DNA of 51,655 bases from an uncultured Pelagibacteraceae bacterium (GTDB lineage Bacteria > Pseudomonadota > Alphaproteobacteria > Pelagibacterales > Pelagibacteraceae). Shown here piece by piece: positions 1 to 51,655 of the stretch (within the stretch, counting starts at the first letter, position 1; the number at the start of each line of letters is the position of its first letter). The notes beneath the pieces are model-generated. The model searched no databases. It saw only the letters and a program-made list of their open reading frames with translations, and was not told the origin of the DNA. The position numbers were made by a program, and so were the translations under genes. The stretch spans positions 7,501-59,155 of the forward strand of contig CACIOK010000004.1 in NCBI GenBank assembly GCA_902588255.1. The letters are read 5' to 3'.

Positions 1-675
<675 letters not shown>

Positions 676-827
676 TATGCACAGAAAAAAATTCTGTGTT
701 GAATCAAATTTTGTTGGAATGTTCATCTTTTCGAACATTCATTGATTGTTCATCTATTCGAACAATCGGATATAGATATTGATAATAATTATTTTTATTT
801 ACAGTTTAAACAACTAAGTGCTTCTTT

Positions 828-903
828 TGGTGGAGGATAGCGGGATCGAACCGCTGACCTCCTGAATGCAAATCAGGCGCTCTCCCAGCTGAGCTAATCC
901 CCC
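828..903 (-). tRNA. tRNA-Ala(TGC)
   Basis: Reverse complement GGGGGATTAGCTCAGCTGGGAGAGCGCCTGATTTGCATTCAGGAGGTCAGCGGTTCGATCCCGCTATCCTCCACCA; cloverleaf, anticodon TGC, rRNA spacer position. Confidence 0.97.
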
Positions 904-912
904 CATTAAATT

Positions 913-989
913 TGGTGGGCCGAGAAAGACTCGAACTTTCGACCCCACCCTTATCAAGGGTGTGCTCTAACCAACTGAGCTACCGGCCC
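913..989 (-). tRNA. tRNA-Ile(GAT)
   Basis: Reverse complement GGGCCGGTAGCTCAGTTGGTTAGAGCACACCCTTGATAAGGGTGGGGTCGAAAGTTCGAGTCTTTCTCGGCCCACCA; anticodon GAT. Confidence 0.97.
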
Positions 990-1010
990 CCATTCAGAAG
1001 AGAAACACTA

Positions 1011-1046
1011 CTTTAAGAAGAGAAATGCGGGCGGTCAACATTAGCC
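1011..1046 (-). other. 3' arm of pre-16S processing stem (pairs with ~2644-2678)
   Basis: CTTTAAGAAGAGAAATGCGGGCGGTCAACATTA matches the reverse complement of the 16S upstream flank, so the flanks are complementary in the transcript. Confidence 0.75.
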
Positions 1047-1092
1047 TGTTAATTATTTTAGAATGAAATTTTCATTTCACTCATCCTTAGAA

Positions 1093-2564
<1,472 letters not shown>

Positions 2565-2643
2565 TAAAAACGGCGCACACTAGCTTCTATATAAATTCTA
2601 AGAATAAAATTTATATAATGTTGAAGTGTGTACGACAAATTTT

Positions 2644-2678
2644 GGTAACCTTAACCGCCCACACTTCTCTTCTTAAAT
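2644..2678 (-). other. 5' arm of pre-16S processing stem
   Basis: GGTAACCTTAACCGCCCACACTTCTCTTCTTAAA is near-perfectly complementary to 1011-1046 across the 16S. Confidence 0.75.
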
Positions 2679-2860
2679 TTCACTTATAAAATAGCTAATT
2701 AGGATAAAAATCCTAATAATTCACAATAATTTTATTGAGAAAGTGTGACGCTTATAGTCTAAAATAAAGGTAAATCAAGCGGTTAACTAATAAAAAAAAG
2801 CCTTAAAATTGTTGAAATAAAGGGGTTTTTTTTGATTTTTGTTAGTTACTAAATTAATAA

Positions 2861-4177
2861 TTGTTAAATTATATGAAATTTTATTTAGTCAAAATTCAAA
2901 AAATAATTCTCAAAAATATCGAATTTTTTTTACTTTTCACCCTATTAATTTTTGCGGTCACCAGTACTCAAATTTACAATTTAAACAAGGAAAAAACTAT
3001 AAGAAATTTCATTGCTTTAACAGACAATATTTATTTTCAAAAAAACTTAGGACATTTTATAGATAATCTAAAGCCTAAATATCAGGAAATAAAACATCGA
3101 GTCTTAAAAGGTGAGAGCTTTAATAGTATATTAAAAAACTATCAAATATCTGAACAAGAGATTAAAAAAATTAATTCTACATTATTAAAAATACAAAAAT
3201 CAAATAAACTTAGAATAAATCAAGTAATTAAATTTACTATAGATCAATCTGAAGATAAAAAAATTATTCACTTAGTATATCCTATATCAAAAACAAAAAA
3301 GGTAGAGATAACAAGAAATTTGCTAGATAATAATTTTGTAAAACGAGAAATCGTTACAAACTTAATTAAAAGAATAGTTGTTAAAGAAGGAAAAATTACA
3401 CATAGTTTGTACAAAACTGCCGATAACTTAAAAATTCCAATAAACCTAATTGTAGAATTTGCTAGAATTTATGGTTTTCAAGTAGACTTTCAAAGAGACA
3501 TAAGAAAAAATGACTCTTTTCAAATAATGTATGAAATTTTTGAAGATGAAAACAAAAAAATATTTGAGACTGGAAATATTATTTTTGCAGACTTAATTTT
3601 AAGAGATCAAACAAATGCTTTATATTATTTTGATCAAAAAAAAAATGAAGGACATTATGATGTTAATGGAAAAAGCATAAAAAAAGCTTTAATGAAAACT
3701 CCTATTAATGGAGCAAGACTTTCTTCAAGTTTTGGTATGAGGAAACATCCAATAGATGGATTTAATAAAATGCATAGAGGTACAGACTTTGCCGCGCCCA
3801 TGGGAACGCCTATTATGGCATCGGGTGATGGTGTAATAATTAGAGCGAAATGGTGTGGCGGTGGGGGAAATTGTATAAAAATAAAACATAACTCAACTTA
3901 CCAAACAGTTTATGCTCACATGAGTAAATTTGCAAATGGAATGAGAGTTGGTCGAAGAGTTAAACAAGGTCAGGTAATTGGTTATGTGGGTTCTACTGGA
4001 AAATCAACTGGTCCACATCTTCACTACGAGGTTATTGAAAATGGAAAAAAAATAAATTCCCAAACATTAAAATTGCCTTCGGGTAAAATTTTAAAAGGTA
4101 AAAGTAGAGAGTTATTCGAAGTAAAAAGAATCAAGACCGATGTTTTAAAGTCTGAACTTATATTAGGCTTAAAGTAA
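2861..4177 (+). CDS. M23 family metallopeptidase (LysM-like N-terminus, murein hydrolase)
   Basis: HRGTDFAAPMGTPIMASGDGVI...GPHLHYEV motifs of peptidase M23. Confidence 0.9.
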   Translation: MLNYMKFYLVKIQKIILKNIEFFLLFTLLIFAVTSTQIYNLNKEKTIRNFIALTDNIYFQKNLGHFIDNLKPKYQEIKHRVLKGESFNSILKNYQISEQEIKKINSTLLKIQKSNKLRINQVIKFTIDQSEDKKIIHLVYPISKTKKVEITRNLLDNNFVKREIVTNLIKRIVVKEGKITHSLYKTADNLKIPINLIVEFARIYGFQVDFQRDIRKNDSFQIMYEIFEDENKKIFETGNIIFADLILRDQTNALYYFDQKKNEGHYDVNGKSIKKALMKTPINGARLSSSFGMRKHPIDGFNKMHRGTDFAAPMGTPIMASGDGVIIRAKWCGGGGNCIKIKHNSTYQTVYAHMSKFANGMRVGRRVKQGQVIGYVGSTGKSTGPHLHYEVIENGKKINSQTLKLPSGKILKGKSRELFEVKRIKTDVLKSELILGLK

Positions 4178-4178
4178 T

Positions 4179-4559
4179 CTAACTATTAATAATTTGTTTT
4201 TCGTTTTCTTGCTTTTCTTCTAAATTATTTTCTTTAATTTCGCTTGTTTCAGATTTTTCTAAATTTTTTATATTTTTTTTTCTATCTTGTTCTTCAATTA
4301 CTCTCGTAAAATGATCTGCATGTTGAAAATAGTTCTCTGATAATATTTTATCACCACTTGCAAGTGCTTCTGTAGCTAAATCGTTATATTTTTCTATCAA
4401 CTTAGACGCATTATGATTATTTCTTCCTGGTGCCTTTCTTTGAAAATTTGTATTTGATGAAAAATCAGACTTATACTTATTAGAGCCGCCATTATTTCTT
4501 TTAAAATTACGATCTCCACCTCTAAATCTTCCTCTTCTATTATTTCTAAATGTTACCAT
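4179..4559 (-). CDS. DUF4167-type RNA-binding-like protein
   Basis: RGRFRGG...KLIEKYNDLATEALASGDKILSENYFQHADHFTRVI typical of the alphaproteobacterial DUF4167 family. Confidence 0.8.
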   Translation of the reverse strand: MVTFRNNRRGRFRGGDRNFKRNNGGSNKYKSDFSSNTNFQRKAPGRNNHNASKLIEKYNDLATEALASGDKILSENYFQHADHFTRVIEEQDRKKNIKNLEKSETSEIKENNLEEKQENEKQIINS

Positions 4560-4573
4560 TTAATTAGTTTGTG

Positions 4574-5416
4574 TTAAATTTTTGTGCTAATAATACAACG
4601 ATCGTTTTTTCCGTAATCTTTTATTATTTTATTAATATAAAATTTTTTGTTTTTTAATTTTTTCACAATTTCGTTTTTTTGATCACAGCCCATCTCTAAT
4701 ATTAACTTACCATTTTTTTTTATCAAATATGATGCTTTATTAATTACTTTAGTAATTTTCGAAAGACCATCGTAGCCACCCTCTAAAGCAACTTTTGGCT
4801 CATAAGCAGCTATATCTTTATCCAAATATTTTAAATCAAAGTTTTTAATATAAGGTGGATTAGATAAAATAACATCATATTTACCTATAAAAAATTTGTC
4901 AATATCAGAATTATAAAATTTAACCCTATTATCTAAGTGTTGTAATTTTGCATTAAAACGAGCTACATTTAAAGCTTTTTTGGAAATATCTACGCCAATT
5001 CCTAAAAATTTTTTTCTTTCTTTTAAAATTGACAAGAGCAAACAACCCGAGCCAGTTCCAATATCTAGTATATTTAACTTTTTATCATTATTGTAGATTG
5101 TTAAAACTTCTTCTATCAAAACTTCAGTATCTGGTCTTGGAATCAAAACGTCTTTATTAACAAAAAATTTTTCCTTCCAAAATTCCTTATAGTTTATTAA
5201 ATAGGCGACTGGTTCACCTTTTTTTCTTCTGCAAATTAAATTGTTGAATTGAAATAAATGTTCTTTGCTTAGCGTTTCCTTTGAATTTAAAAGCAAATAC
5301 TTCCTGTCTTTATGTAAAACTTTTAAAAGTAGCAACTCACTATCAAGGTAGGGTGTTTTTATATCATTATTCTTTAGTGTAATTGTAGCTTTATTAATTG
5401 TTTCTTGAATATTCAT
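4574..5416 (-). CDS. prmC: peptide chain release factor N5-glutamine methyltransferase
   Basis: DIGTGSGCLLLS, NPPYI motif; next to prfA. Confidence 0.95.
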   Translation of the reverse strand: MNIQETINKATITLKNNDIKTPYLDSELLLLKVLHKDRKYLLLNSKETLSKEHLFQFNNLICRRKKGEPVAYLINYKEFWKEKFFVNKDVLIPRPDTEVLIEEVLTIYNNDKKLNILDIGTGSGCLLLSILKERKKFLGIGVDISKKALNVARFNAKLQHLDNRVKFYNSDIDKFFIGKYDVILSNPPYIKNFDLKYLDKDIAAYEPKVALEGGYDGLSKITKVINKASYLIKKNGKLILEMGCDQKNEIVKKLKNKKFYINKIIKDYGKNDRCIISTKI

Positions 5417-6490
5417 TTAATTTAAAGAACTTAATTTTTCTTCTTGAGCCTGCAGATTTAAATTTTCTACCATTTCGTCAAATATTTCTCCCTCTAAAAA
5501 ATCTTCTAGTTTATGTAATGTTAAATTTATTCTATGATCGGTAACTCTTCCTTGGGGAAAATTATATGTTCTAATTCTTTCAGAGCGATCTCCTGTTCCA
5601 ATTTTGCTTTTTCTATCTTTAGACCTTTCATCTTCTCTTTTTTGTCTTTCAAAATCATAAATTCTAGATCTTAATATTTTTAAACCTTTTTCTTTATTTC
5701 TAATTTGTGATTTTTCATCTTGTTGGCTAACTACAATTCCAGTTGGAATATGAGTTATTCTTACGGCAGAGTCGGTAGTGTTGACGCTTTGGCCTCCTGG
5801 CCCACTACTTCTAAAAACATCTATTCTTAAATCTTTTTCCTCAATTTTAATATCAACTTCTTCAGCCTCGGGAAGAACAGCAACTGTTGCAGCTGAAGTA
5901 TGAACTCTTCCTTGTGTTTCTGTATCGGGAACTCTTTGAACTCTATGTACTCCACTTTCATATTTTAGAGTTGAATATATATTTTTTCCTTTAATTGATG
6001 CAATTACCTCTTTCAATCCTCCAGCCTCACTTTTAGAAATACTAATTAAATCTATAGTCCATTTTTTTTTATGACTAACTTTTTCGTACATTTTAAAAAG
6101 ATCTGAAGCAAAAAGACTTGCTTCCAAACCTCCAGTGCCTGCCCTTATTTCAATTATAGCATTTTTTTTATCAGCATCATCTTTTGGAAGTAAAAATAAC
6201 TTAATCTTTTTTTCATTTTTTTCATTTTTTTTTATTAATTCCTCTAATTCATTGTTGGCCAATTCTTTAATATCTTTATCACTATTCTTATCATCTATAA
6301 TTTTTTCTAAATCTTTTTTATCTTTATCGAAAGTATAATATTCTTTAATTTCTCTAATAATTTCATTTAAATCTGAATAATCTTTTGACTTTTCTGCAAA
6401 CTTCTTTTTATCAATCTCACCAGATGCCAACTCTCTTTCAAGTAAAGAATGTCTAGATATTAAATCACTAACTTTTTTTATAGGAATCAT
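5417..6490 (-). CDS. prfA: peptide chain release factor 1
   Basis: [16 protein letters not shown] motif, [21 protein letters not shown]. Confidence 0.97.
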
Positions 6491-7590
6491 TAATTTTTAT
6501 TTTCTATTTCTTTCACTTTTTTCTCTACCTGATCTACTACCTTAGATATTATATCGTCTGTCAAAACTTTTTCAGATTGAATACCAGAAAGATAAAGCAT
6601 ATTGCTTCCCTTCCCACCTCCTGTAATTCCTATGTCTGTCAGTGCTGCTTCGCCGGGTCCATTAACTACACAGCCAATTATAGATAATGTTATGGGTGTT
6701 TTTATATGAGAAAGTTTATCCTCTAATACTTTAACTGTATTTATTACTGGAAATGCCTGTCTTGCGCAAGAAGGGCAAGATATAATTTTAACACCTCTAT
6801 TTCTTAAGTTTAATGATTTTAAAATTTCATTCCCAATTTTTGCCTCTTTGGATGGTTCATCCGATAAAGATACCCTTATTGTATCACCAATACCGTCCAT
6901 TAAAAGAGAGCCTAGTCCTATAGATGATTTTATACTTCCAGAAATAAAACTGCCTGCTTCGGTAATTCCTAAGTGTAATGGATAATCGCATACTTTGGAA
7001 AGTTGTCTATAAGCTGCTATAGATAAGAAAACATCAGAAGATTTAACGCTTACTTTAAAATTAAAAAAATCTTGGTTCTCTAAAATTTCGATATTTCTTA
7101 ATGCACTTTCAACTAGTGCTTCGGGGCATGGTTCTTTATATTTCTCTAATATATCTTTTTCTAGTGAGCCTGCGTTTACACCTATTCTAATTGAACAGTC
7201 ATTATTTTTTGCAGAAGAAACAACTTCCTTTATTTTTTTTTCATCTCCTATATTTCCAGGATTAATTCTTAAACACTTTGCTCCATTTTCTGCTGCCTCT
7301 ATAGCTCTCTTAAAATGGAAATGAATATCTGCAATAATAGGAACAGATACATGCTTAACAATTTCTTTTAAAGCAGTTGTTGATTCTTGATCTGGGCAAG
7401 AAACTCTCACAATGTCAGCTCCTTCAGCCGATATATTATTAATTTGATTTATTGTAGATTTTATATCGGTTGTTAAAGTATTTGTCATTGATTGAACTGA
7501 AATAGGGTTGTCTCCACCTATTTTAATATCTCCAACTTTGATTACTTTAGTTTTTCTTCTTTTTATATCTCTAAATGGTCTTAAACTCAT
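6490..7590 (-). CDS. ispG: 4-hydroxy-3-methylbut-2-enyl diphosphate synthase
   Basis: [11 protein letters not shown]..., [16 protein letters not shown] motifs. Confidence 0.97.
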
Positions 7591-7592
7591 TT

Positions 7593-8807
7593 TTATTTAT
7601 CAAGTTTGAATTCTTTATGTAGTGCTAAAATTGCTTTTGATATATTTTTTTTATTTACTAAAACAGATATTTTTATTTCTGAAGTAGATATAACTAAAAT
7701 ATTAATATTTTTTTTTGCTAAAGCATGAAACATCCTATATGAAACTCCAGGTGTAGCTATCATACCAACTCCAATGATTGATACTTTTGAAACATTTTTA
7801 TCAACAATTAATTCTCTAAAGATAATTTTTTTATTTTTTTTAATAAGTCTTTGTGTTTTAATTAAATCATCAGACTTTATAGTAAAAGTTAAATCGGTTT
7901 CTTTGCCGTTGGCCGATATATTTTGAACAACCATATCAACATTTATTGCATTATTAGATAACGGTTTAAATACTGCTGCAGCAATCCCTGGTTTATCTTT
8001 TACTCCAATAAGTGTAACTTTAGCATCATTCTTAGTAAAAGATATGCCTCTTATTATTTTGTTGCTTATTAAATTTTTCCTTTTGGTAATTTTGGTTCCG
8101 CCTTTTTTTACAAATGAAGATTTCACTTCAATATCAATCCTATTTAATCTCGCATCTTGTATCGAAGTGGGCTGCATAACTTTTGCACCTAATGAAGCCA
8201 TTTCTAACATTTCCTCATAAGAAATAACTTTTATTTTTTTTGCATTTCTCAAAGTATTTGGGTCAGTGGTGTAAACTCCTTCGACATCAGTATAAATTAT
8301 ACATTTTTGTGCATTAAAAAATTTAGCACACATAATTGCGGACGCATCAGACCCTCCTCTGCCTAATGTTGTTATTCTGTTGTTACTATTTACGCCTTGA
8401 AAGCCTGCAATAATAGGTATCTCGCCTGATCTTAAACTGTCTATAATTTTTTTTTTATAAATTTTAATTATTCTTGAATATTTGTACATGCCCTCAGTCA
8501 ATATCGGAATTTGCCAGCCCATCCATGATTGTGATTTATAACCTAAATGATTTAATCTACCTGCTATTAAGGAACATGAAATTTGTTCACCAGCAGAAAC
8601 AAGCACGTCGTATTCCGCAGAATTAAAATTGTTGCTTATTGCTGCAGATTTTTTTATTAAATCATTTGTAGTCCCACTCATTGCAGATGAGATTACAATC
8701 GGTTTATATCCCTTTTTTCTATAACTAACTACTATATTAGCTATTTTTTTAATTCTCTCTACAGTTCCTACTGAACTTCCACCAAACTTTAACACTATGA
8801 TTTTCAT
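7593..8807 (-). CDS. lysC: aspartate kinase
   Basis: [23 protein letters not shown]-terminal ACT domains. Confidence 0.96.
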
Positions 8808-8875
8808 TGATAATTATTTTTATAAAAAATTAAATATATTGATAAAATACATCTTAATTGTAATGTCAACTAACA

Positions 8876-9604
8876 ATGAAAAGTAGCACAATAAATAAAG
8901 AAGAAATAGAAAAATTTTCAAAAATGGCTTCACAGTGGTGGGATCCGAATGGAAAATTTAAACCATTACACAAGTTTAATCCTATTAGAATAGGATATAT
9001 TAAAAATAATATAATAAAACACTTTAAAATGAAACCCTCAACAAGACCTCTTAAAAAAATTAATATTTTAGATATTGGTTGTGGTGGAGGTCTTCTCTCT
9101 GAGCCAATGTGTAAGCTCGGAGCAAATGTTGTCGGAATAGATGCGTCCAAAAAAAATATTGAAATTGCAAAATTTCACGCAAAAAAAAATAATCTCAAAA
9201 TTAATTATATATGCTCATCCCCAGAAAAAATTAAAATCAAAAAAAAATTTGATGTTGTTTTAAACATGGAAATAGTAGAACACGTGGATGATATAAATTT
9301 TTTTATTAAAAAAAGTTCGGAATTATTAAAAAAAAATGGGTTAATGTTTATAGCTACTCTAAACAAAACTCTAAAATCATATGCGTTTGCAATTGTTGGT
9401 GCTGAATACATTTTACGGTGGCTACCAATTGGAACTCACGACTGGGAAAAATTTGTCAAACCTAAAGAATTAATAAAAATTTCAGAGGAAAATAATTTAA
9501 AAATTAAAAACCTTGATGGTTTAAAGTATGATATTTTAAAAGATAAATGGGAATTAAGTAATGACGACTCAGTAAATTATATAGCTAGGTTTAAAAAAAA
9601 CTAA
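8876..9604 (+). CDS. ubiG: ubiquinone biosynthesis O-methyltransferase
   Basis: ASQWWDPNGKFKPLHKFNPIR, DIGCGGGLLSEPM. Confidence 0.95.
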   Translation: MKSSTINKEEIEKFSKMASQWWDPNGKFKPLHKFNPIRIGYIKNNIIKHFKMKPSTRPLKKINILDIGCGGGLLSEPMCKLGANVVGIDASKKNIEIAKFHAKKNNLKINYICSSPEKIKIKKKFDVVLNMEIVEHVDDINFFIKKSSELLKKNGLMFIATLNKTLKSYAFAIVGAEYILRWLPIGTHDWEKFVKPKELIKISEENNLKIKNLDGLKYDILKDKWELSNDDSVNYIARFKKN

Positions 9605-10032
9605 TTTTCTTTTTCGTTAATCCACGGAACAATCTCAGTCTCAATCCCTTCTTCGTTCAACTCTTTTAGTTGTTCTAATGAAGCATTTCCGTAAATACCT
9701 TCTTTTGTTTTCTTTTTATTTTTATAATGAATTGATCTTGCCTCATAAGCAAAATTTTCTCCTACATACTTAAAGTTATTTTTAATAAATTTTTGATAAT
9801 CTTTTAAAGTTTTTTTAACTTCTTCGAATTTTTTATTTTTTATTTTTTCTAATTTTTTATTCTTATGATTTAAAACATTTGGTGACATTAAGTTTTTATC
9901 AACTTCTAAAGAATTACAATTGTAACAATTAATGTGTTTTAATTTTTTTAATTTATCGTACTCTTTGGATGATAAAAACCAACTATCAAAAGATTTATTA
10001 CATTCTTTACAAACTAAATTATATTTTATCAT
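9601..10032 (-). CDS. DUF1178 family protein
   Basis: MIKYNLVCKECNKSFDSWFLSSKEYDKLKK typical DUF1178. Confidence 0.85.
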   Translation of the reverse strand: MIKYNLVCKECNKSFDSWFLSSKEYDKLKKLKHINCYNCNSLEVDKNLMSPNVLNHKNKKLEKIKNKKFEEVKKTLKDYQKFIKNNFKYVGENFAYEARSIHYKNKKKTKEGIYGNASLEQLKELNEEGIETEIVPWINEKEN

Positions 10033-10078
10033 AAGTATTATTTAGTTATTAGTTTTTATAATTCAATACTCAATTGTA

Positions 10079-11380
10079 TTATGTTCGATAGTCTGCGTTA
10101 ATTTCAATATATTTTTTTGTTAAATCCATTGTATATGCTTTAAAATTTTTTTTTCCTGTACCAATGTCCACATTTATATCAATTTTTTCGTTTCTCATAT
10201 ATTCCTTAGCTTCAATCTCATTATAAAAATTAGATATTTGACCTTTTTCAATAATTTTTATATCTCCAAACTTTAGTGTTAATTTGTTTAAATTAATATT
10301 AACATCAGATTTTCCCACTGCCATTATAACTCTACCAAAATTACAGTCTTCTCCTGCAATGGCAGTTTTAACTAAAGGAGAATTTGCAATTGAAAAGGCA
10401 ACTTTCTTTGCATCTTCTTGGTTTTTGGCATTATTGACGGAAACAGTTATAAACTTAGATGCTCCTTCGCCATCAGCTGCAACTCTTTTTGCAAGATTTA
10501 ACAGTACGGAATGCAAAGCAATATCAAAATCTTTTATTTTTGGATCGTTTATAGTTTTAATTTTAGAGTTTTTTGCCATTGCTGTAGAAAAAATTGAAAC
10601 CATATCATTAGTACTTGTATCTCCATCACAACTTATTGCATTGAATGTTGTTTCAATATTTTTTCTTAATAATTTCTGTAATATATTTGACGAAAGATTT
10701 GCATCAGTAAAAATAAAAGCTAATGTTGTAGCCATATTAGGGAAAATCATACCAGATCCTTTTGCAACTCCATAAACTTTAATGTTGGAGTTGCCAATTT
10801 TACACTCTTCCATTGCAAGCTTTGGGACTATATCGGTAGTCATAATTCCTAGCGCAGCCTTCGTCCATATATATTTGTTTTGTGTGTATTTAATTTTTTC
10901 AACAAGTTCTGGAATATTTTTTTTAATTTTTTCAGTAGGAAACTTCTCTCCGATCGTTCCTGTACAAGCAAAAATTATTTTATTTGATTTAATTTTTTCT
11001 GGTTTCTCTTCGTCTTTTTTTTGTTTTTCAGAAAGATTATTTGATAGCTCTTCTGCTATTTCCTTTAAACCTTGGTGCCCACGTTTTCCTGTGAAAGCAT
11101 TTGCATTTCTCGTGTTCACCAATAGTGCGTTAATTTTTTTATTTTTTAAATTTATATTCCATTTGATATTTTCTGAAATAATTTTAGACTGAGTATAAAC
11201 TGATGCATATTCAGCACCTTTTCTAAAGTAAAACATAACAAGGTCATCTCTTTTATTATTGTATAAGTTTGCTGAAGTCGTAGAAATTGAAACCCCATCA
11301 AGATGATTCAAATCTTGAAAGTCGCCCAATTTTGAGTTCTTGCTTGATGAATTGAATAAATTACTAAAGTTTATTGCCAT
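10079..11380 (-). CDS. argJ: bifunctional ornithine acetyltransferase/N-acetylglutamate synthase
   Basis: GMIFPNMATTLAFIFTDA autocleavage region, EDCNFGRVIMAVGKS. Confidence 0.95.
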   Translation of the reverse strand: MAINFSNLFNSSSKNSKLGDFQDLNHLDGVSISTTSANLYNNKRDDLVMFYFRKGAEYASVYTQSKIISENIKWNINLKNKKINALLVNTRNANAFTGKRGHQGLKEIAEELSNNLSEKQKKDEEKPEKIKSNKIIFACTGTIGEKFPTEKIKKNIPELVEKIKYTQNKYIWTKAALGIMTTDIVPKLAMEECKIGNSNIKVYGVAKGSGMIFPNMATTLAFIFTDANLSSNILQKLLRKNIETTFNAISCDGDTSTNDMVSIFSTAMAKNSKIKTINDPKIKDFDIALHSVLLNLAKRVAADGEGASKFITVSVNNAKNQEDAKKVAFSIANSPLVKTAIAGEDCNFGRVIMAVGKSDVNINLNKLTLKFGDIKIIEKGQISNFYNEIEAKEYMRNEKIDINVDIGTGKKNFKAYTMDLTKKYIEINADYRT

Positions 11381-11447
11381 ACTATTTAAATAAGTTATTT
11401 AATACCTATATATTTAATATATTAAAACTATATATCAAAAAAATAAG

Positions 11448-13994
11448 ATGATAAATCCTGTAAAATTTATATCTAAATTTTTCAAATCAAATAATCAAAA
11501 AGAACTTGATAGAATTCATAAAATTGTTGAAAAAGTGAATAAATGGGAAGATGAAATAAGTAAGCTTAAAGATGAGGATTTTCCAGTAAGAACTAAGAAA
11601 TTTAAAGAAAGAATAAAAAAAGGAGATAGCTTAGAGACAATTTTACCCGAAGCTTTTGCTTTGGTGAGAGAAGCATCAAAAAGAACCAGAGGGGAAAGGC
11701 ATTTTGATGTTCAAATTATTGGTGGTGTAGTCTTGCATGAAGGTAAAATTGCTGAAATGAGAACGGGTGAAGGTAAAACTTTAACCATAACTCTAGCTGC
11801 ATATTTAAATTCATTGACAGAAAAAGGTGTACACGTAGTCACAGTCAATGATTACTTAGCAAAAAGAGACTGTGAAGATATGGGTAAAATTTATAACTTC
11901 CTAGGGTTGTCATCAGGATTCATTAATAATGATCAAGATGATTTTACAAGAAAAAAAAATTATGAATGTGATATAACCTACGCTACAAATAGTGAATTAG
12001 GATTTGACTACCTAAGAGATAATATGTCAATTCATAAGGAACAAATTTCACAAAGGGAACATTATTTTTCAATTGTTGATGAAATTGACTCATGTTTAAT
12101 AGACGAGGCTAGAACTCCTCTTGTTATTTCAGGAGCAGCAGAAAATAAAACTGATAAGTATCTATCAGTTGACAAATTGGTGAGTCAATTAAATCCAAAT
12201 GATTACGAAATTGATGAAAAAGATAAGAATATTTTATTAACTAATCAAGGAATTGATAGTGTTGAAAAGAAATTTTCGAATGCAGGTGTTTTAAAAAATA
12301 ATAATTTTTATGACCCTGAAAACCTAAATTTAGTACATCATGTGAATCAAGCATTAAGAGCAAATCATTTGTTTGAAAAAGGAAGAGACTATATAGTTAA
12401 AGATGGGTCTCTCAAAATAATTGACGAACTTACGGGCAGGATTCTTGAAGGAAGAAGATATGGCGATGGTTTGCATCAGGCTCTTGAGGCTAAAGAAAGA
12501 ATAGAAATACAGGTAGAAAATCAAACTCTCGCCTCTATCACATATCAAAATTATTTTAAGCTTTACTCTAAAATATCTGGATGTACTGGAACTGCTTCCA
12601 CTGAATCCGAAGAGTTTTTTGAAATATATAATTTACATGTAGTAAGCATTCCAACAAATAAAAAAATGATCAGAAAAGATTTGAACGATATGATCTTTAG
12701 AACGTTAAAGGAAAAAGATAATGCTATAATTAGTAAAATAAAAGAATGTAATAACAGAGGTCAACCACTTTTAGTATTCACTGCTAGCATTAATAAGTCT
12801 GAACACTATTCCAATTTATTAAAAAAAAATAAAGTTGAACACATTGTGTTAAATGCAAAAAATCATGAAAAAGAGGCCGAAATAATAGCTAATGCTGGAA
12901 CAAAAAAATCGATAATAATTACAACTAGTATATCTGGAAGAGGAGTAGACATTAAGCTTGGAGGAAAAGATAATAGTAATAATGAAAAAGATGAAATTAA
13001 ATCTTTAGGGGGACTATTTGTAATAGGAACTGAAAGGATGGAGTCTAGAAGAGTAGATAACCAAGCCAGAGGTAGATCGGGACGTCAAGGAGACGAAGGA
13101 AATTCTATTTTTTATGTAAGTTTAGAAGATGATTTAATGAGAATATTTGGCTCAGATTCTATGAATAATATTTTAGAAAAACTTGGCTTAAAAGATGGAG
13201 AAAGCATTGAACATCCTTGGATAAATAAAGCTTTAGAACGTGCTCAACAAAAAGTAGAGGCAAGAAACTTTGATATTAGAAAAACACTACTAAAATTTGA
13301 CGATGTTTTAAATGATCAACGACATGTCATTTTTACACAAAGAAATGAGGTGATAAAAAGTAAAGAAATATTCAATTATTCAGATAATTTTTTAACTGAA
13401 ATCATTGAGGAATTAGTCGAATTAAAAAATAAAGAAATTGCTAGTTCTAAAAATAGTGAGTTAAATAATCATTTAAAGTCTATACTTGGTAAAAGTTTTA
13501 CAGAAATAGAAGTACAAAATTTAATTAAAGAAAAAAAGGAAGAATTTGAAAAGAAAATTAAAGAAAAGTTTAAGGAAAAAAGAGAAGAAAGAATTAAACA
13601 TCTTTTGAGAAATCAAGCTGAAGAACTAGAAAAAAGAATTTTTTTACAAACTATAGATACAAATTGGAAATCTCATATCCAGTATTTAGAACAACTAAGG
13701 CAAGTTATAGGATTAAGATCTTATGGACAAAGAGATCCATTAATAGAATATAAAAAAGAGGCCTTCAATTTATTTGAAAATTTATTACAAAAACTTAAAA
13801 TAGATTTAATTACTATTTTAATTAATTTGGCAATTGTCGAAAAAAAAAATGAACAAGACAATGTGAAAAAAAGTACTAGTATAGTTAATAATCCAAAATG
13901 TCTCTTAATATTAAACAAGGGTCAAAAAATATCTCGAAATGATATATGTGGAGCAACTGGTAAAAAATATAAGTTTTGCTGCGGTGCTTTATAA
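11448..13994 (+). CDS. secA: preprotein translocase subunit SecA
   Basis: MRTGEGKTLT, VDEIDSCLIDEARTPL, C-terminal zinc-binding-like CG/CC tail. Confidence 0.97.
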   Translation: MINPVKFISKFFKSNNQKELDRIHKIVEKVNKWEDEISKLKDEDFPVRTKKFKERIKKGDSLETILPEAFALVREASKRTRGERHFDVQIIGGVVLHEGKIAEMRTGEGKTLTITLAAYLNSLTEKGVHVVTVNDYLAKRDCEDMGKIYNFLGLSSGFINNDQDDFTRKKNYECDITYATNSELGFDYLRDNMSIHKEQISQREHYFSIVDEIDSCLIDEARTPLVISGAAENKTDKYLSVDKLVSQLNPNDYEIDEKDKNILLTNQGIDSVEKKFSNAGVLKNNNFYDPENLNLVHHVNQALRANHLFEKGRDYIVKDGSLKIIDELTGRILEGRRYGDGLHQALEAKERIEIQVENQTLASITYQNYFKLYSKISGCTGTASTESEEFFEIYNLHVVSIPTNKKMIRKDLNDMIFRTLKEKDNAIISKIKECNNRGQPLLVFTASINKSEHYSNLLKKNKVEHIVLNAKNHEKEAEIIANAGTKKSIIITTSISGRGVDIKLGGKDNSNNEKDEIKSLGGLFVIGTERMESRRVDNQARGRSGRQGDEGNSIFYVSLEDDLMRIFGSDSMNNILEKLGLKDGESIEHPWINKALERAQQKVEARNFDIRKTLLKFDDVLNDQRHVIFTQRNEVIKSKEIFNYSDNFLTEIIEELVELKNKEIASSKNSELNNHLKSILGKSFTEIEVQNLIKEKKEEFEKKIKEKFKEKREERIKHLLRNQAEELEKRIFLQTIDTNWKSHIQYLEQLRQVIGLRSYGQRDPLIEYKKEAFNLFENLLQKLKIDLITILINLAIVEKKNEQDNVKKSTSIVNNPKCLLILNKGQKISRNDICGATGKKYKFCCGAL

Positions 13995-15095
13995 AAAATA
14001 GTATAAAATAACAAATATAAAAGCTAAAAATCCAAAAATAATTAACTCTTTTTTAAAAGTATAAATTCTTTTCTTTATATCCATAAAAAAACTTGTTTTC
14101 ATACTCAAAGAATTCTCGTCGGTTGATTGCGTTACAAATCCACCACTTCTTCCAATTGATAAAAATTTTTTTTTTCTCTGATTTATAATTTCATCTCTAC
14201 TAAGATCTTTTAGGTCGTTTAAATTTTTAAATATTGAATTTTTAATATTTTTTAAAATAAAATCTCTATCTCTATGGGCACCCCCAACTGGCTCAGTTAT
14301 AATTTCATCTATTACTCCTAAATTTAATAAATCTTTTGCTGAAAGTTTCATGGCCTTTGCAGCCTCCAAAGTTTTTGTAGGATCTCTCCAAAGAATAGTT
14401 GCACATCCTTCTGGCGAAATTACAGAATATATCGCATTTGAAAGCATAAGAACTTTGCTTGATGAAGATAGTGCCACAGCTCCACCCGAGCCACCTTCGC
14501 CAATTATTACTGATATAGTTGGAACCCCTAATTCCATACTGCACTCGATAGTTTTTGCAATCGCTTCCGCTTGACCTCTCTCCTCGGCACCAACTCCTGG
14601 ATAAGCTCCTGGAGTATCTATGAAAAATATAATTGGAATTTTAAATTTATCTGCCAATCTCATTAATCTTATAGTTTTTCTATATCCTTCAGGTCTCATC
14701 ATTCCAAAATTTCTTTTGATTCTTGAGTCTAAATCGTCACCCTTTTCTTGTCCTATAACTAAAATTGAATTACCTTCAAATTTGGCAAAACCTGATATTA
14801 CCGATTTATCTTCACCATAAAATCTATCTCCCGACAATGGGATAAATTCTTCAAATAGGTTGTCTATAAAAAACTTTGATTTTGGCCGATCCTCATGTCT
14901 TGCTACTAACGTTATTTGCCAAGGATTTAAGTCTGAATATACTTCTTTTAATTTTTCATCTATTTCTGACTGAATTTTTGAAATTTTATTAGTATCAACT
15001 TCTGAAAGTCCTTCATTGTTATAAGGATCTTTTAATTTATCTAACTCATTCTCTAAATTTTTTATTTTATCTTCAAAATTCAAATAGTTTCTCAT
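13989..15095 (-). CDS. accA: acetyl-CoA carboxylase carboxyltransferase subunit alpha with C-terminal hydrophobic extension
   Basis: GDRFYGEDKSVISG, GEGGSGGAVAL; tail KKELIIFGFLAFIFVILYYFL. Confidence 0.95.
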   Translation of the reverse strand: MRNYLNFEDKIKNLENELDKLKDPYNNEGLSEVDTNKISKIQSEIDEKLKEVYSDLNPWQITLVARHEDRPKSKFFIDNLFEEFIPLSGDRFYGEDKSVISGFAKFEGNSILVIGQEKGDDLDSRIKRNFGMMRPEGYRKTIRLMRLADKFKIPIIFFIDTPGAYPGVGAEERGQAEAIAKTIECSMELGVPTISVIIGEGGSGGAVALSSSSKVLMLSNAIYSVISPEGCATILWRDPTKTLEAAKAMKLSAKDLLNLGVIDEIITEPVGGAHRDRDFILKNIKNSIFKNLNDLKDLSRDEIINQRKKKFLSIGRSGGFVTQSTDENSLSMKTSFFMDIKKRIYTFKKELIIFGFLAFIFVILYYFL

Positions 15096-15217
15096 TTTAT
15101 AACTTCACTATGTTTATAAAGCAAAAAATGGCAATAAAGTGGAAAAATTTTAATTATAATAATAAATTGACTGGTTTGGGAACAAAAAGTTATATTAACC
15201 AATAAAAGATACAAAAA

Positions 15218-17392
15218 ATGAAAGAAAAATACATAAAAATTAGAGACCTTTCTGTATCGGTAAAATTAGCAAATTTTATTAATGTCAAACTGTTGCCAGG
15301 AACTAAAATCAGCAAAGAACGATTTTGGAGTGGGTTTAACAAATATATTCACGAACTTTCACCTAAAAATAAAAATTTAATCGAAAAAAGAGAAAGAATT
15401 CAAAAATTAATTGATACATGGCATAAAGAAAATAAAGATAATAGATTTAATTTAAAAAAGTATACAGATTTTCTAAAAAAAATTGGATATTTAAAAAAAT
15501 CAGGTACCAATTTCAAAATCAAAACCAAAAACGTAGACAATGAAATATCAAGTATCTGTGGTCCTCAATTAGTTTGTCCTGTTTCTAACGCAAGATTTTT
15601 ATTAAATGCTGCAAATGCAAGATGGGTAAGTTTGTATGATAGTTTGTATGGAACAGATTTAATTCCTGAAACCCATGGAGCTTTAAGAGGAAAAACTTAT
15701 AACCCGATAAGAGGTAAGAAAGTAATTCTTTATGCACGTGATTTGTTAGACAAGTATATTCCTCTGGAGGGAAAAAGTTGGAAAGAAATATCAAAAATTC
15801 CAGAAGTAAAAAATAATAAGCTTAATTTAAAACTTAAATATCCCAAGCAGTTTGTTGGATATAGAAAAAAAACTAATAAATTGTGCTCACTTTTATTTAT
15901 AAATAATAATCTTCATATCGATATTTTATTTGATCAAAGTGGAGACATGGAAATTAATAACCCTGAAGGGAATCAAGATGTATTAAAAATACATGATATT
16001 ATTTTAGAATCTGCAATCTCAACTATTTGTGATCATGAGGATAGTGTTGCTGCAGTAGATGCAGAAGATAAAGTTCTTGGTTATCAAAATTGGTTGGGAT
16101 TAATGAAGTTAGAATTAAAGTCAGAATTTAAAAAAAAAGGAAAAAATATTATAAGAAAATTAAATCCTGATAGATATTATGTTTCTTCAAAGGGTAAAAA
16201 AATTAAACTACACGGTAGATCTTTAATGTTAAATAGAAACGTTGGTCATCTTATGACTAATCCTGCGATTCTTTTAAAAGATGGTTCTGAGTGTCCTGAA
16301 GGCATTCTTGATGCTTTTATTACTTCTCTAGCTTGTATTCATGACTTTAAAAGAAAAGGAAATTCAAGAACAAATTCTATTTATATTGTTAAGCCAAAGA
16401 TGCATGGACCTGAAGAATGTGCCTTTACAAATTTAATTTTTGAAAAAGTTGAAAAAGTTTTAAATTTAAAAAAATATCAGATTCTTTGTGGTATTATGGA
16501 TGAAGAAAGAAGAACATCGGTCAATCTGAAAGAATGTATTAGAGCTCTACAAAATAGAGTATTCTTTATAAATACTGGTTTTTTAGACAGAACAGGAGAT
16601 GAGATTCATACCTCAATAGAAGTAGGGCCTATGATTTTAAAAGGTGAAATGAAATCTTCAAAATGGATATCAGCTTACGAAAACAATAATGTTGATGTTG
16701 GTCTTTCATGTGGTTTTTCAGGTAAAGCACAAATAGGAAAAGGTATGTGGGCAATGCCAGATTTAATGAATGATATGATGAAACAAAAAATTACTCATCC
16801 ACTTGCAGGAGCAAATTGTGCATGGGTGCCTTCCCCTACTGCAGCAGCATTGCACGCTCTCCACTATCATGAGGTCAATGTCTTTGCTAAACAAAAAAAA
16901 TTATCAAAAAGAAAAAGTGCAAAACTTGCTGATCTTTTAACTATTCCAATTTCTACTAACCCAAATTGGTCTATGGAAGAAATTAATAGGGAATTAAAAA
17001 ACAATGCACAAGGAATTTTAGGCTATGTAGTTAGATGGGTAGATCAATCTGTAGGTTGTTCTAAAGTGCCCGATATAAATGGAGTAGGTTTGATGGAAGA
17101 CAGGGCAACATGCAGAATAAGTAGTCAGCATATTGCTAATTGGTTACATCATGGCATATGTAGTAAAAAACACGTTTTAGAAATTATGAAAAAAATGGCA
17201 AAAATTGTGGATAGCCAAAACTTAAAAGATCCCAGTATGAAAGGTCAGTCTCCTTATCAAACAATGTCTGGAAATTTCGATAAATCTATAGCATTTAAAG
17301 CTGCCTGCGAACTAGTATTCCATGGAAGATCGCAACCTTCTGGATATACTGAACCAATTCTTCACCTTAATAGGCTTCTTAAAAAAAATTAA
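15218..17392 (+). CDS. glcB: malate synthase G
   Basis: NARWVSLYDSLYGTD, VKPKMHGPEECAFTNLIF, GIMDEERRTSVNL. Confidence 0.96.
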   Translation: MKEKYIKIRDLSVSVKLANFINVKLLPGTKISKERFWSGFNKYIHELSPKNKNLIEKRERIQKLIDTWHKENKDNRFNLKKYTDFLKKIGYLKKSGTNFKIKTKNVDNEISSICGPQLVCPVSNARFLLNAANARWVSLYDSLYGTDLIPETHGALRGKTYNPIRGKKVILYARDLLDKYIPLEGKSWKEISKIPEVKNNKLNLKLKYPKQFVGYRKKTNKLCSLLFINNNLHIDILFDQSGDMEINNPEGNQDVLKIHDIILESAISTICDHEDSVAAVDAEDKVLGYQNWLGLMKLELKSEFKKKGKNIIRKLNPDRYYVSSKGKKIKLHGRSLMLNRNVGHLMTNPAILLKDGSECPEGILDAFITSLACIHDFKRKGNSRTNSIYIVKPKMHGPEECAFTNLIFEKVEKVLNLKKYQILCGIMDEERRTSVNLKECIRALQNRVFFINTGFLDRTGDEIHTSIEVGPMILKGEMKSSKWISAYENNNVDVGLSCGFSGKAQIGKGMWAMPDLMNDMMKQKITHPLAGANCAWVPSPTAAALHALHYHEVNVFAKQKKLSKRKSAKLADLLTIPISTNPNWSMEEINRELKNNAQGILGYVVRWVDQSVGCSKVPDINGVGLMEDRATCRISSQHIANWLHHGICSKKHVLEIMKKMAKIVDSQNLKDPSMKGQSPYQTMSGNFDKSIAFKAACELVFHGRSQPSGYTEPILHLNRLLKKN

Positions 17393-18000
17393 TCTGCATT
17401 ATTTCCAACTCCATTTCGATTTTTAAATGCAGAAAATAACGTACCGTCATCTAAATTTTCAATTTCTCCACCCACAGGCAGGCCGTGAGCAAGTTTTGAA
17501 ACTTTTACATTTACACCTTTCAAACTGTCCTTAATGTAATATGCTGTTGTCATTCCTTCGACGGTTGCACTAGTTGCAATAATGACTTCTTCAATTTTAT
17601 CCCTCTTCACCCTTTCAACTAAAGAATTTATTAAGAGGTCTTCTTTCCTTTGTCCAGCAGATGAAACTGTTCCCCCTAATATATGAAAGTACCCTTTATA
17701 TATATTTGAATTTTCTATTGACCATTGATCACCTATTGTCTCAACTATACAAATTTTGTTAAATTTTTGAGTTGTGTTTTCGCAATTATTACAACCTTCT
17801 GTATTAGATTTTAATGTTCCACAAAAGTGACACCTTGATACATTTTTAAAAAGTTTTCCTAAAGCGTTTGCTGTAGGTTTTAATATTTCTTCTCTATTAC
17901 TTATTAATTTAAGAATAATTCGTTTTGCAGACTTTGGTCCCAAACCAGGCAACTTTGATATCAATTTTACTAACTCTTCTATTTCATTAATATCTTGCAT
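17389..18000 (-). CDS. recR: recombination protein RecR
   Basis: LPGLGPKSAKRIILKL, C4 zinc finger CHFCG...CNNC, TOPRIM. Confidence 0.96.
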   Translation of the reverse strand: MQDINEIEELVKLISKLPGLGPKSAKRIILKLISNREEILKPTANALGKLFKNVSRCHFCGTLKSNTEGCNNCENTTQKFNKICIVETIGDQWSIENSNIYKGYFHILGGTVSSAGQRKEDLLINSLVERVKRDKIEEVIIATSATVEGMTTAYYIKDSLKGVNVKVSKLAHGLPVGGEIENLDDGTLFSAFKNRNGVGNNAD

Positions 18001-18004
18001 ATAT

Positions 18005-18331
18005 TTAAAAAGGAAATTTAAGCCCAGGTATACCTAGGCCCCCTGTAGCTTTTGTAATTTCCTCAGTGGTTTTAGATTTTAATTTTATTTTTGCATTATT
18101 ATGAGCAGCCATTATCAAATCTTCAATTATTGTTTTTTCTTCTTTTAAAGTTTCTGGAGAAATATTAATATTAATTATTTCACCATTTCCATTTAAAGTT
18201 ACTTTTACTGAGTTTGCACCTGAAACACCTTGTGCCGTTATATTTTTAATTTTTTCTTGGCTTTCTTTCATTTTTACTTCTAGCTCTTTTGCTTGAGACA
18301 AAATTTTTGAGAAATCATTCATTTTTTTCAC
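18005..18331 (-). CDS. YbaB/EbfC family nucleoid-associated protein
   Basis: Position between dnaX and recR; GLGIPGLKFPF tail. Confidence 0.93.
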   Translation of the reverse strand: MKKMNDFSKILSQAKELEVKMKESQEKIKNITAQGVSGANSVKVTLNGNGEIININISPETLKEEKTIIEDLIMAAHNNAKIKLKSKTTEEITKATGGLGIPGLKFPF

Positions 18332-19988
18332 CTTTTTTTATTTTTACTTCAGTCATTTCTGCGTCAGGAAAATTTTCTAAAATTTTTTTGTAAACAACAC
18401 TTTCTTTATTTTTTTCAAAGATATTTTTCTTAACATTAATTTCCTTTTCTTTTATAGATGGGTCGCCTTTTTCTTTTGAAAGAGTTATTATCCATCTTTT
18501 ATTAGTCCAGTCATATAACTTAGATGTTAATATTTTAATGAACTCTTTATCTAAATCATCATTAAAAGAAATTTCTATTCTTTGTTTTTCAAAACTTACA
18601 AGATTCACATTTTTTTCTAACTCATATTTTAATTTAACTTCTTTTTTTTGAATACAAATTTCTATTAATTCATCAAATGAATTTATTGAAAACTCTTTTA
18701 TTTTATCTTTAATTTGGGCTTCCTCATCAAGTTTTTTTTCTTGTGCAATATTTTTCATTTGACCAATTGTTTTATTTTTTAAATCTAACAAATCATTAGT
18801 TTCCATTTTTTTTTCACTTACAAAATTAATTTCTTTTTCTAATTTATTATTAATATTTTTTTCTTTTTCTAAATCCGTTTTAATCTGTTTTAAATGAATT
18901 AATCTTATTAAAAACATCTCAATAGATAAATTTTGATTTGAAACAATATCTAGCTCATCTATTGCTTTTATTGTGAATTGCCAAAACAATATAATAGTAC
19001 TTTGTTCAATTTTATTTGATATTTTTTTGATTAAATTATATTCCTCATCATTTAAAGAAAAATTATTTCCATCGATTGTTAAGTAATTTATATTTTTAAA
19101 ATAATATAATATTTCTAAAAAATCATTTAAAAAAATTTTTGGTTCAACTCCTTGATCAAATATAGATCTGTAAATTTTTAAAACTTCATTTTCCTTCCCT
19201 TCAAATATTAGTTCAAATAAACTTATTAATTGAGACTTATCAAAATAACCAAAAATTTTTTGCGCCTTATTTAAATTAAACTCCTCACCTTCATCTAAGC
19301 TCAAAAGTGCTCTATCTAGTAACGAAAGAGCATCTCTAACAGAGCCCTCTGAAATTTTGACGATAAGTTTTAAAGCTTCATCACTTACTTTCCCTTTTTC
19401 CTTTTCTTTTATTTTTTTTATATACTCAAATAATTCTAAAGACCTTACTCTTGTTAAATCAAACCTTTGGCATCTTGATATAACTGTAACAGGAATTTTT
19501 TTAATCTCTGTTGTAGCAAAAATAAATTTTAAATATTCTGGAGGTTCTTCTAGAGTTTTAAGCAAAGCATTGAATGCTTGTTTGCTAAGCATATGAACTT
19601 CATCAATTATAAATATTTTATATTTTGCGGTGGTAGGACCGTATCTTGAAAATTCAATAAGTTCACGCACATCGTCCACTCCTGTTCGGCTAGCCGCGTC
19701 CATTTCTAAAACATCAATATGGTTTGAATTTGAAATCGCTTTACAATTTTCACAAAAATTATTTTTACAAATATTATCAAAACCATTTGAACAATTAAGA
19801 GATTTTGCAACTATTCTTGCTATTGTAGTTTTTCCAACTCCTCTTATACCTGTAAACAAATATGCATTAGGAACTTTATTAAATTTTATAGAATTTGTAA
19901 TGGTCTCTGAAATAATATTTTGACCTATTAAATCAGAAAAAATTTGTGGTCTATATTTTAATGATAAAACTTTTAAATTTTTATTCAT
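18315..19988 (-). CDS. dnaX: DNA polymerase III subunits gamma/tau
   Basis: LKYRPQIFSDLIGQ, GIRGVGKTTIARIVAK, zinc module CSNGFDNICKNNFCENC. Confidence 0.96.
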   Translation of the reverse strand: MNKNLKVLSLKYRPQIFSDLIGQNIISETITNSIKFNKVPNAYLFTGIRGVGKTTIARIVAKSLNCSNGFDNICKNNFCENCKAISNSNHIDVLEMDAASRTGVDDVRELIEFSRYGPTTAKYKIFIIDEVHMLSKQAFNALLKTLEEPPEYLKFIFATTEIKKIPVTVISRCQRFDLTRVRSLELFEYIKKIKEKEKGKVSDEALKLIVKISEGSVRDALSLLDRALLSLDEGEEFNLNKAQKIFGYFDKSQLISLFELIFEGKENEVLKIYRSIFDQGVEPKIFLNDFLEILYYFKNINYLTIDGNNFSLNDEEYNLIKKISNKIEQSTIILFWQFTIKAIDELDIVSNQNLSIEMFLIRLIHLKQIKTDLEKEKNINNKLEKEINFVSEKKMETNDLLDLKNKTIGQMKNIAQEKKLDEEAQIKDKIKEFSINSFDELIEICIQKKEVKLKYELEKNVNLVSFEKQRIEISFNDDLDKEFIKILTSKLYDWTNKRWIITLSKEKGDPSIKEKEINVKKNIFEKNKESVVYKKILENFPDAEMTEVKIKKGEKNE

Positions 19989-19996
19989 ATTGTTTA

Positions 19997-20080
19997 GGAG
20001 ACTAGAACCTGAATAACTGTCTCTACGATTGCCTCTGTTAAGATCTAGTCGGGTTCAAGCAGCATTCACCTCTAGCCTCC
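19997..20080 (+). ncRNA. ffs: candidate small SRP (4.5S-like) RNA with shortened apical hairpin
   Basis: GGAGACTAGA...TCTAGCCTCC terminal pairing (one G-U); core CTCTGTTAAGATCTAGTCGGGTTCAAGCAGC resembles SRP domain IV CTCTGTTTACCAGGTCAGGTCCGGAAGGAAGCAGC; adjacent to dnaX as in many bacteria. Confidence 0.65.
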
Positions 20081-20136
20081 ATATGTATTATAACAGTAAT
20101 GATTTCTATTCTACAATATTAAAGTATTTAAAAAAA

Positions 20137-20964
20137 TTAATTATCTCGAAACTTATCAGCTGGAAAAACACCTAGAACGTGAAAATCCTCACAGTGTAAA
20201 TCAAGTTCTTCTAGAGATTTTTGTATTCTCGGATCATCAATGTGGCCATCTAAATCACAAAGAAAAAAATATGAAGAGAAAGAATTTGTTTCTGGAAAAC
20301 TCTGTAGTTTAGTTAAATTAACTCCATTAATTGCAAATCCTCCAAGAGATTGATAAAGTGCAGCAGGCTTACTTTTTAATTTAAACAAAAAAGAAGTTAT
20401 ATATTTACCTTTTTCCAAATCTGGCTGGGAAATAGTTTTTCCCATTATTAAAAAACGAGTAACATTCCCTTTTTCATTTTCAATATTTGATGCAACAATA
20501 TCTAATTTATAAATCTCTGCACTTAATTTTGAAGCAATAGCTCCATCATTTTTTATCTTATTTTTTGCAATAAGTGCCGCTGAACCAGCTGTATCGGCAC
20601 GCACGTTTTCATTTAAATTATTTTTTTTTATAAATTCTGAACATTGCGACAATGCTTGAGCGTGAGAATAAACATTATTAACATCTTTCAATTTTATTCC
20701 TGGAAGTGCTAACAAATTATGTTCAATTTTCTGGAAATATTCAGCATATATATTTAAACGATGTTTAAAAATTAAATATTCTATTCCAATATTTCCTGTA
20801 ATTCTATTTGACTCAGGTATAATTATTCTAAGTGTTTTATCTTCTTCTGCTTTTCTAAAACATTCATCAAAGGTTTTACAAGCTACAATTTCTGCATCAG
20901 GATAAAGTTCTTTTGCAGCCAGATGTGAGTAAGCCCCTGGAGAGCCTTGGTAAAGTATTTTCAT
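20137..20964 (-). CDS. pheA: prephenate dehydratase
   Basis: YQGSPGAYSHLAA, SNRITGNIGIEYL, NVTRFLIMG, C-terminal ACT domain. Confidence 0.94.
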   Translation of the reverse strand: MKILYQGSPGAYSHLAAKELYPDAEIVACKTFDECFRKAEEDKTLRIIIPESNRITGNIGIEYLIFKHRLNIYAEYFQKIEHNLLALPGIKLKDVNNVYSHAQALSQCSEFIKKNNLNENVRADTAGSAALIAKNKIKNDGAIASKLSAEIYKLDIVASNIENEKGNVTRFLIMGKTISQPDLEKGKYITSFLFKLKSKPAALYQSLGGFAINGVNLTKLQSFPETNSFSSYFFLCDLDGHIDDPRIQKSLEELDLHCEDFHVLGVFPADKFRDN

Positions 20965-20965
20965 T

Positions 20966-21706
20966 TTATGATTTATATTCCATTATTTTTTTTAAGGCTA
21001 GATAATCTTCTTCTGTATCAATACCTATTGGCGAAGAATTTGCTAGAGCTACATTGATTTTAATACCATTATCTAATGCTCTAAATTGCTCTAGTTTATA
21101 TTGTATTTCATTTTTAGTTTGATCATAATTTACAAATTTTTCTAAAGTATTTACTTTGTAAATATAAATTCCAATATGATGATAAATATTTTCATGCTTA
21201 TTTGAAAAATCTTTTCTTGCAAACTCTGCTGCGATGGGAAAATTCTCATTAGAAAGTTTTTCTTTTAAAGCAACTTTGACGATATTTTCATTATGTAACA
21301 TAGTTTCACTTTTAATTTTTGTAGCCAGAGTTCCAATATCTGCATTATTGTTGATCATAAAATTGTTTAAATTTATTATATCGTTCGCATCTATATTTGG
21401 TTCATCGCCTTGCAAATTTAGAATATAATCAACATTATCAATTCCTAATTTTTTATATCCTTCCAATATACGATCGCTACCTGATTTGTGCCTATCGCTT
21501 GTTAAAACTGCTTCTCCTCCATTTTTTTTAACTGCTTCTAAAATTTCATTATCTTCAGTACAAACTACAACTTTACCTATATTGGTTTTTTTTGCTTTGT
21601 TAAATACATGAGAAATAATGGGCAAATCATTTATTTTTAAAAGTGGTTTACCAGGTAGTCTCGAGGCTGACATTCTTGAGGGAATTAAAATTATTGTTTT
21701 TGGCAT
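20966..21706 (-). CDS. kdsB: 3-deoxy-manno-octulosonate cytidylyltransferase
   Basis: IPSRMSASRLPGKPLL, NLQGDEPNI, HIGIYIYKV. Confidence 0.95.
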   Translation of the reverse strand: MPKTIILIPSRMSASRLPGKPLLKINDLPIISHVFNKAKKTNIGKVVVCTEDNEILEAVKKNGGEAVLTSDRHKSGSDRILEGYKKLGIDNVDYILNLQGDEPNIDANDIINLNNFMINNNADIGTLATKIKSETMLHNENIVKVALKEKLSNENFPIAAEFARKDFSNKHENIYHHIGIYIYKVNTLEKFVNYDQTKNEIQYKLEQFRALDNGIKINVALANSSPIGIDTEEDYLALKKIMEYKS

Positions 21707-21730
21707 TCAAAATTATGTTTAATTAATCTA

Positions 21731-21747
21731 TGCGTCTAACAGACGCA
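21731..21747. promoter_or_regulatory. perfect inverted repeat TGCGTCT-AAC-AGACGCA in divergent kdsB/cytochrome c intergenic region
   Basis: Read directly: 7-bp arms, 3-nt centre, between divergently transcribed genes. Confidence 0.5.
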
Positions 21748-21820
21748 AATTAATAGTTTAAATTAAGTAATTTTCAAATTATTATGTTATACGTCAAAAT
21801 AATTATAATTATATAAATTT

Positions 21821-22354
21821 ATGGACAGTTTTGAGATCAATAAAATAATTACAGCAGTTTTCTTAGTAGTTTTGGTTGTATTTGGTGTTGGTAAAATATC
21901 TGATTTGATTTTTAAAGTAAAAAAACCAGATGTTGATGGATACAAAGTTGAGATTAAAGAAGGAAGTTCATCTGCAACTCTTGTGAGTTCCGAAAGTCAG
22001 GTAGATATCACTGCTTTGTTAGCTATGGGAGATATTGAACATGGCAAAAAAGTTTTTAAAAAGTGCGCTGCATGCCATAGTATTAACCAGGGTGGAGGCA
22101 ATAAAATTGGTCCTAAACTTTGGAATGTAATGTTTAGACCGGTTGGAGCAATATCAGACTACAAATACTCTAAGGCGCTATCAGGTTATAAAAAGGATTG
22201 GAGTTGGGAAGAAATGAATGGCTTTTTAATTAAACCATCATCTTGGATAAAGGGAAATAAAATGGGATTTGCAGGACTAAAAAAAGAAAAAGATAGAGCT
22301 TCAGTTATTTTATATCTAAATCAAAGTAGTGATAATCCAAAACAACTACCTTAA
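21821..22354 (+). CDS. membrane-anchored c-type cytochrome
   Basis: N-terminal TM helix and CAACH haem motif. Confidence 0.92.
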   Translation: MDSFEINKIITAVFLVVLVVFGVGKISDLIFKVKKPDVDGYKVEIKEGSSSATLVSSESQVDITALLAMGDIEHGKKVFKKCAACHSINQGGGNKIGPKLWNVMFRPVGAISDYKYSKALSGYKKDWSWEEMNGFLIKPSSWIKGNKMGFAGLKKEKDRASVILYLNQSSDNPKQLP

Positions 22355-23296
22355 TTTCTCAAAACAATATAATAAAATACTTTTTTGAACATAAATTCTG
22401 TTAAGGGCTTGCTGAAAAACTTTGCTCTGCTTTCCTAAAAAAACATCATTTGATACTTCTGGTCCCCTAGGTAAACAGTGAAGAAAAATTGCATCTTTTT
22501 TTGCACATTTCATAACCGCCGAAGTTACTTTAAACTTTTTAAAATTTTTAATTTTTCTAAATTTATTAACTTTGTCGTTCATTGATATTACTTTATCAGT
22601 GAAAATCACATCACTTCCAATGGCTGCTTCTTTGCTATCATTAAATATTTTTATTTTGCCATTATTTTTTTTAACCCAATTAAGTAATTCTTTATTTGGC
22701 TCATAATTTTTTGGACATCCAATATTTAATTTAAATGAAAATTTTACTGAAGCTTCTATTAGACTATTAAGAACATTATTAGAGTCACCAATCCAACAAA
22801 TTTGTAATTTCGAAATTGATTTTTTTTTAATCTCTTCGATTGTAAATACGTCAGATAAAACCTGTGTCGGATGTGATTTGGGTGATAATCCATTGATCAC
22901 AGGAATGGTCATATATTTTTTTAATATATTTAATTTTTCCTCACTATCTGTTCTGAGCATAAATGCGTTTCCAAAAGAAGATATAATTTTCGCCGTGTCT
23001 AACAAACTTTCTCCTCCTTTATTTAAATGAAGCTCATCAGGTCGTAAAGTAAGTGCTCCTCCATCTAATTGTTTAATTGCTATATAAAAACTCAATCTTG
23101 TTCTTAAGCTTGATTTTTCAAACATCTGAATCAAAAGTTTACCTTTTAATGGAAAGTCTCTGTCCGAGTCTAAAGTACCAAATTTTTTTCTTTTAGATTT
23201 TCTTTTTTTTGCATCAAAAATTATTTTTTTTAATTCCTTACTAGGAATATCTCTAATATTTATAAAATGTTTCATTATACTTCTAGTTCTTTGCAA
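22346..23296 (-). CDS. argF: ornithine carbamoyltransferase
   Basis: FEKSSLRTRLSF (STRTR-like), HPTQVLSD, HCLPRG. Confidence 0.95.
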   Translation of the reverse strand: MQRTRSIMKHFINIRDIPSKELKKIIFDAKKRKSKRKKFGTLDSDRDFPLKGKLLIQMFEKSSLRTRLSFYIAIKQLDGGALTLRPDELHLNKGGESLLDTAKIISSFGNAFMLRTDSEEKLNILKKYMTIPVINGLSPKSHPTQVLSDVFTIEEIKKKSISKLQICWIGDSNNVLNSLIEASVKFSFKLNIGCPKNYEPNKELLNWVKKNNGKIKIFNDSKEAAIGSDVIFTDKVISMNDKVNKFRKIKNFKKFKVTSAVMKCAKKDAIFLHCLPRGPEVSNDVFLGKQSKVFQQALNRIYVQKSILLYCFEKLR

Positions 23297-24444
23297 ACTT
23301 TTCTAATAATTTTTGTTGCAAGATCTACTTCCGATTTACTTACATTAAGAGGAGGGAGTATTCTGACAACATTTTCTGCAGCTTTAATAGTGAGTAACTT
23401 ATTGTTTTCTAATTTTTTAATAAATTTAATTTGATTATTAAAAAGTTTTAAACCGATTAATAGACCTATACCTCTTACTTCTTCAATTATCTTTGGATAA
23501 TCATTTTTGATTTTGTTCAACTCTTTATGAAAATATGCTGATATCTTTTTAACATTTTTAAGGAAACCTTTTTTAAATATTTGATCTAAGACAGCATTAC
23601 CAATACTCATCGCTAATGGATTTCCACCAAACGTGCTTCCATGGGTTCCTGGAACCATGCATGACGCAACTTTTTTTGTCATTAGTACGGCACCTATAGG
23701 AAATCCACCGCCAATACCTTTTGCTATTGGAACTATGTCTGGTTTTACTTTTGCGTGTTCAAATGCAAAAAATTTTCCAGATCTTCCAACTCCACACTGT
23801 ACTTCATCTAAAATTAATAAAATTTTTTTTTTATTACAAATTTTTCTTAACTCTCTTAAACACCAATCAGGTATTACTTTAATACCACCCTCTCCCATTA
23901 TTGGTTCTACCATTATAGCAGCTGTCTTATTGCTAATTTTCTTTTTTAATGATTTATGATTACCAAATTCGAAATGATCAAATCCATCAATTTTTGGACC
24001 AAAACCTTCTGTCATTTTTTTAGAACCACTGGCAAAAATTGCAGCTAGTGTTCTTCCATGAAATGAATTTTTAACGCATAAAATTCTATTTTTTTTTGGC
24101 TTGCCAATTGAATAAAAATATCTTCTGGCAACCTTTATTGCCGTCTCAGTTGCTTCTGTACCAGAATTTTGAAAAATCACATAATCAGCAAATGTTCTTT
24201 TTTTAATTTTTGATGCTAACTTTTCACCCTCAGGAATTATAAATGCATTTGAAACATGCCAAACTTTTTTGGCTTGTTTGTTCATTGCTCTTATTAAATG
24301 TGGATTAGAATGACCCAAAGAATTTACCGCTATACCCTGGATAAAATCTAGATATTTTTTTCCATCTGTAGAATATAAAAAACTACCTTTACCTCTCTTA
24401 AAAGCAATCTTTCTTCTATTATAATTTTTAGCCAAAGAAGACAT
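23275..24444 (-). CDS. argD: acetylornithine aminotransferase
   Basis: FQNSGTEATETAIK, LILDEVQCGVGRSGKFFAFEHAKVKPDI. Confidence 0.95.
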   Translation of the reverse strand: MSSLAKNYNRRKIAFKRGKGSFLYSTDGKKYLDFIQGIAVNSLGHSNPHLIRAMNKQAKKVWHVSNAFIIPEGEKLASKIKKRTFADYVIFQNSGTEATETAIKVARRYFYSIGKPKKNRILCVKNSFHGRTLAAIFASGSKKMTEGFGPKIDGFDHFEFGNHKSLKKKISNKTAAIMVEPIMGEGGIKVIPDWCLRELRKICNKKKILLILDEVQCGVGRSGKFFAFEHAKVKPDIVPIAKGIGGGFPIGAVLMTKKVASCMVPGTHGSTFGGNPLAMSIGNAVLDQIFKKGFLKNVKKISAYFHKELNKIKNDYPKIIEEVRGIGLLIGLKLFNNQIKFIKKLENNKLLTIKAAENVVRILPPLNVSKSEVDLATKIIRKVCKELEV

Positions 24445-24446
24445 GA

Positions 24447-25259
24447 TTATGATTTAATTTTATAACCTATTCTAAAAAGATAAAAAGCTACAAACCATAA
24501 TATTACTGAAATAATGGTTAAATAGATTAATCCAAATTTAATTGATCCATCTGCTGCTCCTAAAAAGCCATATCTAAACCCATCAATCATATAAAAAAAT
24601 GGATTTACTAAACTTATATTCTTAAAAATAATTGGCAATCTATCAATCGAGTAAAAAACACCACTTAAAAATGATAAAGGGGTAATAACAAAGTTGGTAA
24701 TAGTAGCAGTATGATCAAATTTTTCTGCCCATAAACCAGTTATAAAACCTAAAGACCCAAGAATAAAAGAACTTAAAAACCCAAAAATGAATATGTAAAA
24801 TATGTTATAAAACTCTATATCAATTATTATTGAAAAAACTGCTACTGAAATTATTGCAATGACTAAGCTTCTTGTGACTGCTGCAAAAATTATAGCAAAT
24901 GATACCTCTAAAGCTGATAAAGGGGCATATAACATATCTACAATATTCCCTTGCATTTTGCTTATCATAAAAGAGCTAACAGAATGACTAAAAGATTGTC
25001 CTATGAGGCTCATAACAATTAGCCCAGGTGCCAAAAAATTAATAAAAGAATGGCCCAAAACCTCTCCTCTATCACTACCCAAAGCCAAAGTTAAAACTGA
25101 GAGAAATAATAAACTCGAAACTAATGGAGACAAAAGAGTTTGAGCCCAAACAACAAAAAATCTATTGACTTCTTTGATGTATAAATTAGTTGCACCAACC
25201 CAATTTATTAAACCAAACTTTCTTACACCTAGCTTATATTTATTTTGTAATTCAACCAT
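24447..25259 (-). CDS. ABC-2 type transporter permease
   Basis: Multi-TM; PLVSSLLFLSVLTLALGS, FLSGVFYSIDRLP typical of the ABC-2 membrane family. Confidence 0.85.
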   Translation of the reverse strand: MVELQNKYKLGVRKFGLINWVGATNLYIKEVNRFFVVWAQTLLSPLVSSLLFLSVLTLALGSDRGEVLGHSFINFLAPGLIVMSLIGQSFSHSVSSFMISKMQGNIVDMLYAPLSALEVSFAIIFAAVTRSLVIAIISVAVFSIIIDIEFYNIFYIFIFGFLSSFILGSLGFITGLWAEKFDHTATITNFVITPLSFLSGVFYSIDRLPIIFKNISLVNPFFYMIDGFRYGFLGAADGSIKFGLIYLTIISVILWFVAFYLFRIGYKIKS

Positions 25260-25386
25260 AAGTGATAATTCATATAGTTTTTTTTTAATTTTTGTTAATA
25301 AATCAAAAAATTTACTTGTTTTTTAAGTTTATTCTGAGTTACTCTATATAGTATTTATTTAATTTTAAAACACTAAATGTTGTAAT

Positions 25387-25884
25387 ATGAGTTGGACAGA
25401 AGAAAAAGTAGCTAAGTTAAAAGAACTGTGGGGAAAAGGAAACACAGCAAGTCAAATTGCTGAAATAATTGGTGGGATTAGCAGAAATGCAGTCATTGGA
25501 AAAGCTCATAGACTTAACCTCTCTGCAAAAATAAAAACTAGAAACGCTCCAACAACAAAAAATAGTATTAAATCATTTGAAGAAGAAGAAAGCATTAAAA
25601 AAAGAGGTAGAAGAAATAAATTTAAATCACTAATCATTGAAAATGACTTTGAACCAGAAAACCCAAAGCAACTCGAAGAACTAGATGAAAGTGTATGCAA
25701 ATGGCCTATAGGACATCCCGACGAAAGTTCTTTCTACTTTTGTGGAAGAAAGTCATTAAAAGATTTTTCTTACTGTAAACTTCACTTATTGTACGCATTC
25801 CAACCAAAAGGTAAAAAAGAGGATCCTTCAGATAAAGAGGAAGAAATACCACAATTTATAGAAAAAAAAATTAAATCTGCATAA
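25387..25884 (+). CDS. gcrA: GcrA family cell-cycle regulator
   Basis: MSWTEEKVAKLKELWGKGNTASQIAEIIGGISRNAVIGKAHRL. Confidence 0.95.
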   Translation: MSWTEEKVAKLKELWGKGNTASQIAEIIGGISRNAVIGKAHRLNLSAKIKTRNAPTTKNSIKSFEEEESIKKRGRRNKFKSLIIENDFEPENPKQLEELDESVCKWPIGHPDESSFYFCGRKSLKDFSYCKLHLLYAFQPKGKKEDPSDKEEEIPQFIEKKIKSA

Positions 25885-25893
25885 TTTAAATTA

Positions 25894-26040
25894 TTAATAT
25901 TTCTTTTTATTCATCAAATCATTGTATTTTTTTTTATTTTCGTTTTTTGCTTTAATTCCCATTCCTATAGCTTTGATTGCCAAAAAAATTACAAAAATAA
26001 TTATTAAAATTATAATAATGTAAATAAAATAAATAATCAT
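25894..26040 (-). CDS. 48-aa small membrane protein (hypothetical)
   Basis: Minus-strand ORF MIIYFIYIIIILIIIFVIFLAIKAIGMGIKAKNENKKKYNDLMNKKKY*, below the ORF-track length cutoff; fills the gap between gcrA and the epimerase gene. Confidence 0.5.
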   Translation of the reverse strand: MIIYFIYIIIILIIIFVIFLAIKAIGMGIKAKNENKKKYNDLMNKKKY

Positions 26041-26049
26041 AAATAATTT

Positions 26050-27006
26050 TTATTTGTCATTTTTAACAATTGAAAACTGACCTCCAGTTCTCCAGTTATA
26101 ACTATATAATTTAACAGTTTCTTCAAAAAATAACTTACTAGGACATCCAATGTCAAAATTGGTATTGCCTCCCTCTGATTTAATATTTGGGTATTTTGGA
26201 TTTAATAGACGAAGCTGATCAAGAGTTAACAGTGGATTCCTGAATAGTTGAAAAAATAATGCAGAAAATTTTGCAATAGGTAAAGGCATTGGCAATAAAA
26301 TCCTTTTTTTATTTATACATCTTAATAGTATTTGAATTATCTCTTTAAAAGTAAAAACTTCGGGACCAATAGCTTCTATTTTTTTTGAAATTATTTCATT
26401 ATTAATTACATAAAATATTAGTTCCGCTACATCAGAAACATGTATTGGTGAAAACTTTGTCCTTCCGCCATAATAAAGCGGAAAAACTGGCAACAAACTT
26501 AATAAGCTCATAAAGTGAGTAGTTAGTTGATCAGACACTGAAAAAATTATTGATGGTTTTATAATAGTTACTTTAGGAAAATTTTCTCTTACAGCTTTTT
26601 CTCCATCAATTTTTGTTTTGGCATATTTGCTATCAATTGCTTTTTCTATTCCTAGAGCGCTAACATGAATTAATTGCTCTACTTTATATTCAAAGCACAT
26701 TTTTGATAATAAATACGGAAATTTAGTATGAATATTTTCAAAAGAGTTAATTTTATTTTTTTCATAAAGAATTCCTACTAAATTGATGACAATTTGAGCT
26801 TTGCTAATTAAACCTCTTAGTTTTTTTTCATCAAATATACTTCCTTCTATAATTGATAAATATCCCTCATTAGCTGTGGTTTTTAAACGGTAAGCCTTTT
26901 GATGAGTATTACGTGTGAGGATGGTTAAAGTAAAATCCTTAGACAGACGTCTACATAAAGAAACGCCAAGTTGGCCAGTGCCCCCAAATATTAAGATATT
27001 TTTCAT
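26050..27006 (-). CDS. complex I NDUFA9-like NAD(P)-binding protein / epimerase
   Basis: NILIFGGTGQLGVSLCRRL, HVSALGI...SKYAKTKIDGE. Confidence 0.88.
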   Translation of the reverse strand: MKNILIFGGTGQLGVSLCRRLSKDFTLTILTRNTHQKAYRLKTTANEGYLSIIEGSIFDEKKLRGLISKAQIVINLVGILYEKNKINSFENIHTKFPYLLSKMCFEYKVEQLIHVSALGIEKAIDSKYAKTKIDGEKAVRENFPKVTIIKPSIIFSVSDQLTTHFMSLLSLLPVFPLYYGGRTKFSPIHVSDVAELIFYVINNEIISKKIEAIGPEVFTFKEIIQILLRCINKKRILLPMPLPIAKFSALFFQLFRNPLLTLDQLRLLNPKYPNIKSEGGNTNFDIGCPSKLFFEETVKLYSYNWRTGGQFSIVKNDK

Positions 27007-27053
27007 GGTAATCTAAAAATAGACATTATTATCTTTATATATATAAATTAAAT

Positions 27054-27671
27054 ATGAATAACATCAAAATTTTCGAATCTGATTTGCCGCAAGATTTAGA
27101 TTTATCTAAAGAAAAAGTTATAGGACTAGACTGTGAAGCATTAGGATTGACCATTGGTAGAGATCCCTTAACATTAATTCAATTAGGTCTTGAATCAAAA
27201 AAATTTTATTTAATTAAATTGAACAGAAAAACATATGAGGCACCAAATTTAGTCAAAATACTTTCAAATACTTCAACCCAATTTATAATGCATTATGCTA
27301 GACAAGATCTTTTATGGTTAAAATATCATCTTAAAGTTGAACCAAAAAACATTTTCTGTACAAAGCTATGTTCAAAAATTGCAAGGACAGCCTCAAACTT
27401 ACACGGGTATAAAGATCTAGTAAAAGAACTTTGTGGAAAAGACATTTCTAAAAAAGAACAACAAAGTGATTGGGGTGATCCAAATCTTTCAGAAAAACAA
27501 ATTAACTATGCAGCGCAAGATACTCAATACCTTTTTGAAATTAAAGACAAGCTAACAAAAATGCTTATTAGAGAAAAAAGAATAGATTTGTTCGAAAAAT
27601 GTATGAAAGTTTTACCAATATTAGTAGACATGGAAATCTCAGGTTATAAAATTTCAACATTTGAGCACTAA
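27054..27671 (+). CDS. ribonuclease D-like 3'-5' exonuclease
   Basis: GLDCEALGL, LCSKIARTAS...YAAQDTQYLFEI (DEDDy). Confidence 0.9.
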   Translation: MNNIKIFESDLPQDLDLSKEKVIGLDCEALGLTIGRDPLTLIQLGLESKKFYLIKLNRKTYEAPNLVKILSNTSTQFIMHYARQDLLWLKYHLKVEPKNIFCTKLCSKIARTASNLHGYKDLVKELCGKDISKKEQQSDWGDPNLSEKQINYAAQDTQYLFEIKDKLTKMLIREKRIDLFEKCMKVLPILVDMEISGYKISTFEH

Positions 27672-28644
27672 AATGAAAATAAAGAATTTAAAAAAAATTG
27701 CCAAAAACGTTATAGATCTAGAAATCCAGGCTTTAAAAAAGTTAAAATCATCAATTAACAACTCATTTGACCAAGCTGTAAATGCAATAGTGAAATGTCA
27801 ATCAAAAATTATACTATGTGGTGTTGGAAAAAGTTTTTTAATTGCTTCTAAAATTTCTGCAACTTTATCTTCCGTTGGATGTCCTTCATTTTCACTTGCC
27901 GCTTCAGACTCTGCCCATGGAGATCTTGGTAGTATTTCCAAAAAAGATATCTTGATTTTGATAAGTAATTCTGGTGAAACTCAAGAATTAAAACCTGTAA
28001 TTCAATTTGCAAATCGAAATAAAATTACTTTAATCGGAATAGTTTCAAAAAAAAATTCTACATTATATAAAGCTTCAGATATAAAGCTTCTTATTCCCGA
28101 GGTTAAAGAAGCAGGTCTAGGAATTGTACCAACAAGCTCTACTACGGAATGCTTAGCAATCGGAGATTGTTTGGCTGTAGCCGCTTTAAACAAAAAAGGA
28201 TTTAATAAAAAAAATTTTAAAACTCTTCATCCCAAAGGATCGCTCGGCAATCAATTAAAAACTGTAGAGGACTTAATGATAAGAAAAAAAGGTATTCCAT
28301 TTATAAATGAAAATTCAAACATGAAAAATGCTTTAAATATTATTGCTAAAAAAAATTTCGGAGTTTTAATTGCAATAAATAAAAAAAAATTAACTACAGG
28401 CATTATAACAGATGGACAAATTAGAAGATCAAACCAAAAAAATAATAATTTAAAAAATTTATTAGTTAAAAATATAATGACTAAAAATCCTATAAGTGTT
28501 GAAAAAGATATGCTAGCATCAAAAAGCTTATCTATAATGTCTGAAAAAAAAATAACCAGCCTATGCGTTCATAAAAATAAAAACAAAAAAAAAACTATTG
28601 GATTGCTGCACATCCATAATATACTTAGTGCAGATATTCATTAA
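27661..28644 (+). CDS. kdsD: KpsF/GutQ family arabinose-5-phosphate isomerase
   Basis: CGVGKSFLIASKISATLSSVG, ISNSGETQEL, HPKGSLG, CBS domains. Confidence 0.94.
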   Translation: MSTKMKIKNLKKIAKNVIDLEIQALKKLKSSINNSFDQAVNAIVKCQSKIILCGVGKSFLIASKISATLSSVGCPSFSLAASDSAHGDLGSISKKDILILISNSGETQELKPVIQFANRNKITLIGIVSKKNSTLYKASDIKLLIPEVKEAGLGIVPTSSTTECLAIGDCLAVAALNKKGFNKKNFKTLHPKGSLGNQLKTVEDLMIRKKGIPFINENSNMKNALNIIAKKNFGVLIAINKKKLTTGIITDGQIRRSNQKNNNLKNLLVKNIMTKNPISVEKDMLASKSLSIMSEKKITSLCVHKNKNKKKTIGLLHIHNILSADIH

Positions 28645-29229
28645 ATGGACAAAAAAACTGTAGTACAACTATTTTTATTTTCAGTTGTTATAGTAATTTT
28701 TTTAATAATTTTTTTTAAATATTTTGATCAAGAAAAATCATCTAAAAAAACAGATATTTTAGAAAAAAAAACTCCTAAAATTCTGGATGAAAAATCAAAT
28801 ATAATAAAAGGTATTGAGTATTTCTCAAAAGACGATGCTGGGAGTATTTATAGTATAAAAGCTGAAACTGGTAAAATTAATGAAGACAATCCTGATATTA
28901 TATTTTTAACAAATGTAAAAGCTAAAATAAGTACCTTGGGTACTGAGGATATTTTTATTCAATCAGATTTTGCAAAATATAATAGTAAAAATTATGATAC
29001 AAATTTTTATGAAAATATAAAAGTTGACTATGTTGAACATCAAATAGATTGTAGATACCTTGATCTTTTATTTAATAATAATCAAGCCATACTATATGAA
29101 GATATAATTTATAAAAATTTAGAGACTGTGCTTTTAGCTGATAGATTGGAAATTGACTTAATTACAAAAAACTCTAAAATTTCTATGAAAGATAAAAAAG
29201 AAAAAATTAAAATAGTTTACATGAAATAA
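28645..29229 (+). CDS. lptC: LPS export ABC transporter periplasmic protein LptC
   Basis: N-terminal TM plus OstA-like repeats; between kdsD and lptB. Confidence 0.8.
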   Translation: MDKKTVVQLFLFSVVIVIFLIIFFKYFDQEKSSKKTDILEKKTPKILDEKSNIIKGIEYFSKDDAGSIYSIKAETGKINEDNPDIIFLTNVKAKISTLGTEDIFIQSDFAKYNSKNYDTNFYENIKVDYVEHQIDCRYLDLLFNNNQAILYEDIIYKNLETVLLADRLEIDLITKNSKISMKDKKEKIKIVYMK

Positions 29230-29230
29230 T

Positions 29231-30010
29231 ATGGCAGTTATTAAGAAATTTAGGATAAAAAGTTTTAAAAAAAGTACACCATTAATTTCATTTAACAAAA
29301 TTTCAATATCTTTTGGGAAAAGACAAATTTTGGACGATGTAAGCTTTAAAGTTAATCCTGGTGAAATTTTAGGTTTGCTTGGTCCAAATGGGGCAGGAAA
29401 AAGTACAATATTTAATATACTTACAGGACTTATAAAACCTGATCATGGAAAAATTTTTTTTGAGGCAAAGGATGCAACCGAATATCCGATTTATTTAAGA
29501 ACTAAAAAATTTAAAATTGGTTATGTTCCTCAATATGGTGGATATTTTAATGATTTAACTTTAAACGAAAATTTAAATGCTATCGCCGAAATACTAATTG
29601 AAAACAAAAATGATAGAATTAATAAAGTAAATGAGATGATTGGGAAATTTGAATTAGATAATATAAGAGAAGTAAAAGCAAAATTTTTATCAGGTGGACA
29701 ACGTAGAAAATTAGTTATTTGTATGGCTTTGCTGGGAGATCCAAAAATTTTATTATGTGATGAAATTTTTGCAGCTTTAGACGTTCTAACAATTCAAATG
29801 TTAAAAGAAATTTTAGTAAAATTACAAAACGAAAAACCTCAAATGTGTATAATAGTTTGTGAACATCAAGCTAGAGAGTTATTATCTGTTGTTGATCGTG
29901 CATTAATTTTATCAAATACAAAAATAATAGCACAAGGAACACCATCTCAATTGATTAAAAATGAAAATGCTCGAAATGCATATTTTGGTGAATTTTTTAA
30001 ATTTAACTAA
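29231..30010 (+). CDS. lptB: LPS export ABC transporter ATP-binding protein
   Basis: LGPNGAGKST Walker A, LSGGQRRKL signature. Confidence 0.93.
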   Translation: MAVIKKFRIKSFKKSTPLISFNKISISFGKRQILDDVSFKVNPGEILGLLGPNGAGKSTIFNILTGLIKPDHGKIFFEAKDATEYPIYLRTKKFKIGYVPQYGGYFNDLTLNENLNAIAEILIENKNDRINKVNEMIGKFELDNIREVKAKFLSGGQRRKLVICMALLGDPKILLCDEIFAALDVLTIQMLKEILVKLQNEKPQMCIIVCEHQARELLSVVDRALILSNTKIIAQGTPSQLIKNENARNAYFGEFFKFN

Positions 30011-30019
30011 AAATATCAA

Positions 30020-31351
30020 ATGCCAAAAAATGTTACGATAAAAAAAAAAATTAAGCCATTTGATAAAGTAATTAAAGTTCCTGGTGATAAAAGCTTGTCT
30101 ATTAGATGGGCATTGTTAGCCTCGCAAGCAATAGGAAAATCCAAAGCTTTCAATTTATTAAGATCAGAGGATGTACTAAATACTTTAAAGGGCTTAAGAA
30201 AGCTGGGAGTTAAAATCAAAATTTATAAGAGCTATTGTGAAATAGATGGAGTTGGAATTAATGGTTTTAAATATAAAAAAAATTTGACAATTGATGCTGG
30301 TAATTCTGGAACTTTCGGAAGGCTCATATTAGCTCTTTTAATCAAGTCTCCATACAAAATTAAATTAATTGGTGATAAGAGTTTATCAAGAAGAGATTTT
30401 TCAAGAGTTATAGATCCGCTTAAAGAATTTGGTGCAAACTTTTATCCTAATAATAAATCAACACTTCCATTTTATATACAAGGTACTAATTTCATTAGAC
30501 CAATTAAATATTTTGAGAAAAAAGGAAGCGCTCAAATAAAAAGTTGTATAATGTTAGCATCTTTAAATTCCCCAGGAGCTACAAAAATAATTGCAAAAAA
30601 ATCAAGAAATCATACTGAAATTTTATATAAATTTTTAAAACTTCCAATTAAAGTTATTAGTAAAAAAGAACTAGATTTAATTGAGATTAATGGTGAAAAA
30701 AAAATTTACCCTTTTAATTATAATATCCCATCAGATATAAGTAGTAGTGCTTTTTTTATTGTTCTTACACTTCTTTCAAAAAATTCATATCTAGTAATTA
30801 AAGATGTAAATATAAATTCATCAAGAACAGGATGTATTGATATTTTAAATAAAATGGGAGCCAATATAATCTTTAAAAATAAAAAAAAATATAAAGGAGA
30901 AAAAACTGCAGATATTCATATAAGATCTAGAAATTCGTTTAAACCTATAAATTGTCCAACAAAATATAATACTAGTGCAATAGATGAATTTTTAATTATA
31001 TTTTTAGTGGCAGCGAAAGCAAAAGGAATATCTTATTTTAAAAATTTAGAAGAACTAAACCAAAAAGAAAGTCCTCGACTTAAATTGGGATCAAAAATTT
31101 TAAATATGATAGGAATAAAAACTAAATTAACAAATAGCTCAATTACAATCTATGGAAATCCAAATTTAAAATTAACAAAATCATTTGAGATAAAAAACTA
31201 TTTTAAAGATCATAGAGTGATGGCTTTAAGTACTATAGCAGCATTAACACTTGGTGGTAAAAGATGGAAAATTCATAATTCGGATTCAATAAATACATCT
31301 TTTCCCACATTTTTTAAAATTTTGAAAGATTTAGGAGCAAAAATAAATTGA
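30020..31351 (+). CDS. aroA: 3-phosphoshikimate 1-carboxyvinyltransferase
   Basis: VPGDKSLSIRWALLAS, DAGNSGTFGRLI, FKDHRVMALSTIAAL. Confidence 0.95.
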   Translation: MPKNVTIKKKIKPFDKVIKVPGDKSLSIRWALLASQAIGKSKAFNLLRSEDVLNTLKGLRKLGVKIKIYKSYCEIDGVGINGFKYKKNLTIDAGNSGTFGRLILALLIKSPYKIKLIGDKSLSRRDFSRVIDPLKEFGANFYPNNKSTLPFYIQGTNFIRPIKYFEKKGSAQIKSCIMLASLNSPGATKIIAKKSRNHTEILYKFLKLPIKVISKKELDLIEINGEKKIYPFNYNIPSDISSSAFFIVLTLLSKNSYLVIKDVNINSSRTGCIDILNKMGANIIFKNKKKYKGEKTADIHIRSRNSFKPINCPTKYNTSAIDEFLIIFLVAAKAKGISYFKNLEELNQKESPRLKLGSKILNMIGIKTKLTNSSITIYGNPNLKLTKSFEIKNYFKDHRVMALSTIAALTLGGKRWKIHNSDSINTSFPTFFKILKDLGAKIN

Positions 31352-32004
31352 AAAAAAGAAAAAATATCATAACTGTAGCGATTGACTCTCCTGCTGCTGC
31401 AGGTGCAGGTACGCAAGCAAAACTAATCGCTAAACATTATAATCTACTACAACTTGATACTGGACGCATATATAGACTTATTGGTAAATTGAAATTGGAA
31501 AATCCTAAAAAATTTAGCTATTCTTTAATAAAAAGAAAAATGAATAGTTTAAAAATAAAAAATTTACAAAGTAAAAAATTGTTAACTGATAAAGTGGCAA
31601 CATCAGCATCAATCATTGCTAAAGATAAAAAAATCAGAAGTATTGTTCATAAATTCCAACAAAAATGTGCTTACTCACCCCCAATGAAATATGCTGGATC
31701 TGTACTTGACGGAAGAGACATAATTACTGTTCAGGTTAAGGATGCAATGTTTAAGTTTTTTATAACAGCAAGTCTAAAAGTGCGATCAAAAAGAAGGTTT
31801 AAGGAGTATAAAAATCTTAAAAAAAAAATCACTTTTAAAGAAGTACTAAAAAGCCTTAAAAATAGGGACAAATCTGACCGTCAAAGAAAATATGGGGCTC
31901 TAAAAAAAACAAAAGATTCGATATTGATTAATACAACCAAACTTAGTAGAAAGCGTTGCTTTGAAAAAATAAAAGTAATTATGGATAGGAAACTAAATAG
32001 TTAA
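31348..32004 (+). CDS. cmk: cytidylate kinase
   Basis: IDSPAAAGAGTQAKLIAKHYNLLQLDTGRIYR, LDGRDI; aroA-cmk-rpsA order. Confidence 0.92.
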   Translation: MKKRKNIITVAIDSPAAAGAGTQAKLIAKHYNLLQLDTGRIYRLIGKLKLENPKKFSYSLIKRKMNSLKIKNLQSKKLLTDKVATSASIIAKDKKIRSIVHKFQQKCAYSPPMKYAGSVLDGRDIITVQVKDAMFKFFITASLKVRSKRRFKEYKNLKKKITFKEVLKSLKNRDKSDRQRKYGALKKTKDSILINTTKLSRKRCFEKIKVIMDRKLNS

Positions 32005-33731
32005 TGGAAATTTATAAAGATCTTAAAACACCTGCTTCAAAAGAATTCGAAAAATTACTTAACAGTCAACTTTCAAAAACTAAAAATCTAGTAGAGGGTA
32101 AAATCATCGAAGGTAAAATTACTAAGATTACTGAAAAATTTGCTTTTCTTTTTATAGAAGGTCTTAAAAGTGAACCTATGCTTGATATAAACGAGCTAAA
32201 GAGTATGGGCTTATATGATAAGGCTAAAGTTGGAGAAAAAATATCTGTATTGTTGGAAAGAATAGAAGATAGAAATGGAGAGGTGTTGGTCTCAGCATCA
32301 AAAGCACAAAAAATTAAAGGATGGGATAAATTGGTAGAAGCTTATGAAAAAAACGAATCTATAAACGGAAAAATTACTTCTAAATGCAAAGGTGGAGTTA
32401 TTGTTGAACATATAGATACTGGTTCATTAATGTTTTGCCCTGGTTCACAAATCTCAGACAAACCTTTAAAAGATATTTCTCATTTAATGAACGAACCACT
32501 TAAATTTGCTTTAATCAAACTTGATAAAATAAGAGGAAATGCTTGCGTCTCAAGAAGGCAAATTATTACTTCAAATAAAAAAGGTGATAAGGCAAAAATT
32601 GTTGAAAAGTATAAAGTAGGAGATGTAATAAAAAATGCAACTGTAAAAGGATATAGTTCTTTTGGATGTTTTTTCGATGTTAATTCAGAATTAGATGTAT
32701 TGGTACACTTGCAAGAAATTAGTTATTCAAGAGTTAACCACCCTGAAGAAGTATTTAATATTGGTGAGAAACATGACTTATTAGTTATATCTGTAGATAA
32801 AGAAAAACTTCAAGTTGGTTGTTCTATTAAACAACTTTCTCCCGATCCTTTTGAACATATATCAAATTATGAACTAAATAAAAAATACAAAGTGAAAGTT
32901 GTAAAGCTAATGGATTTTGGTGCATTTTGTGAGTTAGAACCTGGTCTAAGTACATTATTACATTCAAGCGAACTAAGTTGGACAAAAAAAAATCCTTCAG
33001 CAAAAAAAATGTTTAAAGTTGGTGATGAAATTGAATGCGTTATCACTGAAATTGATAAAGAAAAAAGAAGGGTCGCAATCTCTCGAAGATTAACTGACGA
33101 AAACCCTTATCAAGCTTTAGAAAAAAAATATCCAGTTGGAACTGAGATCGAAAGTATTGTTAACAGTTTAAATGAATATGCAATTTACGTAAAACTTAGT
33201 GATTTAGATATTGATGGATTCCTTCACTGTAATGATTTAAGTTACTCTGGCAATCCAGAAGAAGAACTAGCAAAATACAAAAAAGGTGACAAATTAAAAG
33301 TAAAAATATTGGAAATTAAAATAGATCAACAAAAAGTAAGAGTGGGTCTAAAACAAACTCAAAAAGATCCTTTAAGCTGGTTTGAAAATAAAAAAGTAAA
33401 CGACGCAATAACTGTTAAAGTAATATCCTCAGATCAAAAAGGTTTGGTTGTTAGCCCTGAAGGCTGTGAAATGAATTTTACTATCAAAAAATCTCAAATT
33501 GCTATAAATGCTGCTGATGCTAGACCAGGAAGATTTGTAGGTGGTGAAAGAATAGATGCTGCTATTGCAGAAATAGACATTAATAAAAGAAAGATAAGCT
33601 TAAGTATTAAGCTTTTAGAAGAGTTGCAAAATAAAGAGGCTGTTTCCAAATTTGGGTCTGAAGCCTCTGGAAAAAACCTTCCATTTTCTTCTCTATCAGA
33701 TAAACTTAAAAAAAATACTGAGGAAAAATAA
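32004..33731 (+). CDS. rpsA: 30S ribosomal protein S1
   Basis: Multiple S1 domains; synteny. Confidence 0.97.
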   Translation: MEIYKDLKTPASKEFEKLLNSQLSKTKNLVEGKIIEGKITKITEKFAFLFIEGLKSEPMLDINELKSMGLYDKAKVGEKISVLLERIEDRNGEVLVSASKAQKIKGWDKLVEAYEKNESINGKITSKCKGGVIVEHIDTGSLMFCPGSQISDKPLKDISHLMNEPLKFALIKLDKIRGNACVSRRQIITSNKKGDKAKIVEKYKVGDVIKNATVKGYSSFGCFFDVNSELDVLVHLQEISYSRVNHPEEVFNIGEKHDLLVISVDKEKLQVGCSIKQLSPDPFEHISNYELNKKYKVKVVKLMDFGAFCELEPGLSTLLHSSELSWTKKNPSAKKMFKVGDEIECVITEIDKEKRRVAISRRLTDENPYQALEKKYPVGTEIESIVNSLNEYAIYVKLSDLDIDGFLHCNDLSYSGNPEEELAKYKKGDKLKVKILEIKIDQQKVRVGLKQTQKDPLSWFENKKVNDAITVKVISSDQKGLVVSPEGCEMNFTIKKSQIAINAADARPGRFVGGERIDAAIAEIDINKRKISLSIKLLEELQNKEAVSKFGSEASGKNLPFSSLSDKLKKNTEEK

Positions 33732-33740
33732 ACATAATTA

Positions 33741-34028
33741 GTGATTGTTAAATCTAAGCTTCTAAAACAAATCTCAGATAGCTACCCAAATTTTTTAAAA
33801 AAAGATCTAGAAAAATTTTTTAACATTTTTTTAAACGAAATAAAAAATTCTTTAAAAAGAGGTGAGAGAGTTGAATTAAGAGATTTTGGCATTTGGTCAA
33901 CTAATATACAAAAACCAAGAATATCACGAAACCCTAAAACTGGGGAAAAAGTTCACACAAGAAAAAAAGTTAAAATTCACTTTAAAATGGCAAAAGAATT
34001 ATTTAATAAATTAAACAATGAAAAATAA
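33741..34028 (+). CDS. ihfB: integration host factor subunit beta (GTG start)
   Basis: HU/IHF fold, RGERVELRDFGIWSTNIQKPRISRNPKTGEKV. Confidence 0.93.
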   Translation: MIVKSKLLKQISDSYPNFLKKDLEKFFNIFLNEIKNSLKRGERVELRDFGIWSTNIQKPRISRNPKTGEKVHTRKKVKIHFKMAKELFNKLNNEK

Positions 34029-34695
34029 AAAAATTTTTATCGCATGTGATACGAAAAGTATAAAAAAAATAAAAAAAATAATTAAAAATACACAGACAAG
34101 TAAGATAAAAATTGGTTATAAATTTGGATTAGAGTTTCTAAATTCGAAAAATGGAAGAATATTTATTTCAAAATTAAAAAATAAAATTACTTTTGGGGAT
34201 TATAAGTTTTCTGATATACCTAATACTTGTTCTTCGGCCCTAAAAGCAATCAAAGATCTCAAATTTGATTATTGTACAATTCATATTAGCGCAGGATTCG
34301 ATGCTTTAAAAGCTGCAAAAAAAACATCTGGTAGAACAAAATTAGTCGGAGTAACAATATTAAGTTCATTAGACAATAAGGCGCTAAAAGAAATTGGTTT
34401 TAATAAAGAAGTTAAAAAATTAGTTCTTCATCAAGCAAAATTAGCTACTAAAGCAAAGCTTGATGCTATTGTGTGTAGTCCTCAAGAAGCAAGTATGGTT
34501 AGAAAAGTATTTAAAAAAGAAATAATTACGCCAGGTATAAGATTACTTGGGGACAAAGTTAATGACCAAAAACGTATTACGACAGCAAAAAAAGCTTTCG
34601 ATAACGGTGCAACATCTATTGTTGTTGGGCGAAGTATAACAGCCAAGGGTAATATTAAAAATAATTTGAAAAAATTAATTCAGTCTTTAAAATAA
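34018..34695 (+). CDS. pyrF: orotidine 5'-phosphate decarboxylase
   Basis: FGDYKFSDIPNT, TPGIRLLGD, IVVGRSIT. Confidence 0.93.
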   Translation: MKNKKIFIACDTKSIKKIKKIIKNTQTSKIKIGYKFGLEFLNSKNGRIFISKLKNKITFGDYKFSDIPNTCSSALKAIKDLKFDYCTIHISAGFDALKAAKKTSGRTKLVGVTILSSLDNKALKEIGFNKEVKKLVLHQAKLATKAKLDAIVCSPQEASMVRKVFKKEIITPGIRLLGDKVNDQKRITTAKKAFDNGATSIVVGRSITAKGNIKNNLKKLIQSLK

Positions 34696-34699
34696 CAGA

Positions 34700-35323
34700 A
34701 TGATTATTAAGTGTTGTGGTCTAAACCCAACAAGAGACGTCCAGGTATGCCTTGATCTAAAGGTAGATTTTCTTGGATTTATTTTTTACGAAAAGTCCCC
34801 TAGAAATATAAAAATTTCTGACTTAGATATTTTGAATAATTATAATAGAAAAAGTGCATTATTTACAGCTGTCACGGTCGATGCAGATAATCAAATGATT
34901 GACCAAATCAGTTCTAAAAATATACAATGTTTGCAACTTCATGGTTCTGAAACTAATGAGCGAATTGGAGAAATAAAAAATAGATCAAAGCTTAAAATTA
35001 TAAAAACGATACAAGTTAGAAATGAAAATGACATCATAAAATACAAAAAATATATTAATGCTGATTATATATTGTTTGATACGCCTAGTATGGAAAAATC
35101 TATAGAATTTCCATCAAACCTGATACAGAAACTTCCAATTGGAAAAAACTTTGCTCTAGCAGGATCTATATCTGAACAGAATATAGAAAATATTGCAAAA
35201 TTAGGTATAAAGTGGTGTGATTTATCTTCTAAACTTGAGTCAAAATTAGGCTATAAAGATCACACAAAAATAAAAAAATTTATGAATAAAGTAAGATTAT
35301 TGAATGAAAATACCTCCTTTTAA
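34700..35323 (+). CDS. trpF: phosphoribosylanthranilate isomerase
   Basis: KCCGLNPTRDV, DFLGFIFYEKSPR, LQLHGSET. Confidence 0.93.
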   Translation: MIIKCCGLNPTRDVQVCLDLKVDFLGFIFYEKSPRNIKISDLDILNNYNRKSALFTAVTVDADNQMIDQISSKNIQCLQLHGSETNERIGEIKNRSKLKIIKTIQVRNENDIIKYKKYINADYILFDTPSMEKSIEFPSNLIQKLPIGKNFALAGSISEQNIENIAKLGIKWCDLSSKLESKLGYKDHTKIKKFMNKVRLLNENTSF

Positions 35324-36548
35324 AGAAATAAACCCTCCAAATAAAAATGGTTATTGGGTTAATAAAAAAAATGGTCAAGTATATGGTGGCGCCTACATCA
35401 GTCCACTTCTTATTCCAAATCTTGAAAGAGTAGAAAAAGGTTTTAAAAAAGCTTTAAAAGATAAAAAATTCATAAAAGGTCTTGAAGAACAATTATTAAA
35501 TTATATTGGTGTAAATACACCTATACTATTCAGTGAAGAGTTGACCGACCTAGCAGGAGGAAAGAATAAAATTGGAAAAATATTTTTAAAGCGAACAGAT
35601 TTACACCATGATAGTAGTCATAAACCCGTAAATGCTTTTAGTAGCTGTTATTTTGCTAAACATATTCTAAAAGTAAAGCGAATTATAACTGAAACCGGCG
35701 CATCAATGAATGCAAGGGCTGTAGCAGCAGCATGTGCAAAACTTGGTTTGGAATGCGAAGTACACATCGGTGCGGTAGATGAAGAAAAAGTCAATTTAAA
35801 TCGAAACATAACAGAATTATACGGTGCCAAAATTGTTGTAGTTCATGATTCAACAAAAACATTGCTGCCTGCAATGGCGTCTGCATTAAGAAGTTGGCAA
35901 AGTTCTCCGGACTCTATGTATGTTGTTGGAAGCGTAGCAGGACCACATCCTTATCCTCAGATGGTAAGAACTTGGGCAAGTATAATTGGTAGAATTGCTA
36001 AAAAACAATTTAAACAAATTACTGGAGGTGTTCCTTCAACTTTATTTGCGGTATGCGGAGGTGGATCCAATTTAATGTCGATGGCATACCCGCTACTAAA
36101 AGAAAGAACGAAGATTTTTGCTGTAGAGTCTGGAGGAGATGGAATTAAAACAGGAAGGCACGGTGCTACTATACTTGGTGGAGGCAAAATGGGAATTTTA
36201 CTTGGCATGAAGTCTAAAGTAGTGATGCATTCGTCTCAGATAGCTGAAAGTATTACTGAAGCCTCTGGGCTTGATTTCGCAAGTTGTGGACCTGAGGTAG
36301 CATATTTACATGATATTGGAAGAATTAAATTCTTGTCCTCAACAGATCTTGAAGCAAAAAAAACTTTTTTAATGTGTTCTAAGAAACTTGGAATTTTACC
36401 TGCAATTGAAGCTTGTTATGTAATTCATTCGGCCTTAAAAGAAATAAAAAAGCGAAAAAACCCAAGAGAAAATCATTTAATCCACTTATGTGGTTCAGGG
36501 GAATCTAATGTTACAAGAATGTTAAAATTTAAGAGAGAAAATGAATAA
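35304..36548 (+). CDS. trpB: tryptophan synthase beta subunit
   Basis: KRTDLHHDSSHKPVNAF, CGGGSNLMSM, HLCGSGES; divergent at the canonical HTGAHKIN motif. Confidence 0.93.
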   Translation: MKIPPFKEINPPNKNGYWVNKKNGQVYGGAYISPLLIPNLERVEKGFKKALKDKKFIKGLEEQLLNYIGVNTPILFSEELTDLAGGKNKIGKIFLKRTDLHHDSSHKPVNAFSSCYFAKHILKVKRIITETGASMNARAVAAACAKLGLECEVHIGAVDEEKVNLNRNITELYGAKIVVVHDSTKTLLPAMASALRSWQSSPDSMYVVGSVAGPHPYPQMVRTWASIIGRIAKKQFKQITGGVPSTLFAVCGGGSNLMSMAYPLLKERTKIFAVESGGDGIKTGRHGATILGGGKMGILLGMKSKVVMHSSQIAESITEASGLDFASCGPEVAYLHDIGRIKFLSSTDLEAKKTFLMCSKKLGILPAIEACYVIHSALKEIKKRKNPRENHLIHLCGSGESNVTRMLKFKRENE

Positions 36549-37350
36549 CGATTTAAAAAAAATATTTGATAAAGCAAAACTAGAAAAAAGAAGCTGCTTA
36601 ATTGGTTTTGTAACTGGAATAGATCCAGACTATAAAACTTCTAAAAAAATATTAATAGAAATGTCAAAGTACTGCGATGCGATAGAAGTAGGAAATCCAT
36701 TCAATACTAGCACAAGTGACTCATCAATTATAATGGATGCTAATACTAGGGCATTAAATTCTGGAGCAAATACTGGAAAAATTTTTAAACTTATAAAAGA
36801 AGTAAAATCTGAAATAAGAAAAGATATACCTTTTATAATTATGGGATATTTAAATCCAATTTATATCTACTCAATCAAAAAATTTGCAAAGAGTTGTAAA
36901 GATTCTAAGGTAAGTGGTTGTATTGTTGTTGATAGTAATAATAATGCTCCGGAGGATAAGGAAATTTTTACCTCACTTTCAAAAGTGAATGTATCTTATA
37001 TAAAATTAATCGCTCCAACTAATGGTGTTTCTTATATAAAAAAAAGTTTACTTAGATGTAGTTCTTTTCTCTATGTAGTGAGTATCGCGGGCACAACAGG
37101 TTCAAAGCAGGTAAACTTAAAAAATGTAAAAAAATCTATACAATTAGTTAGAAAAGTTTCAAAAATACCAATTGGAGTAGGATTTGGTATTAAAACTAAA
37201 GAGGATGTTTCAAAGGTTTCAAAAGTTGCAGATGCTGTAATAGTTGGTTCGGGTATTGTTGATATTATTGGTAAAAATACTAAAAATCATAATTTAACCA
37301 AAAAGATTGGTTCTTATCTGAAAAATTTAAAAAAAGGACTTAAAAAATAA
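36541..37350 (+). CDS. trpA: tryptophan synthase alpha subunit
   Basis: IEVGNPF..., YVVSIAGTTGSKQ; operon position. Confidence 0.9.
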   Translation: MNNDLKKIFDKAKLEKRSCLIGFVTGIDPDYKTSKKILIEMSKYCDAIEVGNPFNTSTSDSSIIMDANTRALNSGANTGKIFKLIKEVKSEIRKDIPFIIMGYLNPIYIYSIKKFAKSCKDSKVSGCIVVDSNNNAPEDKEIFTSLSKVNVSYIKLIAPTNGVSYIKKSLLRCSSFLYVVSIAGTTGSKQVNLKNVKKSIQLVRKVSKIPIGVGFGIKTKEDVSKVSKVADAVIVGSGIVDIIGKNTKNHNLTKKIGSYLKNLKKGLKK

Positions 37351-38292
37351 ATGAATTGGATCAGTAAAATTTTAAAAGTTGGTGAAAAAATAAAAACTAA
37401 TATTCAAAAAAAATTTCCAACTAAAAAACAACAATCTGAATCGAAATGGATTTCTTGTTGTTCAGAATATCCTAATTTAAAATCTGAAATTTTTAATGAA
37501 GAGCAACTTAATACCTGTCCTAGATGCGACAGGCATTATCCTTTCACACCTAGAGAACGGTTTAATCATTTTTTTGGCAAAAATAATTATGAAATATTAG
37601 ATACTCCACGTCCACCCGACAACCCTATTGATTGGCCTGATAAAATTTATGAAAAAAAATTAAAAAAAGCTAGAGAATTAACCGGGCATCATTGTGCTGT
37701 TATGGTTGCTCAAGGAAAAAGAGATGGGATAAAAATAACTTCATTCGCGATTGACAGCCGGTTCATTGGAGGATCTATTAATAATTCTTCCGGTGAAGCG
37801 ATTGTCAGTTGCTTTGCAAAAGCATTGGAAGATAAAACTCCTGTTTTGGGATGGAGTGAAGGTGGTGGACAGGCTATGTATCAATCAGGCATAGCATTAC
37901 AATTTATGGTAAAAACAGTTTTAGCAGCAAATACTTTCAAAAAAGAAAGTGGACAACCTTATATTAATATTTATACCAATAAAGTTTATGGAGGGATCAC
38001 AGCTTCTTTTGCGGCACCCTCTTTATCAGATATTGCTTTTTCGGAACCAAAAGGAACAATGATAGGATTTGCTGGACAAGCGATTGTGCGTAATCAAACT
38101 CGTGAAGAACTTAATTCTGATTTTCAAACCTCATCTCGAATGCTTGAGGTAGGTTTCGTTGATGCTATATTTCACAGAAAAGAAATTAATGATAAAATTA
38201 TGAATATCCTTAAGATATTGCTCCATAAAAAAAATAATGAATTTGAAGCTACAGACAATAATACAAAAATTAGAGAAAAAATTTCCGCGTAA
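37351..38292 (+). CDS. accD: acetyl-CoA carboxylase carboxyltransferase subunit beta
   Basis: CPRCDRHYPFTPRERF, SEGGGQAMYQS, PKGTMIGFAGQAIVRN. Confidence 0.93.
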   Translation: MNWISKILKVGEKIKTNIQKKFPTKKQQSESKWISCCSEYPNLKSEIFNEEQLNTCPRCDRHYPFTPRERFNHFFGKNNYEILDTPRPPDNPIDWPDKIYEKKLKKARELTGHHCAVMVAQGKRDGIKITSFAIDSRFIGGSINNSSGEAIVSCFAKALEDKTPVLGWSEGGGQAMYQSGIALQFMVKTVLAANTFKKESGQPYINIYTNKVYGGITASFAAPSLSDIAFSEPKGTMIGFAGQAIVRNQTREELNSDFQTSSRMLEVGFVDAIFHRKEINDKIMNILKILLHKKNNEFEATDNNTKIREKISA

Positions 38293-39511
38293 AATTGATT
38301 TAACTTTAGAACGTCAGCTTAAAATCCTTAAAAAACTTGGGAATCCACAAGATAAATTAGAACAAGTAATTTCAGTAGTCGGTACAAATTCAAAATTTAG
38401 TATTATACATACAATTTTTTCAATCTTAAAAGAATCGGATTATAAATGTAACTTATTTGTTTCTCCACATGTGCAAAGTTACTCGGAACGATTTATATTT
38501 AATAATGAGGAAATAGATGAAGAAAGTTTAGTAGATTTACTTGAAGATATAGAAAAAATTGTTGGAGAAGATAGTTGTACATTGTTTGAGGCACTTACAT
38601 GTGCTCACCTGAAATTTGCTGAAAATTATTCTAACAATATATCAATTTATGAAGCAGGAATGTTTCATTTTGCAGACTCAACTAATGTATTTAAAAAAAA
38701 CATTGCTAGTATACTGGGAACCTTTTCTTTGGATCATGTCCAATGGCTAAAAAATAAAACTATAGATGGGGTAATTTTTGAAAAAACTGCTAAATTATTA
38801 AATTCAAAAATATTCTTAAATAAACAAGAAAATAATGAAATTTTCAAAAAAGTTGAAAAAGCTTTATTAAAAAATAAGTCTGAAAAATATTTTTTTGGAA
38901 GAGATTTTAATATTTTAAAAGCAGAAAATAATTTTATTAAATATCAAGATGAGTTTGGTGAAATTATTTTGCCTAAACCTAAAAAAGTTTTAGGTGATCA
39001 TCAGCTATATAATATAAGCACCTCTATAGTGGCTTGTAGAAAGTTATTTAACATAAAAGATGAAGATATAAAAACAGCTATAAGTCAATTAAAGATTAAA
39101 GCTAGACTTGAGGAAATACATTCTGGAAAATTAAAGGACCTAGTTGGAAAAAACCGTTTAGTAATTGACTCTGGACACAATGTTGGTGCAGGTTTAGTTA
39201 TAGCGGATTGGATTAAATCTCAACAGGCAGATGTCCAAATAATATGTGGGATGATGCAAGATAAGTCTCATAGAGAATTTATAAATTTATTTAAGGATAT
39301 AGTTAAATCTATTACTTTAATTGACATCCCTAATCAAACTGGTTCGATAACTAAAGAAAATTTTAAAAATAAATTAAATGGAATAAATAAAGAAATTTAT
39401 TTATCTAATAGTATTCAAGAAAGCATCAAATCTGTTTCACAAAATGAAAACTCTATTTGTCTTATTGTTGGATCAATTTATTTAGCAGGCGAAGTTTTAA
39501 ATTTAAATTAA
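38237..39511 (+). CDS. folC: folylpolyglutamate/dihydrofolate synthase-like protein
   Basis: SVVGTNSKFS..., SPHVQSYSERF, DSGHNVGAG; overlaps accD by 56 nt. Confidence 0.88.
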   Translation: MNLKLQTIIQKLEKKFPRKIDLTLERQLKILKKLGNPQDKLEQVISVVGTNSKFSIIHTIFSILKESDYKCNLFVSPHVQSYSERFIFNNEEIDEESLVDLLEDIEKIVGEDSCTLFEALTCAHLKFAENYSNNISIYEAGMFHFADSTNVFKKNIASILGTFSLDHVQWLKNKTIDGVIFEKTAKLLNSKIFLNKQENNEIFKKVEKALLKNKSEKYFFGRDFNILKAENNFIKYQDEFGEIILPKPKKVLGDHQLYNISTSIVACRKLFNIKDEDIKTAISQLKIKARLEEIHSGKLKDLVGKNRLVIDSGHNVGAGLVIADWIKSQQADVQIICGMMQDKSHREFINLFKDIVKSITLIDIPNQTGSITKENFKNKLNGINKEIYLSNSIQESIKSVSQNENSICLIVGSIYLAGEVLNLN

Positions 39512-39883
39512 GAATTGTTTGATTTAACCCAGGCAATAAAATCACTTTCAGTTGTCATGCCGATTTTAGATGAAAGAACTTTTCCAGATCGCACATAAAA
39601 ACATGATGGAATTCCACGAACCATAAATTCAGATCTTATTCCGGCATTAGGATGTTGATCTATATCTAAAACTACAAAATCAATTTTAGACATTTCTGGC
39701 ATGTCAGAAATTTTAGAAACAATTGGAGAAAGTGTTTTACATGGACCTTTTAAAAATTTCCCCCTAACAAAAGTTAGGGGGTAATTAACCACACCATTCG
39801 GCCGTAAATCTACAAATTACGTCCTTGGTATTTTTCATCACCCTTTCTTCAAAATTTTCATCAGTTATATTGTGAACTGTCAT
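39508..39883 (-). CDS. trxA: thioredoxin, coding sequence interrupted by a 43-nt hairpin-containing insert inside the WCGPC motif
   Basis: MTVHNITDENFEERVMKNTKDVICRFTAEWCG (39883-39788) then TAA; protein resumes PCKTLSPIVSKISDMPEM... (39744-39508). Joined length 110 aa. Confidence 0.85.
39745..39790 (-). other. intervening hairpin element in trxA: GGT|TAATTA CCCCCTAAC TTTT GTTAGGGGG AAATTTTTAAAA|GGT
   Basis: Flanked by identical GGT Gly codons; stop TAA directly after the upstream GGT; perfect 9-bp stem with 4-nt loop (39760-39768/39773-39781). Confidence 0.8.
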
Positions 39884-39968
39884 TTATGATTTTTATATTC
39901 AATAAAATTATTTAATCAATGGGGAAAATTTACACTTTTAAAATAATTCACATCTAATAATTAAATAA

Positions 39969-41162
39969 CTAATTTAAATCTTTGTTTTCTTTTGCTTCAT
40001 TTTCCTCAAACTTAAGCAATTTGTCCTCTAATTCACTAGTTTTTGGAATAGGGTTTTTTGGATTTATGCCCTGTTCTTGTAATTTTTCAATTCTTTGTTC
40101 TAAACTTCCTTGGCCCTGCCAAGTCCCTTTAATGACATTTTGTAAATTTTTACCATGTGCATTGAAACTGGTCATTGTTTTTATAAGACTTGCTTTTACA
40201 AGTGAGTACTTGTCCATAAGATTGCTAGCTGTATCAGTAATCATTTTTACACCTTTTATTTGTTTTTCTTTATCCTGAATAGTTTGAACAATAGAAATTA
40301 TAGCTAACAAATTTTTAGGTCCCACTAGTAGTATATTTTTTTTATAAGCATACTCGTAAAGATCTGGAAAATGCTCTAGGGCAGATAAATAAGACGCTTC
40401 GTGGCACATATACATAATTACTTTTTGAAAAACTTTTTTCTTTATATTTTTCATGTATTCTTTTTTGGAAAGGCTATCGATATGTTTTTTGACAGCTAAA
40501 GCATGTTTTTTAAACTGCTCATCTTTTTCTTGGTCAGTTTTAGCATAAACAAATTTTTTCCAATTATCTAATGATACTTTCGAGTCACAAACAATATGAT
40601 TATCATCGATTAAATTTATATAGATATCTGGATTACCACTTTCTACAGTATCTTCATCTAGATTATGAACTTGCTCTTCTTTTTGCTTAGTATAATCAAT
40701 TCCTTTTTTGAAACCATGAAACTGTAAAGATTGCTCTAAGAATTTTTCTCCAAAATTTCCTTGATATTTTGCATTACCTGTAAGCTTATCAATAAAGTCC
40801 TGCTGCTTTTGTATCATGTTAGATTTATCTTTCGTATCAGTAGTTACAGCGGTTTTCCAAGCCTCAACATTTTTTAATGTTGAAAGAGTTATTTTTGAAC
40901 TTTCTCTCTCAGTTTTAAGTGTATTTTGTATGTTTTGTTTTATTTCTTCCATACTTGAAATTTTTTCTTTAAGTAAATTAATTTCGTTGTCACTTTCAAG
41001 TTTTACTCGTTCAATTTCATGATCTTTATCTTTTATTTCATCTTCCTTCAATCTTAGAGCTTCGTTTTCACTAGAGCTATCTTTCTTGTAAAAAAACTTT
41101 ATATAAAATATCCACAAAACAGACGTTACTAATGCTGTGATTAAAATTGTAATAATATTCAT
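39969..41162 (-). CDS. rmuC: DNA recombination protein RmuC
   Basis: N-terminal TM plus coiled coil, GNFGEKFLEQSL, NPDIYINLIDDNHIVCDSKVSL. Confidence 0.9.
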   Translation of the reverse strand: MNIITILITALVTSVLWIFYIKFFYKKDSSSENEALRLKEDEIKDKDHEIERVKLESDNEINLLKEKISSMEEIKQNIQNTLKTERESSKITLSTLKNVEAWKTAVTTDTKDKSNMIQKQQDFIDKLTGNAKYQGNFGEKFLEQSLQFHGFKKGIDYTKQKEEQVHNLDEDTVESGNPDIYINLIDDNHIVCDSKVSLDNWKKFVYAKTDQEKDEQFKKHALAVKKHIDSLSKKEYMKNIKKKVFQKVIMYMCHEASYLSALEHFPDLYEYAYKKNILLVGPKNLLAIISIVQTIQDKEKQIKGVKMITDTASNLMDKYSLVKASLIKTMTSFNAHGKNLQNVIKGTWQGQGSLEQRIEKLQEQGINPKNPIPKTSELEDKLLKFEENEAKENKDLN

Positions 41163-41175
41163 TTATTGATTCCGT

Positions 41176-41559
41176 TTATTGTATAGTATGATTTTCTGCG
41201 TCAGTTTTCAACTCAGGAAAGTTTTCTTTATGATATTCAGCTAGATTTTTTATCACCTCATTTGATGAAGCATCGTTAGCTTGTTTAAATAGTCCATAAG
41301 AAACGTTAAGGATTGTTCTTTGTTTTAAATGAAACAAAAAATGATAGTATGCAAAATCAGCACTAAGCTTTGATTCAACAACAAATGTATCAATCTCATC
41401 ACAGATTTTCCTTGCAAATTCATTGGTTCTTTTTCTTTCCTGCTCTTCTACACTTAATACTGGTTCAGCAGCTTCTATAGGTTTAACGCCTCTTCTTAAC
41501 GGAACAACATTTGATGCTTTTTTATTTTTCTGCTTACCTATTTTTTTAATTTTTGGCAT
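41176..41559 (-). CDS. hypothetical protein (likely start MPKIKK; longer ORF to 41604)
   Basis: ORF in island, basic N-terminus. Confidence 0.6.
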   Translation of the reverse strand: MPKIKKIGKQKNKKASNVVPLRRGVKPIEAAEPVLSVEEQERKRTNEFARKICDEIDTFVVESKLSADFAYYHFLFHLKQRTILNVSYGLFKQANDASSNEVIKNLAEYHKENFPELKTDAENHTIQ

Positions 41560-41863
41560 TATTTTTTCTCCTATTATTGATTTGTGGGTTGTTATACTTA
41601 TCAATTTCTTGTCTTATAACTTCAATCTCTTTCAAAGTTTTATTGTATTCAGAGTATTGTTTAATTTTGGACAAGAAACTCAGTGTATTACTGGGTAAAT
41701 TAATTAGTTTATAAATTAGATAAATTATTAAGTTTTTGCTAAATGTTTCTTTTTCAGCTTTTTCTCTTAATTCTCTAAATCTAAAAAATATTTCTATTTC
41801 TCTAATCCATTCTTGTCTTCGAGAAAGACAATCACTTAGAACGTAATAATATTTATCTTTCAT
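41546..41863 (-). CDS. hypothetical protein
   Basis: ORF, charged helical sequence; overlaps preceding gene. Confidence 0.5.
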   Translation of the reverse strand: MKDKYYYVLSDCLSRRQEWIREIEIFFRFRELREKAEKETFSKNLIIYLIYKLINLPSNTLSFLSKIKQYSEYNKTLKEIEVIRQEIDKYNNPQINNRRKNNAKN

Positions 41864-41976
41864 TTATTCCCTTTAAAATTGAAAGCCAGACCCTTACAGA
41901 AAGGAGTCAGAAAGAAAGGAAAAGAGCCTGACATTTCAATTAATATTAACATTATCATAACAATAACACATATAAT

Positions 41977-41993
41977 TACTGTTGTCAACAGTA
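41977..41993. promoter_or_regulatory. perfect operator-like palindrome TACTGTTG-T-CAACAGTA upstream of S24-like regulator
   Basis: 17-bp inverted repeat with 8-bp arms between divergent island genes. Confidence 0.6.
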
Positions 41994-42055
41994 AAAATAT
42001 TGCTTTACAAATTATTTTTACTTCTTTATAAAGTATATATAAAGAATCAATAAAA

Positions 42056-43201
42056 ATGACAATTAACAACGATTATAACCGAAAATTGCTGCTAGATTTA
42101 CTTAAACTATCTAAACTCAGCAAAAGACAATGTAGTTTTTTGCTAAATAAACATGAAAAGTCCTTAGATACTTATATTTATAAATTTGATGGTTTGGCAT
42201 TTCCTCCTAGCTTTGCTTACTTCTTTTTGAGCTCAATATGCGACACATCTCTACCGCTTTACGAAAGCCCTAATAAACCTGATTTTACTGATGGCAAAGG
42301 ATCTGTTCGAATAAAAAAATACAATTATTTTAAGAGAATTGATCATGTAGAAAAAAAAGAGTTTTTTGATCTTTTAAAAAAATGCAAAGACTTAGATATT
42401 AAAAGAAAATTGATTATACCTTGTGTTGAATATCACTGCCTTTTATTAATGAAATTATCTAACTCAGAATTTATTCATGACGAAAGTAATCTGTTGGAAG
42501 AATATATTAATCAAACCGTGCCTGAGGCCCAAGAATTTTTAAATGAATATCCTAATTTAGAGGATCCACATAATAGATCTATTGCAATTGAAAATGCACA
42601 CAGACATGTTCAGGCGCTTTCTTTAATAAGATCTATAAAAAACTTTTTTCCAGTTGTTGAAAAATTGAGAAAAAAATATATGCCAAATTTTGTTGCTCCA
42701 AATGAAACTTTTAAATTACCCGTTCTTAATTCAAGTGAAAAAATATTATTTTCGAAAGATTTTGTAAAAAGAAATTTGAATCTAAAAAAATATAATGATT
42801 TAGTTTTAATAAATGTTGGGGAAGATAATATGCAAGGTACTATAAATAAAGGTGATCTTGCATTAATAATTAAATTTGAAAAGAAAAATCGACCTATTTT
42901 TGAAAATGGAGTTTTTGCAATAAATTTAGATGGTAAAATTGTTATTCGAAGATTACAATTTTTACAATTTTCAAAAAGGACATTGGTACATATTATTTCA
43001 GATAATAAAAAATATATTGATGAACAAGTTTCATTAGAAGAATTAAAAGTATTTGGAGAGGTAGTTTGGAAATCTAGCAGCTTTCAAGATATTTACTTTC
43101 TTAAACATGAAGATGATATTCCTAATTTATTTTCTTCTGAAGAAGACATTGAGATACCAAAATTTCTAGAAGCAAAAAAAATAAAGAAAGAAATAGCTTA
43201 A
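42056..43201 (+). CDS. LexA/CI-like (S24 peptidase-fold) regulator, apparently lacking catalytic residues
   Basis: C-terminal ...LINVGEDNMQGTINKGDLALIIKF...GVFAINLDGKIVIRRLQ resembles S24 fold (G-D-S-M / V-K-R-L) with substitutions. Confidence 0.7.
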   Translation: MTINNDYNRKLLLDLLKLSKLSKRQCSFLLNKHEKSLDTYIYKFDGLAFPPSFAYFFLSSICDTSLPLYESPNKPDFTDGKGSVRIKKYNYFKRIDHVEKKEFFDLLKKCKDLDIKRKLIIPCVEYHCLLLMKLSNSEFIHDESNLLEEYINQTVPEAQEFLNEYPNLEDPHNRSIAIENAHRHVQALSLIRSIKNFFPVVEKLRKKYMPNFVAPNETFKLPVLNSSEKILFSKDFVKRNLNLKKYNDLVLINVGEDNMQGTINKGDLALIIKFEKKNRPIFENGVFAINLDGKIVIRRLQFLQFSKRTLVHIISDNKKYIDEQVSLEELKVFGEVVWKSSSFQDIYFLKHEDDIPNLFSSEEDIEIPKFLEAKKIKKEIA

Positions 43202-44641
43202 ATGAATTATATATTTTTTGATACTGAAACAAATTCAGGAAGATTAACAGCTGACATATTAACTTTATCTGCTTTTTTTTGTGACCAAAATTTTAACTTG
43301 ATTGAAGAGTTTAATTGTGAGGCGCGTTTAAGAACTTCAAGAATCTATGAAATAGATAGCTTTTTAGTGAATGGTTTAAATCCATACGATGTAGATAAAT
43401 TTTCAAACTCAAATTATGATCTTACAAAAAAAACCTATGATAAGTTTACTTCTTGGATTAATAAAGGCCCTGTTTTATTTGTGGCTCATAATGGCTATCT
43501 TTTTGATTATATGCTTTTCTCTCAACATTTATTTAGTAATCTTTTCACTTGGCCCTGGATATTTGGCACTGGAAATGCAAAACAAATAGATTCTCTTCCA
43601 ATTTTACAAAACTTTGATTTTTATCAACCAAATAAAATTGCAACAGAGTTAAATGATAGATCCAACAAAGTCTTCAAGCTCGGTAGTTTGTGCAAAATGA
43701 ATGGTTTTGATATTGGAAAAGACCTTCATACATCTAGAGGAGATGTGATTGGTATGAAAAATTTGATGACGCTTATCCATAATAAAAATCCTGAATTTTA
43801 TAAAAAGATTATTGGTTTTACCAACCCAAATAATGTTTTATCAAGTATGAAAGATGTAGATTATTTTTGTCATCCAGAAACATTTTATGGCAGGACTCGC
43901 CAGTTCACGTCGAGTTATATATGCGAGCATCCAATTTATAAAAGTTATCACTTGGTTGCCGATTTAAAACATGATTGGGAAAAGTTTTTATCCGAAAAAT
44001 CAGATCGTGTTCTAGATAAACTTTTAAATTCTGCTCCAAAAAAATATAGAACTATTAAAGCAAAAAAAAATCCCCTTATATTAGATAAATCTTTTTCAGC
44101 AAATCATAACGATGAATATTCAAAACTGGGTCATGAATTATTAAAAAGTAGAGCAGATTTTATTAAAAAAAATAGAAATGAACTTACGGTAAGAATTTGC
44201 AATATAATTAATGATAAATTTCAAGATAACAATGTAGATCAAACACCTTTAATCCCAGAACAAATGATATTTTCACTTAATCCTTCAACAGAAGAAAAAT
44301 CACTAATGAACAATTATGTTTTGTCGGATAATATTGATGATCATAGAAAAATTCATAAAAAATTTAAAGGTCCCATTAAACATTTGTCAGAAATGGCTCT
44401 TTTAGATAAGTATGATAAAGATGGTTTTACAGACGCTGACTATAAAAGAGTTAGAACTATTATAAGCAGAAGACTACTTTCAACAAATAAAGAAGTTTTT
44501 CCTACTATTCCTGAGGCAATGGAAAGAATAGATACTCTTAGAGAAAAAAACAAAGAAGAAAAAGAAAAAATGAAAATATTGCAAAATATTAATTCACACT
44601 TAGAAAAAGTCACTAAAGACCATGAAAAATACTTAAAATAA
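43202..44641 (+). CDS. DEDDh 3'-5' exonuclease, exodeoxyribonuclease I (SbcB)-like
   Basis: YIFFDTETNSG, SFLVNGLNPYDV, FVAHNGYLFDYML, LHTSRGDVIGMKNLM. Confidence 0.8.
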   Translation: MNYIFFDTETNSGRLTADILTLSAFFCDQNFNLIEEFNCEARLRTSRIYEIDSFLVNGLNPYDVDKFSNSNYDLTKKTYDKFTSWINKGPVLFVAHNGYLFDYMLFSQHLFSNLFTWPWIFGTGNAKQIDSLPILQNFDFYQPNKIATELNDRSNKVFKLGSLCKMNGFDIGKDLHTSRGDVIGMKNLMTLIHNKNPEFYKKIIGFTNPNNVLSSMKDVDYFCHPETFYGRTRQFTSSYICEHPIYKSYHLVADLKHDWEKFLSEKSDRVLDKLLNSAPKKYRTIKAKKNPLILDKSFSANHNDEYSKLGHELLKSRADFIKKNRNELTVRICNIINDKFQDNNVDQTPLIPEQMIFSLNPSTEEKSLMNNYVLSDNIDDHRKIHKKFKGPIKHLSEMALLDKYDKDGFTDADYKRVRTIISRRLLSTNKEVFPTIPEAMERIDTLREKNKEEKEKMKILQNINSHLEKVTKDHEKYLK

Positions 44642-44642
44642 T

Positions 44643-44843
44643 ATGACAATTCAAAAAGCTGAGAAGATAGAGATCGAAGTTCAAAAACAAACTATGGATC
44701 AACCTAGCTACAAATACCTAATTTTAATTAAATCTCAGAATGGAATAAATAAATTTCTTAAGCTCTTTACAACAAATGAAAAACCTATTTTAAAATTCTC
44801 TGAAGATAATGGCAGAATTGTAATTGATAAAACTAATGTGTAA
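44643..44843 (+). CDS. hypothetical protein (66 aa)
   Basis: Tightly packed ORF between two nuclease genes. Confidence 0.6.
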   Translation: MTIQKAEKIEIEVQKQTMDQPSYKYLILIKSQNGINKFLKLFTTNEKPILKFSEDNGRIVIDKTNV

Positions 44844-44846
44844 ATA

Positions 44847-45530
44847 ATGAATTGGAATATTAACAATCAATTTACTTATCCAAAATCAACTAGATCTATT
44901 TATAATGGGTCCAGGCATTATATGATTGATGGGGAAAGATTGCCTTCAGTCACAAATATCTTACAAAAAACTAAAAGTTTAGAAGATAAAGAGGCTTTGG
45001 AGAGATGGAAAAAAGAAAATAAAGATTCTGAGATTATAATGCGAGAGAGTAGTAATCGTGGAACACTTATGCACAACTACCTGTCTGAAATGATAATGGG
45101 CCGAATGAATGGTGAACTTATTGAAGAACTTAACTTACCAAAGAAAATGGCTGAAACTATAATCTCTAATGGAATAAATAATTATGTAAAAGAGGTTTAT
45201 GCCAGTGAGGAGTGTGTTTTTTTTCCCGGCAAATATGCCGGTACTATGGATGCTCTCATAAGTACAAATAACAACAAACTTCAAATTGTAGATTTTAAGC
45301 AAAAAAATTCACCAGCAAAAAGAGAGTGGAATTCAATCCGTGAGTATTTTACCCAAATCGTCTTATATGCCATGGCGCATAACGAAGTTTATGGTACAAA
45401 TATTCAATCTGGTATTATTTTAATGTGCACACCAAATTTAATTTTTCAAAAATTTGAAATAGAAGGTCAAGAATTTAAAGACATACAAGTTGAAGCCATG
45501 AAAAGAGTAGAAGATTTTCATAAATTATGA
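44847..45530 (+). CDS. PD-(D/E)XK exonuclease (RecB/MGME1-like, phage-type)
   Basis: RLPSVTNILQKT, RGTLMHNYLSEMI, FFPGKYAGTMDALI...LQIVDFKQKN...YFTQIVLYAMA: core D...D-x-K and Q motif. Confidence 0.78.
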   Translation: MNWNINNQFTYPKSTRSIYNGSRHYMIDGERLPSVTNILQKTKSLEDKEALERWKKENKDSEIIMRESSNRGTLMHNYLSEMIMGRMNGELIEELNLPKKMAETIISNGINNYVKEVYASEECVFFPGKYAGTMDALISTNNNKLQIVDFKQKNSPAKREWNSIREYFTQIVLYAMAHNEVYGTNIQSGIILMCTPNLIFQKFEIEGQEFKDIQVEAMKRVEDFHKL

Positions 45531-46087
45531 AAAAATATCAAAGAAGAATCGATGTAACTAATTCTGGTATAAAATATCAAGGCTACACAAAGGATGGTTT
45601 TTATTTTAAAGAAACAACTAGTATGTGGTGTTGGAAACAAGAATCAAAAGGAATAATACATGAGGCAAAGTCAATTGAGATTTTAAAAAAAATTAAAGAT
45701 AACGAATTTATAGGAAAAGGAAATTATGATCACTCCAAAACACATGATTATCAAAAATTTGAGGTAAAATCAGAATATCTTAATACTGAGGAATTTGGAG
45801 CAATTTCAAAAGTTGGTAGCAAAAACTATATAAGTATGCTTCTAAAAAGAGCAACAAGTGCAATAAATAAATATGACAAAAGATCTGAAGGTAGAAAAAA
45901 AAAAGGTCTATATTTTATTGATTGCCTAAAAAAAAGTAATATTGAATATTTACAAACGTATCCAATAAATATTTACAAAAATATTCAATTTAAAAATCAT
46001 TTAATAATGAAACAAAAAGTTTGGGTTTTTAAAAATGTAACTAATAAAAAAATCGAAAAATTTAAAAAATATTGGAATGAAAAATAA
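45527..46087 (+). CDS. hypothetical protein
   Basis: Overlapping ORF in island operon. Confidence 0.6.
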   Translation: MKKYQRRIDVTNSGIKYQGYTKDGFYFKETTSMWCWKQESKGIIHEAKSIEILKKIKDNEFIGKGNYDHSKTHDYQKFEVKSEYLNTEEFGAISKVGSKNYISMLLKRATSAINKYDKRSEGRKKKGLYFIDCLKKSNIEYLQTYPINIYKNIQFKNHLIMKQKVWVFKNVTNKKIEKFKKYWNEK

Positions 46088-46565
46088 AAAAAAAAGAAAA
46101 ATTCATAATACAATTAGAGATGCAACAGAAAATGATATAAAAAACTATAATGCACCCAAGAATACAAAATATAAAATAGTCTTTTCTAGCCCACAAGGTA
46201 AAACAAATATCCCAAAAAAATTTCAAGGCGCTCAATATTTTGCAACAAAAAAAGAAGCTGAAAATGCTTTAAATGAAAGACTTAACTTAACGCAAAAATT
46301 AAAAGAAAAAAAAAGTAAATCCATGATTAATAATAAAATAGCAGTGGGCAATTCTGGAAATGTTGAGTCTTTAATTAAAATTCAAAATGAAAGAACTAAC
46401 TTATATAATCAAAAAATAAATAAAGGTGTTAAACTACTAAATAAGGGACATACGGTAATGGAAGCCCAAAAAATAATTATAGAAGAGTTTAATTTAGATA
46501 TAAGTGAGGATTCAAGAACATTATTGCCTTGGATGTCGAAAGCTAGAGACAAAGCATTAAAATAG
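46077..46565 (+). CDS. hypothetical protein, possibly DNA-binding
   Basis: ORF in island operon; basic, overlaps the hisG 3' end by 9 nt. Confidence 0.6.
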   Translation: MKNKKKRKIHNTIRDATENDIKNYNAPKNTKYKIVFSSPQGKTNIPKKFQGAQYFATKKEAENALNERLNLTQKLKEKKSKSMINNKIAVGNSGNVESLIKIQNERTNLYNQKINKGVKLLNKGHTVMEAQKIIIEEFNLDISEDSRTLLPWMSKARDKALK

Positions 46566-47252
46566 ACTTAATATTTTCTTAATACCTTTTTTTTTCAAAC
46601 TTTTTTTGGCAACCATACAAGCAGCTGAAGATTTTAATATTAAACCATCTTTTTTAAGTGGGCGTAGGTCATTAGAAAAAAGTGTTTTTCCTGAACTAAC
46701 TATCTCTCCAATTAATTGTACTTGTGAAAGTCTAGGCATAGCTTCAGTTGCTCCCTTCGACTCTACAATTTCAACATTTTTAACATTTTTTTCTATTAAA
46801 AATTTTTCAACTAACCTCTTATATTTTGTACCAATTTTCAGAGGTTGTTTTTTATATTTAATAAAATCAGATGCAATTTCTGAAACATCTAACATAGTTT
46901 GACAATCCAAAAAATGAATAGGGCAACATATATATAAATCTGCATGTCCAAAATTTAAACTTTTATGCACCTTTATTTTTTTTTGAATATTAAGATCAGA
47001 ATCTTTTAATAAATCTATTCCTGATACACAAATATCTGCTGTACCATTTGTAAGTGCTTGTATCGATTCCCGTGCGTGTAGAAAAAGTATTCGAACTGTA
47101 GTATTAATTTTTTTTAAATTAATATAACCCACAAGATCTCTTTCTCCTTTATCAGATAAAATTTTTAATTTTTTTTTTTTAAAAATATTTATAGATTTTT
47201 CTCGCAAACGGCCCTTGGATGGGAGAATTATTGTAAATTGATTATTCATCAT
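46557..47252 (-). CDS. hisG: ATP phosphoribosyltransferase (short form)
   Basis: LPSKGRLREKSI, DICVSGIDLL, KGATEAMPRLSQVQLIGEIVSSGKT; adjacent hisZ. Confidence 0.93.
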   Translation of the reverse strand: MMNNQFTIILPSKGRLREKSINIFKKKKLKILSDKGERDLVGYINLKKINTTVRILFLHARESIQALTNGTADICVSGIDLLKDSDLNIQKKIKVHKSLNFGHADLYICCPIHFLDCQTMLDVSEIASDFIKYKKQPLKIGTKYKRLVEKFLIEKNVKNVEIVESKGATEAMPRLSQVQLIGEIVSSGKTLFSNDLRPLKKDGLILKSSAACMVAKKSLKKKGIKKILSLF

Positions 47253-48268
47253 ATAAAATTTATTGCACTTCCTACTGCTTTTATTGGTCTTAAACCTAAA
47301 GAAGAACTCATTTGATCAAATCTGCCTCCATTAATAATTTTAATATATTTATTTTTTTTTAAAAAATTAATAGAAAATACTAAGCCACTATATATCTCAA
47401 CATCAGGGATTTCAGAACTACAATATTCAATATTAAAATTTTTAAATTTGTTTTTTCTAATGGGAAAATAATCATCTGCAATTTTTATATTTAATTTATT
47501 TTTATCGAAAAATTCGCTTAATATTTTTGGAGCTTCCTCTATTGAACATTTGATCCTTAAAAATTTTTTAATTATTCTGGCACTTTTTTTTCCTTCTGGT
47601 GTCCTAGGATCTTTATTAATTTTCATATCAAATCTTTTTAGAATTTCATTTACAGTTCTTCCGGCAATAATTTTATTGGGGTCAAGTTTTTGCATTTTAT
47701 AGAATATTTTTTTATCTACTTTAATCTCGCCTTCATCTAAATCTTTATTTGTCTCTAACCTACTTAAAATTTCATAAAAATATTTCTGATTCCAAATATT
47801 CTGTACTAATCTTAATTTCCACCGATCTGGTATCTCCAATTGATTAACAAGAGAAAAAAATAACTCCAAGTTTCCAATTCTTAAATATCCTTTTTTATTA
47901 GTAATTTTTTTAAATACTACAATGCTATTTTTTAGCACCTCAAAATCATCAGTTTGGTTATTGGAATTATAGATTTCCCATCCAATCTGAGAAAGAATGT
48001 GTTTATTTTTTCTATACGACTCGCCTTTATAAAAAACTTTCTTTTTTTTTTTATTTTTAGTTTTAGAAAACTGTATTAAACTCATCAAACTAAGATCAGG
48101 ACGTAATGAGAAAGATACTCCCTTATCATCATTAAATGTAAATAAATATTTTTTTAGGTTAACCCCACGAATATACTTTGTTTCTATTACAGGATTTAAT
48201 TTAATCTCCCTGAAACCTTGTTTTCTAATATATTTAATTATTTTTGGTGATAAATTTTGTAACTGCAT
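47249..48268 (-). CDS. hisZ: ATP phosphoribosyltransferase regulatory subunit
   Basis: HisRS-like: SFSLRPDLSLMSLI, YKGESYRKN; paired with hisG short form. Confidence 0.85.
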   Translation of the reverse strand: MQLQNLSPKIIKYIRKQGFREIKLNPVIETKYIRGVNLKKYLFTFNDDKGVSFSLRPDLSLMSLIQFSKTKNKKKKKVFYKGESYRKNKHILSQIGWEIYNSNNQTDDFEVLKNSIVVFKKITNKKGYLRIGNLELFFSLVNQLEIPDRWKLRLVQNIWNQKYFYEILSRLETNKDLDEGEIKVDKKIFYKMQKLDPNKIIAGRTVNEILKRFDMKINKDPRTPEGKKSARIIKKFLRIKCSIEEAPKILSEFFDKNKLNIKIADDYFPIRKNKFKNFNIEYCSSEIPDVEIYSGLVFSINFLKKNKYIKIINGGRFDQMSSSLGLRPIKAVGSAINFI

Positions 48269-49628
48269 CTATTAAATCCTTTTTTGAAATTGTTAACTGA
48301 TTTTCCTCACCTTTTTTTAATAAAAGTTTCTTAATTGTGATTGTATTGTCTTTAAATTCGTTTTCTCCACAAATTATGGCCAACGGTAATTCTCTTTTGT
48401 TTGCGTATGTTAATTGTTTTCCAAGATTTTTTTTACTATCTAAATAAATTTCACTGTTTATCCCATTTGATCTTAATTCTTCTAAAATTTCATAATATTT
48501 TGATAAATACTTAGTATCCATAACACAAACTAAGACTGGTTTTTTTTCGTTAACATTTAGTTGATTTATTTCTGAAAGAATCGCCGTTAATCTCGTAACT
48601 CCAAAACTTATACCTACACCGGGTGTGGATAAACCTTTAAATGAACCAATCAAGTCCCGATATTCTCCGCCGCTGCAAATAGATAAACCACTTCCAAAAT
48701 TAGGAATATTCAACTCTGTTTCAACTAACCACCCTGAGTAATAATTGATCCCCCTAACCTTTTCGATACTTAACTTAATTTGATTAGAATATTTTCCGTA
48801 ATCAAGTATTTCTAATAATTTTTCTGTTTCCATTATTCCTTCTTTTGATAAAGGATTCTTAAAAACTGAACTTATTTCTTTTAAGTCTTTTAGTTGAAGG
48901 GAATTAATTATTGTTTCAATCTGAACATTTGAAAGATCTGCACCAATTGTAACTGCGCCTGATTTATCAACTCTTTTACTTCCTAACAAATCTTTTACAC
49001 CAGATATACCAATATTTGGATTGCTTAGTTTATCAATAGCTCTAAAAACTTTAAATTTTTGTTTTTCATCTGTTATTTTAAGATCGTTTATCAGTCCTTC
49101 AATTATTTTTCGATTACTTATACATATTTTAAATTGTTCTTTTTTAAAGTTTAATTTAAAAAGTGTGTCTGCAATCAAATTGCATAATTCGGCATTGGCC
49201 TGATATTTATCTACATTGCCTATTATATCACAATCAGCTTGTGTAAATGATTTTAGACGAATTTTTTTTTGTGGCTTTTCACGCCGTGCAACATCACCAA
49301 TGCAATAGCGTTTATAAATGGGTGGAAGCTCAAGATAGTTAGCTGCATACATTCGAGCCAAGCCTGCTGTCATGTCGTATCTATATGTCAATTGCTCTTT
49401 ACCATCTTCAAAAGAATAAACGTCTGCCATAGGGTTATTAGGATCGTCAGCAAGAAAGCTTCCAATATTTTCACTTCTTTCAAAAATTGATTGCTCTAGG
49501 GCTGAAAATCCAAAATTTATAAAATTATCTTCGATAATTTTAATTATATTTTTTTTTAGCTCTAGCGTATTTCCTTTATAATCTAGAAACCCACTTGGTA
49601 AGCTTGGTATTTTTTTGTCTTTACTCAT
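48234..49628 (-). CDS. hisS: histidyl-tRNA synthetase (start MSKDKKIPSLPSGFLDY)
   Basis: LTYRYDMTAGLARMYA, RYCIGDVARREKPQ..., YYSGWLVE; upstream ORF extension to 49673 is probably leader. Confidence 0.93.
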   Translation of the reverse strand: MSKDKKIPSLPSGFLDYKGNTLELKKNIIKIIEDNFINFGFSALEQSIFERSENIGSFLADDPNNPMADVYSFEDGKEQLTYRYDMTAGLARMYAANYLELPPIYKRYCIGDVARREKPQKKIRLKSFTQADCDIIGNVDKYQANAELCNLIADTLFKLNFKKEQFKICISNRKIIEGLINDLKITDEKQKFKVFRAIDKLSNPNIGISGVKDLLGSKRVDKSGAVTIGADLSNVQIETIINSLQLKDLKEISSVFKNPLSKEGIMETEKLLEILDYGKYSNQIKLSIEKVRGINYYSGWLVETELNIPNFGSGLSICSGGEYRDLIGSFKGLSTPGVGISFGVTRLTAILSEINQLNVNEKKPVLVCVMDTKYLSKYYEILEELRSNGINSEIYLDSKKNLGKQLTYANKRELPLAIICGENEFKDNTITIKKLLLKKGEENQLTISKKDLIDAVTKFITKNN

Positions 49629-49632
49629 TTTT

Positions 49633-49710
49633 GGTACCCGATTCCTTATTCGCAAAGGACCCTTTTCTTTCACAGAGAAATATGCTTCTACTACACCAAT
49701 CGGGCGTTCC
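49633..49710 (-). promoter_or_regulatory. candidate structured leader RNA upstream of hisS
   Basis: Minus strand GGAACGCCCGATT ... AAAGGGTCCTTT ... AATCGGGTACC: 7-bp closing stem CCCGATT/AATCGGG with an internal short hairpin; TATAAA-like box just upstream. Confidence 0.45.
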
Positions 49711-49874
49711 TTTCTTTTTATACTAATTGTTATTAAATTTAAATTTTTATATGATTAATATGATAGCATGCTACCATGGAAAATATGGTGTCTTTTTGAA
49801 CTTATAGAAATTGTAACATTTTTAATCATTGAGAAGTAAATAACACTTAAATTTTAAAATGCAAGAGGTTTGAG

Positions 49875-49915
49875 TAGGGATAAATATACTTAATGTTAAG
49901 TGGTATGTATCCCTA
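49875..49915 (-). terminator. hairpin downstream of cold shock gene (TAGGGATA...TATCCCTA with inner ACTTAA-TG-TTAAGT)
   Basis: Perfect 8-bp outer arms and 6-bp inner arms; 20 nt after the csp stop; no strong U-tract, so terminator role uncertain. Confidence 0.45.
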
Positions 49916-49936
49916 GTCAATTTTAGTGTATTAAAT

Positions 49937-50149
49937 TTAAGAAGTTTTCTTTAACTTAACTGCACTTGGGCCCTTTTCTGAATCTTCTATCTCAAACTCA
50001 AGTTCATCACCCTCATTTAAAAATCTAAGACCAGCGTCACGAACTGAACTCGCATGTACGAAACAATCCTTTTCACCGTCAGACCTTTCTATAAAGCCGT
50101 AGCCCTTTTTACCGTTGAACCACTTAACTTTTCCTTTTAATGTACTCAT
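49937..50149 (-). CDS. cold shock domain protein
   Basis: [31 protein letters not shown]. Confidence 0.96.
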
Positions 50150-50312
50150 ACTTATTTACTCTTTCTTCTTGTTGTTTACTTTTAGCTAATTTAACTAATA
50201 TTATTTTAGCTGGTGACTTAATAAATGATTTTGAATGTTTATGCAAGGTAAATGAATTTAGATTAATTAAAATTTTAAGCTTTATTTAAAATAGCAATTT
50301 ATTTTATAAGAA

Positions 50313-50387
50313 TGGTGGCCTTGGTTTGAATCGCACAAACGACACATACCTTTTCAGGGTACTGCTCTACTACTGAGCTACAAGGCC
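50313..50387 (-). tRNA. tRNA-Phe(GAA)
   Basis: Reverse complement GGCCTTGTAGCTCAGTAGTAGAGCAGTACCCTGAAAAGGTATGTGTCGTTTGTGCGATTCAAACCAAGGCCACCA; anticodon GAA. Confidence 0.95.
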
Positions 50388-50399
50388 AAAAACTAAAAA

Positions 50400-50669
50400 C
50401 TAAAACCTAAAAATAATTCTTCCTTTTGTCAAATCATAAGGAGTTACTTCTACAGTAACATTATCTCCAAATGTAAAAGAGTGACTAGCCCCTAACCCTA
50501 AAAGAGTTAGGGGCTAGCCCCCTTGTAAAACTCGAATTCTGTTTTTGCGCAGCTTGCCTGCTGTATGGGCTGTTACTATGTGCCCATTTTCTAATTCGAC
50601 ACGGAACATTGCATTTGGTAATAAATCAATAACCTTGCCTTTAAATTCCAATAAGTCTTGTTTTGACAG
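50400..50669 (-). CDS. infA: translation initiation factor IF-1, coding sequence interrupted by a hairpin-containing insert; apparent CTG start
   Basis: (CTG)[49 protein letters not shown] (50669-50520) then GGC TAG; resumes [22 protein letters not shown] (50468-50400). Confidence 0.88.
50466..50522 (-). other. intervening hairpin element in infA: GGG GGC|TAG CCCCTAAC TCTTTTAGG GTTAGGGG CTAG TCACTCTTTTACATTT|GGA
   Basis: Perfect 12-bp stem CTAGCCCCTAAC/GTTAGGGGCTAG (50485-50496/50506-50517) with 9-nt loop; stop TAG directly after GGC; conserved protein resumes at GGA. Confidence 0.8.
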
Positions 50670-50671
50670 AA

Positions 50672-51655
50672 CTATTTTCTCCTTATTCTAGATTTTATAC
50701 TTTGAGCATGACCATATAATTGTTCAAACTCGGAAAGAGTTATAGCTGGATTTCCAATTTTTTCTACCCCTAATTTACTAAGAGTAACAACTGATATTTT
50801 TTTAATAAATTCATTGATATTTAATCCAGAGCTAAATTTTGAAGATCCAGATGTGGGTAAAACATGGTTAGTGCCTACTGTATAGTCTGATACACTCATT
50901 GGTGTATATCTTCCATTACAAATACTTCCAACATTAAATATTTTTTTATCATATTTTTTATAATTTTTTACATTAATTTCTAAGTGCTCTGGAGCTATTT
51001 CATTAATTACGTTTAATATTTGTTTATCATTTTTTACAATAATTATTAATCCATTTTTTTTTAATGAAGTGGTTGCTATTTTTTTTCTTGGCAAGGTTTT
51101 CAAAATTTTAGTTATGCCTGTCTTAACCTTATTAATTATTTTTTTATCTTTTGTAATTAATATACATTGACTATCGGGGTCATGCTCTGCTTGAGAAACA
51201 ATTGAAGTTATTATTTGATTCACATCTGTTTTATTGTCAGCCAAAACACATATTTCTGAGGCGCCCGCATACATTGTTTCTGTTCCAATAATTTTTCCAG
51301 AAAGTTGTCTTTTAGCTTCAGCAACATATTTATTTCCAGGACCAATAACTTTATTTACTTTTTGAATATATGCAAAACTTGCGATTGCTTGTGCACCTCC
51401 CATTGAATAAATTTCTTTAATCCCCATTTTTTTTGCAGCATACAAAACTGCTGGATTTAATTTTCCATTAATTTTTGGTGTCGCTAAAATAATTTTTTTA
51501 ACTCCTGCTATTTTTGCAGGAATAGAATTCATAAGAAGAGTTGATGGAAGATTTCCAGGTACATAAATTCCTACAGACTCTATTGGAACGCTTCTATATT
51601 CTAATTTATTTTTAAATTTATCAAAATATACAATTTTTTCTCTTAAGCCTTTGAT
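50672..51655 (-). CDS. hisD: histidinol dehydrogenase (5' end beyond window)
   Basis: [40 protein letters not shown]; frame open through the window end ([14 protein letters not shown]...[19 protein letters not shown]). Confidence 0.95.

Follow-up and report, generated by a model that had tools for sequence, protein, structure and literature searches.

How a thioredoxin gene can be cut inside its own active site and show no further damage is the question raised by the trxA locus of the window, that is, the whole stretch of 51,655 nucleotides of SAR11 (Pelagibacteraceae) DNA that was analysed. A sequence-only reading of this DNA had claimed that the gene is split within the WCGPC motif by a 43-nt insert flanked by matched GGT codons and containing an immediate TAA and a 9-bp GC-rich hairpin, and had likened the arrangement to the ribosomal bypassing of phage T4 gene 60. 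The minus strand (39883-39508) agrees with this description of the split, as it reads ...GCC GAA TGG TGT GGT TAA TTA CCCCCTAAC TTTT GTTAGGGGG AAATTTTTAAAA GGT CCA TGT AAA..., and the locus can be divided into the following parts:

39788..39883, minus strand, upstream part of trxA (codons 1-32), ending TGG TGT GGT, with the putative take-off codon GGT at 39788-39790
39748..39787, minus strand, gap of 40 nt that opens with an in-frame TAA and is absent from an intact relative
39760..39781, minus strand, trxA hairpin with a 9-bp stem, CCCCCTAAC TTTT GTTAGGGGG, genome-unique within 3 mismatches
39745..39747, minus strand, putative landing (resume) codon GGT, the same as the take-off codon
39508..39744, minus strand, downstream part of trxA, PCK... 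to the stop, without further lesion

The two GGT codons are separated by 40 nt, or by 43 nt if one codon is counted, so that the frame is shifted, and joining one to the other restores, as had been proposed, a full thioredoxin of 110 aa (Pfam PF00085, E 6.6e-21), the flanks of which are otherwise undecayed. The boundaries of the insert, which the same reading had wished to see defined from related trxA genes, follow from the nearest relative with an intact copy (G331, protein 55% identical), where an empty site is found: its unbroken TGGTGTGGTCCATGTAAA is identical to the joined sequence of the window's genome, and the insert is therefore exactly 43 nt. The claim that the gap breaks the frame was upheld for its 40 nt and had to be refined in one respect, namely that the downstream frame stays open back through the insert (ORF 39508-39792), so that an uninterrupted product could come from a +1 frameshift as well, although its active site would then contain extra residues. 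A second copy of the hairpin was not found at up to 3 mismatches in the 901-kb genome, nor was another stop-bearing trxA seen among the matches listed for 399 genomes of the same genus.

The hairpin nevertheless has a counterpart within the window. A scan for perfect stems of at least 8 bp with at least 5 G/C pairs returned two hairpins in the window, whereas each of 20 shuffles gave 0 or 1, which bears out the earlier remark that the 9-bp stem is conspicuous; one of the two is that of trxA and the other interrupts infA, the gene for IF1, at a Gly codon, reading CAA GGG GGC TAG CCCCTAAC TCTTTTAGG GTTAGGGG CTAGTCACTCTTTTACATTT GGA GAT AAT, where the 8-nt core arms are shown. The CCCCTAAC/GTTAGGGG core is common to the trxA and infA hairpins and no others of such kind were found in the genome, while the pattern CCCNRAC(3-10)GTYNGGG occurs twice in it, compared to 0.05 expected from shuffles, and interrupts a gene both times. 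The parts of infA are:

50520..50669, minus strand, upstream part of infA (codons 1-50), start CTG, ending CAA GGG
50469..50519, minus strand, gap of 51 nt made up of GGC TAG, an extended hairpin CTAGCCCCTAAC...GTTAGGGGCTAG and a tail, absent in G289
50485..50517, minus strand, infA hairpin with a 12-bp perfect stem, its 8-nt core shared with that of trxA
50466..50468, minus strand, putative landing (resume) codon GGA
50400..50465, minus strand, downstream part of infA, 21 aa and a stop, under purifying selection among split copies

The start codon (50667-50669, minus strand) is apparently CTG in this genome and TTG in relatives. The assembly holds one infA only, the split copy, and the empty site (CAA GGC GAT) is seen in G289, a genome that shares 99.3% identity with the window's genome in hisD. 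In a comparison of the 48 contigs of this assembly with the proteome of a complete relative (G322), infA was the sole clear hairpin-split gene besides trxA, and the reverse control, in which the open reading frames of the window's genome were set against G322, gave no comparable split gene.

The interrupted infA is not confined to one genome. A match to infA was obtained in 318 of the 399 genomes of the genus, and the gene is split in seven of these, i.e. the window's genome (G000) and six others, where the match is likewise broken in two and a stop lies at the junction or close to it. The inserts lie at two codons, site A (Gly50) in G000, G247, G298 and G182, and site B (Arg41) in G077, G129, G182 and G338, with G182 carrying both. 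In a wider sample of the order, a further genome of the same genus (G513, 91% complete) had its infA match in two pieces, and outside the genus all 69 genomes with an infA match had a single one. The counts of insert anatomy given here refer to the seven genomes that were read, with eight infA inserts, G513 being left out. The split genomes are fragmentary (52-91% complete), and no second, intact infA was found in the assembly of any of them; near relatives show empty infA sites. On a hisD tree the split genomes do not form one group and at least 4-5 changes are needed, so that gains, losses or transfers have to be invoked, and the split state appears to have spread by recombination or by repeated insertion.

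All of these inserts follow a common plan, in which the interrupted codon is succeeded by 6 nt, a C-rich stem arm, a linker or tail of ~6-10 nt and the resume codon, the take-off codon, the 6 nt and the C-rich stem being constant throughout. Counting one codon, the infA inserts measure 54, 50, 50, 53, 47, 47, 47 and 44 nt and the trxA insert 43 nt, and removal of the gap gives an IF1 of 71 aa in all seven split genomes. Since the lengths vary modulo 3, stops are present in most frames and the incoming frame of every insert is stopped, neither readthrough nor a single frameshift offers a general solution. The interrupted and resume codons are GGT/GGT in trxA, GGG to GGA or GGT at site A, and AGG/AGA (two genomes), CGG/TGA (G129) and CGG/AGA (G338) at site B, and the interruption has the same codon phase at all three sites. 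A stop stands directly 3' of the take-off codon in trxA (GGT TAA) and is the second codon (GGC TAG/TAA) in seven of the eight infA inserts, that of G338 having no stop until ten codons in. Each element folds as one hairpin that starts at or within ~6 nt of the take-off codon, with folding energies of -22 to -34 kcal/mol for infA and -18 kcal/mol for trxA, and the infA hairpin takes in or adjoins the interrupted codon. Compensatory changes affect two stem pairs at site A and one at site B, and these three pairs, changed on both sides with pairing kept, lend modest support to continued selection on the split genes. The elements of G247 and G298 are identical, and those of G077 and G182 at site B agree at 49 of 50 positions while infA pS is 0.55, a conservation that fits functional constraint or recent transfer. 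A Shine-Dalgarno-like motif before the landing codon was not found in these inserts, the tails being AT-rich or ACACC without GAG/GGAG, and no known nascent-peptide signal was seen. Beyond the inserts the coding sequence is under purifying selection: the codons that follow show three synonymous and no non-synonymous differences between G247 and G298, and eight synonymous and one non-synonymous after site A between G000 and G182, and pN/pS of infA past the insert does not exceed 0.28 (site A) or 0.24 (site B).

These observations can be weighed against the simplest explanation, i.e. that the genes are dead or dying, the hairpins being insertion lesions and the proteins either unmade or provided by unsequenced copies. 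The genomes are incomplete, and intact copies may be missing from the assemblies; moreover, the trxA hairpin, followed by AAATTTTT, resembles an intrinsic terminator, and there is a single split trxA, whose divergence is no separate proof of selection after the insertion. On the other hand, the genus has a single copy of infA, which in seven species stays split without other lesion, the element itself is conserved and the downstream codons are under purifying selection, and the probability that all seven assemblies miss a hidden intact infA is about 1e-4 when it is calculated from their completeness values with absence treated as random. IF1 is essential in the bacteria that have been studied. 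Because joining always gives a 71-aa IF1, and because of the purifying selection past the stops and the compensatory stems, a pseudogene or assembly error does not explain infA, and for the loci as a whole gene death is considered unlikely, ranking behind the excision from RNA discussed below. An artefact of sequencing, amplification or assembly is the least probable of all explanations: the genome is indeed in fragments, with the end of contig C4 falling within hisD and close to what looks like a recombination breakpoint, but like inserts with covarying stems occur at the same two infA codons in seven separate assemblies, and G247 and G298 have one identical element. Hardly more credible is readthrough or +1 frameshifting through the insert, which would give proteins with 14-18 extra residues. 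The 54-nt infA insert of G000, with its one in-frame TAG, could by readthrough produce an IF1 with ~18 extra residues, and the open downstream frame of trxA would permit a +1 frameshift; however, the other infA inserts are not multiples of three and have stops in both the incoming and the outgoing frames, and in thioredoxin the extra residues would fall between the active-site cysteines.

Excision at the RNA level would require very small introns to be cut from the mRNA, with the hairpin serving for recognition and the exon junction lying behind the second base of the interrupted codon. Joining after the first two codon bases would produce the right protein in all copies, including the unmatched G129 and G338, the latter of which also shows that an early stop is dispensable, and a long stem would bring the ends close together. 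The inserts would then represent a new class of ~45-nt hairpin introns in bacterial mRNA, excised independently of RtcB and interrupting an essential translation-factor gene; to our knowledge, no bacterial mRNA intron of such size has been described. This explanation is judged improbable, yet ahead of gene death. The ligase RtcB, on which the best-known alternative route of splicing depends, was found in none of 26 SAR11 genomes, split or not (among them all seven split ones that were read, and 17 at least 90% complete), while the control was positive in 9 of 14. Searches against Rfam gave only rRNA and tRNA in the window, with no group I/II or other intron family, and nothing relevant in a permissive scan of the infA region. 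There is, furthermore, little fixed sequence at the ends, the stem apart, and an intron blind to phase need show neither the same codon phase at three sites nor an in-frame stop in nearly all inserts.

The proposal of bypassing as in T4 gene 60 has been sustained in part: skipping of the gap is much likelier than a dead gene, in view of the second interrupted gene of the window, the six further split infA, the conserved architecture and the purifying selection past the stops, with the ribosome the more probable and RNA splicing the less probable agent of the skipping. For infA the evidence speaks best for gap skipping, a reading that extends to trxA by association, and the sequences indicate that the cells probably have ribosomes or RNA processing able to skip the insert. 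On balance, it is rather likely that the trxA insert belongs to a SAR11 (Pelagibacteraceae) family of hairpin inserts of ~43-54 nt in core genes, above all infA, and that these are skipped in expression, most likely by the ribosome. The inserts, their common layout, their lack in relatives, their recurrence and the purifying selection past the stops are observed, whereas the production of full-length protein, its dependence on the ribosome and not on RNA processing, and a like behaviour of trxA and infA are inferred.

In such bypassing, the ribosome would pause while its peptidyl-tRNA occupies the final codon ahead of the hairpin (GGT in trxA, GGG at site A, AGG or CGG at site B), the hairpin would fold at or over this take-off codon, near a stop codon, the peptidyl-tRNA would detach while the hairpin takes up mRNA, and the tRNA would re-pair ~6-10 nt past the stem on a Gly or Arg codon, leading to a full-length protein. 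Bypassing is favoured over RNA excision because the gap size, the Gly codons, the nearby in-frame stop and the take-off stem resemble those of T4 gene 60, because the gaps (40-51 nt) are below the 56 nt up to which sliding of the T4 gene 60 type is efficient (PMC11194080), because all three sites share one codon phase, and because RtcB was found in none of the 26 SAR11 genomes checked. Counting against it are the poor re-pairing matches of CGG to TGA (G129) and CGG to AGA (G338), the lack of an early stop in G338, the shift of the infA stop by one codon and the lack of a Shine-Dalgarno-like motif. Mismatched take-off and landing pairs have been reported in the yeast mitochondrial system too, and the Shine-Dalgarno-like motif that lies ~6 nt before the landing site of T4 has a modest effect only (PMC5009743). 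The trxA insert, in turn, is a single case, and its kinship to the infA inserts rests on the 8-nt stem core and the layout, while CCCCAAC/GTTGGGG stems occur widely in the genus in ordinary hairpins too.

Comparison with known systems places the SAR11 inserts close to, and not squarely within, established categories. With T4 gene 60 they share a non-coding gap of similar size (50 nt in T4 and 40-51 nt in SAR11), Gly codons for take-off and landing (in trxA and at site A of infA), in most of the inserts a stop at or close to the take-off codon, and a stem-loop that begins there (PMC5009743, PMC3014915). Unlike the phage gene, they reside in bacterial housekeeping genes, in several genomes and at several sites, in infA the hairpin is longer and the stop comes after one more codon, the codons of site B are for Arg and are unmatched in two genomes, and neither a Shine-Dalgarno-like motif before landing nor a known nascent-peptide signal is present. 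The byp elements of Magnusiomyces capitatus mitochondria are likewise short inserts dispersed over sites and genes and are corrected at translation, but they number 81 in 12 of 15 genes, compared to one or two inserts detected per SAR11 genome, belong to a mitochondrion with relaxed decoding and not to free-living bacteria, and seem independent of mRNA context, whereas the SAR11 inserts all have a conserved stem; in the comparison of the G322 proteome with the window's genome, infA as the only clear case, plus trxA, fell short of such abundance. The terminator-like CCCCAAC/GTTGGGG hairpins of the genus have a similar stem core, and the trxA hairpin with its AAATTTTT resembles them, but the infA hairpins have CTAG extensions and no T-run, and they occupy conserved codons of a coding sequence. 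Conserved genes are also interrupted, at conserved residues, by group I/II introns, inteins and insertion sequences; the SAR11 inserts are, however, far too small, match no Rfam intron, have no open reading frame through most of them and correspond to no multicopy element in the genome. The inserts may work like a known process, but some features that define the T4 system are missing or only partly present, and they are not proven members of the T4 type.

Efficient bypassing of long non-coding gaps has so far been established in a single phage gene and in the mitochondria of one yeast group; for chromosomal genes of bacteria, the one report cited in a review has seen little follow-up (PMC5009743), and the limited, open-access literature searched contained no description of such elements in SAR11. 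If the ribosomal interpretation is true, bypassing is used by ordinary cells, namely by bacteria that are very abundant in the ocean, and in a gene that is essential; its natural variants, which comprise two sites, several species and both matched and unmatched codons, are at hand for dissecting the mechanism, and gene callers may throw out working genes as broken.

With regard to the origin of the inserts, the stem-core pattern is present in 135 of the 399 genomes of the genus, with many copies of the CCCCAACAATGTTGGGG type, so that the core alone is not diagnostic of inserts; CCCCAAC/GTTGGGG may be a stem preferred in terminators, and the inserts may descend from it. The T4 gap perhaps began as a defence against a homing endonuclease (PMC5009743); extending this to SAR11 would be a guess, hinted at by the conserved target sites alone. 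Among viral contigs the trxA hairpin had no exact match, and the CTAG-extended pattern, encountered in three related GC-rich phage contigs, forms an intergenic hairpin there and was set aside as unrelated.

Both inserts lie in one block of the window (~34.5-51 kb) whose genes are far more divergent from G322 (roughly 25-60%) than are most of the others in the window (mostly 60-78%). This block (34500-51000), with trpA, accD, folC, trxA, rmuC, his genes, tRNAs and infA, looks replaced or fast-recombining. At 50400-50720, a hisD that is 99.3% identical to that of G289 adjoins a downstream infA and tRNA-Phe of another lineage, and the switch reflects either recombination, with its breakpoint here, or a chimeric join close to the end of the contig. 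The tRNA-His and tRNA-Phe genes (49635-49705 and 50313-50387, minus strand) are strongly unlike those of close relatives; tRNA-His was missed by ARAGORN and found by Rfam at 45.5 bits, and the tRNA-Phe next to infA varies greatly across the genus. The interval between trxA and hisG (42056-46562) encodes an S24-peptidase-like, an exonuclease I-like and a PD-(D/E)XK-like nuclease protein, together with two proteins without a Pfam match. Elsewhere in the genome, a histidine kinase (contig C16, ~3000-3130) was considered as a third case and rejected, with A-runs and no hairpin at the lesion; it has two in-frame TAA codons in an A-rich linker, and both of its flanks are conserved.
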